DNA of 64,000 bases from contig JASXTE010000017.1 of the NCBI GenBank assembly GCA_030280995.1, forward strand, positions 21,381,998 to 21,445,997, given 5' to 3'. This stretch comes from Hemileia vastatrix. Taxonomy: Eukaryota; Basidiomycota; Pucciniomycetes; Pucciniales; Zaghouaniaceae. How positions within the stretch are numbered: position 1 is the first letter of the stretch; the number at the start of each line of letters is the position of its first letter. This document shows positions 1-64,000 of this stretch, in pieces. A program made the translations under genes and the position numbers. The notes below the pieces were generated by a model. That model saw only the letters and a list, made by a program, of their open reading frames with translations, was not told the DNA's origin and did not search any database.

Positions 1-24
1 GTTTTTGAATAACAGCAAAAACAT

Positions 25-1519
25 ATTTGTGGACTCAGATCATGGCCCAAATATTAGGGTACACTTCTTAAAATCTCTCATACAATTTAATCAAGGGAAA
101 AATACAAAGGTGGACTCTGATCTTTGGCCAAAGATGAAGGTCCACCTGTACAAATATCATTGAACACATGTTTGCATGCAAAGATACCATGGTGTACCCT
201 AATCTTTGGCCAAATATAAGGGTACACCTCTTCAAATTTCAAGAAAATATAATTAGGAGAAAAAGCCACAGGTTTGCATTCATCTAAAGCAAACAATTAA
301 GGTTAATTATTCCAAATTCAAAGATGAACACCATTAATTTAGCAAATATAAAATAATATTATATATAGTCTTTGATTGTTAGAATTTGAAGTTATTTTTT
401 TCATGTATAAATTATAACAAACTAACCATGATTAATATCCACAGGTCAAGATTTACATGTGGTTTTAGAAAGAATATTTAAACTTTACTTGAATATCTTT
501 TAGATAAAATTGTACCTGCAGGGAAGGATCAGATTCCGTTATTGTATTTTTGCATGATTTGAAATAATATGAAATAAATTTAGAGGTGTACACTAATATT
601 TTCCCAAAGATCAGGGTCCACTATGGTATTTTTTCCTGCAACTATGTTTTAAGTGATATTCTTAAAGGTGGACCTTCATCTTTGGCCAAAGATCAGAGTC
701 TACCATTGTATATTGGGCTTGATTAAAATTGTATGAGTAATTTATAGAAGTGTAAACTGATCTTCAAGGCATTATCAGAATCTAAAAATATGTTTTTGCT
801 GTTATTCAAAAAGTACATGAAAATTGATGATGTGTACCCTGATCTTCAGGCAAAGATCAGAGTCCACCTTTGTATTTTTTACCTGGACTAAATTGTATGT
901 AAGATTTTGAGAAGTGCACCCTAATATTTAGACCATGATCTGAGTCCACAAATATTTTTTTGCTGTTATTCAAAAACTACATGAAAATTAATGATGTGTA
1001 CCCTGATCTTTGGGCAAAGATCATAGTCCACCTTTTGTTTTTGCCTGTATTCAAATTGTGCATGAAATTGAAAATAAATGACCCTTGTTCTAACACCTTC
1101 ATCAGAGGCATCAATTGTATTTTCTCCTTTCCACACATTGCGCTTGAAAATTGAAGATGTGTACCCTGATTTTCACACAAAGATCAGGGTACATTTGTTT
1201 TTTCTCCTATTCAAATATTTCTTGAAATTTGAAGAGGTATATCCTGATCTTTTGCCAAAGATCAGGGTACACCATGGTACTTTTGCCTGCTACCATGTGT
1301 TCAGTGATATTTGAAGAGGTGGACCTTCAACTTTGGCCAAAGATCAGAGTCCAAAATTGTATATTGTCCTTGATTATAATTGTATCAGAGATTTTGAGAA
1401 GTGTACCCTGATCTTTGCCCAAAGATCAGGGTACATATAAGTGGGTTTACCATTATATTGTTTCCTTTCAACACATTGTTCTTAAAAATTGAAAATGTGT
1501 ACCTTGATCTACAAGCAAA
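25..1519. repeat. Array of about 13 imperfect 36-bp palindromes
   Basis: Units recur every 80-170 bp. The best copies (about 1400-1436, 995-1031, 190-226, 110-146) read GTGTACCCTGATCTTTG, two spacer bases, then CAAAGATCAGGGTACAC, so each can form a long hairpin. Variants swap GTGTACC for GTGGACC at the ends, and the far arm often changes to match. The spacer sequence also repeats in places, for example a stretch near 785-800 and 955-975. The last unit (from 1497) is interrupted by the CACTA transposon, and one more unit lies beyond it at 18171-18205, so the array predates that insertion. No coding signal was found. It could be the subterminal region of a further DNA transposon or a satellite. 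Confidence 0.75.
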
Positions 1520-1555
1520 CACAGGGGGGAAAAAACGAGGACTTGTAGGCGAGTT
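1520..1555 (+). repeat. Left terminal inverted repeat of the CACTA-like element
   Basis: Starts CACAGGGGGGAAAAAA and continues GAGGACTTGTAGGC. It matches the reverse complement of 18076-18111 except at about four positions. It interrupts a unit of the flanking palindrome array, which places the boundary. Confidence 0.8.
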
Positions 1556-2289
1556 GTTTTTCAGGTTTCCTGGAGTAATCTGTGGAGTAATCTCTTGATG
1601 CTAAATTTGATGTCTAGATATAGGTGTATAATTTGTTATCAATATCTGATAATTTATGAGAAATCTCTAAAACCAAACTTTTTTTCTTGGATGCAGATTT
1701 TGGAATGGAAAAATCTTTGAAACTCTAAAAAACAGATATTATCAAATTTCAGACAAGTTCAAATAATATTCTGCACTTTCTTCATGAAAAACACAAATTA
1801 TTTCTATCAAAAGACCAATAACAGGAAAAAGTGCCATGCTATAATTTATTAGAAAAAAAAGTCAAATATAATAACCTGTCATAATGTATTTTGCACTATT
1901 ATTATTTTTTCATTAAACAAATGGATTACATATATTAAGGTAGAGATTCTTGTGCACTGAATTAACTATATCTGAGCCATAAAAATGACCATGTTCACAT
2001 CTTTTCTAAAGTTTATTTGGTGTTAAGTAATATTTGAAGTGTTTTCAAATTGCAAACTATCAAGCATAATCCAAGATCTATTTTATAATTTTGATCAAGA
2101 TTAATTTTCTTATCCTAATCAAGACAATTTGCCTTCAGCTAATGTCAAAAGGTTAGACATTTCTTATGTTTCCTCAGTCAAATGATAGTATCAATTTTTT
2201 GATATCATTATTTCTCCTACTTCTGAAGTTTTTTTTTTGTTTTGTAAGATTAATAATAAAACTGAAAAGTGTTTGCACTTTTAATATAG

Positions 2290-2945
2290 ATATAGATTAG
2301 TCTCTGTCACGTGTAGCAAACTGTTGCTGTGACTCTTCTCTGCAAGTGACCAGCCCTTTCCGGCCACACCCTGGGTCAGATAGACCATAGTACTTTGATA
2401 CTATGGTCCATCTGCCCAAGGGGGCATAGGAGAAGGCTGGCCACATGCAGCGAAGAGTCTCAGCCACAGTTCGCTGCACGTGACAGCCCCTTCTCCCTGG
2501 CTATGGTCAGACAGACCATAACATTAAGTTATAGTCTATCTGACCAAGCCAAGGCGAGGAAAAAAAAAGTTCACATACAGCAAAGTATTGCAGCAATACT
2601 TTGCTGCACGTGACAAGTAATGGTATAGGTGGCCAGGTCAAATGGACCATATCATAAAACAGATATGGTTCATTTGACCCAGCCTTTTGTGGCTAGCTGC
2701 TGGTCACATGCAGCAAAGTGTCGAAGCGATACTTTGCTGTATGTGACTAAGTAGCAGGCACCAATCCTGGCTCAAAAATGAGCCATAAGAAATTGAATGT
2801 TTGATAAATATAGCAAAAATATGTGAGTTAAAATACTGTGGTCCCATGAAAATAAAAATAATTGTGGGATTTTTTTTCATGGGATCAGAGAATGTGAGTT
2901 TAAAAAAAGATTCAATGCACCATAATTTAAACATTATGGTCCATC
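2290..2945. repeat. Cluster of diverse long palindromes inside the CACTA-like element
   Basis: At least five different hairpins lie side by side. Examples are CAGATAGACCATAGTA facing TACTATGGTCCATCTG at 2375-2412, GCAGCAAAGTATTG facing CAATACTTTGCTGC near 2578-2607, and GGTCAAATGGACCATAT facing ATATGGTTCATTTGACC near 2635-2680. They share the elements TGCAGC(G/A)AAG and GACCATA but differ in sequence, so they are separate palindromes rather than copies of one. CACTA elements usually carry subterminal motifs bound by their own proteins, and that is the likely role here. No ORF of note. Confidence 0.65.
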
Positions 2946-3718
2946 AAACCATGAATAAGGGAACTGGGACAGGTGATGACTTTGGAATAAGTATATAGGT
3001 AATTCTTTTTTCAATTTGTTAAGTGAGAAATTGGGGAGTTTCATAGGACTAAATTAACAAAAAATTTATTTATTTCAGCTACATTTTACTACATATTTGA
3101 TGGGAAATAACATATATATAAATTCGTGACTGGCAACATGGAGAGAGAGAAAAAAAGTAAGCAGAGATTGAACATAATATTTATATAAGGTTATGGATTT
3201 TAAGTTTATGGAATTTAGAAAGGTTTTTATGAGGGGTTTAACAGAATTATACTAGAGAGAAAAACCTTTGCGCAGCCTTTCCTGGCACTTTTTAAGCCCT
3301 TTTTCCACCCTCAGCCGGCTCCAGGGAGGCCCCACTGGGGGCAACAGAGGGGCTAAAGGGGGGCTTCAAAGGGGTACGTCAGAGGTAATGAAGGTAAAAT
3401 TTATAATATACTGTTCTTAAAATATAAAATAATAATTTTTTTTTTTGGTTTTTCTAAAATTAAATTTTTTATGTCAAATTTTTTGTATAATTTTTTGGTG
3501 TTGAAGATAGCAATTTTCAAGATTCCCAATATCAAGGTACGTATAAATTCCTTAAAATTTCATTGGGAAATTAAAAGCTGTTTTTGAATTTTAATTAGCT
3601 ATTTCATAAGGTAAAATTTAATCAAATGTACTAAAATATATATTGATATTATTCTATACACTGAACACATCTAGACTTCAATGCATCAACAGATAATTTG
3701 TGTCTACAATAAAGTGAA
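2946..3718. other. AT-rich CACTA-internal DNA without a recognisable gene
   Basis: Mostly AT-rich sequence with a short GC-rich patch near 3270-3375 (AGCCTTTCC, GGCTCCAGGGAGGCC). No convincing exon was found. An upstream exon of the transposase could lie here but no homologous residues were recognised. Confidence 0.5.
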
Positions 3719-3898
3719 TTGTTAATTTTTCAAACCTGTATCTTCAATACTAAGACCCCTTCATGGCAAACCCGTGTTCCTAGTAGTCTAGGAGAGGCTG
3801 GTACATATCTTAAAGCTTCTGAATGGTTTGTACTATGTAAAATTTACTATGTGGCAGCTTTGATACCAGTTTGGGCTATTGAAAATTCTGACGCACGA
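3719..3898 (+). pseudogene. tnp2-like transposase fragment, upstream part
   Basis: The translated segment contains TPSWQTRVPSSLGEAG and later ASEWFVLCKIYYVAALIPVW. From memory of the family this resembles the region of fungal tnp2 (CACTA) transposases where a Pro-Ser-Trp and N/S-LGE box precedes a K-A-D-Q-W and H/Y-L-P-x-x-L-I-x-x-W segment. It ends at the ACGA target site of element A. The reading continues after the element at 16867. The exact exon start is not determined; 3719 is only where similarity begins. The gene is broken by the 13-kb insertion and lacks its N-terminal half. Confidence 0.6.
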
Positions 3899-4991
3899 TG
3901 TGGTCTTCCAACATTGGCAGGGGCCTTTGTTGTGTGATTTGGCGCTGTTTGTGCATGTCTTAATTGACATCTGTTAAGGAATTTGGTATTTTTCTGGTTT
4001 TATTCCGTGGATATTGGGTCTACGGGTATGTGGGTACTATCAGTGGATAGCTCTGGTTTTTCTCTATATTTTATGTCTTGTTGATATTTTTCATATTCTA
4101 GGTTTTAAGGGGTCATTTCCTCATTTTTCATTTATAAAAGATTGCTGTTTAATTTTGTTTTTCGTGTTTTACAGGCTAACCTTAAGTCTTAGGGTTAAGT
4201 GCTTAGTACCATTTGATAGAGCTAATTTTTCTCTATATTTCATGTCCCAATGTTGTTATAGTGAAATTCCGTGTTTTAAAGGTTTTAGTAGTTGTAGCTA
4301 ATTTTTCTAAGTAGATTAGTGGTTTTTATTGGTTTTCTGGCTTCAGGGAGGCCGGGCCGCTTCAGGCGGCATCTATGACGTCAGGCGGCCCGTCCGCCTC
4401 TGTTTTAGGAGGTTGAGGAGCGCTCAAGGAGGGTTTTTTATGCAATTTGGCAGGTACAGGCGCCAGATTGGTGGGTGCACATGGGCTCTTAGTTAGTGGT
4501 CTGTGTGTAAATAGTAAAAAAGACAGTTTGGGGCAACCTTAATCATCATACAACCATCCAGAAATGATCTCATTGTTCCTCACTCAGTTTTCACTTTTTT
4601 TTGGCCACAATTGGCTGTGTTTGTTGCAAGTGAGTTCTTCATTTAACTTAACTATAGAAAATGTTTTCTCTGTTATAGTCTTGCAAGCTATAGCAAGTAT
4701 TATTGCTGTCTCTGGTGTGGATTTGCAGCCTACATCAAGTATCTTTGCTGTCTCTGGTGTGGACTTTGTTCTACATTTCAGTTCTTTGGTCTGGTAGTCT
4801 ATCTGGGGACTACTTTCTTGGCTCATCAAGCAGTCAAGTGTGTTGAAAAGGAGCTTTAGCAAAACAGGAACCAACTTACTTTAGCAAGTAAATCTCACTT
4901 TATTTTTCTAAAGGGACAGGGGATTTTCTCTCTGGTTTTTCTCCAACTCCCTTGGTCAAGGCCTATAGCTAGTACTATAGGATTGTCTACA
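3899..4991 (+). repeat. 5' LTR of element A (1093 bp)
   Basis: Begins TGTGGTCTTCC and ends GATTGTCTACA. It matches 15774-16866 end to end with substitutions but no net length change. A GC-rich block at about 4345-4402 holds several CGG and CCG triplets (GGCCGGGCCGC, GGCGGCCCG) in otherwise AT-rich DNA. T-rich reading frames inside it are judged non-coding. Confidence 0.93.
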
Positions 4992-4995
4992 TTTC

Positions 4996-5012
4996 TGGCG
5001 CCCAACGTGGGG
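4996..5012 (+). promoter_or_regulatory. Primer-binding site, tRNA-Lys(CUU) type
   Basis: TGGCGCCCAACGTGGGG lies four bases after the 5' LTR. Its complement matches the 3' end of eukaryotic tRNA-Lys(CUU) including CCA, the same primer class used by several retroviruses. The identical 17-mer sits at 44417-44433 in element D. Confidence 0.85.
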
Positions 5013-5082
5013 TAGAACTTTCTAGTTCTTTGGAATCTCTGTTTTGTTTGGTTGGCTCTTTTTGGTGTTTTGGACTGTAAAA

Positions 5083-6092
5083 ATGGCTTCTGGTTCTGCT
5101 ATTCCTGTGGTGACTGTCAGTGGGGGGGATGGTCCTCCTTCTGTGATGGTTAGGGAATGTGTGAGGATTAAAACTTGGGATGGTACCAAGTTTAATGGGG
5201 AGGATGTCAAGTGGTTTCTAGAGAAGTATGAAACTGCTGCTGGTGTGGATGGTGCTTCCTACCTGGACATGGTGAAGCAGATTATCTTCTTTATTGGTGA
5301 TAGGTCAGTGGAGAAGGAGATTGTGGCCATGTCTGGCTACCAGAAGAGGGATTGGAAATTGCTGTGTAGGGAGATGGTAGATAGATGGGGTGTCAGGTTC
5401 ACTATGGTGGATCTGAACAAGGTTGTCAGTGAATGGCAATCTTATGGTGGTGTTGGTAACTTACATAGTTACAGGAAGTTTCTGCTACAGTTTGATCCTG
5501 TGGTGGAATATTTGGTGGAAGTGGAGGAGCTGGCACATGAAAATGCTGCCAAGGATGTTTTTTGGTCTGCCCTGGCTAGAGATGTCAGAATGGATGTGTT
5601 GAAGGAGTTGTCAAGAAAGGAATTGATGAAGAATCTTTCTAATGGGGATCAGAAGTTTCCTGCCTTGGATAAGGTGAAGGAGGCTGTTGAGGCCCATTCA
5701 AAGTTATTGGCTGTGGACACCTATCAGGAGGGGTGTGCCAAGTATGTCAGCAAAGTCAGTGAGACTTTGGCTGAAGAGGAAGTTAGGGAGAAAAAGGAGG
5801 AGAAGAATTTGGTGCAGGTTCCCAAACAGGAGAGGGACCCAATGGTGGAGCAGCTGGCTGATCTTACAAAACAGCTGCACATTTTTGTCCAGGAGGCCAA
5901 GAAGGTTAATAAGGCACCTTCTCAGCCAAGAGAGTTTGAAAGGAGGGCTGGTAGGAGTGATCCTTGGGTTTGCTCGTATTGCAGTAGGAGGGGGCACAGG
6001 TCCAATGATTGTTGGGCATTGAAAAGAGATGTGTCTGAAGTAAAAGTGGAGTTTGATGGCAGGGTTTTTAAGTTCCCTGACGGTTCTTTGTG
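5083..6092 (+). pseudogene. Gag of element A, N-terminal part (broken)
   Basis: Structural Gag protein; the ATG at 5083 (MASGSAIPVV) aligns with the Gag start of element D. The frame runs about 336 codons and ends at a stop (6091-6093) caused by a small deletion in the codons after PDGSL; element D reads through the same place. A zinc knuckle CSYCSRRGHRSNDC of the CCHC form lies near residues 298-311. Alpha-helical capsid-like sequence precedes it (VDRWGVRFTMVDLNKVV and similar). Coding continues in other frames to about 6620. Its neighbour downstream is the protease segment. Clearly degenerate, but a useful reference because it retains the zinc-knuckle histidine that element D lost. Confidence 0.85.
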
Positions 6093-6620
6093 AAGCCCAG
6101 TGAGGGGCAGGCTCCTTTTGATTTGGTCAGGAGAAGAGGTGGTCTCAATCAAAGGAGTCCAAGGTTTGAGGAGATTACTGATCAGGGGAAGTCTTCTGTT
6201 AAGGTAGATGAGGACGTCAAGGGAAAGGGCAAGGAGGTCAATAAGGTCTCTTTTTCTACTTTCTTTGGTGGTTTGGAGTTGTAATCTTGTGGTGGAAATT
6301 CAAGTGGTGAATGCTTGGCTGGTGTTTATGATGTGGAAGCAGGAAAGGTGGGTAGGCCTTAGAGCAGTTCTCAGGCACAACCAAAGCCAAATGCTTCAAA
6401 GGGTGATACTAAGCTGAGTGAAGCTAGGAAGAAGTACAGCAAATAGGAGCTCTACAAGATGCAGAAGGGTATGGCTGACATGGGCCCCTCTAGTTTTGGC
6501 GCATTGGACCTGAATGGTGAGCCGATGCCAATGGAGGTGGATTCTGACTCCGAGGAGGATGTTCCTTTGGCTTCATTGCCAAAGCCTGTTTGAGTCAGAG
6601 GTTCTGGTGAGCGATCTGGT
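6093..6620 (+). pseudogene. Gag C-terminal segment of element A, frameshifted
   Basis: Short in-frame pieces alternate between frames (KPSEGQAPFDLVRR, KEVNKVSFSTFFGGLEL, then KMQKGMADMGPSS-like text near 6460-6490). All align with the continuous Gag-protease frame of element D. Several small indels and stops separate them. Nothing else is encoded here. Confidence 0.7.
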
Positions 6621-7463
6621 TTGGTTCCTGTTAATGGTAAATCTGTTGGTGGTGCTGGTCCTCAAGAATCTTTTAGGACCAAGGTGGTGAAGCAAAGAGC
6701 TCACTTTGAGAGGCCAGTAGTGTCTGGTCAAGTTAATGTTTTGGACTCTGTCCTAGAAAGGATAAACCAGGGTCAGGTTTCCCTATCTTATGGGGAATTG
6801 TATGCTATCAGTCCAGGGTTGGCTGATAGGCAGAAGAAGTTAGTGACCAGGAGAAGGGTTTCTTCTGGTGAGGTAGAATACATTTGTGATTCTGCTGAAA
6901 AGTTTGGTGAGTGGTTGGAAACTCATTTTTCTGCTCCTCTGGGATATTTCAATGTCACTCTGAATGGCAGGGAGGCAAGGGTATTGGTGGATTCAGGTTC
7001 TCAGATAAACCTGATTTCCTTGGTTAAGGCAACTAATATGGGCCTCCCCATCAAAACTGGTATTGGTGGGAATTTGAGAGGGATCAGTGGCCATATCACT
7101 GAATTGGTTGGAACTTCAGAGTTTGTGAAGTTAGATGTTGGAGGAGACTCAGGGAAGGTTCATTTTTACATTGCTAAAGGTAATGTAAAAGCAGTTTTGG
7201 GTGGGCCATTCTTGATGGATTTTCAGGCAAGAATAGGTTATCAATTTGATTTGGGAATCAGTTTGGAGTTGACTGGTGAAGACAAAAGGAGTCTTCACAT
7301 GAGGTTATCATCCCCTGGAGAGGATGGTTGGGAGACTAGGCCTGGTTTATCTTCAATGTGCCAGTGCATGGACTGCTGCAGGAGAAGGAAGGAAATGGGT
7401 GCTGCCTCTGTTTTTTTGGAGTGCGGTTCAGGCATTATTGAGAGTCTGTCTTTTTTAGAGTAA
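6621..7463 (+). pseudogene. Gag C-terminus plus aspartic protease of element A
   Basis: Open for 280 codons and collinear with the end of the element D Gag-protease frame. The retropepsin-type active site VDSGSQINLIS is at about 6987-7019, followed by the usual hydrophobic strand and an L-G-G-P-F-L-M-D-F segment that corresponds to the protease C-terminal ILG box. A Cys-rich tail (MCQCMDCCRRRK) follows. The stop TAA at 7461-7463 lies just after the slippery heptamer at 7451-7457. This segment itself is intact; the element is broken before and after it. Confidence 0.8.
7451..7457 (+). promoter_or_regulatory. Putative -1 ribosomal frameshift site T TTT TTA
   Basis: In the Gag-protease frame the codons are TCT TTT TTA GAG TAA, which gives the heptamer T TTT TTA two codons before the stop. 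The Pol frame that opens across this point is exactly -1. Element D has T TTT TTG at the same place. T TTT TTA is a well-known retroviral slippery sequence. Confidence 0.7.
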
Positions 7464-8804
7464 TGAGGGCTGATCACCCTAGTGCTACAACCTCTCCCCG
7501 AGATGAGGAAATCCAAGGTTGTAGTAGGTCAGCTCCCTTGGAGATATACCAAGTGTATTTTCAACTTTCTCTTTTTAATGTTTCTCTTCTCTGCAAGTAT
7601 TCATCAAGTTTTTTATCAAGACTCTGTTCTCTCTCAAGATTCTTAATTATTCTTAATTCAAGTTTAAAGAAGAAGATTGGTTATATATCTTTATTGAAAG
7701 ATATGCGGAAAAGATTTGGGGCGGTGAGATTGGGGTCTAAAAGTAAGTCCTCCCAATTGTGCACCGCTAGGGTTTTTTCTACACCTTTCAAAAACATTAC
7801 GTGGGTCACACCTGTGAGCATTGGGGAAAGCCCTGGTTATTTTTTTAGGACAGAAGAAAACTCAAGAAAAGAAGAAAAAAATTTCAAGATAATTCAAGAA
7901 AATCAAGAAAAAAATCTGAAGATAATGAAGAAAGAAGATGCAAAATATTTTTGTGAAGATCGTCAAGATCTGTTTTTGGGCCTCCAGCATGAGTTTAAAC
8001 TGCAGAAAATTTTGAAGCATGATGATCATCAAGATCAATTTTTGGGCCTCCAGCATAAGGATAAACTGAAAAATTTTAGAAGATGTGATTCAGAAGATGA
8101 ATCAAGATTTGAAGATTTGGAAGTTGGAAGTGAGGATGAAGATGTGGAATTGCGGAAAAGTTTTGGAGTGGTGAGATTGGGGTGTAAAAGTAAGTCCTCC
8201 CAATTGTGCACCGCTAGGGTTTCTTCTACACCTTTCAAAAACATTACCTTGGCCACGCATGTGAGCAATGGGGAAAACCTTGGTTTCTGTTCCAGTTCTG
8301 GTGGTGAAGATTTCCTGAAGATCCCTCAAGTTGAAGGTGGAGCGGCAAAGTATAAGAAGGTAGCGCAGAAGATTAGGCCTGTCAATGAGCCTATGCCTGT
8401 GGATTTGAATCCGCCTTTGAAGAGACCTCATTTGTCAAGAGATCCGTACTGTACTCCTTTGGTGAAAAATCCTCCAGAATTTGTAGAGACAGCTAGGGTG
8501 ACCGTGGAAAGATTGAAAGTTGTTAATTTTTAGTCCTGATGGGTGGTTGTCTGAGGAAGTAAAGAAGTTGTTGTTGCACGTTATTGTGCTAAGAGAAAAG
8601 GCTGTGGCATTTGTTGACGAGGAACGGGGTGTATTGAAGCACTTATATGGGTAACCTTACTTGATTCCTGTGGTTTGCCATGAACCTTGGTAAATCAAAC
8701 CTATTCCGATTCCAGCCGCTATTCGAGAGGATTTTTTAGAGATTGTAAGGGAAAGAGTCAGGACTGGGTTATATGAACAATCAACATCCAGTTACTCAAG
8801 TCCG
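7458..8804 (+). pseudogene. Pol N-terminal linker of element A (frameshifted)
   Basis: The -1 frame runs from the slippery site through 8533, then breaks at a run of T (8526-8531) and continues in another frame (DGWLSEEVKKLLL, RTGLYEQSTSSYSSPVFC) with stops near 8652 and 8690. The linker is low complexity, with acidic stretches and a duplicated segment (SKSSQLCTARVFSTPFKNIT near 7735-7800 and again near 8185-8250). It contains two copies of the small hairpin motif (7981-8003 and 8047-8069) translated as LQHEFKL and LQHKDKL. The end corresponds to the start of the RT domain. Confidence 0.7.
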
Positions 8805-11330
8805 GTGTTCTGTGTAAAGAAGCAGAATGGAAAGTTGAGGGTGGTTCATGATCTTAGAGCCTTGAATAGAGTCACTATCAAAGACACTGGTATGCTGCCA
8901 AGTGCAGAGGATTTTGTTGAAGCTTTTGCTGGAAGGGTGTGTTATAGTTTGGGTGATATTATGGGTGGTTATGATGAGAGGGAACTACATACGGATTCAA
9001 TGCCTCTCACAACTTTTGAGACTCCTTTGGGAAGATTTCAGCTCACTAGGTTGCCTCAAGGAGCAACTAATTCAGTGGCAGTTTATCAAGAACAGATGGC
9101 TTGGATTTTGCAGGATGAGGTTCCTACTCATGCTGGTATTTTTATTGATGATGGTGGAATTAAAGGACCATCCACTGATTATGGTAATGAGGTGTTATTG
9201 GAGAACCTTGGAATAAGGAGGTTTGTCTGGGAATATGCAATAACTCTAGAGAGAGTGTTGTTCAGGATTGAAGAGGCTGGTTTGACCATTTCAGGGTCAA
9301 AATTCTGTTGTTGCGTTCCTGCTTTGGAAATTCTGGGTCATGTGGTATGTAAAGAGGGAAGGATTATGGCGAAGAAGAAGATTAATAAAATTCAGGCATG
9401 GCCAAGGCCTAAAAATAATACTGAAGTCAGAGGATTTTTGGGTGTATGTGTATATGTCAGGATTTTCATTAAGGATTTTTCTTTATTGGCTTCACCTTTA
9501 AGAAGGTTGACCAGAAAAGATGCAGATTGGGAATGGACGGAAGAGTGTGAAGAGGCTTTTCAGAAGTTGAAAAAGGTTTTTGGTGAAGATATAATTCTTA
9601 ACAAGTTGGATTACGGTGTTGGTGCTGGAAAGATTTATCTGGAGCTGGACTCAAGCTATACTGCTGCTGGTGCTGTTTTGTCTCAGGAGGATAAGACTGG
9701 GAGGGTCAGGCCAGTAAGGTATGAGTCTGTGGTGTTTAATGAGGTGGAATCTAGGTATTCTCAACCTAAGTTGGAATTGTGTGGTGTAGCTAAAATTTTA
9801 AAGAAGCTACAGACGGTTTTGTGGGGGCAGCATTTTGAGCTGCAGGTGGATGCAAAATCTTTGGTTCAAATGATCAATACACCTAGTCTTCCAAATGCTC
9901 CAATGACTAGGTGGGTGGCATTTATTCAACATTTTTCTTTTGACCTGGTACACAAACCAGGTAAAACTTTTACTATGCCTGATGGGTTATCAAGGAGGCC
10001 ACCTACAGATGAGGATTCTGATTCTGAAGAGTTTGACGAAGATGTTCCGCTGATTAGGGCCAGCACAAAGGTTGCTGAAGATTTTTCTTTCCTCCCCCAT
10101 GAGGCTAAACTAGATTATTGTTCAGTCCTCCCCAATGAGGCTAATCTGGATGATTGTTCTGACCTCCCCCAAGAGGTTAAACTGGCTGGATCTGATCTTG
10201 ATTCTGGTGATCAGGATGTTTTTGTTGATGAAGATGGAGTTGTTGTTTGGGACAGCTCAAAATTTGAAAAGGGTGTTTTTGTTAGTGAACTGGATTCTCA
10301 CAAGGTTCAGTGGAGAGAGAAGGACGTGCCAAAATTTAAGGATTGGTGTCCTGGTTGGGCTTCTCAATTGGCTCATGTTCACACTGGTATTTTTGATGAC
10401 AGAGTTGTACCCTTGGATGTTGTTTTGTTGGATTTTGAAGATGAGACCTGGGGTCAATCTGGGTCTTATTTTATTTTGGTGGAATATCTGTTGACCTTGG
10501 AGAGGCCAGATAGTTGTGATGATGATACTTGGTTGGCAATCAAGAAGAAGAGTCCTGGATTTTATGTGTCAGGAAGGCGGTTGATGAGAAGGAGACATCC
10601 TAATCCTCAAGTGGTGGTGACTCAGAAGAAGGGTCAAGAATTGGTTTTGAAGTCTTTGCATGAAGACCTTGGTCATAGAGGCTTTGGGGAGACTTATAGA
10701 AGAGTAGCAGGCAGATTTTGGTGGCCAGGTATGAAGTTGGCTGTGCAGGGTTGGGTTCAATCTTGTGAAGAATGTCAAAGAAGAAGTCACTTGAAACCTA
10801 AAGAGGTGGTCCGTGCTACTGGTGAATCAACTTTTTTTGGAAGGGTCAGTCTGGATGCTGTCCATATTACAGAGGGAAGGTATAAATACTTGATTGTTGC
10901 TAGGGATGATTTGTCAGGTTGGGTTGAGGCAGTTCCTCTGGTTAATTTGACTGCCAAGAATGTGGCAGAGTTTTTGAATAAGGAGTGGATTTATAGGTAT
11001 GGGTTGATGAAGTTGGTCACTGTTGATGGTGGGCCAGAGTTTGGTGCCAAATTTAAAGAAGCTGTGGCTAGTGTTGGTTCTAGGGTTAGAGTGGCTACAC
11101 CGTTTTATCCTGAAGCTGAAGGCATGGTTGAAAGAGGCCATCAAATTATCAAGAATGCTTTGGTGAAGATGTGTGGAGATAGTGCCAAAAAGTGGAGGCA
11201 TTATTTACCCTTGGTTTTATTTGCGGATAGGGTCACTGTGAAGAGGACAACTGGCTATTCTCCTTATGATTTAATGTTTGGTCAGAAAGCCGTTCTACCA
11301 GTGGACTTGGAAGCTGTCTCTTATCTTTAA
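8805..11330 (+). pseudogene. Pol of element A: RT, RNase H and integrase
   Basis: One long frame of about 840 codons. Domains in order: RT with the box AGIFIDDGGIKGP in place of Y-x-D-D (near 9133-9172); RNase H with IYLELDSS, ESRYSQPKLELCG and LQVDAKSLV; an acidic linker with three hairpin-motif copies (10091-10185, peptides LPHEAKL, LPNEANL, LPQEVKL); integrase with an HHCC zinc finger (LHEDLGHRG to CEECQRRS) and the D,D,E residues in SLDAVHI, TVDGGPEF and GMVERGH. The frame ends early at 11328-11330. It lacks an in-frame start and the upstream RT part is broken, so it is a pseudogene despite its length. Confidence 0.88.
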
Positions 11331-11741
11331 ATTTATTGGGATGATGTGCGCTCAACGGAAGATTTGCTCTGTGACAGGATGCAACAGTTGGAATGTTGAG
11401 AGGATTGTCAAGAGAAGGCACCCTATAGAATGATGAAGATAAGAAATAATTCAGTCAGATACTGGGACAAGAATTTGGCTCATAGGCTCAGGAATCCCAT
11501 GAAACCTGGTTGTTTGGTTTTGGTGTATAATAGCAGTTTGGATGTCAGTGGGGGAAAATGTTTGCTGACAGATGGAATGGACCTTACAGAGTCAGATCTC
11601 AGGCGTCTGGAGGTTCTTATGTTTGGGAAGAGTTGGATGGTGCAGTCTTGAAAAAGAGGGTGGCTGCAGACCAAGTGAAGAGGTTTTATCCCAGAGGCAC
11701 TAGGCATGAAGAAGATTGACTCCGCAATGAGGATAAACTAC
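11331..11741 (+). pseudogene. Integrase C-terminal tail of element A (degenerate)
   Basis: Pieces match the element D tail: RNNSVRYWDKNLAHRLR and GCLVLVYNSSLD near 11440-11540, then KKRVAADQVKRFYPRG-like text near 11650-11700. It is split by stops and indels. The last hairpin-motif copy, translated LRNEDKL in element D, is at 11719-11741. Confidence 0.65.
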
Positions 11742-12935
11742 GGACCATTCATTAATTTTGGTTTTTTTGTGGTGATTCTATGCATCTGTTTGTTGGAAAC
11801 TTTTGTTAGAGGGTACCCATGGGTGGGGCTTCTAGATTTGATCTTGGCAAGTGTAGGGGTGACTGATGGGCTGGCTGCTCTATCAACAGTTATCCCAGAT
11901 TGTCTGTTTCCAACCCTTTCTCTTAATTTGGTTGAACCCTAGTATTGGTTTATTTTCACAGGTGATAGTCCTCTTTGACTTTAAACTGGAATTTCCTTTG
12001 GTTTTCAAGTGCCGGACTCTTCACTCTTATTGGTTTTGGTTTTTTTGTTTTAGATGTAGTGTTTTTGGTTAGAAGGTACCCAGGGGGGGCTTTTAAATTT
12101 TAATTTGGCAAGTGTGGGGGTAACTGATGAGCTAGCTGCTCTGTAGAACAGTTACCCCAGAATGTCTGTCTCAAGTCTTTTTTTTCCTAGTTGAATTCTA
12201 GTTCTGTTGTTTATTATTCAGGTTTTAAGTTCGATATGACTTTAAACTGGTTTGGGACTGGCTTCTTTATCTTTGGTTCTTTCAGATTGGTGGTGGATCA
12301 CTGGTGGTCTCCCATCATTTTTACTTATTGGAGGGAGCCCACCCAGTGATCATTTCTATGGACCGGACCTTCCTTATTGGACCATCTATGAAGCTGGACT
12401 TTCTTTGATTTGGCAGTTATGTTTTTGCTAGATAGAAGTTTTAGATTATTTTCTTTTTTCTCTTTTTTTCTTTTCATTTATTTATGGGGGTTGTTAAAAT
12501 TATAAAATCAAAAATATAGGGTGTTACCACATCAGGGTCACCTGGATGTGGGCAAGCATTGGTGGGGAAAGGCTCATCAATTGGCCGGGCAATGCTATTT
12601 TATTTTTATATATTATTTATATCATGTGTTTCTGTGTTTCATTATTTGTTATCTTCTGAATTTCTAAATTTTTGTTTTTTTCTGTTAATCATTTAAAAGA
12701 TTTAATTGTGTATCCACATCAAGGTGCACCTGGATGTGGGTAAGGTATCAGGGGATCAGCTCATCAATTGGCTGGGGGATATCATTTGTATTATTTTTTA
12801 TATTTTATTTTATTTCATTTATGTTATTTCATTTCATTTTAATTATTAATTTTTTATTTTAGTATATCAGTAGACCATAAAAAAAAAAAAAAAAAAAATT
12901 CTGAAATTATTTTTATTATTTGTTTTATATTATTT
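11742..12935 (+). other. Structured untranslated 3' region of element A, first part
   Basis: No ORF. It holds conserved inverted repeats also found in element D: two copies of a 10-bp hairpin (11856-11896 and 12117-12158), small hairpin-TAAACTG units at 11967-11989 and 12228-12250, a long hairpin at 12296-12351, and two tandem double hairpins at 12527-12596 and 12714-12783. Between them the DNA is T-rich, with a poly-A run near 12879-12898. Confidence 0.7.
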
Positions 12936-14533
12936 TTATGTTTCTAATCTTTTGCAGGAGCTCATTGTCTGGATGATAAAGCTTCTGGAGGCTGGTCCGG
13001 ATTGTGATGACATTTTTGTTTTTTTGTTGGGATTGTGGGAAGCACTGTGTTTTTTGAAGTGCATCCTGCTGGAGAGATTATAGGGATTGTAATGATCAGG
13101 GATTGGATTAGAGGGAAGTTCAGAGGAGGAAGAAGAAGAGGCAGGAATGGAGTGCTGGAGGGTGTGTTTAATGATCCTAGACATTTTCCAGTGGTCGTCC
13201 AGTAGGCGCTTTCTCAAGGATTTTTCAAAGTCATTCAAGGGTCCATGGAGGGCAAAGGCTTTTAGCATATTGGAACACATGGTGCTTAGGTGTTTCTTCA
13301 TGTCTCCATAATCCAGGGTCAAAGAAGTTTCAAGAGGTTGGCCAACTCCAATAATAGATTCAGGATAAGGGGTGCCAACTAGACAAGAAGAATTGGATCA
13401 GTAATTATTTTTGTTGAAGAAATGGAATAATTAATTTGGTACTTACAGATTGGAAGCTCATAAAATCTGTAAGCAGCTGGGATTTGGATCTCTGACGATT
13501 TTGTTATGGTCATAGTGGGTGGATCAACTAAGGAAAGATATGGATTCTCATGGTCTTCCTCTGAAGGATCCTGAGAAGGTGAACTGGTATGCTGATGTTC
13601 CTGGGGCCTAGTTGGAGCAGTGAGATTGTTGTTGTTGATGGGGTTGTTATTTCTGTTGGATTCAGCTGGAAGAGGTGCTGGTGATGGAGTACCAGGGTTG
13701 TTAAAGGATGGAGCAGGAGAGGGGGATTTGGAAGCAGACTGCTCTCTTCTGGATGGAGAATTTGAAGAGATGGAACTGTCAGAAGAGTAGTTGCCTGACA
13801 GAGGAGAGGTGTAGTTTCTTTGTCTTAGTTGGGGACGAAGTTGTTGTTGTGGAGCAGTGTGTGGTGTTCTGGTTTCTTCTTGGGGTTCTCTGGCAGTTCT
13901 CTTAGAAATCTGGGAAATTTTGGTGTTTTTGGATTTTGGAAGGGTGGATTGCATTGCTCTGGGAGCAGTAGGAGGTAGTTGGGTTGAGTTGTTATTGTTA
14001 TCTGGATGAATTTGGCTATTTTCTGGCCATTTTTGAAGGTTTTGGACCAGATTTTTGCTGTTTGGTGAGGCGGGCGGGCCGCCCGACGTCGGCCGGGCCG
14101 CCTGGACACGTTCTAGAAGCCTAGGGGTTGATTTTGAAGCTTTTGGAGCTAATTTAGCAGTGATAAAAGCAGTTTCTTGAGAAGCTAAGGCTGGTCTTTT
14201 TTGAAGAGTGCGGGAAGCTGAGATTCTTGATCTTCTGGAAGGAGCTGAAGATAGAGAGGAAGAGGATGGACCAAGTTTTGGAGACCTGGTAGGGGATCTA
14301 GAGATGTACTTGTGAGAAGGAGAAGGCGGAGGAATAGGATAGTGGGAATCTCTGTCACATTTCTTTTTTTTGGAATAGCAAGAGTCACAAGCCCTGTTGT
14401 AGAATTTGGCTTCTGGATTTGGAAGAGTGAATGTGAAAGGTCTGCACATGTGGATGAACTGTTTGCAGGCATAGTCCCTTGGAGCAGTGAAGCAAGGAAG
14501 AGTAGAGGAGTCAACAGCAGGGGATCCAGACAT
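12936..14533 (-). CDS. Antisense spliced gene in element A, large Zn-cluster-like protein
   Basis: Runs opposite to the retroelement. Exon 1 is 14533-13447 (ATG at 14533), a 68-bp intron 13446-13379 has GTAAGT and CTAG ends, and exon 2 is 13378-12936, giving 509 aa. Splicing joins the frames exactly; without it a stop follows the donor. The N-terminus has cysteines C14, C23, C30, C49, C52 and C59; the last three form CDSCYSKKKKC, a C-x2-C-x6-C half of a fungal Zn2Cys6 cluster with its basic patch. The middle is a long Ser/Pro/Asn/Gln-rich tail; exon 2 is helical. A nuclear DNA-binding role is inferred. Residues 145-155 or so fall on a GC-rich block shared with the LTR. A start further upstream is possible. 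Confidence 0.6.
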
Positions 14534-14680
14534 GATTTGTGGTGTGAAAGGTGATGAAAAGGATAAGAGAAGATTTTGTAAATGATGAGTAGAAGATGAA
14601 GTGAAGGTGGACGCTCCTTGGGTCTGGCTGTGTGTGTATTGCATGAAATTGGCTGGATCAGATTCATGCAAGATTCTGTC

Positions 14681-15026
14681 AGTCCTCTATGACTCTAAAC
14701 TGGAAAATTTATTAGTCCGTCAAGACTTTAAACTGAACACTGTGTTAGTCCCCCAAGACTTTAAACTGAGGGTTGTAAGTCCCCCAAGACTATAAACTGA
14801 GGGAAAAGTTTTTGTTGTTGGAGTTGTTTTGAAAGATTGGTGGAGGGTATCCACAGGGGCAGCCTCCGAATTTAGCAAAGGCAAGTTTAGGGGTAATTGA
14901 TGGGCTGGCAGCTCTATTCACAATTACCCCAGAATGTTTTTGAGTCCCCCAAGACTTTAAACTGAGGGTTTTTGAGTCCCCCAAGACTATAAAATGAGGA
15001 TGGTCCCCCAAAACTTAAAACTGAGG
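14681..15026. repeat. Array of small hairpin-TAAACTG units between the two antisense genes of element A
   Basis: Seven units: 14681, 14714, 14747, 14778, 14943 and 14975, plus a degraded one at 15002. Each is AGTC, a 6-nt loop (CTCTAT, CGTCAA or CCCCAA), GACT, then (T/A/C)TAAACTG. One 10-bp hairpin of the larger class (14890-14930) sits among them. No coding potential is evident. Confidence 0.8.
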
Positions 15027-15084
15027 GTTGTTTGCGGTTACATCCTATAGAGGGTGTGGTAAATTTTTCTTTTCTGAATAAAAC

Positions 15085-15725
15085 TCAAGTACTAGTGGAA
15101 TTACAGAGTGAATCAAGAGATGAAATGAAGTTTTCATAATTAGCCTTGAACTGGTGAATGAGGTGTCTTCTGTTCTCAATGTCCTGTGGATCTCTAGCAG
15201 GAGTGGATTTGAAATAGTGAAGCAGAAGTTGTTTCTGTTGAGATGTGTGTTGTTGGAACTTGGCCTTGATAGTGGGCAAATGCGTTGGTGTTGGTGGTGC
15301 AATAGATCCTACATTGTTATCATCACTATAAGAAGAGGAAGGAACTGAGAAGTTATCAGTTTTAAAGTTGAAGAAAGAAATGAATGTTCTTTACCATCAG
15401 ATGGACCAGGGATGGGGGAACTAGTTGTTTTATGTGTTGTGGAACTCTTCTGGGAAGGGTGGAGCTTTTTGATTAATCTGGGTATCAGGATGGATGGCCT
15501 AGATCTTTTGGTGCTGGCAGAAGAAGGACCAGGTTGAGGTGGAGGTGAATCTGTGGTGGAAGAAAGTAGACCAGGTCTGTGGCAGGTCTTCTTTCTGAAG
15601 TGGCAGACATTGCAGGATGTTCTGTATGGATGAGCAGGTGGTGTTATGGCGCAGATTAAATTATTGTTGATGCAGTATTGGCAGGGGCCCATTTCAGAGG
15701 CAGATTCGGAAAGGAGGTTAAACAT
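15085..15725 (-). CDS. Antisense spliced gene in element A, small Zn-cluster protein
   Basis: Exon 1 is 15725-15395 and exon 2 is 15308-15085, with an 86-bp intron (15394-15309; GTAAAG donor, TGTAG acceptor). The product is 184 aa. Cysteines C15, C18, C25, C38, C41 and C48 give C-x2-C-x6-C-x12-C-x2-C-x6-C, the spacing of a fungal Zn2Cys6 DNA-binding cluster, but the basic half (CNVCHFRKKTC) comes second. Exon 2 encodes a helical region (KQLLLHYFKSTPARDPQDI) that aligns with exon 2 of the antisense gene in element D. The start codon is 49 bp from the 3' LTR, so transcription probably begins in that LTR reading outward. The acceptor was chosen because it alone keeps the conserved exon-2 frame. 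Confidence 0.7.
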
Positions 15726-15763
15726 GGTGGTTGGATGAAGAAAGAATGAGGAAATTCTCAACT

Positions 15764-15773
15764 GGAGGGAGGA
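15764..15773 (+). promoter_or_regulatory. Polypurine tract of element A
   Basis: GGAGGGAGGA directly precedes the 3' LTR, as expected for the plus-strand primer. The same 10-mer precedes the 3' LTR of element D, and the 20 bases before it are also conserved. Confidence 0.85.
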
Positions 15774-16866
15774 TGTGGTCTTCCAACATTGGCAGGGGCC
15801 TTTGTTGTGTGATTTGGCGCTGTTTGTGCATGTCTTAATTGACATCTGTTAAGGAATTTGGTATTTTTCTGGTTTTATTCCGTGGATATTGGGTCTGCGG
15901 GTATGTGGGTACTATCAGTGGATAGCCCTGCTTTTTCTCTATATTTTATTTCTTGTAGACATTTTTTATATTCTAAGTTTTAAGGGGTCATTTCCTCATT
16001 TTTCATTTATAACAGATTGCTGTTTAATTTTGTTTTTCGTGTTTTACGGGCTAACCTTAAGTCTTAGGGTTAAGTGCTTAGTACCATTTGATAGAGCTAA
16101 TTTTTCTCTATATTTCATGTCTCAATGTTGTTATAGTGAAATTCCGTGTTTTAAAGGTTTTAGTAGTTGTAGCTAATTTTTCTAAGTAGATTAGTGGTTT
16201 TTATTGGTTTTCTGGCTTCAGGGAGGCCGGGCCGCTTCAGGCGGCATCTCCGATGTCGGGCGGCCCGCCCGCCTCTGTTTTAGGAGGTTGGGGAGCGCTC
16301 CAGGAGGGATTTTTATGCAATTTGGCAGGTACAGGCGCCAGATTGATGGGTGCGCATGGGCTCTTAGTTAGTGGTCTGTGTGTTAATAGTAAAAAAGACA
16401 GTTTGGGGAAACCTTAATCATCATACAACCATCCGGAGGTGATCTCATTGTTCCTCACTCAGTTTTCACTGTTTTCTGGCCACAATTGGCTGTGTTTGTT
16501 GCAAGTGAGTTCTTCATTTAACTTAACTTTAGCAACTGTTTTCTCTGTTATAGTCTTGCAAGCTATAGCAAGTATTATTGCTTTCTCTGGTGTGGATTTG
16601 AAGCCTACATCAAGTATCTTTGCTGTCTCTGGTGTGGACTTTGTTCTACATTTCAGTTCTGTGGTCTAGTAGTCTATCTGGGGACTACTTTCTTGGCTCA
16701 TCAAGCAGTCAAGTGTGTTGAAAAGGAGCTTTAGCAAAACAGGAACCAACTTACTTTAGCAAGTAAATCTCACTCTATTTTTCTAAAGGGACAGGGGATT
16801 TTCTCTCTGGTTTTTCTCCAACTCCCTTGGTCAAGGCCTATAGCTAGTACTATAGGATTGTCTACA
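15774..16866 (+). repeat. 3' LTR of element A (1093 bp)
   Basis: TGTGGTCTTCC to GATTGTCTACA, matching 3899-4991. The GC-rich CGG/CCG block is at about 16222-16278 (GGCCGGGCCGC, GTCGGGCGGCCCGCCCGCC). The antisense Zn-cluster gene begins 49 bp outside its left edge. Confidence 0.93.
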
Positions 16867-17879
16867 ACGAGAGAAGAAGTTGATTAAATGTCTTTCACTG
16901 CTGGTTTCAATAATCAATATTCTGACTTCCTTGGAGATATGTGAAGCTCAAATTTCATCTCTTAAAGGTCAGTTAAAAGATTATATGAAGTGTCTTAAAA
17001 AATTTTGGCCAGATATCAATATAAAGCCAAACATCCACTTAGCACAACATTTTCTTGAAGTTCTGAGAAGATTTGGGCCAGCACCATCAACTGCAGCATG
17101 GGCCCACAAGCGTATAAATGGAATGTTAAGCTCTATTCCAACCAATAAGAAAACATGTATGTTTTCCTTAATTAAAGCTACTTAACTTTATAAATTTCAT
17201 TTTTTTTAAAGATCAAATGGACAAGACCATTATGAAAAGGTTTATTTTGACTGGTCAGCTTTAATCATTAATGGACAGAGCTAATGATCGATTTGAGAAT
17301 GAAATGAAAAATGTCTTCAGTTCAGAGAAAAGAAAAATTCCCTCAAAATCATCTTAACTACTGTGTGAAGACTATGAATTGTGGATAGAGTATCTCAACA
17401 TGATTGATGGTAAAAAAATATTTTCAAGTATTTATACAAAAAATCAACCATATGTTTCATCTCAAATTCTACCACCTCAAATTATTGAAGTAGATAACTT
17501 GTTACTGGATGGAAAAAACTACTCATTATATTCAACAAATCAAGGAAATGGCAATGTTGAGGTAAATTCATCAAAAGGAAATGTTGTTGGGGTTATATTG
17601 AAAATGTGGCAGTCAACAACATTTTCAGGTCAAAATTTTATTTTAGTTGGCTTATATGACATTGTCAATCCTAAAATTGAAAATCCTTATTTAAAAGCTG
17701 GGCTTAATGTTTTTTGGTGTTATAATAAATGGTCAAAAAAAGTAGTTATGAATAGCAAGGAAATTATTGGTCATGTTTCAAAAACTACACATCCTAGTGG
17801 CTTTGCAAATGTTTTCTCAAATACTTGTTGTATGATATCATTAAAAAATATAGCCAGCAGCTATTCTGATTTTTAATGT
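16867..17879 (+). pseudogene. tnp2-like transposase fragment, downstream part
   Basis: Continues the fragment at 3719-3898. The first frame (to 17185) has NIHLAQHFLEVLRRFGPAPS and WAHKRINGMLSSIPTNKK, resembling the tnp2 segment with His-rich helix, F-G-P, (F/Y)ERxNG and N-T-N-(R/K). A second frame, 17379-17878, encodes about 165 aa (WIEYLNMIDG, ILKMWQSTTFSGQNFILVGLYD, IIGHVSKTTHPSG), resembling the C-terminal domain seen in basidiomycete tnp2 proteins. Between them are stops and a possible intron near 17185-17215. The gene is fragmentary and presumably inactive. Confidence 0.6.
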
Positions 17880-18075
17880 GGTTTTAGAATTGTATATTTT
17901 TTGTGGACAATAAATATATATACAAATATTTACTGCCAGTGATTGAGCTAACTAATAAAAGTAAAAAGTATGGACTCCAAATTTCACTCCCTGATTCATG
18001 AGAGGCAGTTTTGAATATGGATCACTTGAAGTTCTAACCAGGTTACAGCAAGGTTAGTCAGAAATACAAAAAAAA

Positions 18076-18111
18076 GACTTGCCTACAAGTCCTCATTTTT
18101 TCCCCACTGTG
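18076..18111 (-). repeat. Right terminal inverted repeat of the CACTA-like element
   Basis: Read on the minus strand it starts CACAGTGGGGAAAAAA and continues GAGGACTTGTAGGC. It pairs with 1520-1555. The next bases (AACGATCAC) complete the palindrome unit cut at 1519. Confidence 0.8.
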
Positions 18112-18257
18112 AACGATCACTGTAAAGATGTGTATTTTTGCTTCAATTCAAAATGTTTATTATATTTGTAGAGGTGTACCTTGATCAATGGCCGTTAATC
18201 AGTGTCTGTTTTGGTGTTTTAATTTCATCATTATTGATATTTTCTTAATAATCACAT
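18112..18257. repeat. Right flank of the CACTA element: continuation of the palindrome array
   Basis: Contains the second half of the unit cut at 1519 and a further unit (GAGGTGTACCTTGATCAATGG near 18170-18191). The last four bases, ACAT (18254-18257), are the target duplication of the solo LTR. Confidence 0.6.
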
Positions 18258-19322
18258 TGTGGTCTTCCAACCTTGGCAGAGCCCTTTGTTTGTTTACTTG
18301 GTGATGTTTTGGTATGCCTTAAATGGCATTGTTTAAAAAATTGGGTATTTTTCTGGAATTATCCAGAAAATATTGGTACTACAGGGATCTTGATGCTACC
18401 AATGGATAGCCCTGGCTTTTATCTATATTTTATGTCCTGAGGACATTTTTCATAGCATAAGTATTTGGGGGATAATTTCTCACTTTCCATTGTTAAAAGA
18501 TTGTTGTTGAATTTTTTTTTGTGCTTTATGGGCTAACCTTAAGTCTTAGGGTTAAGTGCTTAATACCATTGGAAAGAGCAGAATTTTCTCTACATTTCAT
18601 GTCTTAATGTTGTTGCAGTGTAATTATGTGTTTTAAGGATTTTAGTAGTTGTAGGTGAATTTTGCAAGTAGTTTGGGTGTTTTTTGGTGGTTTTCTGGCT
18701 TCAGGGTGATCAGGCCACTTCAGGTGGGCTTCCCAGTGGCGGGCCGACTTCCCGCCTCAGTGCTAGAAAGCTGGAAGCGCTTCTAGGGAGGTTTTATGCA
18801 ATTTGGTGGTCAGGAACACCGGATTTGCAGATGTGCATGGACTATTAGTTAGTAGTCTGTGTGTATATAGTGAGGAAGACAGTTTTTGGGGCAACCTTAA
18901 TTATCATTCAACCATCTGGCGGTGATATCCTTGTTCCTCACCCAGTTTTCACTGTTTGTTGGCCACAATTTGCCTGTGTTTTGTTGCAAATAAGTTCTTC
19001 ATTTAAATTTACTTAGCAGCTTTTTTTCTCTGTTATAGTCTTGCAAGCTATAGCAAGTATCATTGCTGTCTCTGGCGTGGATTTGAAACCTACATCAAGT
19101 ATCATTGATTTCTCTGGTGTGGAAATTAGTCTAAATTTCAGTTCTTTGGTTGGTAGTCTGTCTGGAGACTACTTTTTTGACTGATCATGCATTCAAGTGT
19201 GTTTGGAAAAGGCTTTTGTGGTAACAGGAGCCAATTTAATGTAATAGGTAAATCTCAATTTATTTTTCTAAAGAGACAGGGGTTTTTATTCTGGTTTTTC
19301 TCCAACTCCCTTTGTCAAGGCC

Positions 19323-20498
19323 TTTCAGCCTAAATATCATTAGGACTGAGTATTTCTTATGCTTAAAATAAGATAACCTTAAGTAGATTAAGCTTATATC
19401 TTAAAATAAGGTTAAAATAATAATATATATTATTTTATTATATATATATATAATTATTATTCTATTATGTAACTTATAATAGTTTAAATAGCTTATCCAT
19501 GGCCTAAAAATATTTATTAAGGTGTTAATGGAGTCATAATATACTTATCTTAAGTGATATGAAGTAATTATTGACATACATAAGCTTATATGTATACATA
19601 AATCTCATATTCAGTGAAATATGCAGTATATTATGTATATTTAGGTATATAAGTGGGTTTTAGCCCCTTAATAGACTATAACCTTTGTTTTTCTGCTTAT
19701 TTTAGGTCATATGGACGAAATCAGTTGACTCACAACGCCTACAGAAGCATAGACACCTATATCAGGCGCATACACCCAGTTTGGACAACTAAAATTACTT
19801 CCTTGGATGGTTATTCACGGATTTATGGGTTGGAAGGATGTTTCTGGGTTAATATGGATGCTTGGGGATGTTATTGGGGGCTTGGACATTTTATTTGTTT
19901 CCTTTATATGCTTTTAGTTTCATTAAATCTCTTTTTGATTATTTATTTTACCTGTTTCTTTATGGTATCCGCTTTTATCTGGGTTTTCTATTTATGGTAT
20001 GGATCTGTGTTATTATTAATAGTGATGGAGGGTCCTTACTGGAGGTCTGGGTGTTGAAACTGCTTGAAGTGGACGCCATGGGGAGGTGATGGGCCCTCAC
20101 AGTGCTGTAATTGCCGGGGATAGCAGTGACATCATCTGGATTGAAGGTCTGTGCACTCCAGTGGATTTGGGTATAAGTAAGGAGGGATTTCGACAGTTTA
20201 TTATCATCATTCAATTACTACAATTCAAACAACCACTACAATACAATTATTATCATTCAGAAATATATTATAAAGCCCTTATAAATTGATATTATCTTTA
20301 TATAAGCTATAACTATATTTTATTCTTCTATTTTCCACCACTAGCACGCATTTAAATCCAAGTATTTTGAGTTTTATTTGAGTATAACTATTCTAATAGT
20401 CTTCCCCTGAGGTTTAATCACTAAATAATTTATCAATAAGTAGTAGGACCATAAAAAATTACTATTATATCATACTTATATACTAGACTATACTGACA
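19323..20498 (+). repeat. 5' LTR of element B
   Basis: Starts TTTCAGCC (mutated from TGTCAGC seen in the 3' copy) and ends ACTATACTGACA. A 134-codon open frame at 19653-20057 is shared with the other LTR but is T-rich and judged non-coding. Immediately downstream is TTGGGGGTCTTTCC, resembling TGAGGGCCTTTCC at the same position in element C, the probable primer site; no tRNA was assigned. Confidence 0.9.
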
Positions 20499-21009
20499 AT
20501 TGGGGGTCTTTCCTTATATTTTACTAATTATTTAGTATAAGCCTTGGGACGTGATTTTTACCTTAGTACAGCTCAAAATTAACCAAATATTTGGGTCTGC
20601 TGCATATTAGTGAGTCATCATAACTCATTGATTGTGGAAAAGAACCCTTAAAATAATTTTACTAATTTTTTATCATAAAAATTAGATATTTACAGTAGTA
20701 ACTGTACCCAATATAAACCCAATTTCACTTGGTATTTGGACACCAATATAACACCCAATTAAATTGGTATTTTGTTAAATCTTGGTAAGCTAATTATTCA
20801 CCCTTATAGAGGTCTATTTAAACTTATTATTATATTTTTAACAGATTTTTTCGAATTTTTCTTACATTTTATTTAAATAAATAAAGATATAAATTCAGGG
20901 TAAGCTCCATTGCTTTTTTATTAGTAATATAATTGCTAATATTATTTGTCTACTAATTCCATAGAGTTTTCTCCTTTTGTAGACGTAAAATATTGTCATT
21001 CTGAACAAT
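20499..21009 (+). other. Leader of element B
   Basis: AT-rich untranslated leader between LTR and Gag, starting with the candidate primer-binding sequence. No ORF and no further structure recognised. Confidence 0.6.
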
Positions 21010-21555
21010 ATGAGTGCTCCCCAGGATAGTGTAAGTGAAAAGCCTGCTTATAATACCAGGTCTAAAGCTAACAAAAACTTTCCAGGACATCACCATGGAG
21101 GGACAACAGTACCCCCAGCCAGAAAGCATGAGTATAGAGGAAAAGGACGCCCCCTTAAAAAAGATAACTATAAAAAAGACGTCTCCTCCTCTTCAGGATC
21201 AACTGTCCCACCTGGCCAAACAGGTTCTGAAGTTGGAGGAATCAAAATCTCTCATATTCAAAGAAGTAGAGCAGTTGCAAAACAATTGCAAGGTAGGGTT
21301 TCAGCAGATGAATCAGGCAATGGCAGAATTAAAGGGAGGCCAGCCCAGTCAATCAAATCAGCAACCCCCTACCCAGCAGGGTCCACTCACTCCCAGGAGA
21401 AAATCCTGGTAGACAAATGGAAATGGGACTGGTTTCACCAACAGTGGACAAGCCACAGTTGCAACAGGGATCCACCCCCTCATCTGACATCCTCAGCTCA
21501 CCCTTACAAGGGAAAAAAGCGCCAAAAATCAGGACTGGAAACCATCCCTTGGTAA
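21010..21555 (+). pseudogene. Gag ORF1 of element B with a 55-bp 5' intron
   Basis: ATG at 21010 begins a 7-codon exon (MSAPQDS), then an intron 21031-21085 with GTAAGT donor, GCTAACA branch-like site and CCAG acceptor, then exon 2 in phase (DITMEGQQYPQ). The same layout exists in element C. Exon 2 runs to a stop at 21412; the homologous continuation (KWKWDW ... ETIPW) is in another frame up to 21555, so a 1-nt indel has broken ORF1 here. A Gln-rich, helical segment (LPL-QDQLSHLAKQVLKL-like) suggests a coiled-coil. It overlaps ORF2 in the -1 frame. Confidence 0.65.
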
Positions 21556-24500
21556 GTAACTTACCCTCTCAGATTGGACATAATACTGATAATTACAATA
21601 TAGGCAATTCTATTGATATTAAATCTGTACAAAAAATAGAGGAGGATTTAAGAAATTTAGGTTTTAGAGTAGATACACCTGACTTGTCTTTTGTCCACAA
21701 TAACAGTACTATTTACAATGATAATACAGTTAATCCTCAGTTGCAACCACCTACTTTTGAGATGAGAAGTTCACAGGAGAGTGAGAGAATTGAAAAGGAG
21801 GACATGGAATATTTTAACAATAATCCAACTTTCCATAGAATTGTTTCAGCATTGTGGAATAGAATAACTGATTGTGAGGAACAAACAGTTAAGCTCACTA
21901 GTGATAAAATTTCATCCTTGACATAAAACATTTCTCAATTAGCAACATGTAACAAAGAATTAGAGAAAGAACATTTGTCTCTAACTCTTAAATATGATTC
22001 ATTGAGTAATAAATATAATGACCTTTCAAACAAATTTTGTGAGTTAGAAAAATTATATGAAACACATTTATTAAAAACTGAATCAAGAACAAAGTTATCT
22101 TTTTCCCAGACAAATCAAAGTGTCTCTGAGTTTCTACAAAGATTAACTAAAGTTGAGATTGAAACTGCCAATATACTGATGAACCAGGATAATCATAAGT
22201 ATAATCAATATAATAATAATCCTTTAATTGGCAAAAGTGAATCTCTTTCCTTCCCTATCCCACCACAATTAAAACCATCTGGTGGTAGTGTCAAATCTGA
22301 AAATGTAAGTCACAAATCCGTGCAGGAAAAAATACAAGACCATTTATTAAAAGTTAATGAGTTGTTGAATTTACCTAAGATTAGTGAGATAAAATCCAAT
22401 CTGAAAAACTGGCCTAAGATAGATCAGTACCCAACTTATGATGGGGAAGCCAGCTCTGATTGGCAACATTTTATTCAAAGAATTGACAACTTGAAATTCT
22501 CATATAAGCTACCAGATGAAGAGATAACATCAAAATTAATTTCTTTATTTAAGGATGTTGCTTTATTATGGTTTGAAGCTGTCTTAAGTGAGGGTAGAGA
22601 CTACTCTTGGGCTGAATGGAAATAACTTATTGAAAAACAATTTGGAGGTTCTAAATTCAGGCTCATTCAGCAGAGACTTTATGAGAAGACTAGGTATAAT
22701 CCGTTGAATGGTGACAAGCCTATGGTATTTTTAATGAATTTAAACAAAATATTAAAAGCCATTGAGCCTCATATGGATTTTAACTTATGTAAAGATAAGA
22801 TAATATACAAATTACCTATATCTGTCAGAGAAATTGTTGTAGCTAGAACATTAAATGTTACTGAATATTCTGACTTTATTAATATTTGCAATGAAATATT
22901 ATTAAACCATAAGTATGAATCAAGGTATTCCACTTATAAGCAAAATGTTGAACCTGTAAAAACACAGAATTCAAAAACACTTCAGGAGAAGCAGAAAAAA
23001 CCTACTGCACCTGTAGTACCTAAAAAGTATGAAACAAATACTTGTTATAAGTGTAACAAACCTTGGGTCAAAGGTCACAAATGTGAGAAAAACATAAATA
23101 TTGTTGAAAATCAACGTGATTCTGAAACTGAAACTGAAAAAAGTAAAGAATCAAGTGATTATGACAGCAATATCTCATATAGTGATGAAAATGAAGTCTG
23201 TATGTTGGAAGATGATTTGTCCATCTTTGAAAATCCAATATTAAATATGGACTCAAATGAATCTTTAATGAATTTTGAGGATGCTGAAATCATTAAGGAT
23301 ATACAAGCTGATAACTTTAGAATGAAACCTATCACGGTTCCAGCTATCATTTCTGGTGAAAGTGTTAATATAGTATTGGACACAGGAGCTGCTGGTTCAG
23401 TTGTTTCCACTAATACATTACAGAAAATTGATAGTGAATATAAGTTTAAGCTTGAACCACTTCAGAATAAAAATTGGAGAGGTTTTGGATCAGTACTACT
23501 CCCCATTGGTAAATACAAAGCTGCTGTTTTCTTTAAACACCAACATTGTTATGTAAGGGTAACTTGTGACTTTGTAGTAATGGATAATACAAATTGTAGT
23601 AACTGTTTTATCATTGGAAATGATATTCTGACTAAATTTGGTGTAAAATTAGACCCTGCTAATAACAATTTTACAATTGGCATGAATGGTAAGAGGAAAT
23701 TTAAAATAAATTCTTTTAACACAGTCTTACACATTGAGTCAGTAACGAATTCCCCGTCTAAAGGAAGAGAATCCAATGAGATGGAACTTCTGGAAACAGA
23801 AATTTCAAAAGCATCATTTGGCACTCAGATAAGTGAAACTGAGAAAGATAATATTTTGGAATTAATTAAAGCTTTTCCAATGGCTTTTGCACATGGTACA
23901 AATGAAGTTGGCCTTGTAAAAGATCATGAAATGAAGATTAGTTTAACCTGTGATATGGATAATATTCCTGCTAGTCTTAAAAAGAAACCGTACCCTGCTT
24001 CACCAATGAACAGGAAAGACATAGAGGATAATATTAAGAAGTTATTAAAAATGAACATTCTTGAGAAGGTTGAAACTACACCAAAATATTGTGTGATATC
24101 ACCAGTGCTAATTTCTTATGAACAAGATAAAGCAAGACTGTGCGGTGATTATAGAGCCTTAAATACATTTACAGTAGATGATATTTATCCCTTTCCAAGG
24201 ATTGCCTCTATACATGCTACCCTTAAAGGTGCTAAATATATAAGTTGCCTAGATGGAAATAAAGGGTACCATCAAATTCCTGTTGAAAAGAATTCACAGA
24301 ACTTTTTGTTGATAACAACACACATGGGAATTTATAAGTATTTCAGAATGCCATTTGGACCAAAAAATGCTCCATCAGTATTTCAGAAGTTAATGGATAT
24401 AACATTCCATAATGAAATGATTGAGGGATGGTTAATGGTATACATTGATGACATAATAGTGTTCTCTAAATCTTTTGATGAACACTTAATCCATTTAAGG

Positions 24501-26876
24501 AAAGTATTTCAGAAAATGGATGAAATAAAAATGACCCTTGCATTGAAAAAATGTAAATTTGGGTTTGAATCTTTAAAAGTGCTTGGTCATATTGTATCTG
24601 GCTTACAAATATGTGTAGACCAAAATAAAGTGGCTTCAATAAAGAATATTGGCATTCCTCAAAATGTGGAGGATGTACAATCTTTTCTTGGAATGTGTGG
24701 TTATTATAGACAATATATAAAAAACTACCAATCAATTGCTGCACCACTGACCACACTGATAAAGAAATCAGAAGCTTTCATTTGGAATAATGAAAGACAA
24801 CAAGCTTTTGATAAGTTAAAAGAATGTTTAATGACAGCTCCTATCTTGGGTTTACCAGATTTTCAATTACCTTCTGTATTATATACAGATGCAAGTTTTA
24901 TTGGACTGGGTGCTGCTTTACATCAAAAACAACTTATTGAAGGTAAAATTTCACAAGTAGTAATCTGCTATATCTCATGTACTCTGAGAAGTGGTGAATT
25001 GAAATATGGTGCTACTCAACTTGAATGTTTGGCAGTAGTATGGGCTCTTGAAAAGCTACATTATTACCTTGAAGACCAAAAATTTGAGTTAATAACTGAC
25101 TGTAGTGCAGTTAAGTCACTCTTAAACATGAAAACTCCTAATAGACACATGTTTAGATAGCAATTAGCTGTACAAGAATACAGAGGCTGGATGACTATTA
25201 CACATAGAGCAGGAACCTTGCACTCTAATGTAGTTCTGTTATCTAGAGTACCTCTGCCTAATAATGATGATAATCCTGCTTATGTTCCTGAGTCAGAGAT
25301 TATTAACATTTATGGCATTTATATTGTAGATCTTGAGGATGAATTTATGCAATCAATTCTTGATAATTATAATTCAGATGCTGACTTAAGTAAATTAACT
25401 ACAATATTAAATGATCCATCTAATGCTTCAATGAATGTTTTAATAAAAACATTACCAATTAAATATAAAGAGGCAATAGAAAAAGGAAAATTTTCCATTG
25501 AGGATGGTTTTATATATTACAGGAAAAAATTAAGTAATGTAATTGTTATTCCCCCTTCAATGAAGGAGTTAATTTTAAGTATATGTCATGATGATATATT
25601 AGCAGGTCATTTTGACTACCATAAAACATTAACCAGAGTAAAAAACACAGCTTGGTGGATTAACATGTCTGAGGATGTTCAGAAATATGTTGAAACATGT
25701 GATTCTTGTCAAAAATCTAAAAGATTAACAGGAAAAAGAGCTGGTTTATTACAACAAATTGAGCAACCAAAAGCTCCATGGGAGATCATTAACATGGACT
25801 TTGTAACAGGTTTGCCAATAGCAGGGCATAAGAGTTATAACTCCTGCTGGGTAATTGTAGATAGATTTACAAAGATGTGTAAATTTATTCCTACCCACAA
25901 AGAGGTTTCTGCAAAGGACTTAGCTTTTTTATGGTGGACACAAATGTTAAATACAGCAGGTTTCCCCAAAGAAATAGTTTCTGACAGAGATCCTAAATTT
26001 ACTTCTGAGTTCTGGACGTCACTTATGGATGTTTCAGGGTGTCAATTATAACTTTCTACAGCACACCATCCACAAACTGATGGGCTAGCAGAAAGAATGA
26101 TACAAACCTTAGAAGATATGATAAGAAGATACTGTGCTTTTGGTCTTAATTTTAAAGACAATGACAAATTCACACATGATTGGGTAACCCTTATCCCAGG
26201 TTTAGAATTTGCATATAATAGTACAGTCCATTCTGTCACTGGCAAAAAGCCATTTGAGTTATGGTTGGGTTATGTACCTAATACCCCTTCTAAAACTCTT
26301 AATAAGTTACCTAGATTGGATATTCATCCAGGTACTAAATCTTTTCTTCAGATGCAGAAATTATGCAGAAAACATGCTCAAGAATGTATAAATAAGGCTT
26401 TTGAGTATGAAAAGAAAAGATGGGATAAAGCCCATAAAGAAAAAATGTTCAAAGGGGGTGATGAAGTCCTTATTTCAACGCTACATTTCAATTTAAATGG
26501 TAATGTTAAATTGAAGGATCCATTCATTGGACCATTTGTAGTTAAAAAGATGGTTGGTAATAATGCTGTTGAGGTTATTCTATATGCACCTTATGATAGA
26601 ATACATCCAGTATTTCCTATTTCTCTTATAAAACCATACCATTCTAATGATACTGCTCTGTTTCCAAGAAGATCAGGAAGGCATAAACAGCAACCTGAAG
26701 AAATAGTGGAAAAGGCAGAAATTGAAAAGATACTTAAAAAGAGAAACCTTACTAAAGAAAAGGGAGTTGAGTATCTATTATGATTTAAAAATAAATCAAG
26801 TGAATATGACCAGTGGATTCCAGAAAATAAAATCTCTGATCTTAAAAATCTCTTGAAAAAATTTAAATCTAAATAA
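21417..26876 (+). pseudogene. Gag-Pol ORF2 of element B, five in-frame stops
   Basis: A single frame from ATG 21417 (MEMGL, the same start as in element C) to TAA 26874-26876, about 1820 codons. Order: coiled-coil region, capsid-like region (LDQYPTYDG-like, SDWQHFIQRID), zinc knuckle CYKCNKPWVKGHKC, protease VLDTGAAGSVVS, RT with MVYIDDIIVFS, RNase H with YTDASFIGLGAAL, integrase zinc finger (HDDILAGHF to CDSCQKSK) and D,D,E residues (NMDFVTGLP, VSDRDPKFT, DGLAERMIQ), then a C-terminal chromodomain-like segment (AEIEKILKKR ... YDQWIP). Stops lie at 21924, 22623, 25158, 26049 and 26781. No indel disturbs the frame. Confidence 0.88.
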
Positions 26877-26980
26877 TACTGTTCATTCAGTATATGTATT
26901 ATAAAAATTATTTTTTTATTTTATTATTTCACTCCTTAGTTTTAATTAAAATGTCTTAACATTTTTTTATTGTTTTTTTT

Positions 26981-26993
26981 GGGGGTGAGGGAG
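26981..26993 (+). promoter_or_regulatory. Polypurine tract of element B
   Basis: GGGGGTGAGGGAG immediately before the 3' LTR. Element C has AGTGAGGGAG at the same place on its own strand. Confidence 0.8.
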
Positions 26994-28168
26994 TGTCAGC
27001 ATAAATATCATTAGGACTGAGTATTTCTTATGCTTAAAGTAAGATAAACTTAAGTAGATTAAGCTTATATCTTAAAAATAAGGTTAAAATAATAATATAT
27101 ATTATTTTATTATATATATATATAATTATTATTCTATTATATAACTTATAATAGTTTAAATAGCTTATCCATGGCCTAATAATATTTATTAAGTTGTTAA
27201 TGGAGTCATAATATACTTATCTTAAGTGATATGAAGTAATTATTGACATACATAAGCTTATATGTATACATAAATCTCATATTCAGTGAAATATGCAGTA
27301 TATTATGTATATTTAGGTATATAAGTGAGTTTTAGCCCCTTAATAGCCTATAACCTTTGTTTTTCTGCTTATTTTAGGTCATATGGACGAAATCAGTTGA
27401 CTCACAACGCCTACAGAAGCATAGACACCTATATCAGGCGCATACACCCAGTTTGGACAACTAAAATTACTTCCTTGGATGGTTATTCACGGATTTATGG
27501 GTTGGAAGGATGTTTCTGGGTTAATATGGATGCTTGGGGATGTTATTGGGGGCTTGGAAATTTTATTTGTTTCCTTTATATGCTTTTAGTTTCATTAAAT
27601 CTCTTTTTGATTATTTATTTTACCTGTTTCTTTATGGTATCCGCTTTAATCTGGGTTTTCTATTTATGGTATGGATCTGTGTTATTATTAATAGTGATGG
27701 AGGGTTCTTACTGGAGGTCTGGGTGTTGAAACTGCTTGAAGTGGACGCCATGGGGAGGTGATGGGCCCTCACAGTGCTGTAATTGCCGGGGATAGCAGTG
27801 ACATCATCTGGATTGAAGGTCTATGCACTCCAGTGGATTTGGGTATAAGTAAGGAGGGATTTCGACGGTTTATCATCATCATTCAATTACTACATTTCAA
27901 ACAACCACTACAATACAATTATTAGCATTCAGAAATATATTATAAAGCCCTTATAAATTGATATTATCTTTATATAAGCTATAACTATATTTTATTCTTC
28001 TATTTTCCACCACTAGCACGCATTTAAATCCAAGTATTGTGAGTTTTATTTGAGTATAACTATTCTAATAGTCTTCCCCTGAGGTTTAATCACTAATTCA
28101 TAATCAATAAGTAGTAGGACCATAAAAATTACTATTATATCATACTTATATACTAGACTATACTGACA
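26994..28168 (+). repeat. 3' LTR of element B
   Basis: TGTCAGC to ACTATACTGACA, matching the 5' LTR. The terminal TGTCA and TGACA form the usual short inverted repeat. Confidence 0.9.
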
Positions 28169-28201
28169 AGGCCTATAGCTAGCACTATAGGATTGTCTAC
28201 A

Positions 28202-28835
28202 ACATCTATATTAATATTGACCAAACTTCAACCTCCTTGAAAATTTATTCATCATTTATAATTCCTTGATAATCTTTTCTTTTTATCTACTTATTTAATC
28301 ATCTTCATATTTATTTTACTATGTATTTTAACATCTACATAAGATTCTATTATATTCTCAAGTTTTATGGTACGGTGCTTGTTTTATCTATGTAATTCTT
28401 ATTGGCTTCACGATCAACTACATATCTTTCTTTCAGTCTCAATACATCAATATACATTGTTAACAAAAACCTTTTAAGTAAGATTACTCCCTTTTTGTAA
28501 ACTTCACTATCTATCTCTATACTACTTTTCTTAATTTAGTGGAACCTCTTTATTCAATTACTTTATGGTGCTCTCACATAGATCCTTACATACACATACC
28601 TCCATAACACTTTTTTTATAACATTCTTTACCATCATTTTTTTCCTTTAACTCATAGCCATCATTTTACTCTACCTTTTCACACTACTTTTCCAAAGTTT
28701 CAGAACCTACATTTTATATAATCAATATTTTCACCTTTTAAAAAATCCTTAATATTATTTTTATTTAATATTTTTATTACCATCTTCTTCATCATATTTT
28801 CTTCTTAAGAGATTTATCAACACTTTTCTGATAAG
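28202..28835. other. AT-rich DNA without recognisable feature
   Basis: Follows the ACAT duplication of the solo LTR. Very AT-rich, with TTT-rich runs and many stops in all frames. It may include the 3' end of the oxygenase pseudogene, but nothing specific was recognised. Confidence 0.5.
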
Positions 28836-29626
28836 TTATGAGTTGTTCATGATCTTTATCTGCCAGATTTTCTTTTGTAGTGTCATTTCAATTTTTTCTT
28901 TTAAGAATTTTAGCTTTGTCATTTTGTCTTTTGTTGCAATGTACTGTGGAACATCTATTTCTAGACGAGGAAAATTTCCAAGTCCTTTGAATAGCTTCTT
29001 GGAAACTAGAATTGATGATCTCAGACGTGTGAACCCTTCTTCCTCATTAAATTTTGACATGTAATGCAGTACTTCATTCACTGGCCAAAGTATTAACCAT
29101 AGTCCACCACAGTTGTTAAAGTTAATTTTTGTCTCCAACTCTGGGAAAATAAACTCTCCTCCTTCTTGTCATGGTTTATTCTTATTGTATGGGTGCTCAT
29201 CTAGTTCATTTTTATACATATTTTTGGGGTACCAAATCCCAAATGTATATCCAATCCCATCCCTATTGCAGTGCAGAGTTTTACTGTATCCATCACCATT
29301 AATCCCCATGGTCCATGTCAGATTTCCAAAAAATGAGTCCTCTTTCTCTTCCCAACCCGGTAAATTAAACTCTTTTGACGATTCCCGTGATTCTTCATAT
29401 AACTCCTTGGAAAACAACTGTAAAAAAATCTATAAAAAATAGATGATTGTTTTTTTGCTTGATCTCTTTCAGCTTTAGTAATTTTTTTATTCACATATTT
29501 CCCTAATACAGCCTATTAATTTTTAAATAATTGGAAAACATGAAAAAATTCTAACTTAAATTAAGAGGAATTAAGCATCCCATCAAAATTCCATCAGCAA
29601 ACATTACTCCACTTTCTTGTGGTCCA
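28836..29626 (-). pseudogene. Tet/JBP-like 2OG-Fe(II) oxygenase fragment, C-terminal part
   Basis: Read right to left. A segment with TLHCNRDGIGYTFGIWYP, then GGEFIFPEL, LILWPVNEVLHYMSKF and GFTRLRSSILVSKKL resembles the double-stranded beta-helix of the Tet-like oxygenases expanded in rust and mushroom genomes. Family features visible: a first His with a nearby acidic position, a GG-x-F-x-FP box, a distal His, and an Arg for 2-oxoglutarate. The usual H-x-D is H-C-N here, and an in-frame TGA sits at about 29166-29168. A 3' splice acceptor (TTTTTTACAG) lies before 29417, so 29418-29540 or so is probably intron. The gene continues across element E at 61154. Family call from memory, moderately sure. 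Confidence 0.55.
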
Positions 29627-30431
29627 TGTCATGCACCACATGACACTCAAGGCAAAAGCAGCTCATTAAATCAATAATAAGAGGTTTTAAATCCATACTC
29701 AAAGCGCAGAAAGCAATTCTCCAAAGCAACTGCAAATTTCCTTTGTGTACTAGCTATTCAACCGGGCTAGCCTAAACTCTAAATCTAAATTATTCAATCT
29801 CTCAATAGTGTGTCTTAGTCTTTTTTCTCAATAAGCGACGCACAGCAAAATAGTCAATGTAATAGTACATTAAAAGGTTTATGAAATCTCTGTGGATTAT
29901 TAAGGGGTAGTGAGCATGGACGGAATGGTTAGTGGAGGATTAAGGGGTTAATGGATGTTAGTAAGGAGGGTTCAGGTGTAACGGGTGTATTTTTAATGCT
30001 CTGTGGTGTGTGGAATAGTGGATGGGTATGAGGTCAATGCGAGGAGGAGTAAAGGTTATAAAAGGGGTTGGGTTTTTGGTTTGATACTCTTTAGAATTAA
30101 ATTATAAAACATATTTATAGTTAATAGTGGTAAAAGCTTTTAAGTTAAATCATTATTATTGTATCTTTCTTTATTTTCTCAATAATCATTTATAAATCCT
30201 AAATCTTTGATTGTTGAGTTTCCAACCCTTCGTGAGATCTTAAGAATTTTAATATTACCTCTCAATTATATTAGAATCCTTCTTGAACATAACTTGAAGC
30301 AGTAGTTCTTCCTTCAAGTGATCTTTGAATCACTTCCTTGAATCATTCCTCTGTGCTTCGAAGAAGTCCCTAAACTCCTCACCTCACTTACACGAACATC
30401 TTTGACCTTGTGCGTAGGTCGTCTGGTGAGA
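29627..30431 (+). repeat. 5' LTR of element E (about 805 bp)
   Basis: Starts TGTCATGCACC and ends GGTCGTCTGGTGAGA. Matches 60346-61148 along its length. The LTR has a CATGACAC-like start forming a terminal inverted TGTCA/TGACA pair in the 3' copy. Primer site not assigned. Confidence 0.88.
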
Positions 30432-30508
30432 GCATAATTTAATTCTCAGTAGTTCTCATTCTTTGCACTACTACATCCCTTTTCAGGTTTTTTCTCTAAA
30501 TTCTTAAA

Positions 30509-31011
30509 ATGGCACCTGTTCAACACACTCCTCCTACAGGAACTACTACTAGAGCTCACGCCAGAGGCAGGCCAACAGCCACATGGCCTGTTTCCCGCAC
30601 TCACTCCTTGGAGCCACTTGACCTTAGGGAACGGCATCATTCAGTCCAATATGTAGAAGACATCCCACAAGATTTTGATGATTCTAGTGATGATAAAGAA
30701 GGAGAGGATACAATGCACAAAGCACCATCTGCCCCTGCTAATCACCGTTCTGGTCAGCCTTCAGAACCTGAACCATCTAATTCTCTGGAAGATTTCATGA
30801 GACTTTTCATGAAGACTCTTTCTTATTCAAGGTCTTAAGATGGATCTAAATTCAAAACTCCTTCCATGAAATCTCCTGATAAATTCGATGGATAACATCC
30901 AGACAGATTGCGGCCCTTCTTGCAAACCTGCAAGCTCCTGTTCCATAATGACCCTCGAACCTTCAATAAAGACCGATTGAAGGTTTTTTACGCTTCTTCA
31001 TTCCTAGCCGG
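30509..31011 (+). pseudogene. Gag of element E, N-terminal piece
   Basis: ATG at 30509 (MAPVQHTPPTGTTTR). A disordered, charged N-terminus is followed after a stop (30836-30838) by KTPSMKSPDKFDG, PFLQTCKLLFHNDP and KVFYASSFLAG, the start of a Ty3 capsid fold as I recall it from rust-fungus elements. A second stop interrupts FDG-HPDRL. The frame is cut at the CCGG target site of the reversed solo LTR and resumes at 32144. Confidence 0.75.
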
Positions 31012-32139
31012 TATGGTAAGGTAAACTCTTACAGTCGCCTTGTTGTAAGCAGAATCCGGAGAAGATATGTGAATTTAGTTGAAAACCCCGTCCTTCCAAT
31101 AAAAATAACAAAGTGGGAATTCTAAATCACTAAGCTAACCAGTCTACTTGGATCTGATTGATAAAAAATAATGAAACTCTAATATGTTTAGTGCTTATTG
31201 AGATTTAATGAAAGTGGCTGTTGAGAATAGAAATACTGATTACAACAATTAAGGTGTACCAGTGAAAGATCTGAAAAGATTGACTTTTATATTTTTATAA
31301 TTATTTGAATTTTTATGAGACAGCAATAATCAAGTCCCAGTGATGAAGACCTTTCTAAAGATACCCTGTATGAAGTGTGATTTTAAAATGTTGAGTAGTA
31401 TTTCTAAATGTTATATGTATATAAATATAAAGTTATAAGGGTATTACAAATTTATTTAATTTGTTGAGTAATAAAAAATGAGACTGTGGTGGTTAAAGAT
31501 AAAGCTGTATGATGTATCCCCCCCTCTCAATTTCGAGTTTGAGAGGCGCTTAAGTATTCCTAGTCACATGCCTAAGTTTTCCCCTCCAGAGCTCTCCCAG
31601 AGTCAATCCGGAGCCTGTACGGAGTCCATACGGAGTCGGAACGGAGTCCGTATGGAGTCCGTCCTGACTTCTGGACTCAATTAGAACCTTAAAAGCTATA
31701 ATTAAAATTCTAGAAAAATTACACATGATAGAGCTACTTTCCCTTTATATTCCAAACTTAATTTCGTAGTCTGCACAGCCCTAATTACCCCATGAAAATT
31801 CATCAAAGTTAAGTAATTTTCTGAAAACTTAAATATTTCTATAAAACTTTAAAATTCATTTAAAAATATAAGAAAAATAGTAAAAATTCTGGAAAAATTT
31901 CCCAAGGTTCTTGAGTGACTCGACTTGATACTAATAATTTTTTCAGACCGTAAAAATAAGTTTTCTCCATAAAATAAATTGTTTTTGTGCAGGCATTTGC
32001 TCGTGACCAATTTCTTCATATTTATATCTCAAATAAATTCAATAAAACCCTTTTATATAAAAATACTAACACCAATCTTGCACGCTGTAATAACTCCATT
32101 TACGTACTTAGGTGCCATACTAAACTTTAGGCTACCACA
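31012..32139 (-). repeat. Solo LTR of the element D family, reversed
   Basis: 1128 bp, from TATGGTAAGG to GGCTACCACA on the plus strand, the reverse complement of the element D LTR. Flanked by CCGG (31008-31011 and 32140-32143). It includes the CGG/CCG-rich block at about 31593-31680. It lies within Gag of element E and marks an earlier D-family insertion that lost its interior by LTR recombination. Confidence 0.9.
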
Positions 32140-32143
32140 CCGG

Positions 32144-32197
32144 AAAAGCAGCAAGATGGTTCAAACCTTATCTTCTCACGCTCTCTTCGACCAAAAC
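32144..32197 (+). pseudogene. Gag of element E, middle piece
   Basis: Fifty-four bases between two insertions encode KAARWFKPYLLTLFDQN, which continues the SSFLAG end of the previous piece. The last five bases (AAAAC) are the target duplication of element C. Confidence 0.7.
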
Positions 32198-33341
32198 TGT
32201 CGGCTGGTCGTCTAGAGGAAGGAGGAGGATAGAAGAAAGAAAGAGAGGAGGAGAAGGAGGAAAGGAGTATGGGTAATAAAACAAATAGAATTTAATAAAA
32301 TTATTTAATTTATTGAGAGAAAGGCAACGACGAGTGAGCTGAGAAGAGATAACAATTTGGTTTTATAAATATTAATATTATTTAAGTAAGAATTCTGCGC
32401 GGTAACCAATATAATTACTATCAGACTTAAAGCAACCTTTAAATTGTTATATAAAATTTTAATTAGAATTTTATTACTAATAAAAAGAATATAAACGTAA
32501 TATAAAAATTGTATTTAAATTGTTGAGTGTATAATAAGTGATGAGGCTACAGGGGATTATCCAAGGCCCTTTTATAGGAAATGGGTCCTCTGAAGCGCTA
32601 CTCTCTTTGTAAATACAATGATTAGAATGGAATATAACAACTATATCAAAAGAGTAAATGAAACATAACAATATAGAGAAAAACATGAAACAAATAATTA
32701 AAAGCCCAATCAAGAATCCAATTTCCCCGCCATTAATTCCCAAATCAGTAAGTGACAATAGTGAATAACTAAACAAGATTGGAAACATAGGAACTATGAG
32801 AAATATAATTCCAAACAGATGGTACATTCTGATTACAGGACATTTTAAGTGAAACAAAAAAAATAATTTGACGCAACAAAACAAGCAATTAATCTCAATT
32901 TAGTCCAAATTAATTTATTTGTTTTTTCTAACACAATTAAGGGTCAAAAGAAGCGTCCTTAATAATTGTTTAGTATCATATGAGAGGTATTAGTTAATAT
33001 ATAAATTTAAGTAATTAATTTAAATATATTATAAATCAAATTTACACTTGTAATTATAATATATGTTTTTTAATTAATTAAATATAAATTTATAATTATT
33101 AAAATACATAAAAATGCGCCATTATTTGTAGAATATATTATATTATGCTCAATTTAATTGTATATAAAAATATATATAACCAATAAATTTAATGTAACAT
33201 TTGTATATAATAAAATTCTTATATAATTTCATTATGCAATAAAATATTAAGTTATATTCATTAAATACAAGTCTTACCCACTCTTTAAGGTTTTATAATT
33301 TATATATCATTTACTGGACTCCTGGAATAGCCTGGCTGACA
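32198..33341 (-). repeat. 3' LTR of element C (1144 bp)
   Basis: On its own strand it starts TGTCAGCCAGGC and ends CCAGCCGACA. Matches 40263-41406. The adjacent polypurine tract on the minus strand is GAGTGAGGGAG (33342-33352). A 135-codon hydrophobic frame (32477-32884) in both LTRs is judged non-coding. Confidence 0.93.
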
Positions 33342-33378
33342 CTCCCTCACTCTAAAAAAAAACAATAAAAAAAAAATG

Positions 33379-36300
33379 CTAAGATTTTTTCTTTTTGTAT
33401 TTTTTCAACAGAGCAGGCAGATTTGAAATTTCTTTGCCAGGTATCCATGCATCATGTTCAGATGATTTGTTCTTATATCTCAATAAATATTCAGTACCTC
33501 TTTCAGAAGTGATAATTCTATCATTGAGAATTTTATCAATTTCTGCTGTTTCTGTGACTTCCTGAGGGTTCTTCTTAGGTCTTCCTCTTCTTTTTGGAAA
33601 TAAGTCACTGTTGGAAGTATAAGGTTTAAGCAAAGAAATGGGAAAGACAGGATTTTTCCTATCATATGGAGAATACAATACAACTTCTACTGCATAATCA
33701 CCAACCATTCTTTTAACAACAAATGGTCCTACAAAAGGATCTTTTAATTTGTGGTTACCTTGTAAATTGAAATGGACAGTAGAGATCAACACTTCATCAC
33801 CCTTGTTAAATGTGTATTCTTTATGGGATTTATCCCATCTTTTCTTTTCATATTCAAATGCTTTATCAATACAACTCTGAGCATGTTTTCTGCATAGCTG
33901 TTGCATTTGCATAAAAGATTTTACACCAGGGTGTAGTTCCAACTTAGGTAATTTATTATTGAGAATCTGAGCAGGAGTGTTTGGGACATAACCTAACCAA
34001 AGCTCAAAAGGCTTTTTCTCAGTGACAGAATGAACAGTGCTATTATATGCAAATTCAAGACCAGGCAAAAGAGTGACCCAATCATGAGTAAATCTGTCAT
34101 TATCTTTATATTCTAAACCAAATGCACAATACCTTCTAATCATATCTTCCAGAGTTTGAATCATTCTTTCAGCTAGACCATCAGTCTGAGGATGATGAGC
34201 TGTAGACAATTTTAACTCACAGCCACAAATATCCATCAAAGAGGTCCAAAACTCAGAAGTGAATTTTGGATCTCTATCAGAGATAATGGCTTTTGGAAAA
34301 CCAATAATATTAAACATGTAAGACCACCATAAGAAAGCTAATTCCTTGGTGGATACATCTTTGTGGGTTGGAATAAATTTGCACATTTTTGTGAATCTAT
34401 CAACTATTACCCAACAAGAGTTAAAGCTGTCTTTACCTGCAACAGGAAGACCAGTGACAAAATCCATATTAATGATTTGCCAGGGAGCACTAGGTGCTTC
34501 AATATGTTGTAATAACCCTGCTCTCTTACCTGTTAACCTTTTAGATTTTTGGCAGGAATCACAAGATTCAACATATAATTTTGTGTCTTCAGACATATTA
34601 GCCCACCATGCAGTGTTTTTGATTCTAATCAATGTTTTTTCAAGATCAAAATGACCAGCTAATATGTCATCATGACAAAGTTTGAGGATAGTTTCTTTCA
34701 TTGAAGGAGGAATAACAATTACATTGGTAAGCTTCCTTCTATAATATATATAACCATCTTCAATAGAAAACTTTCCTTTATTTAAAGCATTTTGGTATTT
34801 TGCAGGAAGAGTTTTTATTAATGCTTGAATTGAAGCATTCTTAGGATCATTCAAAATAGTAACTAATTTATTTAAGTCAGAATCTTTATCATATGAATCC
34901 AGTATTAACTGTAATAACTCTTCTTCCATATCAACTATAAATATACCATGTATATGAACAGTGTCATCCTCAGGTACATAAGCAGGATTGGAGTCATTAT
35001 TTGGAAGAGGAAATCTGGAGAGCATATCAACATTAGAGTGAACATTTCCAGCTCTGTGGATAATAGTCATCCTTCCTCTGTATTCCTGAACAGCAAGTTG
35101 CCACCTGAACATATGTCTGTTAGGTGTTTTGAGGTTTAAGAGAGATTTCACAGCACTACAGTCAGTTACCAACTCAAATTTTTGGTCATCCAAGTAGTAA
35201 TGAAGTTTCTCAAGAGCCCAAACAACTGCTAAGCACTCCAATTGAGTGGCACCATATTTCAATTCACTATTCCTTAAGGTTCTTGAAATATAACAAATTA
35301 CAACCTCTGAGGATTTATTATTAATAATTTGCTTTTGGTGAAGGGCAGCACCCAGACCAATAAAGCTAGCATCTGTATAAAGTACAAATGGCTTGTTAAA
35401 ATCTGGGAGAGCCAATATAGGGGCTGTCATTAAGCAATTTTTCAGTGTATTAAAAGCTTTCTGACAGTCATCATTCCAGAGAAAAGCAACATCTTTTCTG
35501 GTTAGTTTTGTAAGAGGCAAGGCTATGACCTGATAATTTTTAATATATTGTCTATAATAGCCACACATACCCAAAAAACTTTGGATTTCTCTTACAGAAG
35601 TTGGTGCTTTAACATTTTGAATGGCAGCAACTTTATTATGGTCTACACAAATTTGTAAGCCTGACACAACATGGCCAAGGACTTTCAAAGATTGAAAACC
35701 AAATTTACACTTTTTTAAAGATAAGGTCATATTGATTTCATCCATTTTTTGGAAAACTCTATTTAATTGAATCATATGTTCATCAAAAGTTTTAGAAAAA
35801 ACAATAATATCATCAATATAAACCATGAGCCAACCTTCAGTAATTTCTTGATGGAAAGTGTTATCCATGACTTTTTGGAAAACTGAAGGAGCATTTTTAG
35901 GGCCAAATGGCATCCTAACATACTTATATATTCCCATATGAGTAGCAATAAGCAAAAAATTTTGAGAATTTTTCTCAACTGGAATTTGATGATAACCTTT
36001 ATTACCATCCAGACAACTAATAAATTTTGCACCTTGCAAGGTAGCATGTATTGAATTAATTCTGGGTAAAGGATAAATATCATCAACAGTATAAGTATTT
36101 AAAGCTCTGTAATCCCCACATAATCTAGCTTTATCTTTTTCATATGAAATTAAGACTGGGGAGATGACACAATATTTGGGGGTGACATTCACTTTCTCAA
36201 TGATATTCATTTTCAATAATGTTTCAATATTATCTTCAATATCTTTTCTTTTTGATGGAGAAGCAGGATATGGTTTTTTCTTGAGGGAAGGAGGAATATC

Positions 36301-39054
36301 ACTCAAATTACAGGATAAGGTAATTTTCATCTCTTCCTGAACAATTCCCAAGACATGAGAACCATGAGCAAAAGCCATAGGGAAAGAGGTAATAGAGGCA
36401 ACAATAGAATCCTTTTGTTCATTAGTCAAATGATCACCAAAAGAAGCGGTATTTATTTCATGTAATAAATCATCCATTTCAGTTGTTGTTCTACCTTTAC
36501 ATTGGGTCAGTGAGTTACAAGATTTCAACAAATGCCCAGAAGGTTTAGGAGAAGAAATTTTGAATTTTCTTTTCCCATTCATTCCTAAGGTAAAGCAATT
36601 ATTTGCTGGGTCCAGTTTCACACCAAACATGGTTAAAATATCATTTCCCATAATAAACCAATTGCTCAAATTATCATTTTTCATGACAACAAATTCACAA
36701 ATAGCTCTGAAAAAACCACTATTATATTTGAAGAATACAGAGGTTTTGTATTTGCCAATAGGAAATAAGGTAGAACCATACCCTCTCCATTTTTCAGATG
36801 TTATAGGCAATAATTTACTCAAATATTCCTTATCCACTGAAGCCAAAGCTTTTTCAGATACTACACTTCCTCCAGCACCAGAATCAAGAACTACATCAAC
36901 ATTTTTACCATTAATGATAACAGGTGCCTTTAAAGGGGATATGGGAATAGAATTGTTAGTAATATCTTTAATTATCTCAGCATTTTCTACTGAAGATAAA
37001 TTCAATACACCATCTTCAGATATATTATTTAAATAATGGACATCATGTTCCAACATTAAAACATCTTTAACAGATTCATTGTCATAGGAGATATTACTTT
37101 CACAGTCACTGGAAGAATTATTGACATCAAGTTCAATTTCATCAGTGTCTTCATTTTGTTCAACAAGATGAATTTTCTTGTCACAAACATGACCCTTCTG
37201 CCACGGTTTGTTACATTTATAACAAGTATTTGTTGCATATTTTTTAGGTGCAACTGGGGCAGAGGGTTTACCAGATTTTTCTGGGAGCTTTATAGAAGGT
37301 TTATTCTGATCATTATAAGATTTACTAAGGTAATTCTTTGGTTCATATCTATGGTTGAGTAGTACTTCATTACAGATATTAATGAAAGAAGAATTTTCCC
37401 TTACATGCTCAGTTCTAGCAACAATCAAATCCCTAAGAGAATTTGGTAATTTATACAAGATTTTATCTCTCCAAATATCATAATCCATCTTTGGATCAAT
37501 TGCTCTAAGGATTTTAGTTATTTTCATCAGAAAAACAATGGGCTTTTCAACAGAGGAGGATACATATCTAGTATTCTCATACAGTCTTTGCTGAGCTAAC
37601 CTGAATTTTGAACCACCAAACTGATTCTCAATCAAGGATTTCCAATCATTCCATGTATAATGATTGTTATCTAAGAGGACAGATTCATACCACATCAAGG
37701 CTACATTGGAAAATAAAGAAATTAGCTTAGAAACAATCTCCTCATCAGGTAGTTTATAAGATCTCTTTAAATTATCAATTCTCTGGATAAAGTGTTGCCA
37801 ATCAGAGGAAGAATCACCATCAAAGGTAGGATATTGGTCTAACTTAGGCCAATTTTTCTGACTACTGGGATGGTCCACTTTTTGGTTTGAATTATTCATT
37901 ATTAATAATTCCTGAAGTTTAGCCAGGTGTTCAGAAATTTCATTATTTACAGAAACAGCTGGTGCATGACCATCACAAGATTTTTTGCTAGTAGCAAAAG
38001 ATTTTACAGACTCATTGTCAGTTTGTTTAATGGTTGAAATATGAGGAAGAAAGGATGAACTTTGTTCAGGTTTTTTCCCTTTATTTTTATGCAGCTTATT
38101 TGCAGAAATCTCATTTAATTCATTATTGATGGTTAAGGTTGAGAACTTTTCCTGTAGGTCAGACACATAGTTTCTTATTCTTGGAATTTCAGACATCTGG
38201 TCATTTACTTTTGCAAGAGATAGAACATTTCTGTCCTCAGAAACTGAGTGCTTGGTACTTAGTGCATGGAAGTCATTTTTTAGTTTCTTCAACTCATTTT
38301 GTAGAGATTTTATTTCATTTTTGAATGAATAATTTTCCTCAATAAGGGGTTTCAATTCACTCAATGTCTTATGCAGACTGATATTTCTATCTGAGATAGC
38401 TCTATGGTCACTTCTTATTTGTTTTTGTTGACTAAGAACAATATTCAAGGTTTCTTTGATTTTTAAATAAGCTGTATCTTGTACAGAAGAACTCACTTTA
38501 CATTGCAAGTGTAAATTATTTAATCTATCATTTTCATGGATTAACACATCTCTCACATGTTTGTCTTTCACAATATTAAAATCAAGGGTATCTTTCAATA
38601 TTTCCTCAGAAGTTTTTTCAATTAAGTTATAGATTTCAGGGGGAACAGAATCATTTTTAATTGCAAGAGAAGGATTAATTAAAGATGTAGAAGTTAAATG
38701 TAAAGGTTCATCAAATGACAATTTGCTAATTACATCAATAGGGCTACTAGTTACAGGAAGCTGTCTTTTAACAGGTTTAACTGTTCTTTCACCATGTTCA
38801 ATAATATTACCTGCAGAAGAAGATTTATTAGAAAACATACCCAAGTGACTATCAACCAAATTACTTACCATGGCAGAGGAGGAAACTTCCCCTGGGACTG
38901 GGTTTGGGATTGTGCTTGGGCCTTCTTTCTCCTGCTTTGTTGGTAGGGATGAGGAGGTGGATGGAAATTGGGTGTTCTGGATGGGCCAGGCTGATGATGG
39001 GGAGGGTGTTGCACATTCTGTTGGTAGTGACTCATTAGATAATCCCATTTCCAT
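33379..39054 (-). CDS. Gag-Pol ORF2 polyprotein of element C (intact)
   Basis: From ATG 39054 (MEMGL, conserved in element B) to 33379, 1891 aa; the frame is also open further upstream. Approximate residues: helical coiled-coil 180-310; capsid 400-590; zinc knuckle CYKCNKPWQKGHVC near 611; protease LDSGAGGSVVS near 720; RT with MVYIDDIIVFS near 1078; RNase H with YTDASFIGLGAAL near 1225; integrase zinc finger HDDILAGHF to CDSCQKSK 1462-1500; integrase D,D,E in NMDFVTGLP (1528), ISDRDPKFT (1593) and GLAERMIQ (1629); chromodomain-like end (AEIDKILNDR, YKNKSSEHDAWIP) 1842-1888. All catalytic residues are present. It copies and inserts the element; the chromodomain may steer insertion to marked chromatin. 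Confidence 0.92.
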   Translation of the reverse strand: MEMGLSNESLPTECATPSPSSAWPIQNTQFPSTSSSLPTKQEKEGPSTIPNPVPGEVSSSAMVSNLVDSHLGMFSNKSSSAGNIIEHGERTVKPVKRQLPVTSSPIDVISKLSFDEPLHLTSTSLINPSLAIKNDSVPPEIYNLIEKTSEEILKDTLDFNIVKDKHVRDVLIHENDRLNNLHLQCKVSSSVQDTAYLKIKETLNIVLSQQKQIRSDHRAISDRNISLHKTLSELKPLIEENYSFKNEIKSLQNELKKLKNDFHALSTKHSVSEDRNVLSLAKVNDQMSEIPRIRNYVSDLQEKFSTLTINNELNEISANKLHKNKGKKPEQSSSFLPHISTIKQTDNESVKSFATSKKSCDGHAPAVSVNNEISEHLAKLQELLIMNNSNQKVDHPSSQKNWPKLDQYPTFDGDSSSDWQHFIQRIDNLKRSYKLPDEEIVSKLISLFSNVALMWYESVLLDNNHYTWNDWKSLIENQFGGSKFRLAQQRLYENTRYVSSSVEKPIVFLMKITKILRAIDPKMDYDIWRDKILYKLPNSLRDLIVARTEHVRENSSFINICNEVLLNHRYEPKNYLSKSYNDQNKPSIKLPEKSGKPSAPVAPKKYATNTCYKCNKPWQKGHVCDKKIHLVEQNEDTDEIELDVNNSSSDCESNISYDNESVKDVLMLEHDVHYLNNISEDGVLNLSSVENAEIIKDITNNSIPISPLKAPVIINGKNVDVVLDSGAGGSVVSEKALASVDKEYLSKLLPITSEKWRGYGSTLFPIGKYKTSVFFKYNSGFFRAICEFVVMKNDNLSNWFIMGNDILTMFGVKLDPANNCFTLGMNGKRKFKISSPKPSGHLLKSCNSLTQCKGRTTTEMDDLLHEINTASFGDHLTNEQKDSIVASITSFPMAFAHGSHVLGIVQEEMKITLSCNLSDIPPSLKKKPYPASPSKRKDIEDNIETLLKMNIIEKVNVTPKYCVISPVLISYEKDKARLCGDYRALNTYTVDDIYPLPRINSIHATLQGAKFISCLDGNKGYHQIPVEKNSQNFLLIATHMGIYKYVRMPFGPKNAPSVFQKVMDNTFHQEITEGWLMVYIDDIIVFSKTFDEHMIQLNRVFQKMDEINMTLSLKKCKFGFQSLKVLGHVVSGLQICVDHNKVAAIQNVKAPTSVREIQSFLGMCGYYRQYIKNYQVIALPLTKLTRKDVAFLWNDDCQKAFNTLKNCLMTAPILALPDFNKPFVLYTDASFIGLGAALHQKQIINNKSSEVVICYISRTLRNSELKYGATQLECLAVVWALEKLHYYLDDQKFELVTDCSAVKSLLNLKTPNRHMFRWQLAVQEYRGRMTIIHRAGNVHSNVDMLSRFPLPNNDSNPAYVPEDDTVHIHGIFIVDMEEELLQLILDSYDKDSDLNKLVTILNDPKNASIQALIKTLPAKYQNALNKGKFSIEDGYIYYRRKLTNVIVIPPSMKETILKLCHDDILAGHFDLEKTLIRIKNTAWWANMSEDTKLYVESCDSCQKSKRLTGKRAGLLQHIEAPSAPWQIINMDFVTGLPVAGKDSFNSCWVIVDRFTKMCKFIPTHKDVSTKELAFLWWSYMFNIIGFPKAIISDRDPKFTSEFWTSLMDICGCELKLSTAHHPQTDGLAERMIQTLEDMIRRYCAFGLEYKDNDRFTHDWVTLLPGLEFAYNSTVHSVTEKKPFELWLGYVPNTPAQILNNKLPKLELHPGVKSFMQMQQLCRKHAQSCIDKAFEYEKKRWDKSHKEYTFNKGDEVLISTVHFNLQGNHKLKDPFVGPFVVKRMVGDYAVEVVLYSPYDRKNPVFPISLLKPYTSNSDLFPKRRGRPKKNPQEVTETAEIDKILNDRIITSERGTEYLLRYKNKSSEHDAWIPGKEISNLPALLKKYKKKKS

Positions 39055-39546
39055 TGCTCTACTTCCATAGTATTTGGATTTTGGATGGTTGAGCTGGGTG
39101 GCTGTGAAGGTTGAGCCTGAAATTGAAGCTGATTGGGAGGCAATTGAGGAGGGGCCTGGGCCTGAATCTGGTTCCTGAGTTCTTGGACCTGATCCCACAA
39201 TGTGTCTACCTTTGCTTTGTACGTCATATTTTCTGTCTTCAACTCTTTTATATGACTGGATAGGTTGCTGATTTGTTGTGGCAGAGGAAGCTTTTTTATT
39301 TTGAAGCCTTTTGGAAGACCTTCTTGAGGCACTAGAGGCTTTACTTCCTTCTGTGGTACTGGGGGAAGGGGGTTTGGTTTGTTTTCATTTCCTGTCATTT
39401 CCACATCCTGCAGTATGTGAATTCTTTGTGTTAGCATAAGATTTTTTATGACCAACTTTAGAAGAACTTACAGTGTCAGCATCATAGTCAATTTCTATCT
39501 CATCCACTTGCATGTTATCCATTTTTTCTGTCAAATTGTTGGACAT
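38865..39546 (-). CDS. Gag ORF1 of element C with a 64-bp 5' intron
   Basis: Exon 1 is 39546-39472 (25 codons, MSNNLTEKMD), an intron 39471-39408 has GTAAGT, TGCTAACAC and CTGCAG signals, and exon 2 is 39407-38865 (DVEMTGNENK ... FPPLPW), giving 205 aa. Splicing is in phase and the same intron exists in element B. The protein is Pro/Gln-rich with a helical middle (LSSHIKELKTENMTYKAKV). It overlaps ORF2 in the -1 frame for about 190 bp (38865-39054). Whether ORF2 is reached by frameshift, by its own ATG or by alternative splicing is unresolved; the stop overlaps a donor-like TGGTAAGTAA in both elements. Confidence 0.65.
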
Positions 39547-39626
39547 ACTAGTGGGAAGATTTATATTTTACTTTGTACTTTATAAAAAAATAATCAAAGT
39601 TAGTCAATAATTGCTCCAAATAATAT

Positions 39627-39664
<38 letters not shown>

Positions 39665-40262
39665 AATTAAATTATAGAAAAAATAACTTTCAATATAAAG
39701 TAATAATTAAAAAATTAATTTTTTTTTTAAAAAATGGATTGCAAGTTTAAATTGGGAATAACAAGTAAGTTAATTCAACCAATTAATTACCAATATTAAA
39801 TATGGCAATATATTGGGACTAAGCACAATGTACTTTTAAGTCAACCAAAATTAACAATAATTAATAATAAAAAAAAATTAAATTAATAATTCAATTTGTA
39901 TTAATAATAATGTCAATTCTTCTAGGACTAAGAGGATTTAACACTCTATAATGGTCAACTAGGAAAAAAAAAATTTTTTAAAAAATTGAACACTTACACT
40001 CAGTGAATCAGCAATTAAGCCACAATCACTGTTATTGCAATAAAAATATAGTAATATGAGTGAGAGGCGCAAAGGTGAACTTACTATAGTGATCGAAAAA
40101 TCACTTCAAAATAATATAAAAATTAATATTATATAAACCTAAAATGTCGAACCCAAGTTCGAAACACAGTCGCAGCAAAAGTTTTGTTTTGCTAGGTGGT
40201 CCGTGCGTTTTGTCGTTCGTCGCCAGGCTCGATCGTCGTTGTCGTTTGGAAAGGCCCTCAGT
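39547..40262 (-). other. Leader of element C
   Basis: About 715 bp between 5' LTR and ORF1. It starts on the minus strand with ACTGAGGGCCTTTCC, the candidate primer site, followed by a GC-rich stretch to about 40140 and then very AT-rich DNA with a run of more than 30 T near 39629-39660. No gene. Confidence 0.6.
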
Positions 40263-41406
40263 TGTCGGCTGGTCGTCTAGAGGAAGGAGGAGGATAGAAG
40301 AAAGAAAGAGAGGAGGAGAAGGAGGAAAGGAGTATGGGTAATAAAACAAATAAAATTTAATAAAATTATTTAATTTATTGAGAGAAAGGCAACGACGAGT
40401 GAGCTGAGAAGAGATAACAATTTGGTTTTATAAATATTAATATTATTTAAGTAAGAATTCTGCGCGGTAACCAATATAATTACTATCAGACTTAAAGCAA
40501 CCTTTAAATTGTTATATAAAATTTTAATTAGAATTTTATTACTAATAAAAAGAATATAAACGTAATATAAAAATTGTATTTAAATTGTTGAGTGTATAAT
40601 AAGTGATGAGGCTACAGGGGATTATCCAAGGCCCTTTTATAGGCAATGGGTCCTCTGAAGCGCTACTCTCTTTGTAAATACAATGATTAGAATGGAATAA
40701 AACAACTATATCAAAAGAGTAAATGAAACATAACAATATAGAGAAAAACATGAAACAAATAATTAAAAGCCCAATCAAGAATCCAATTTCCCCGCCATTA
40801 ATTCCCAAATCAGTAAGTGACAATAGTGAATAACTAAACAAGATTGGAAACATAGGAACTATGAGAAATATAATTCCAAACAGATGGTACATTCTGATTA
40901 CAGGACATTTTAAGTGAAACAAAAAAAATAATTTGACGCAACAAAACAAGCAATTAATCTCAATTTAGTCCAAATTAATTTATTTGTTTTTTCTAACACA
41001 ATTAAGGGTCAAAAGAAGCGTCCTTAATAATTGTTTAGTATCATATGAGAGGTATTAGTTAATATATAAATTTAAGTAATTAATTTAAATATATTATAAA
41101 TCAAATTTACACTTGTAATTATAATATATGTTTTTTAATTAATTAAATATAAATTTATAATTATTAAAATACATAAAAATGCGCCATTATTTGTAGAATA
41201 TATTATATTATGCTCAATTTAATTGTATATAAAAATATATATAACCAATAAATTTAATGTAACATTTGTATATAATAAAATTCTTATATAATTTCATTAT
41301 GCAATAAAATATTAAGTTATATTCATTAAATACAAGTCTTACCCACTCTTTAAGGTTTTATAATTTATATATCATTTACTGGACTCCTGGAATAGCCTGG
41401 CTGACA
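40263..41406 (-). repeat. 5' LTR of element C (1144 bp)
   Basis: Nearly identical to 32198-33341. On its own strand it starts TGTCAGCCAGGC. Confidence 0.93.
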
Positions 41407-41411
41407 AAAAC

Positions 41412-43268
41412 CCACTTACTTATTAATAACTGGGAAAAGTTCAAAGATCAACTCTTTACGTTGTTCCGTGACCCTAATGAAACTGACGACGCAGAAATTG
41501 AACTTGATTTTCTTTGCATGAGTGATAATAGTAAAGCCCCTGAATATATCTCGAACTTCAGAGCACTTCAAACTTGAGTAGGTTGGAATGATTCTGCCCT
41601 CAAGTATCATTTCAAAAAGAGACATCCTTTGTGGATTCTGGATCAATTAAATCTTCATGGTCAGAAGATGACTACTTTAATGGATTTAATGGATCTAACC
41701 CTTGAACTCGACAGGTTTTACCAAGGACGACTACAACATCGTCGATACACCAACAAATCTCAAGGCCTAAATTTTAAATTGGGACCTTCTTCACACCCAC
41801 GGCCAACTCAATCCAAACCCAATAAGGGAATGTAAATTCTCGACCAAAAAGCTCGACCCCAGGCAATATCAGTAAGGTACTGGATCTGAAAGGGGACTTT
41901 AAAGAAGCTGAGAGGAAGAGGGGAGCAGATAATGGGTTATGTATGTATTTTGGGGGTAAGCACAAGCTAGAAGATTGTGTGAATTTGAAGGAAAGAGAAG
42001 GTACTATTTCAAGGTCAAAAACTAATAGATAGTTTACTTGTGTGCAAAGCAAACAATCTTATCTCTCCCAGTGCACAGAACATCCATGTCTTAAGGACTG
42101 GAGTTGCCTTAAACCACTTGAGATTCATTCTTTTTAAGGAGGATATCCCCTTCAGTTGTTTTATAGACTCTGGAGCTTCAATTTCTTTTGTTAGTTTATC
42201 TTTTGCCGAGAAGCTTCAACTAACATTTACAGATGTCGATTGAACTCCAATCTATTTGGTCGAATCAGAGGAACCCAAATATTGGGTCAGTAAGAAGGTT
42301 TTATGGGTTTTCAACTTTCTGAACTTTCCCCCCTTCGAGTGGGAATTATCAGTCTTGGACGCCCCAAGGATGGACGATACCATTCTTGGCCATGACTTTT
42401 TAAAGCATTGGAATCCTGTAATTGATTGGACACGGGGATTGATCACCCCACACGCTAAGTATATTTCTGATTCTTCAATGCAGGTCAATAGCGAGTTAAA
42501 CAACCCGCCTGACAACATCCTGCTAGAGGACAAATCTCTGCCAGATGACTTGCGAGAATCTGATCTTTCTTTAAATGAGCAATTGGCTAACCCTTCTAGC
42601 TCAATGAATTCACTCGAAGAGGATTTAAATTGCCTTGAAGCAATTGAATGATGCTCTCTCAATTCTGGTCTTCCCTTGACAGATTCCCTCAAAGATGATG
42701 AGGATGACCAAATTGACGTTGAAGCCATTAAATCAACTATACCAGAAATTTATCATGATTTCCTCAATTTTTTTTCAATCTGCAAGGCCAATAAGTTACC
42801 ACCTCATAGACCCTACAATCATCAGATAGAGTTAATAGGTCCAGTACCTCTGGTAGGTACTGTCTATTCTTTGTTGAAGGAAAAATCTCAAGTTCTTCGA
42901 GACTACATTGCAGAGAATGTAGCCAAAGGTTTCATCAAAGCCAGTAAATCTCCAACCGGCTCCCCTGTTCTCTTTGTAAAAAAGAAGGATGGTAGTCTTA
43001 GGTTGTGTGTTGACTATAGAAAGCTCAACACAGTCACTAAGAAGAATGCATATCATGTTACCCCTATGTCATTGCTTCTTATCATTTTCAATGGTGCTAA
43101 TTTCTTTTCTAAAATTGATCTTAGAGGCACCTAAAATCTTATTCGCATTGCAGAAGGACATGAACCACTGACTGCAATGCGCACTAGATTTGGTAGTTTT
43201 GAATATTTAGTTATGCCTTTTGGATTGTGTAACACACCATCTACTTTTCAAACTTTTGTAAATGACAT
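41412..43268 (+). pseudogene. Element E: Gag C-terminus, protease and first half of RT
   Basis: Gag resumes with NNWEKFKDQLFTLF and FKKRHPLWILDQLN, then a degraded zinc knuckle CMYFGGKHKLEDC whose second Cys is Phe. Protease: CFIDSGASISFVS near 42160-42195, followed by [32 protein letters not shown] text (quoted in part), [19 protein letters not shown] and [14 protein letters not shown]. Stops occur near 41577, 42241, 42651 and 43132. The frame breaks at NDI where element D inserted (ACAT at 43265-43268); RT continues at 55994. Confidence 0.82.
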
Positions 43269-44414
43269 TGTGGTAGCCTAAAGTTTAGTACGGCACCTAA
43301 GTATGTAAATGGAGTTATTATGGTGTGCAAGATTGGCGTTATTATTTTTTATAAATAAAAGGGTTTTATTTAATTTATTGGAGTTTAAAATATGAAGAAA
43401 TTGGTCACGAGCGAATGCCTACACAAATACAATTTATTTTGCGGAGAAAAATTATTTTTTACGGTCTGAAAATTTATAAGTATCAAGTCGAGTCACTCAA
43501 GAACCTTGGGAAATTTTCCCAGAATTTTTACTATTTTTCTTATATTTTTAAATGAATTTTAAAGTTTTATAGAAATATTTACGTTTTCAAAAATTACTTA
43601 ACTTTGATGAATTTTCACGGGGTAATTAAAACTGCGCAGACTACGAAAATTAGTTTGGTAGGTAAAGGGGAAGTAGCTTTATTATGTGTAATTTTTCTAG
43701 ATTTTTTATTATGGTTTTAAGGTTCTAAATTGAGTCCGGAAGTCCGGACAGACTCCGTTTCGACTCCGTACGGACTCCGCTTTGACTCTGTACGGACTCT
43801 GTACGGACTCCGTACAGGCTTCGGATTGACTCTGGAAGAGCTCTGGAGGGGAAAACTTAGGCACGTGACTAGGAATACTTAAGCGCGTCTCAAACTCGAA
43901 ATTGAGAGGGGGAACAGGTCATACAGCTTAATCTTTAACCACCACAGTCTCATTTTTTATTACTCAACAAATTAAAATAACTTGTAATACCCTTATAACA
44001 TTATTATTTTTATATAACATTTTAGAAATACTACTCAACAAAAAAAATCACACTTCATACAGGGTATCTTTAGAAAGGTCTTCATCACTGGGACTTGATT
44101 ATTGCTGTCTCATAAAAATTAAAAATATTATAAAAACATAAAAGTCAATCTTTTCAGATCTTTCACTGGTACACCTTAATTGTTGTATTCAGTATTTCTT
44201 TATCAACAGCCACTTTCTTTAAATCTCAATAAGCGTTAAATATTTTAGAGTTTCATTATTTTTATCAATCAGATCTAAGTAGATTGGTTAGCTTAGTGAT
44301 TTAGAACACCCATTTTGTTATTTTTATTGGAAGGACGGGGTTTTCAGCTAAATCCACATATCTCCTCCGGATTCTGCTTACAGCAAGGCGACTGTAAGAG
44401 TTTACCTTACCATA
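43269..44414 (+). repeat. 5' LTR of element D (1146 bp)
   Basis: Starts TGTGGTAGCC and ends CCTTACCATA. Matches 54844-55989. It contains a CGG/CCG-rich block at about 43735-43830, made of repeated CGGACTCCG and CCGTACGG words. Confidence 0.93.
43735..43830. promoter_or_regulatory. CGG/CCG-rich repeat block in the element D LTR
   Basis: In AT-rich surroundings the words GTCCGGA, ACTCCG, CCGTACGG and CGGACTCCG recur about every 12 bp. CGG-Nx-CCG is the known recognition pattern of fungal Zn2Cys6 proteins. The block also occurs at 55313-55410 and, reversed, at 31593-31680. Function as a binding site is inference. Confidence 0.5.
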
Positions 44415-44416
44415 GT

Positions 44417-44433
44417 TGGCGCCCAACGTGGGG
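44417..44433 (+). promoter_or_regulatory. Primer-binding site of element D, tRNA-Lys(CUU) type
   Basis: TGGCGCCCAACGTGGGG two bases after the LTR, identical to 4996-5012. The leader that follows has two copies of CTGCAAGAGGCTT (near 44490 and 44538), each able to form a small hairpin of the C-C-T ... A-G-G kind. Confidence 0.87.
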
Positions 44434-44591
44434 TTCGATTTCTCTAGCTTTCTTTAAAAGACTTACTTGGATCAAGAACGTTATTAGCCTGCAAGAGGCT
44501 TATTTTCTGGAACTCTAATTGGATTTTTGTTATTGGTCTGCAAGAGGCTTGTTATTTTATCGATTGTTAACGCTTTTCATTACTTATTGGG

Positions 44592-47201
44592 ATGTCTTCT
44601 TCTGCTGTTGCTTCTGGATCTTCTAACCCTCTTACTCCCTCAGTTAGAATTGTTTCTTGGGATGGCCCAAAGTTTGATGGGGAGGAGGTTAAATGGTTCA
44701 TTAGCAGGTATGAAGCTGCTGCTGCTGTTGATGGTGCTTCTCATGTGGATATGGTGAAGCAAGTTAGATTTTTTATTGCCGATAGGGAGGTGGAAAAAGA
44801 GGTTATTTCTATGCAGGCATTCAAGGACAAGGATTGGGTTAAGCTTTCTAAAGCTATGGTTGATAGATGGGGTGTTAGCTTTACTATGATGGACCTCAAT
44901 AAAATTGTTGGAGACTGGCAAGCAAAAGGTGGTGTTTCTTCTATGGCTGACTTCAAAAAGCTCTGTGTTCAGTTTGATGAAGTGGTGGAATATCTCATAC
45001 TGGTGGACGAGTTAGTGCATGAGAACCAAGCAAAAGATTTGTTTTGGTCAGCATGCAGCAGGGATATTTGTATGGACGTCTTGAAGGATCTTTCAAGAAA
45101 AGATTTGATGAAGGAACTGCCTAATGGTGAGCAGAAACTGCCGGCTCTGGAGGTTATCAAAGAGAACATTCAGGCCCATCTCAAGTTATTGGCGTTGGAC
45201 AAATATCAAGAGTCTTGCACTCAATATGTTAGCAAGGTTAGCGAAGTTTTGGCTGAAAATAACGATATTATGGTCAAAGCCCAGGAGGCCAAGAAGGCTC
45301 AAATGGGATTACCAGCTGCTAAAGTTGAGGGCAATGTAGATAATAAGATGGTCGATCATTTTGCTGATTTAACTAAACAATTAAAAATATTTGTTCAAGA
45401 AACCCAGAAGGCCAATAAGGCCCCAATCGCTTCTTCGTCGACGTCGACTTCTTATCAGTCTAGAGGGTATGAACGTCGAAATTATAATGGCAATAACAAC
45501 TGTAACCGCTTCCCAGGCAATGGGAGAAATGGTGGGAATGGTGGTAATGGATATAGAGGTGGCTATGATGAGCCAAAGGTGTGCTCCTATTGTAATAGGA
45601 GAGGGAACAGAGCAACAGTTTGTTTTGCTCTTGATAAGGATATGGATGCTGGGCGAGTTTTATTCGATGGTAAAGTTTATAAATTTCCCGATGGTTCGTT
45701 CATCAAGCCCAGTGATGGACAGTCTCCTTCTGATTTGGTCAGAAGAAGTTTAACGGCTGAAAGGAGAGCCAGATTTGAAGAGGTGACGGATGAAGATGTT
45801 AATGCCAAGAGTGGCAAAAATGGTAATGGCAATGGTGGTAAAGCTGACAAGGGCAAGGAGAAAGAGGTCAGTAAAGCCACATTTTCTACTTCTTTTGGTG
45901 GTTTAGAGCTGGCGACGGTTGCCCAGGTGGAGGGTAGCTGTATGGCTGGCGAATACGATGTTAATGCTGCTAGAAGAGCAGCCGCTACTAAGGCGAAAAG
46001 TAGCATTCAGAGCCAATTGAGGGCTAATCCTGGCAAGGCCAATAACAAATTGAACCCTTACTCTAAGGACAAGATTTCTAGTGCTCAAACTGCCGCCAAC
46101 AAATTGAACCCTTACTCTAAGGACGAAATATATAAAATGCAGAAGGGGATTGCTGATATGGGGCCCCCTAGTTATGGCAAGTTTGATTTAAATGGTGAGC
46201 CTATGCCAGAGGATGATTCGGATTCTGTGGAGGACGTACCGTTGGCGTCTCTACTCAGACCAAGTTTTAGCGGTCCCATCCCAATGGAGGGTGTAAGAAG
46301 GACTAGCGATGGATCAGGATTAGTGCAAGAAGCTGGTGACGGAGTTAGGGTTATAGAAAGTGAAGATGTTATAATGGGGGGTGAAGATGGCTCGGTTGGA
46401 CCTCAAGAGGTACCCAGGGCTAAGGTTGTTAAATCAAAGGTCCAGTATGAGCGGCCAGTAGTTTCCGGTCAAGCTAATGCAATGGACGCAGTTTTGAATA
46501 GGGTGAATCAACTTCAGATTCCCTTATCTTTAGGGGAGTTATTTACGATTAGTCCAGCGCTTGCTGAAAAGCAAAAGAAGCATTTGACGAGGCGTCGGGT
46601 TTCCACTGGAGAGGTGGAATATATTTGTGAAAATGCTGAAAAGTTTGGGGAAGATGTAGATACGCATTTTTCCGCTCCCCTGGGTTACCTGGTGGTAACT
46701 CTAAATGGTAAAGAAGTAAAGGCCTTGGTCGATTCAGGGTCTCAAATTAATTTAATTTCATTGGAGCAAGCAACAAGTATAGGCTTGCCAATTAAAAGTG
46801 GGACTGGGGGAAACCTCAGAGGTATTGGAGGGCATGCAACAGAGCTAATGGGTACAGCTGAGCATGTCAGGTTAGGCATTGGTGGATCTGTTGGTAAGGT
46901 TCACTTTTATGTGGCCAGAGGAGCAGTCAAAACTGTTCTTGGTGGTCCTTTTTTGATGGATTTTGAGGCCAGGATAGGGTATCAAGCTGGCATGGGGATT
47001 AGTTTGGAGATCACTGGTGAAGATATGCGGAGGTTACATATGCGGTTAGCGCCTCCTGGAGATGAAGGTTGGGAAACACGGCCAGGGATTACTACTCTGT
47101 GCCAGTGTTGTGTTTGCACCAAGAAGCGGCATATTAAATGGACGGCTTCTGTTGAATTATGTTTGTTGGAAAGGGATGAAAGCCCTCATTTTTTGGGGTA
47201 G
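44592..47201 (+). CDS. Gag-protease of element D
   Basis: 869 aa from ATG 44592 to TAG 47201. A helical capsid-like N-terminus (DGPKFDGEEVKWFISRYEA, VDRWGVSFTMMDLNKIV) is followed by a Gly/Asn-rich basic segment and a zinc knuckle CSYCNRRGNRATVC at about 331-344, in which the usual His is Asn. Then a Lys/Gly-rich linker with a duplicated KLNPYSKD, and the aspartic protease with VDSGSQINLIS (Asp near 714). It ends in a Cys-rich tail (LCQCCVCTKKR). The codons before the stop form the slippery heptamer. Assembles particles, packages RNA and processes the polyprotein. The start is supported by alignment with element A. Confidence 0.9.
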   Translation: MSSSAVASGSSNPLTPSVRIVSWDGPKFDGEEVKWFISRYEAAAAVDGASHVDMVKQVRFFIADREVEKEVISMQAFKDKDWVKLSKAMVDRWGVSFTMMDLNKIVGDWQAKGGVSSMADFKKLCVQFDEVVEYLILVDELVHENQAKDLFWSACSRDICMDVLKDLSRKDLMKELPNGEQKLPALEVIKENIQAHLKLLALDKYQESCTQYVSKVSEVLAENNDIMVKAQEAKKAQMGLPAAKVEGNVDNKMVDHFADLTKQLKIFVQETQKANKAPIASSSTSTSYQSRGYERRNYNGNNNCNRFPGNGRNGGNGGNGYRGGYDEPKVCSYCNRRGNRATVCFALDKDMDAGRVLFDGKVYKFPDGSFIKPSDGQSPSDLVRRSLTAERRARFEEVTDEDVNAKSGKNGNGNGGKADKGKEKEVSKATFSTSFGGLELATVAQVEGSCMAGEYDVNAARRAAATKAKSSIQSQLRANPGKANNKLNPYSKDKISSAQTAANKLNPYSKDEIYKMQKGIADMGPPSYGKFDLNGEPMPEDDSDSVEDVPLASLLRPSFSGPIPMEGVRRTSDGSGLVQEAGDGVRVIESEDVIMGGEDGSVGPQEVPRAKVVKSKVQYERPVVSGQANAMDAVLNRVNQLQIPLSLGELFTISPALAEKQKKHLTRRRVSTGEVEYICENAEKFGEDVDTHFSAPLGYLVVTLNGKEVKALVDSGSQINLISLEQATSIGLPIKSGTGGNLRGIGGHATELMGTAEHVRLGIGGSVGKVHFYVARGAVKTVLGGPFLMDFEARIGYQAGMGISLEITGEDMRRLHMRLAPPGDEGWETRPGITTLCQCCVCTKKRHIKWTASVELCLLERDESPHFLG
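47189..47195 (+). promoter_or_regulatory. Putative -1 ribosomal frameshift site T TTT TTG
   Basis: Gag codons CAT TTT TTG GGG TAG contain T TTT TTG two codons before the stop. The Pol frame is -1 and open from 47180. Element A has T TTT TTA at the equivalent place. Confidence 0.7.
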
Positions 47202-50200
47202 CAGGGGCTGATCACTCTAATGTTGTAAACTCTCCTCAGGATGAGATCCCGGATTGCAATAGGTCAGCTCACTTGGAGATAATTCAAGTGGATTCTCAAT
47301 TATTTTCTGTTAATATTACTTTGGAGTGCAAATACGTTTTGGACTTTTCTATATGTTTATTGGATTTACCCGGTTTTTCTATTAAATTTAAAAACGGTGA
47401 AAAAGGCAAAATGGGCCAAATTAGGTTGGATAAAGGTTGGAAGGGTATGTTTTATAACCTCCAGCAAGAGGGTAAACTGCAATTAACTCGTCAAAACTCA
47501 ATAAAAAATCTTAGTATAAGTAAAACACAAAAAAATAATTTTTGTGAAAATTCATTTCCGGACCTCCAGCAAGAGGTTAAACTGCAATTATCTCCTTCTA
47601 TCACGGACCTCCAGCAAGAGGGTAAACTGCAAAAATCACATCAAAATCCGATAAAAAATCTCAGTATAATTAAAACCCAAAAAAATAATTTTTGTGAAAA
47701 TTCAATTCCGGTCCTCCAGCAAGAGGTTAAACTGCCAACTTTCTTTATGGGTGATTTACTGTTGGATAAGGGAAGCAAAGGTGTTGGAAAATCTGTTTAT
47801 AAATTAGACGAGGGAAAGGAGAAAAGGGTAAAATTTAAAAATGAAATAAAATATTTTTCTAATTTTTCTTATTCCAATTCTGGCGATGAAGAAGATTCAT
47901 TTGATGAAAGTTTTAATGGCGATGTTTTACCTCAAGTTTATTTAGATGTGGACGCAGCCAAATATAAGAAAGTAGCAAATAAAGTTCGACCTATTAATGA
48001 ACCGCTACCTGCTGAATTAAATCCACCTTTGAGAAGACCAAGGTTATCAAGAGATCCTTATGAAAGTCCCTTGGTAAAGAATCCGCCTGAATTTTCTGAG
48101 ACGTCAAGAATCACTTTTGAGAGACTGGGTGTTGTTAATTTTGGACCTGATGGTTGGTTGTCTGGAGAAGAGAAGAAGTTGTTGTTGGATGTGATGGTCA
48201 AGCGAGAGAAGGCCATTGCTTTTGTAGAAGAGGAGAGGGGTGTGTTGAAGCATTCCTATGGGGAGCCTTACAGGATTCCTGTGGTATGTCATGAACCGTG
48301 GCAGCAGAAACTGATTCCTTTTCCGGCTGCATTGAAAGAAGCTTATATCGAAGTTGTCAGAGAACGGATACGCACTGGACTGTATGAGCAATCAACGTCA
48401 AGTTATTCTAGTCCTGTATTTTGTATCAAGAAACCGAATGGCAAGCTTAGAATTGTTCATGATCTTAGGGAATTAAATAGGGTTACAATAAAGGATGCTG
48501 GGATACCACCTAGTGCTGAGGAGTTTGTTGAAGCGTTTGCAGGGAGAGTGTGTTATGGTTTGGGAGATATTATGGGTGGATATGATGAGAGAGAGTTACA
48601 TCCGGACTCAAGGCCTCTCACTACATTGGATACGCCACTAGGACCTTTACAGTTAACAAGATTACCTCAAGGAGCAACAAATTCGGTTGCAGTTTATCAA
48701 GCTCAGATGGCTTGGATCCTTCAAGATGAAATTCCACAATATGCTGGAATCTTTATAGATGATGGAGGAATTAAGGGACCAACAACCAACTATGATAACC
48801 AGGTGTTGGAAGAGAATCCCGGGATACGCAAATTCATTTGGGAGTTTGCAATTACTTTAGAAAGAATCTTGTTTCGAATTGAAGAGGCTGGCTTAACTAT
48901 TTCAGGTTCAAAATTTTCATGTTGTGTGCCAGCCTTAGAAATATTAGGCTATGTGGTATGTAGAGAGGGTAGGATTATGTCCAAGAAGAAAGTTAACAAA
49001 ATTCAGTCCTGGCCAAGACCCAAGAATACGACCAAAGTTAGAGGGTTTTTAGGCGTTTGCGTATATGTTAGAATGTTTATCAAGGACTTTTCTTCATTGG
49101 CAGCTCCATTGAGACGGTTAACAAGAAAGGATGCAGACTGGGAGTGGGATGAAGAGTGTGAGAAGGCGTTTGTGAAGTTGAAGGAGGTTGTGGGGAAGGA
49201 TTTAGTCCTGCACAAGTTGGATTATGGAAAAGATGCTGGCAGAATTTATTTAGCGGTTGATTCAAGTCAGGTTGAAGCTGGGGCGGTTTTGTCTCAGATG
49301 GATAAAGCTGGTTACATCAGGCCGGTTAGGTATGAATCTGTAGTATTTACTGAGGTCGAATCAAGATATTCTCAACCAAAATTGGAATTATGTGGTGTGG
49401 CGAAAATACTGAAGAAACTTCAGCATATTTTGTGGGGGCAACATTTTGAGTTGCAAGTGGATGCGAAATCGTTAATCCAGATGATTAATTCCCCAAGTTT
49501 ACCGAACGCACCCATGATGAGATGGGTAGCTTTTATTCAACATTTTTTGTTTGATTTAGTTCATAAGCCTGGCAAAACTTTTACTATGCCAGATGGTTTA
49601 TCAAGGAGACCACCCACTGAAGAAGATTCAGACTCAGAAGAGTTCGATGAAGATATACCTATTATCAAAGCCAGCACTAAAGGAGCTGAAGACTTTCCAT
49701 ACCTCCCCCATGAGGTTAAACTGGCAGGACTATTGTGTTTAGATTATGGTGATGATGACCTCCACCAAGAGGATAAACTGGAAAATAGTTTTTATGTTAA
49801 TAAAGGTGTTGGAAAAGGTGTAGATAAATTCGGCAGAGAGGAGGTAGAAGAAGATGTGGTGTATGTAGAGGAAAATGGATTGGTAGTGTGGGATAGTAGT
49901 AAATTAAGGAATGGTGTATATGTTGGAGAATTAGAGAATTTAAATAAAAAGGTGGATAAAGAGAAAGAGGTATTTTCAAATACGGTTTATGAAGGATCCA
50001 AAGGTTCAGATGAAAAACGTCGACATAGCTCGATTAAAGATTTATTTAGGGGTCAACGATTATTGGCTCATTCATGTGCAGGTGATATTGGTGATAGAGA
50101 AGTCCCTATTGATGTTATATTAATCGATTTTCAAGATGAAGTCTGGGGTCAGACTGGTTTTTATTTTTTGTTAGTCAAATATTTGTTGACTTTAGAGAGG

Positions 50201-51438
50201 CCAGAAGAGTGTGAAGACGATGAATGGGTGGCTATCAAGAGGAAGTCATCTATGTTTTACCTATCTGGTCGATGTTTAATGAAGAGGAGGTATCCAAATC
50301 CTCAAGTAGTTATAACTCAACAGAAGGGGAAAGAATTAGTTTTGAAATCTCTGCATGAAGATCTTGGGCATAGAGGCGTTGGAGAAACGTTTAGAAGAAT
50401 TTCTGATCGATTTTGGTGGCCTGGAATGAAGATGGCTGTTAAACAGTGGGTTCAGTCATGCGAAGAATGTCAAAGACGAAGTTATTTAAGGCCAAAAGAA
50501 CCTGGACCCGCGACCGGTGAATATACGCTCTTTGGAAGAGTTAGTTTAGATGCCGTTCATATAAAAGAGGGACGGTATAAATATTTAATTGTGGCCAGAG
50601 ATGATTTATCTTGTTGGGTAGAGGCAGCGCCTCTTATTAATTTAACTGCCAAAAATGTGGCAGAATTTTTTTTGAATAATTGGGTATATAGGTATGGGGT
50701 GATGAAGTTGGTGACGGTAGATGGAGGTCCTGAATTTGGGACAGAGTTTAAAGAGGCCGTATTGAAAGTTGGATCAAAGGTTAGGGTAGCAACCCCATAT
50801 TATCCTGAAGCTGAAGGCATGGTTGAAAGAGGGCATCAAGTTATTAAGGATGCTTTAGTTAAAATGTGTGGGACAAGTGCCGAAAAGTGGAGGCACTATT
50901 TACCTTTAGTTTTATTTGCTGATCGAATCACTGCCAAAAGGACGACCGGATTTTCACCTTATGAACTTGTTTTTGGACAGAAAGCAGTTTTACCGTTGAT
51001 TTAGAAGCTGAATCATATCTTGGAGTTGACTGGGACACGGTCAAAACTACTGAAGAATTATTGTGTGCGAGAATGATGCAGCTAGAAAAGAAAGAAGAAT
51101 ATTTAGAAAAGGCATATTTGCGGATGATGAAGATCCGAATACAATCAGTTAGATATTGGGATGAGCGGTTGGCACATCGATTAAGGAAACCTTTGAACCC
51201 AGGAGATATGGTCCTGGTGTATAATAGGAGTTTGGAAAGTCAGTGGGGAAAGATGTTTGCAGATAGGTGGAATGGACCGTATAAAATCAAGGAGCAAGTT
51301 TCCGGCGGTTCATTTGTGCTAGAAGAGTTGGATGGAGTAGTATTGAAGAAGAGGGTAGCGGCCGATCAAGTGAAACGGTTCTATCCTAGAGGCACCAGGA
51401 GTGCCGAAGTCTTCCTCCGCAATGAGGATAAACTATGA
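47196..51438 (+). CDS. Pol of element D: RT, RNase H, integrase (one frameshift)
   Basis: Reached by a -1 shift; no conventional start is needed. The N-terminal linker holds four hairpin-motif copies translated as LQQE(G/V)KL. RT: SSPVFCIKKPNGKLRIVHDL and the box AGIFIDDGGIKGP (48745-48784). RNase H: IYLAVDSSQ, ESRYSQPKLELCG, LQVDAKSLI. Acidic linker with LPHEVKL and LHQEDKL. Integrase: LHEDLGHRG to CEECQRRS zinc finger, SLDAVHI, TVDGGPEFG, EGMVERGH. Near 50996, after KAVLPL, two bases seem missing compared with element A, giving a stop at 51002-51004; the tail (RYWDERLAHRLRKPLNPG, RNEDKL) is open in the shifted frame to 51438. Otherwise intact. Confidence 0.87.
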
Positions 51439-51578
51439 TATCAATGAAACTTTATGGATTCCTCCGCAATGAGGATAAACTATGATATCTACAAAATTTT
51501 ATGGATTCCTCCGCAATGAGGATAAACTATGATGTTTATAAAAATCTTATGACGACCTCCGCAACGAGGATAAACTAT
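51414..51578 (+). repeat. Four hairpin units at the end of Pol of element D
   Basis: CCTC, loop CGCAAT (CGCAAC in the last), GAGG, then ATAAACTAT at 51414, 51461, 51508 and 51556, about 47 bp apart. The first is translated as the last codons of Pol (LRNEDKL); the others lie beyond the stop. Confidence 0.85.
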
Positions 51579-52384
51579 CTTCTTTTTTTTATCAAATAAT
51601 TTACTATCGTTACACTGCATATGGGCAACGAAACTGTGATGAAACATAACGAAATACGAGAAAACCTTCATTGAAAATTTTCAAAATTTAAAATTCTTAA
51701 AATATGGGTGAAGATAGTGTTGGGAAATTTTTAAAATTTATTGGAAGAAGTGTGTATACAGGGGAACCTTCTTAATTTAATATTGGCAAGTGTGGGGGTA
51801 ATTGATGGGCTGGCTGCTCTATACACAATTACCCCATAATGTTCGTTTCTAAAATTTTCCCTGTTTCTAGTTGAATCCTGGCTTTGTCTTTTAATTTTAG
51901 GAAGTCCACTAAGACTATAAACTGGAACGAATCAAGAGACACCGCTATCAACGCAGGATTCAAGATTCTTTTATTTTATTTTGTTTTTGATTTTTTTTAT
52001 TTTAGATTGTGATTTCTTTTCTTTAATATATATTATGAATTATTATAAAGGTGATCCTCACTGGTGGTCTCTAATCATTTTTATAAATTGGAGGGAGCCC
52101 ACCCAGTGATCATCATTATAAAAATTATCTTCTAAAAAACTTTCATTTATTTTCTTTTCTTTTCAATTTCTCAAAATTGTGTAACCACATCAAGTTGCAC
52201 TTGGATGTGGGTATGATGTCAAGGGTACGGCTCATCAAATGGCCGGGGGGCATCTTTTAAAATTTTATTTAAAATTTTTTTTTTAGTACTTTTTTTTTAT
52301 CTTTCTTTTCACATTCATTTATCTTTCTTTAAAATTAAATTTTAACTTTTATTTCAAAACTATCTTTTCTAAAATCTTTTATTT
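51579..52384 (+). other. Structured untranslated 3' region of element D
   Basis: No ORF of note. It has the same hairpin classes as element A in the same order: the 10-bp hairpin GGGGTAATTG ... CAATTACCCC at 51795-51835, a small unit at 51903-51925, a long hairpin near 52052-52112 with GGAGGGAGCCCACCCAGTGA on its 3' side, and a double hairpin at 52185-52254. Confidence 0.7.
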
Positions 52385-52512
52385 TAAATCAAAAAAAAAA
52401 AATTAAAATTAAAATTAAAAAAAAAATAAATAAAAAAAAAAATAAAAATAAATAAAAAAAAATAAAATAAAATAAAATAAAAATAAAATAAATAAAAATA
52501 AAAATAAAAAAA

Positions 52513-52545
<33 letters not shown>

Positions 52546-52570
52546 ATTAAAATTAAAATTAAAATTTATT
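52385..52570. repeat. AT-rich low-complexity tract
   Basis: Runs of AAAAT, AAAATAAAT and AAT repeats across about 185 bp. Nothing coding. Confidence 0.85.
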
Positions 52571-52712
52571 AATTAAATCAAAATCATTATTATATTTCTT
52601 AGTTTTATTTTTATTAGTTTTCATTCTTTTTAGTTTTATTCATTTAGTTTAGACAGGAAACAGGGTCTAGGGGAACTCAATACCTATGGGATTTTACTTC
52701 AAGATATCTGTT

Positions 52713-53440
52713 AGTCCTCCAAGACTTTAAACTGGCTACTGTTCAAGACGTTCTTTAAGGCTTTTTATACATATTTTGGAGCTGTTAGTCCTCCAAGACT
52801 TTAAACTGGCTACTGTTCAAGACTTTCCTTAAGGGTTTTATACGAATTTCGGAGCTGTTAGTCCTCCAAGACTTTAAACTGGCTAATTTTCAAGACTATC
52901 GTTAAAATTTTTTTATTGGATTTGTTAGGTCCACCAAGACCTTAAACTGGAGTGTTATCAAATGTTAGGTCCACCAAGACCTTAAACTGGACTGTTATCA
53001 AGCTGTTGGGTCCACCATGACCTTAAACTAGATTTCTTATCGATTAAATGTTTGGTCCACCATGACTTTAAACTGGTAGTTCATTCATTGTTTAGTCCAC
53101 TATGACTTTAAACTGGAAAATTAATATCTGCAGGATAATTCAACATTCATTGGACCACTATGGCCTTATACTGGATTACTTGTCAATCAAATGTTTGGTC
53201 CACTATGACATTAAACTGGATTATCAAATTTATTCAATCTTTGGTCAAGCCTAGGCCTTACTTAGGAATATATCAAGATATTTATGCACTTAAACAATCT
53301 TTGGTCCACCAAGACCATAAACTGGAAATCGATTATATGTTTGGTCTACCAAGACTTTAAATTGGAATGTCAATCTTGTTTGGATAACTCAATTCAATCT
53401 TTTAATTTATCACTGTCCCCTAAGACTCTAAACTGGTTAT
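52713..53440 (+). repeat. Array of about a dozen small hairpin-TAAACTGG units in element D
   Basis: Units at 52713, 52787, 52860, 52928, 52968, 53009 and on to about 53415. The first three have stem AGTC:GACT with loop CTCCAA; later ones have GGTC:GACC with loop CACCAA or CACCAT; some have one G-T pair (GGTC:GACT). All are followed by TTAAACTGG or a close variant. Loop and tail stay constant while both sides of the stem change together. A few units near 53151 and 53243 are degraded. Flanking spacer also repeats (CTACTGTTCAAGAC). Confidence 0.85.
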
Positions 53441-54026
53441 TCAATTATTTCTGGAATTGGGTGCTGATAGCTTTAGGAGGTTAAAACTTTAGGTGGTGAT
53501 GATGCTAAAGAAAGCATAATGGTTAATTAGGTGAAATTTGTGGCGCTTTAACATGGTCTAAAGTTAAAATTATTATTGGAAGCCTGGCAAAAGTATTTTA
53601 TGGGTTTGCTGTATAGCAAAGTTTGAAAATTGTGATGAAGGAATCAGAAGTTAGGATGGTAGTTGGATTTTAGGGAATGATTTGTTTTAGTGCCTCATAG
53701 TTAGGCCATTTTTTTTTTGGTGTGAAGCTTGGAGGACCTTATGGCGAGATTGGAATCATAGAATTCGGCTCAGTGGGGGGCCCTATGAGGTTGGAATCAG
53801 GAGTATTCGGCTCATAGGAAGACCCACTCTCTCAATGCTGTGACAAGAAGGAAGACTGGTATATGGGAGTCTGAAGGGATTCAAACCTTGCTCTCAGTAG
53901 TGGAATCATCACAAGATTTATTTTATTTTATTTTATGTTATATCAAGCCAGAGAAGAAAGAAAACATCATTTATGTTGAAAGTTTAAGAAGACCAAGCAA
54001 AAACAAAATTTTATCAAGTTATACTG
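53441..54026. other. Element D DNA between hairpin array and antisense gene
   Basis: No gene recognised. A duplicated phrase (GGAATCA ... ATTCGGCTCA near 53751-53815) is visible. It may hold the 3' untranslated part of the antisense transcript. Confidence 0.5.
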
Positions 54027-54720
54027 TTAGAAAAGATAATTTATTTGAAATTGTTCAACATCATTATCAAAGCTTTGCATTAAAATTCTTCTTTTCATGA
54101 GGTCTTCATGGTTATTAGCTGGAGTTTCTTGAAAATAGGCCAGCATTTTTCGTTTCAACTCATTAGTAAAGTCAAGAAAAAGATAGCGATGAAAATTTGG
54201 GTAATGATTGATATAGTCCGTCTTCACTCTACCAACATCATCAGTGTTGGTTATTTCGACAGCTAGAAGTTCAAATATGTTATTAAGTCATAGGTTTAGT
54301 CAATTTTGATTAAAAGTTTTTTTTTAGTAAGATAAATAGGGTCTTACATTTAGAGCCAGGAAACATAGTCTCAGCAAAGTTAGTTGGGGGTACTGGCGTT
54401 ATAGGATTAGGATCTTGTGAAGGCAAAATTAGGCCGGGATCCGTTGATGAAGATTGAACTTTTGAAGCTGTTTTTGTTCTTATTCGTTTTAAGAAGACAG
54501 GAATTTTGGATCGCTTTTTAGAAGTTGAGGGATCAGGGAGAGCTGCTGGTCCTAAATATACGTTTGTTTTAGAAGGAACTATTGGCCGGTTGCATTTGAC
54601 TTTTTTCACACGGCATAAGTCGCAAGCTGTTCTGCCAGGAAGATTAGGGTTGGACATTAAAAAAGGTACCTGGTATCGAGCGCAGAGTTCACATGGAGCG
54701 ACAAGTTCTTTGGAAGACAT
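54027..54720 (-). CDS. Antisense spliced Zn-cluster-like gene of element D
   Basis: Exon 1 54720-54348, intron 54347-54263 (85 bp; GTAAGACC donor, CTTCTAG acceptor), exon 2 54262-54027, product 202 aa. The splice restores one frame; without it exon 1 meets a stop 38 bp past the donor. N-terminus: C10, C13, then Phe20 where a third Cys is expected, then C33, C36 and C43 (CDLCRVKKVKC, the basic half of a Zn2Cys6 cluster). The middle is Ser/Pro-rich with a basic stretch (KKRSKIPVFLKRIRTK) that could be a nuclear signal. Exon 2 is helical (ELKRKMLAYFQETPANNHED) and aligns with exon 2 of the small antisense gene in element A. ATG is 124 bp from the 3' LTR. Likely nuclear DNA-binding protein; target unknown. 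Confidence 0.7.
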
Positions 54721-54833
54721 ATTGATGAAGATGAATTTTATAGTTGATTAAAGAAGATGGTGGTTGAAGGTTAAAGATGAATAATGTGTTTGACCACTTA
54801 TGCAAAGTTTTAAGAATGAGGACATTCTCGATT

Positions 54834-54843
54834 GGAGGGAGGA
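54834..54843 (+). promoter_or_regulatory. Polypurine tract of element D
   Basis: GGAGGGAGGA directly before the 3' LTR, identical to element A. Confidence 0.85.
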
Positions 54844-55989
54844 TGTGGTAGCCTAAAGTTTAGTACAGCACCTAAGTATGTAAATGGAGTTATTATGGTG
54901 TGCAAGATTGGCGTTATTATTTTTTATAAATAAAAGGGTTTTATTTAATTTATTGGAGTTTAAAATATGAAGAAATTGGTCACGAGCGAATGCCTACACA
55001 AATACAATTTATTTTGCGGAGAAAAATTATTTTTTACGGTCTGAAAATTTATAAGTATCAAGTCGAGTCACTCAAGAACCTTGGGAAATTTTCCCAGAAT
55101 TTTTACTATTTTTCTTATATTTTAAAATGAATTTTAAAGTTTTATAGAAATATTTACGTTTTCAAAAATTACTTAACTTTGATGAATTTTCACGGGGTAA
55201 TTAGAGCTGCGCAGACTACGAAAATTAGTTTGGTAGGTAAAGGGGAAGTAACTTTATTATGTGTAATTTTTCTAGATTTTTTATTATGGTTTTAAGGTTC
55301 TAAATTGAGTCCGGAAGTCCGGACAGACTCCGTTTCGACTCCGTACGGACTCCGCTTTGACTCCGTACGGACTCCGTACGGACTCCGTACGGGCTTCGGA
55401 TTGACTCTGGAAGAGCTCTGGAGGGGAAAACTTAGGCACGTGACTAGGAATACTTAAGCGCGTCTCAAACTCGAAATTGAGAGGGGGAACAGGTCATACA
55501 GCTTAATCTTTAACCACCACAGTCTCATTTTTTATTACTCAACAAATTAAAATAACTTGTAATACCCTTATAACATTATTATTTTTATATAACATTTTAG
55601 AAATACTACTCAACAAAAAAAATCACACTTCATACAGGGTATCTTTAGAAAGGTCTTCATCACTGGGACTTGATTATTGCTGTCTCATAAAAATTAAAAA
55701 TATTATAAAAACATAAAAGTCAATCTTTTCAGATCTTTCACTGGTACACCTTAATTGTTGTATTCAGTATTTCTTTATCAACAGCCACTTTCTTTAAATC
55801 TCAATAAGCGTTAAATATTTTAGAGTTTCATTATTTTTATCAATCAGATCTAAGTAGATTGGTTAGCTTAGTGATTTAGAACACCCATTTTGTTATTTTT
55901 ATTGGAAGGACGGGGTTTTCAGCTAAATCCACATATCTCCTCCGGATTCTGCTTACAGCAAGGCGACTGTAAGAGTTTACCTTACCATA
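54844..55989 (+). repeat. 3' LTR of element D (1146 bp)
   Basis: TGTGGTAGCC to CCTTACCATA, nearly identical to 43269-44414. Followed by ACAT and then the RT codons of element E. Confidence 0.93.
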
Positions 55990-55993
55990 ACAT

Positions 55994-58396
55994 CTTTCAA
56001 GATGTTGTCAAACAATTTGTTGTCCTCTATTTAGATGATATTTTAATTTTCTCAAAGACACTAGATGATCATATTCATCATGTTTGACAGGTTCTAAATC
56101 GACTTTGAGATCATGGTCTCTACGCCAAGCACAATTAATGCAATTTTCACCTTAAATCTATTGAATTTTTGGGTTTTATGTTATCCACTTCTGGATTAGT
56201 CATGGACAACAAAAAAGTCCAAAAGGTCCTTGAATGGCCTGAGCCCAAATCCTTTAAATCCCTCTAGGGATTTTTTGGTTTTGCCAATTTCTATAGAAGA
56301 TTTATTAAATATTACTATAAAACTATTTCCAATCTTACTTCTCTTCTTAGAAAAGATATTCCTTTTGTTTTTACTCCCACAGCAGGAAAGGAATTTGAAG
56401 CATTGAAGACGGCGTTTACCACAGCTCCAATTCTTCAACACTTTGATCCTTCTGCTTCGACAATAGTTGAGACAGATGCAAGCAATTATGCTATTGCAGG
56501 GGTCATTTCACAATTAAATCCTGAAACAAAATTTTTTCATCCTGTTGCTTTTGAGTCATGCAAACTCATTGCAGCAGAATTAAATTATGAAATTCATGAC
56601 AAAGAGCTTTTAGCTATTATTTATTGTCTTAAAAAATGGCACTCTTTTCTTCTCAGCTTAGACAGTCCTTTTCAAATTTTAACAGACCATAATGCTTTGA
56701 AATACTTTATGTCTTCCAAAGTGTTACCAGGCGTCAAGCCAGGTGGGCTGAATTTCTGTCTGAATTTTCTTTTTCTATTTCCTATTGCCCAGGTAAGAAC
56801 TGCATTTCCCCAGATATCTTATCACTTTGGGAAGACGTTTACCCTCAGCGGGGGGACGCATTTTCTGACAAGAACCCAGCAAATGTGAAATCAATTTTCA
56901 ACGAATCAATGTTAAGGACTCATCAACTTAATGCGATGACAATTCAATCCTTTCAAAATCCAATATCCAAAATCCTCAAAGCTCAGTTGAAGGACAATTA
57001 TTGTTTAGGGTTGAAAGACAAAATATTCTTAAAGCAAGGGGCCAAATGATTTAGTATTGAATCAGGTCTATTAGTTTTTGAGGGAAGAGTAGTCATACCT
57101 GACAACAATGAAATAAAGTTATCAATTTTCAATAGTCGACATGATTCTCCATTAGCTGGTCATTTTGGGGTTGATAAAACCTACCAGTTGATAATGAGGG
57201 ATTTCTTCTTGCCAGGTATGACCAGGGAAATCAAGGCCTATATAAAATCTTGTTACAAATGTAATAGGAATAAGGCTCCCCTTCAACGGAAGTATGGGTT
57301 GCTTCAACCACTTCCTATTCCCTCTAAACCTTGGGAATCTTTATCGATGGATTTTATTTCTCAACTTCCTCTTTCTAATAATTTTGATACTATATTAGTA
57401 ATAGTAGATAGATTTTCAAAAATGTCTATTTTTATTAAAACCACTACTACTGCTACAGCAGAAGATTTGTCAAAATTGTTTCTAGAATATGTATTTTCCA
57501 AACACGGCTTACCTAATGATATTATTTCAGATAGAGGCTCATTGTTTGTATCCACATTCTGGACTCAACTGTGTCGACAACTCAATATCACGAGGAACCT
57601 CTCCACAGCCTATAATCCTAAAACTGATGGGCAAACAGAGAGGGTCAACCAAATCCTCGAACAATACCTTCAAATGTATGTCAGTTACCAACAAGAAGAT
57701 TGGACCACATGGTTACCATTGGCCTAATTTGCTTATAATAACTCGACTCATTCTTTGACAAAACAATCTCCTTTCAAAACTGTCTATGGAAGACATCCTC
57801 GATTCAACTCAATCCATGTAGGAACTAATCATCCTGTGGAACATTATTATCAAACCACATCACTACTCCAAGAGGAACTTAAATCAAATTTGGAATTAGT
57901 GGTTCAAAGGTACAAGGAACAGGCCGACAAACATCAACAAACTGCTCCTTCTTTTAAACCAGGCGACAAAGTGTGGCTCAACGCACAAAACATTCGAATG
58001 ACTCAAACATCAAAAAAAATGGCTGAAAAACGCTTGGGACCCTTGGAAAGCAACTCTGAAGTCTCTAAAACTGCATTTCGACTCAAGCTAACTCCTAAAT
58101 GGCAGGCTATTCACCCTGTTTTTCACGTATATCTCCTGGAACTGGCTCGAGAAACATACCCAGGCAAAAACCAACCTCCTCCGGAACCGGTCGAAGTAGA
58201 AGACCATCTAGAGTGGGAAGTAAGCCGCATCCTTGATTCAAGAATGTGCAAGGTGAAACCTCAATACCTCGTGGAATGGGAAGGCTTCCTTGATTACTCA
58301 GACAAAACATCCTGGGAACCAGCCATCAATGTTTCTAACAACCCTGAACTCCTAAAATCTTTTCATCTTAAATATCCTTTAAAACCAAAACCTTAA
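55994..58396 (+). pseudogene. Element E: second half of RT to chromodomain
   Basis: Resumes with FQDVVKQFVVLYLDDILIFS, the RT catalytic box. RNase H: IVETDASNYAIAGVISQ, ELNYEIHDKELLAII and ILTDHNALKYFM. Integrase: HFGVDKTYQ ... CYKCNRNK zinc finger, SMDFISQLP, IISDRGSLFVS and TDGQTERVNQ. Then a GPF/Y-like region and a chromodomain (EWEVSRILDSR, QYLVEWEGFLDYSDKTSWEP) to the stop at 58396. Stops or shifts occur near 56089, 56263, 56886, 57047 and 57725, so the gene is dead. The long open piece 57755-58396 includes the whole chromodomain. Confidence 0.87.
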
Positions 58397-59278
58397 AACT
58401 CTCTTTTATTTTTTCTTTCTCTTTTTTTTCTTTCTTTTCTTTTCTTTTCTTCTTTTTAAAATCTAAAACATCTTTACTTCTAAAAATTTCATTAATTTTG
58501 TTTTCTTATTTATTCTTTTTCTTTTCAAAATTTTTCAACCTTCTTTGAAATAAATAAAATTAAATTAAAAGAAAAGAAAATGAAATAAAATTAAAATTAA
58601 AATAAATAAAAAAATCAAATTAAATTAAAAGAAATAAAATAAAATAAAATAAAACAAATAAAATTAAAATCTTTTTCTTTTTTCCTTCTCAAATTTTCTA
58701 TATACATTCTTTCTATAAAATTTTCTTTTCCTCAAACTATCAAAATTCTTCACGAACACAACACAACCATCTTCTCAAACCTCACTTCAACCTCTAAATC
58801 TCTCTTTTAAATCATTTGAACAAATTACTTCTTTTCCTTCAAAACTTTTTTTTTAAAAAAAAAAAACTTATTTCTTCTCTTCTTTTTTCAAATAACTAAA
58901 AACCTCAAATCCAAAAAACTTTCATAAATAACAAATTGTTTTTTTTCATTAAATTTTATTTACAACAAAATTATTTCAATCAATTATTTCTTTCTTCTTT
59001 CTTTCTTTCTTTCTTCTTACTTAATTATTTTCTTTTTGAACTTTAAAACTAAAACTCCTTCAATCAAATATTCTTTCTTTTCCTCTCTCATTTAAACTTC
59101 TTCTTTCAAAATTTTAAAACAAACTTGTATTTAATTCTTTTTTCTGTCTTTTCGTTTTTCTCTCAAAATCTTATAAAAAATAAAAATATTAAAATTTTTA
59201 AATAAAACAACAAAATAAAAATAACTTAATACAAATTATTTCTACTTTCTTTTCTTTTTTTTCTTTTCTCCTTCCATT
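58397..59278. other. Pyrimidine-rich and AT-rich 3' region of element E
   Basis: Runs of TTTCTTTTC and AAATAAAAT over about 880 bp. No ORF and no hairpin motif of the A/D type seen. Confidence 0.7.
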
Positions 59279-60243
59279 TTAAATTCTCTCCTTTATTTTC
59301 TCCCGAACCAATCCCTTCATCTTCACCAAAATTTCCCTTATTTCCTTCCTACATTTCTCAAAGACTTCCCCCTCTCCTACTGGAATCTCTTCTCCAATTT
59401 CCAGTAGCTCCTCGTCCATGTGGAAGGAGGCGGAATTGACAATCTTATCAATTTTTCCGCTTAAGTCTTCAATAAACCTCACTTGACAAACCTGGTGAGG
59501 CTTTTTTGACCATACTAGATCGAGGGTTTCTTCATTCTCCTCCTTTGAGGCAACCACCAGTAAGCTATCTTCGATCAGGATCAACACCGTAACTTCCACA
59601 GCAGCGGGTTCCACAATGGTCTCTTCCACATTCGAAGCTTCCGCTGTAGGGACTTCTGCGATGACGTCTGAATTCTAAAACAGAACCATCAGTAACTAAA
59701 TTTATGAAATATCAGGAGAATTGACTTACTTCAAAGATGTGGTCTGCTTCTAAGAACAATCTCAGAGTGACCTTCACCGCCACTTCCTTTTCCTCTTTGT
59801 CATCTTCGATGAGCACCCCTAGTTTTTTCGGGTTCGGTCTAGAAATAGAGATTTCCTCTTCCTCCTCAACTAACTCGTCGACTTCTTCTTCGAACACTTG
59901 TTTCTTGCTCACAGCCTGAGTCACCCAGGTTGCTACATTGTCTTCAGCCTCCTCCTAATTTTCTCCCACCATTTGAGACATCCCAAATATCTTCGACTAC
60001 CTCTTTTGTCTTAGGAATCCCCCAATATTTAGTCTTCGTGAACCGACTATCGATGTCAGAATTCTTTGACAAGGCTTCACATGCCACTTTGCACTTCTGG
60101 AGAGAACCTCGTGTTGCCGTACTTTCCATGCAAAAGTACTCCATTGATGCGCAAGCCGTGCAAGCCTTAGAATATTGCCGTGTGACGATTCCCCCATCTG
60201 CTTTAGGGTGTGGAGGCGTGGGAGTTGGAGTAGGGAAATCCAT
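59279..60243 (-). pseudogene. Antisense gene of element E, Cys-rich and acidic, frameshifted
   Basis: ATG at 60243 is 103 bp from the 3' LTR. The first frame has CTACASMEYFC (C-x2-C-x6-C at residues 28-38), then C51 and C55, which resembles a degraded Zn-cluster. It continues KYWGIPKTKEVVEDIWD and meets a stop at 59944-59946; a 1-base shift leads into EEAEDNVATWVTQAVSKK and an acidic segment. An intron of 55 bp (59729-59675, GTAAGT to TTTTAG) joins exactly to the last exon (to 59279), rich in Glu, Val and Lys. The shift could instead be a second small intron. The same position and strand as the antisense genes of A and D, with no clear sequence relation outside the cysteines. Confidence 0.5.
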
Positions 60244-60345
60244 CGTAGTAAATTATAGAGTAATTAAAAAAGAAAAGTAAAGGGAAACTAGTGTGGGAAG
60301 TATGTCTTACCCTCAACAGAGCTCACATTCTTATACCCGGCCATC

Positions 60346-61148
60346 TGTCATGCGCCACGTGACACTCGAGGAGAAAGCAGCTCATTAAATCAATAATAAG
60401 AGGTTTTAAATCCATACTCAAAGGCAGAAAGCAATTCTCCATAGAAACTGCAACTTTCCTTTGTGTACTCGCTATTCAACGGAGCTAGTCTAAACTATAA
60501 ATCTAAATTAGTCAATCTCTCAATAGTGTGTCTTTGTCTTTTTCTCAATAAGGGACACACAGCGCAATAGTCAATGTAATAGTACATTAAAAGGTTTATG
60601 AAATTTCTGTGGATTTTTAAGGGGTAGTGAGCATGGACGAAATGTTTAGTGGAGGATTAAGGGGTTAATGGATGTTAGTGAGGAGGGTCCAGGTGTAACA
60701 GATGTATTTTTAATGGTCTGTGGTGTGCGGAATAGTGGATGGGTATGAGGTCAATGCAAAGAGGAGTAAAGGATATAAAAGGGGTTGGGTTCTTGGTTCA
60801 ATACTCTTTAGAATTAAATTATAAAACATATTTATAGTTAATAGTGGTAAAAGCTTTTAAGTTAAATCATTATTATTGTATCTTTCTTTATTTTCTCAAT
60901 AATCATTTATAAATCCTAAATCTTTGATTGTTGAGTTTCCAACCCTTTGTGAGATCTTAAGAATTTTAATATTACCTTTCAATTATATTAGAATCCTTCT
61001 AAAACATAACTCAAAGCAGTATTTCTTCCTTCAAGTGATCTTTGAATCACTTCCTTGAATCATTACTCTGTGCTTCGAAGAAGTCCCTAAACTCCTCATC
61101 TCACTTACAGGAACATCTTTGACCTTGTGCCTAGGTTGTCCGGTGACA
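60346..61148 (+). repeat. 3' LTR of element E (about 803 bp)
   Basis: TGTCATGCGCC to GTTGTCCGGTGACA, with GTCCA following. Matches 29627-30431 with scattered substitutions and small indels. Confidence 0.88.
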
Positions 61149-61153
61149 GTCCA

Positions 61154-61547
61154 TTACATGAAACCACATGCTTCAAAAGCTGATGATCTCTCATTGCCAT
61201 TCTTGTATCATCAAGTTTATTGAGCTTTTCTAACTGCTCCAATGAAATCGATGATATAAGATTGGTCATGCACCTCTTTTTCTGGGCTGGATGAAGTATG
61301 TTCCCTCATTCAGCTGCTTGAAATCATGTGGGTATAATGCTCCATATTGTGTCTTGTGTATCGGTTTTACTTTCAATTGTCTACCAAACATCAGATTCCC
61401 TTCTATTACACTATTTCCCCCCTTCTGCTTCTTTACTTGCCATAGGATTTCTTTTTCCATTTTTGTTTGGATGTTTTTTCTTCCCTGCCCTTCTCCCTTG
61501 ATGTTTTCCTTTACCATGCTTTCTAACAAAGTCTTCTTCTGAATCAC
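61154..61547 (-). pseudogene. Tet/JBP-like oxygenase fragment, upstream part
   Basis: On the minus strand a frame to 61266 encodes LMFGRQLKVKPIHKTQYGALYPHDF-type text (quoted in part as HKTQYGALYPHDF) and GTYFIQPRKRG; another frame then gives SLEQLEKLNKLDDTRMAMRD and LLKHVVSCNG up to the GTCCA site. The reading continues across element E into GPQESGVMFADGILMGC at 29626. Start and upstream exons are not identified. The frame change near 61266 is a lesion or an unrecognised intron. Assignment rests mostly on the downstream part. Confidence 0.45.
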
Positions 61548-61651
61548 ACATCAGTTACTCTAATAAAACTATGATTCAGATATAAATTTATGGTCAGTAT
61601 ATGACTTCTCAATCATTTAAATCACATAAATTAAAAGTTTGAGTTGAAATA

Positions 61652-62710
61652 ACATGATTCAGAGTCTAAGAGGGACAATTATGCTCTAACAACATGCTTG
61701 CTGCATTAAACCTCAATCATGTTATTTCATACTAATCAAGCACTACAAATATTTTTGTTATAAAATGAAGATACTTTGACATACATTAATTTATTTTAAT
61801 CCAAAAAATTTTCAACCTCCTATTTTGTAGCCAAAAAAAACAAGAACCAAACGTTAATTAAAACTCAAATGAAATTTATTACATTTAAGTTAACATTACA
61901 TGAATGAGTGACTAAGAGGGGAAATAACACTCTAACAGCACACTTGCTGCATTAGTCATCAATCACATAACATTTACTATTCCCACAACTTGAAGACAAC
62001 AATTAAGAAAAAAAATCCACACACTTTTGTTTATATTCCAGTTGTTGTGTACAGAATAAAATCTGTAATACAAAAATAAAATTAAAATAAAAAGTATTAG
62101 TAAAAAAAATTACTATATCTAAAAAATCTCTTGTCTAAATTTTTTTTATTGAATTACTATGAGCATCAATATTAAATTCACAACACTATTGCTGCATCAG
62201 TCATCAATCATGTAATATATTACCCCAAATTACAAAATTAAATGTGAAGAAAACCTTAGATTACTTACACACTTATTTTAAAATGTTAATTTTCCTTAAG
62301 TAGAACTTAACCTACATTAAATAAATGCCATCCAAAATTCATAATGTTAGTAAAAATATCCATTATTTTGTGAAAATCTATCTGGCAAAAATTACATGAT
62401 TGAGGGTACTAAGAGGGGCAATAATGCTCTAACAACATGCTTGCTGCAATAGCCCTCAATCATGTAATATTTTCTAATTATGACAATTATAAAGTAATAT
62501 TTTTAAAAATTATAACCATTTACATACCTTTTATACTTTGCAGCTTCTGTTCACAAAAAAGAGCATTTAAAAGAAAATTCAAAAAAAATTAGCAAAATCT
62601 TTTATTTATTTAAAATGTTTGTTCATATATATTACTTGATTGAGCTACTAAGAGGGGCAATAAAGCTCTAACAACATGCTTGCTGCAGTATAACTCAATC
62701 ATGTAATGAT
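61652..62710. repeat. Five evenly spaced 75-bp hairpin units
   Basis: Units begin near 61652, 61898, 62157, 62392 and 62632, about 240-250 bp apart. The core is TAAGAGGGGCAATAATGCTC, TAACAACATGCTTGCTGCA, flanked by arms such as TTACATGATTGAGGG and CCCTCAATCATGTAA, which pair perfectly over 15 bp in the fourth unit. The second unit has different inner arms that still pair (TGACTA with TAGTCA). The third is degraded on its left side. Intervening DNA is AT-rich and not conserved. Confidence 0.75.
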
Positions 62711-63480
62711 ACAAAAAAATTTAAAGAATTTTCTTTGATGAAAAAACAATAATTTTACATACCTTTATTTATGCAATGATATAATTTTGAATCAATAAAT
62801 ATTTTCAATTAGATATGAGTGAAACAGAACCTGAAGAAAAAAATCCAAGTCAATATCAGAACCACTCATACTATGTTTAATAATTTTTTAATGAAAAATC
62901 AATTCATTCATTCACTAAATATATTTTCCTGAATAACATGTTCAAACCTTTTCAATAGTGGTTTGTTTTTATTCACCAAATATATTCAAATAATCCAGGT
63001 AGATATTTTCTGGATGGCTGGCGGAAAAAGGAAGATGGGGTGCTATAAAATTGCACTGAGCTTATAATTTCGCAAGAAAAAATAGTAACTGAAGTTTCAA
63101 AGGCAAAAATTCCCCACAAGTATCTCCCAAAATTATACTTGTTTTATGAAGGAGCTAGGATAGACATATTTATCACACAAAAAGGTACAAATTTTATTTT
63201 AAGCTGTATGGAAGGTCAAATTCAAATTATTGTAGACCACTTGCTGCTAATGGATACCATCCAGTAACATGTCTAGTCTTATATTTACTAGATTGAATGT
63301 CAATAAATGTGACGGATATATATCACTTGCCTCCTAGCAATTAACTCACTCTTAGTTAGATGTAAACCAATAAACACATTATTATTTGCTGGGGGATACA
63401 TTTTCTATTGAATTCCTGCCAGCAATCTTAAATGATAGTCTTGATAGCAGGTTACAATGTTAATAAATTTTTTGACCACT
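62711..63480. other. AT-rich DNA without recognised feature
   Basis: No gene found. An isolated GATGGCTGGC near 63013 and GTTAGATGTA text hint at the next array, but no clear repeat until about 63500. Confidence 0.5.
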
Positions 63481-63494
63481 TTCTAGCCATCAAT

Positions 63495-64000
63495 TCAATA
63501 TTTAGATGGCTGGCAAGCCAAAAATAGGTGCAAGTACCTGCCAGCCAGCAATTTGCTTGTTAGCTGACTGGAAGGTTGGGTGAATCAATGATTTGTTTAG
63601 CCCCTAATTTTCTGCCAGCTAGAAACAAACCAATTTGGTTTCTGGCTGGCAGGGTAGCAGATTTTGTGGTTGGGAAAATGCATCAATTTCTACTTCCTTT
63701 CAGCAGGAAATATGATTCTTAGCTTGCTGGAAGGAATGAAGCAAATCTATGCTTTTGTGGAAAACTGAAAATTCCAGCCAGCCAGCTGAAAAGCATATTG
63801 CTTGCTAGCTGGCAGGTTGTGATTGCAATTGATCATATTTGATCAATTTGCTTGAGAAACTTGCTTGCTTCATGCCAGACAGTTTAAAAAATATTGAGGG
63901 GAAGAAGGAGATAAAAACTCATATTTGAGATGATGATTTGCCTGCCAGCCTGCAGAAAATGATTAACTTGCTGGCTGGCAGGTTGATGTAGCAAGCAGTG
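63495..64000. repeat. Dense array of CTGGCTGGCAG inverted repeats
   Basis: The words ACCTGCCAGCCAGC, CTGCCAGCTAG, CTGGCTGGCAGG, CCAGCCAGCCAGCTG and GCTAGCTGGCAGGTT occur every 40-100 bp in both orientations, each pair enclosing a short AT-rich loop (for example AACAAACCAATTTGGTTT near 63624-63642). The array runs off the end of the window. It resembles a transposon subterminal region. No coding signal. Confidence 0.7.

What the first reader, a model, noticed from the sequence alone, without database searches (positions are those of the whole stretch)
54027..54720. Retrotransposon carries an antisense, intron-containing Zn-cluster-like gene beside its 3' LTR
In young element D a 2-exon gene runs against the element, starts 124 bp from the 3' LTR, and splices precisely (GTAAGACC ... 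CTTCTAG) into a conserved second exon. Element A has a homologous gene at the same place with its own intron, so the gene was inherited with the lineage. Antisense genes near the 3' LTR are known in a few retroviruses and plant Ty3 elements; a spliced DNA-binding-type gene in a fungal Ty3 element is not something I know to be described. It may regulate copy number, host response or its own LTR.
Basis: partly seen in the sequence, partly recalled or inferred. Interest (0 to 1): 0.9.

Follow-up and report, generated by a model that had tools for sequence, protein, structure and literature searches.

The report
Antisense zinc-cluster genes in rust retrotransposons
Several families of jumping elements in what looks like a rust-fungus genome carry, back to front beside their right-hand repeat, a small intron-containing gene for a probable zinc-binding protein that natural selection appears to preserve, perhaps a regulator of the element or of its host.

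Summary
Element D carries a two-exon antisense gene at 54720-54027; its ATG is 123 nt from the 3' LTR. Element A carries a homologue (15725-15085; intron at the same place and phase) plus a second, longer antisense gene (14533-12936). A third element, chromovirus E (29627-61149, interrupted by C and D), has a partly decayed antisense gene at the same place (60243-59279). B and C have no room for one. In the host genome (747.6 Mb) the 150 best of 7916 candidate matches to D exon 1 are all stop-free. Relatives met in stretches sampled by position mostly show dN/dS of 0.1-0.3 (NG86; pol 0.17-0.27). The N-terminus has six cysteines, CX2CX6CX12CX2CX6C, the Zn2Cys6 spacing as I recall it, but apparently with the halves in swapped order. 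Exon 2 is predicted helical. I read it as a nuclear DNA-binding-type accessory protein expressed from an antisense promoter in or near the 3' LTR, working like HTLV HBZ/APH or plant Grande/Retand antisense genes; membership in these was not shown. Antisense genes in fungal Ty3 elements are not new (Boty brtn). A spliced gene with a permuted zinc cluster in two distant Ty3 lineages was not met in nine searches. Function is inferred; no RNA evidence.

The parts
43269..55989 (+). Element D, Ty3-type LTR retrotransposon: LTRs 43269-44414 and 54844-55989, 4-bp target duplication ACAT, inserted in the RT of element E
   Evidence: self-BLAST; ends; flanks; Pfam
54348..54720 (-). D antisense gene exon 1: N-terminal Cys-rich zinc-cluster-like part (5 of 6 Cys in this copy) and a Ser/Pro/basic stretch
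   Evidence: Pfam; copies
54263..54347 (-). D antisense intron, 85 nt, phase 1, GTAAGA...TTCTAG
   Evidence: same splice sites in 26 of 26 copies
54027..54262 (-). D antisense gene exon 2: C-terminal part, probably helical
   Evidence: two-helix model of the A homologue's exon 2
54721..54843 (-). leader between antisense ATG and 3' LTR, includes PPT ggagggagga (54834-54843)
15395..15725 (-). Element A proximal antisense gene, exon 1 (full CX2CX6CX12CX2CX6C)
15085..15344 (-). Element A proximal antisense gene, exon 2 (intron 15394-15345, 50 nt, phase 1)
13447..14533 (-). Element A distal (second) antisense gene, exon 1, Cys-rich N-terminus (pattern incomplete in this copy)
   Evidence: homologue at the same place in L051
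12936..13378 (-). Element A distal antisense gene, exon 2 (intron 13446-13379, 68 nt, phase 1)
3899..16866 (+). Element A: LTRs 3899-4991 and 15774-16866 (about 96.5% identical), TSD ACGA
29627..61149 (+). Element E, chromovirus (LTRs 29627-30432 and 60346-61149), interrupted by a solo LTR, C and D
59730..60243 (-). E antisense gene exon 1 (one frame interruption in this copy); ATG 102 nt from the 3' LTR
   Evidence: homologues in L034 and L042
59279..59674 (-). E antisense gene exon 2 (intron 59729-59675, GTAAGT...TTTTAG)

Best explanation
It is a genuine accessory gene family of Ty3 retrotransposons, written antisense to gag-pol and directly inside the 3' LTR. Shown by sequence: two exons with a conserved intron position in the A/D lineage, a six-cysteine N-terminal module with Zn2Cys6 spacing, a conserved second exon, and purifying selection on the protein. 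Partly shown: the two halves of the module lie in swapped order. Inferred: transcription starts in or just outside the 3' LTR; the intron survives because only the sense RNA is reverse transcribed, so antisense introns are never removed; the protein dimerises through exon 2, enters the nucleus and binds DNA. Most likely it tunes transcription of its own family in trans (feedback on the LTR) or shields it from host silencing. I put about 0.95 on a selected, protein-coding antisense gene, about 0.75 on a zinc-cluster fold, and about 0.4 on regulation of the element's own transcription.
For: Homology and intron position D/A. 150 of 150 scored genome matches to D exon 1 have no stop, out of 7916 candidates (the best-scoring ones, so biased). 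26 distinct D-family copies: splice sites 26 of 26, open frame 25 of 26, all six Cys in 23 of 26, pN/pS 0.32 (picked by protein score of exon 1); no indel in the coding parts, while leader and intron have some. Relatives from stretches sampled by position, dN/dS (NG86): D exon 1 0.17; E exon 1 0.09-0.16; E exon 2 0.11 and 0.15 (third pair undefined); A-proximal 0.22/0.27; A-distal exon 1 0.33; pol 0.27 and 0.17. The six-Cys pattern occurs only in these genes in 347,656 bases held (window and fetched stretches) and 0 times in 20 shuffles of 264 kb. Pfam Zn_clus above cut-off in one D copy. Leaders between ATG and LTR: 48 nt (A), 123 (D), 102 (E). Exon 2 model of the A gene: two helices, pLDDT about 75-89 over the helices.
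Against: No RNA, binding or localisation data. Pfam Zn_clus stays below its cut-off in the window's D copy (19.6), A-proximal (16.9), L045 (16.6) and an E copy (10.7); of 8 half-modules scanned alone only 2 matched. Several copies lack one or more of the six Cys: the window's D, A-distal and E genes, L045, and A-proximal of L051. The exon 1 structure model has low confidence (mean pLDDT 50). L035, an A/D-type 3' end met by position, shows no such gene, and B and C have no room, so the gene is dispensable for some elements. L034, L042, L045 and L037, and A-distal of L051, contain stops. A-distal exon 2 gave dN/dS 0.77 on 37 aligned codons. YN00 values are higher than NG86 for these genes (0.18-0.47, against 0.13-0.16 for pol).
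Confidence: 0.5

Rival explanations
1. The protein acts on the host, not the LTR: it blocks or recruits host silencing or chromatin factors, so it evolves fast and is kept because it lets copies escape silencing.
For: The gene diverges faster than gag-pol: D vs A 30% aa identity (55 of 182 aligned codons) against 77% for the RT-IN part of pol and 58-65% for two gag pieces; the piece between them has 41%. Present in two distant lineages with different LTRs.
Against: dN/dS stays below 1, and no positive selection was tested for. No host partner is known.
Confidence: 0.25
2. The antisense RNA, not the protein, is what matters (dsRNA, siRNA or interference with the sense transcript); the open frame is a by-product.
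For: Antisense transcripts with silencing roles are discussed for retrotransposons (passages of PMC7264820).
Against: Third codon positions vary most between D and A, dN/dS is 0.09-0.33 (NG86) in all defined comparisons of subfamilies but one, and reading frame, cysteines and splice sites are kept in most D copies.
Confidence: 0.08
3. The zinc protein binds the element's RNA, for example the repeated sense-strand hairpins of the A/D lineage, and helps packaging or reverse transcription, like a second nucleocapsid.
For: A and D carry arrays of covarying hairpins between pol and the antisense gene. The D gag and pol frames show no CCHC knuckle by a simple pattern.
Against: A has a CCHC knuckle as well as the gene. 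The sampled E-type loci L034 and L042 have the gene but no hairpins of this form, and L035 has hairpins without the proximal gene.
Confidence: 0.12
4. A host transcription-factor gene fragment was carried along by chance and is decaying without function.
For: The zinc cluster is a host-type fungal domain. Some copies are decayed (E in the window; L034, L037, L042, L045).
Against: Purifying selection across diverged subfamilies; the same place in A, D, L045 and L051, with the intron at the same point in A, D and L051. No homologue was found in the protein searches made, though these reach only relatives sharing exact words, and the host genome was not searched for a host copy.
Confidence: 0.04

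Closest known systems
Boty brtn (Botrytis cinerea; Zhao et al. 2011, Virology 417:248; paper not held, known here only from passages of citing papers PMC7264820, PMC8365987, PMC4227169, PMC5987419)
   Same: Additional antisense gene in a fungal Ty3/gypsy element that also has a chromodomain.
   Different: Ascomycete host. Whether brtn is spliced or has a zinc cluster could not be seen here, and its sequence was not compared.
Grande gene23, RIRE2, Retand TRP28 antisense ORFs of plant Ty3 elements (passages of PMC7264820 and PMC11963269)
   Same: Antisense, between pol and 3' LTR, kept in most copies; own promoter and nuclear protein reported for Grande; DNA binding predicted for TRP28; tandem repeats in the same region in about half of the Retand elements studied.
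   Different: Other domains; 'intron' and 'zinc' do not occur in either main text; plant hosts.
HTLV HBZ / APH-2,3,4 (passages of PMC10186651)
   Same: Spliced antisense gene expressed from the 3' LTR; HBZ acts in the nucleus and lowers 5' LTR transcription.
   Different: bZIP or no zinc cluster; retrovirus of primates; no sequence relation tested.
Fungal Zn2Cys6 transcription factors (Pfam PF00172)
   Same: Two CX2CX6C halves; one D copy passes the Pfam cut-off.
   Different: Order of halves apparently swapped: D's C-terminal half matches profile 1-15, the N-terminal halves of A-proximal and L045 match 16-35 and 18-34. Small protein, carried by an element.

Membership tests
Ty3/gypsy LTR retrotransposon (elements A, D) | LTR pair with target duplication, PBS and PPT | tested here: met
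   TG-starting LTRs, TSD ACGA (A) and ACAT (D), tggcgcccaacgtgggg next to the 5' LTR (its tRNA was not identified), ggagggagga before the 3' LTR
Ty3/gypsy LTR retrotransposon (elements A, D) | PR-RT-RH-IN order of domains in pol | tested here: met
   D has protease in the gag ORF, then RVT_1, RT_RNaseH, Integrase_H2C2, rve in order; A was scanned for RT-RH-IN only and has them in the same order
Chromovirus (element E) | chromodomain at the C-terminus of integrase | tested here: met
   Chromo 44.8 bits (cut-off 25.1) and SH3_Tf2-1 in 57728-58396
Zn2Cys6 binuclear cluster (PF00172) | six Cys with spacing CX2CX6CX5-12CX2CX6-8C (spacing recalled) | tested here: met
   A-proximal of the window, 23 of 26 D copies, E copy L034. 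Not complete in the window's D, A-distal and E genes, L045 and A-proximal of L051; A-distal in L051 has linker 15, outside the recalled range
Zn2Cys6 binuclear cluster (PF00172) | Pfam score above the curated cut-off over the whole domain | tested here: inconclusive
   23.8 bits (cut-off 21) for one D copy, best stretch profile 1-15; 3 others (A-proximal, L045, L034 exon 1) below, and the window's D copy below
Zn2Cys6 binuclear cluster (PF00172) | basic loop in the first half, order first half then second half (recalled, and the order of the Pfam profile) | tested here: not met
   the halves that match do so in swapped order (2 of 8 half-modules matched alone); basic residues lie between Cys 5 and Cys 6
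HBZ-type antisense 3' LTR regulator (works like) | spliced antisense transcript from the 3' LTR | not testable with these tools
   gene position and intron fit; no RNA data
HBZ-type antisense 3' LTR regulator (works like) | nuclear protein that lowers LTR transcription | not testable with these tools
   needs experiment
brtn family | sequence similarity to BRTN | not tested
   no BRTN sequence was at hand; the 2011 paper is not held

The most novel reading that the evidence does not exclude
Rust-fungus Ty3 elements of two distant lineages share an element-borne family of spliced antisense genes built on a circularly permuted Zn2Cys6 cluster, passed between lineages or inherited from their ancestor and kept as trans-acting regulators; one lineage even carries two of them. 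The antisense orientation is what lets an RNA-copied element keep its intron.
Probability: 0.45. Interest if true: 0.75.

Novelty: new variant of a known kind. Interest (0 to 1): 0.66.

Why it matters
Papers seen here in passages say that the function of antisense accessory genes of plant retrotransposons is unknown (PMC7264820, PMC11963269). Here is a family in high copy number with a readable domain, introns and selection, so antisense promoters, spliced reads and DNA targets can be looked for in existing data. It offers a possible fungal parallel to HBZ.

Tried and rejected
Protein homologue searches: D exon 1 alone (6 candidates, none with E <= 1) and the D/A alignment (681 candidates, none with E <= 10). 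Viral-contig scans found nothing. The alternative acceptor TATAG for the A intron leads into a stop. Weak sub-threshold Pfam hits other than Zn_clus were not used. The E and A/D modules share the cysteine spacing and the basic second half, but similarity beyond the cysteines is weak (p 0.016 and 0.027 with L034, 0.14 and 0.33 with L042), and the window's E exon 1 does not stand out from shuffles against D or A-proximal, so common descent is not claimed. A-distal is only weakly like the proximal genes (score 76 vs a shuffle maximum of 69 for D; 84 vs 93 for A-proximal). Structure search was not run, because the zinc-part model was poor. First comparisons with E exon 2 used a wrong frame and were redone. 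Hairpin alignment A6 used wrong windows and was redone as A7. Several dS values are saturated or undefined.

Full report
What is in the window. The window is a nest of LTR retrotransposons. Self-BLAST and the LTR ends give: A 3899-16866; a solo LTR 18253-19323; B about 19314-28169; E 29627-61149, interrupted by a solo LTR (31012-32139), by C (32198-41406, minus strand) and by D (43269-55989). D sits inside the RT of E, with a 4-bp target duplication. D and C are young (LTR distances 0.007 and 0.003), B 0.018, A 0.034, E 0.064. D pol gave 74 proteins at E <= 1e-20; the named ones nearest to it are from Puccinia striiformis and P. coronata (53-71% identity over part of pol) and Phenoliferia, while the top hits are unnamed. 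The host is therefore probably a rust. Its assembly has 747.6 Mb.

The antisense genes. D: 54720-54027, two exons, 202 aa. A: a proximal gene 15725-15085 (196 aa) and a distal gene 14533-12936 (509 aa). These three introns are phase 1 with GT...AG ends. E: 60243-59279 with its own intron (GTAAGT...TTTTAG) and one frame interruption in exon 1. ATGs lie 123, 48 and 102 nt from the 3' LTR in D, A-proximal and E. In B and C the last pol frame ends 201 and 37 nt from the 3' LTR, so there is no room for the gene.

Beyond chance. D and A-proximal are homologous in both exons although self-BLAST showed no DNA match of 150 bp or more between them. Mismatches by codon position are 0.55, 0.45 and 0.66. 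The protein evolves faster than most of gag-pol (30% aa identity against 77% for RT-IN, 58-65% for two gag pieces and 41% for the piece between). A-distal is only weakly similar to the proximal genes.

Genome copies. A search with D exon 1 gave 7916 candidates; the 150 best were scored, all at 97% identity or more, and none had a stop. Of 30 stretches held by then, five were dropped as the window itself or repeats (L001, L009, L011-L013), leaving 26 distinct copies with the window's own. Splice sites are identical in 26 of 26, the frame is open in 25 of 26 (one stop, in exon 2), and all six Cys are present in 23 of 26; the window's copy is one of the three that lack one. Indels against the window's copy fall in the leader (one copy) and the intron, none in the exons. 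Variants: exon 1 14 nonsynonymous and 17 synonymous, exon 2 15 and 9 (pN/pS 0.27 and 0.37). The copies were picked by protein score of exon 1, which biases exon 1. The leader is more variable (pi 0.024) than the codons (0.007-0.013), but the intron is not (0.008, all 31 rows, repeats included).

A sample not picked by the gene. Twenty 10-kb stretches at fixed positions contained D-like genes in L045 and L037 (the latter decayed) and E-like genes in L034 and L042. L050 held an A-like pol; the adjoining stretch L051 carried both A-type antisense genes in the same order. One further A/D-type 3' end, L035, showed no proximal gene. Stops occur in L045, L037, L034, L042 and in A-distal of L051. dN/dS (NG86): D exon 1-L045 0.17, exon 2 undefined; E exon 1 0.09, 0.10 and 0.16; E exon 2 0.11 and 0.15, third pair undefined; A-proximal 0.22 and 0.27; A-distal exon 1 0.33; A-distal exon 2 0.77 on 37 codons. 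Pol: 0.27 and 0.17. YN00, where it ran, gave 0.18-0.47 for these genes and 0.13-0.16 for pol. D vs A itself is saturated (NG86 dN 0.82, dS 4.7).

The protein. The pattern CX2CX6CX(5-18)CX2CX6C occurs in the 347,656 bases held only in these genes, 28 hits of 5 distinct kinds (many are copies of the D gene fetched for that gene; 1 hit, L034, lies in the 20 stretches sampled by position), and 0 times in 20 shuffles of 264 kb. The linker is 12 in A-proximal, D copies and E (L034), and 15 in A-distal of L051. L042 has the spacing with a stop inside; the window's D, A-distal and E genes, L045 and A-proximal of L051 lack one or more of the cysteines. Pfam Zn_clus reaches 23.8 bits in D copy L002 (cut-off 21) and stays below in the others. 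In whole proteins the best stretch of D is residues 31-45 on profile 1-15, while those of A-proximal and L045 are their N-terminal halves on profile 17-35 and 18-34; that of E copy L034 is its C-terminal half on profile 3-15. Scanned alone, 2 of 8 half-modules matched: the C-terminal half of D (profile 1-15) and the N-terminal half of A-proximal (16-35); D's N-terminal half, A-proximal's C-terminal half and both halves of E (L034) and of A-distal (L051) did not. The basic residues lie in the second half. I therefore read it as a zinc cluster with swapped halves. AlphaFold2 on two-sequence alignments gave a poor exon 1 model (mean pLDDT 50) and a two-helix exon 2 for the A gene (mean 73).

How it most likely works (inferred). 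Antisense transcription from in or near the 3' LTR, splicing, a small nuclear DNA-binding-type protein that dimerises by exon 2 and acts in trans on the family's LTRs or on host silencing. The intron can persist because reverse transcription copies the sense RNA, in which it is not an intron.

Print. [quoted passage not shown] PMC8365987; PMC4227169; PMC5987419; PMC11963269). HBZ/APH proteins: passages of PMC10186651. In the fungal LTR survey PMC3248453 the words 'antisense', 'zinc' and 'brtn' do not occur in the main text. PMC2864245 mentions an additional ORF of unknown function in a figure legend; whether it is antisense was not seen. Nine literature searches listed no paper whose title or abstract start describes a spliced zinc-cluster antisense gene in a fungal Ty3 element. 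Some lists were cut (20 of 130, 20 of 29, 15 of 87 and 12 of 114 papers shown), subscription papers are mostly not covered, and most listed papers were seen only in the listing.

Noticed in passing
window 47473-53318 (D) and 10106-14958 (A): A repeated sense-strand hairpin: 4-5 bp stem (CCTC/GAGG, AGTC/GACT, GGTC/GACC), six-base loop, then TAAACTG. 28 of 35 TAAACT sites of the A and D internal regions have it with loop 6; controls, any loop of 5-8: 6 of 35 on the minus strand of the whole window, 5 of 14 on the plus strand outside A and D. On all 35 sites the covariation score is 0.472 against 0.185 shuffled, 0 of 500 shuffles as high, but the number of pair types is not raised (9 against 10.1). 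Also in A/D-type loci L035, L037, L045, L050 and L051 on one strand only, not seen in L034, L039, L042, L046 and L048. No Rfam match above its cut-off in 47000-54843. Possibly packaging or protein-binding hairpins.
   Followed up: partly
window 12936-14533: A second, longer antisense gene in element A (509 aa, Ser/Pro-rich, Cys-rich start), also in the related element of L051. In D no relative was found by tblastn beyond a short match to the proximal gene, and a low-complexity A/T stretch lies at about 52270-52650.
   Followed up: partly
window 51447-51578: Short tandem repeats of a 47-bp unit carrying the hairpin, just after the end of D pol.
   Followed up: no
window 528-1531: An array of 82-bp repeats with 'ATCAGAGTCCA'-like motifs, outside the elements studied.
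   Followed up: no
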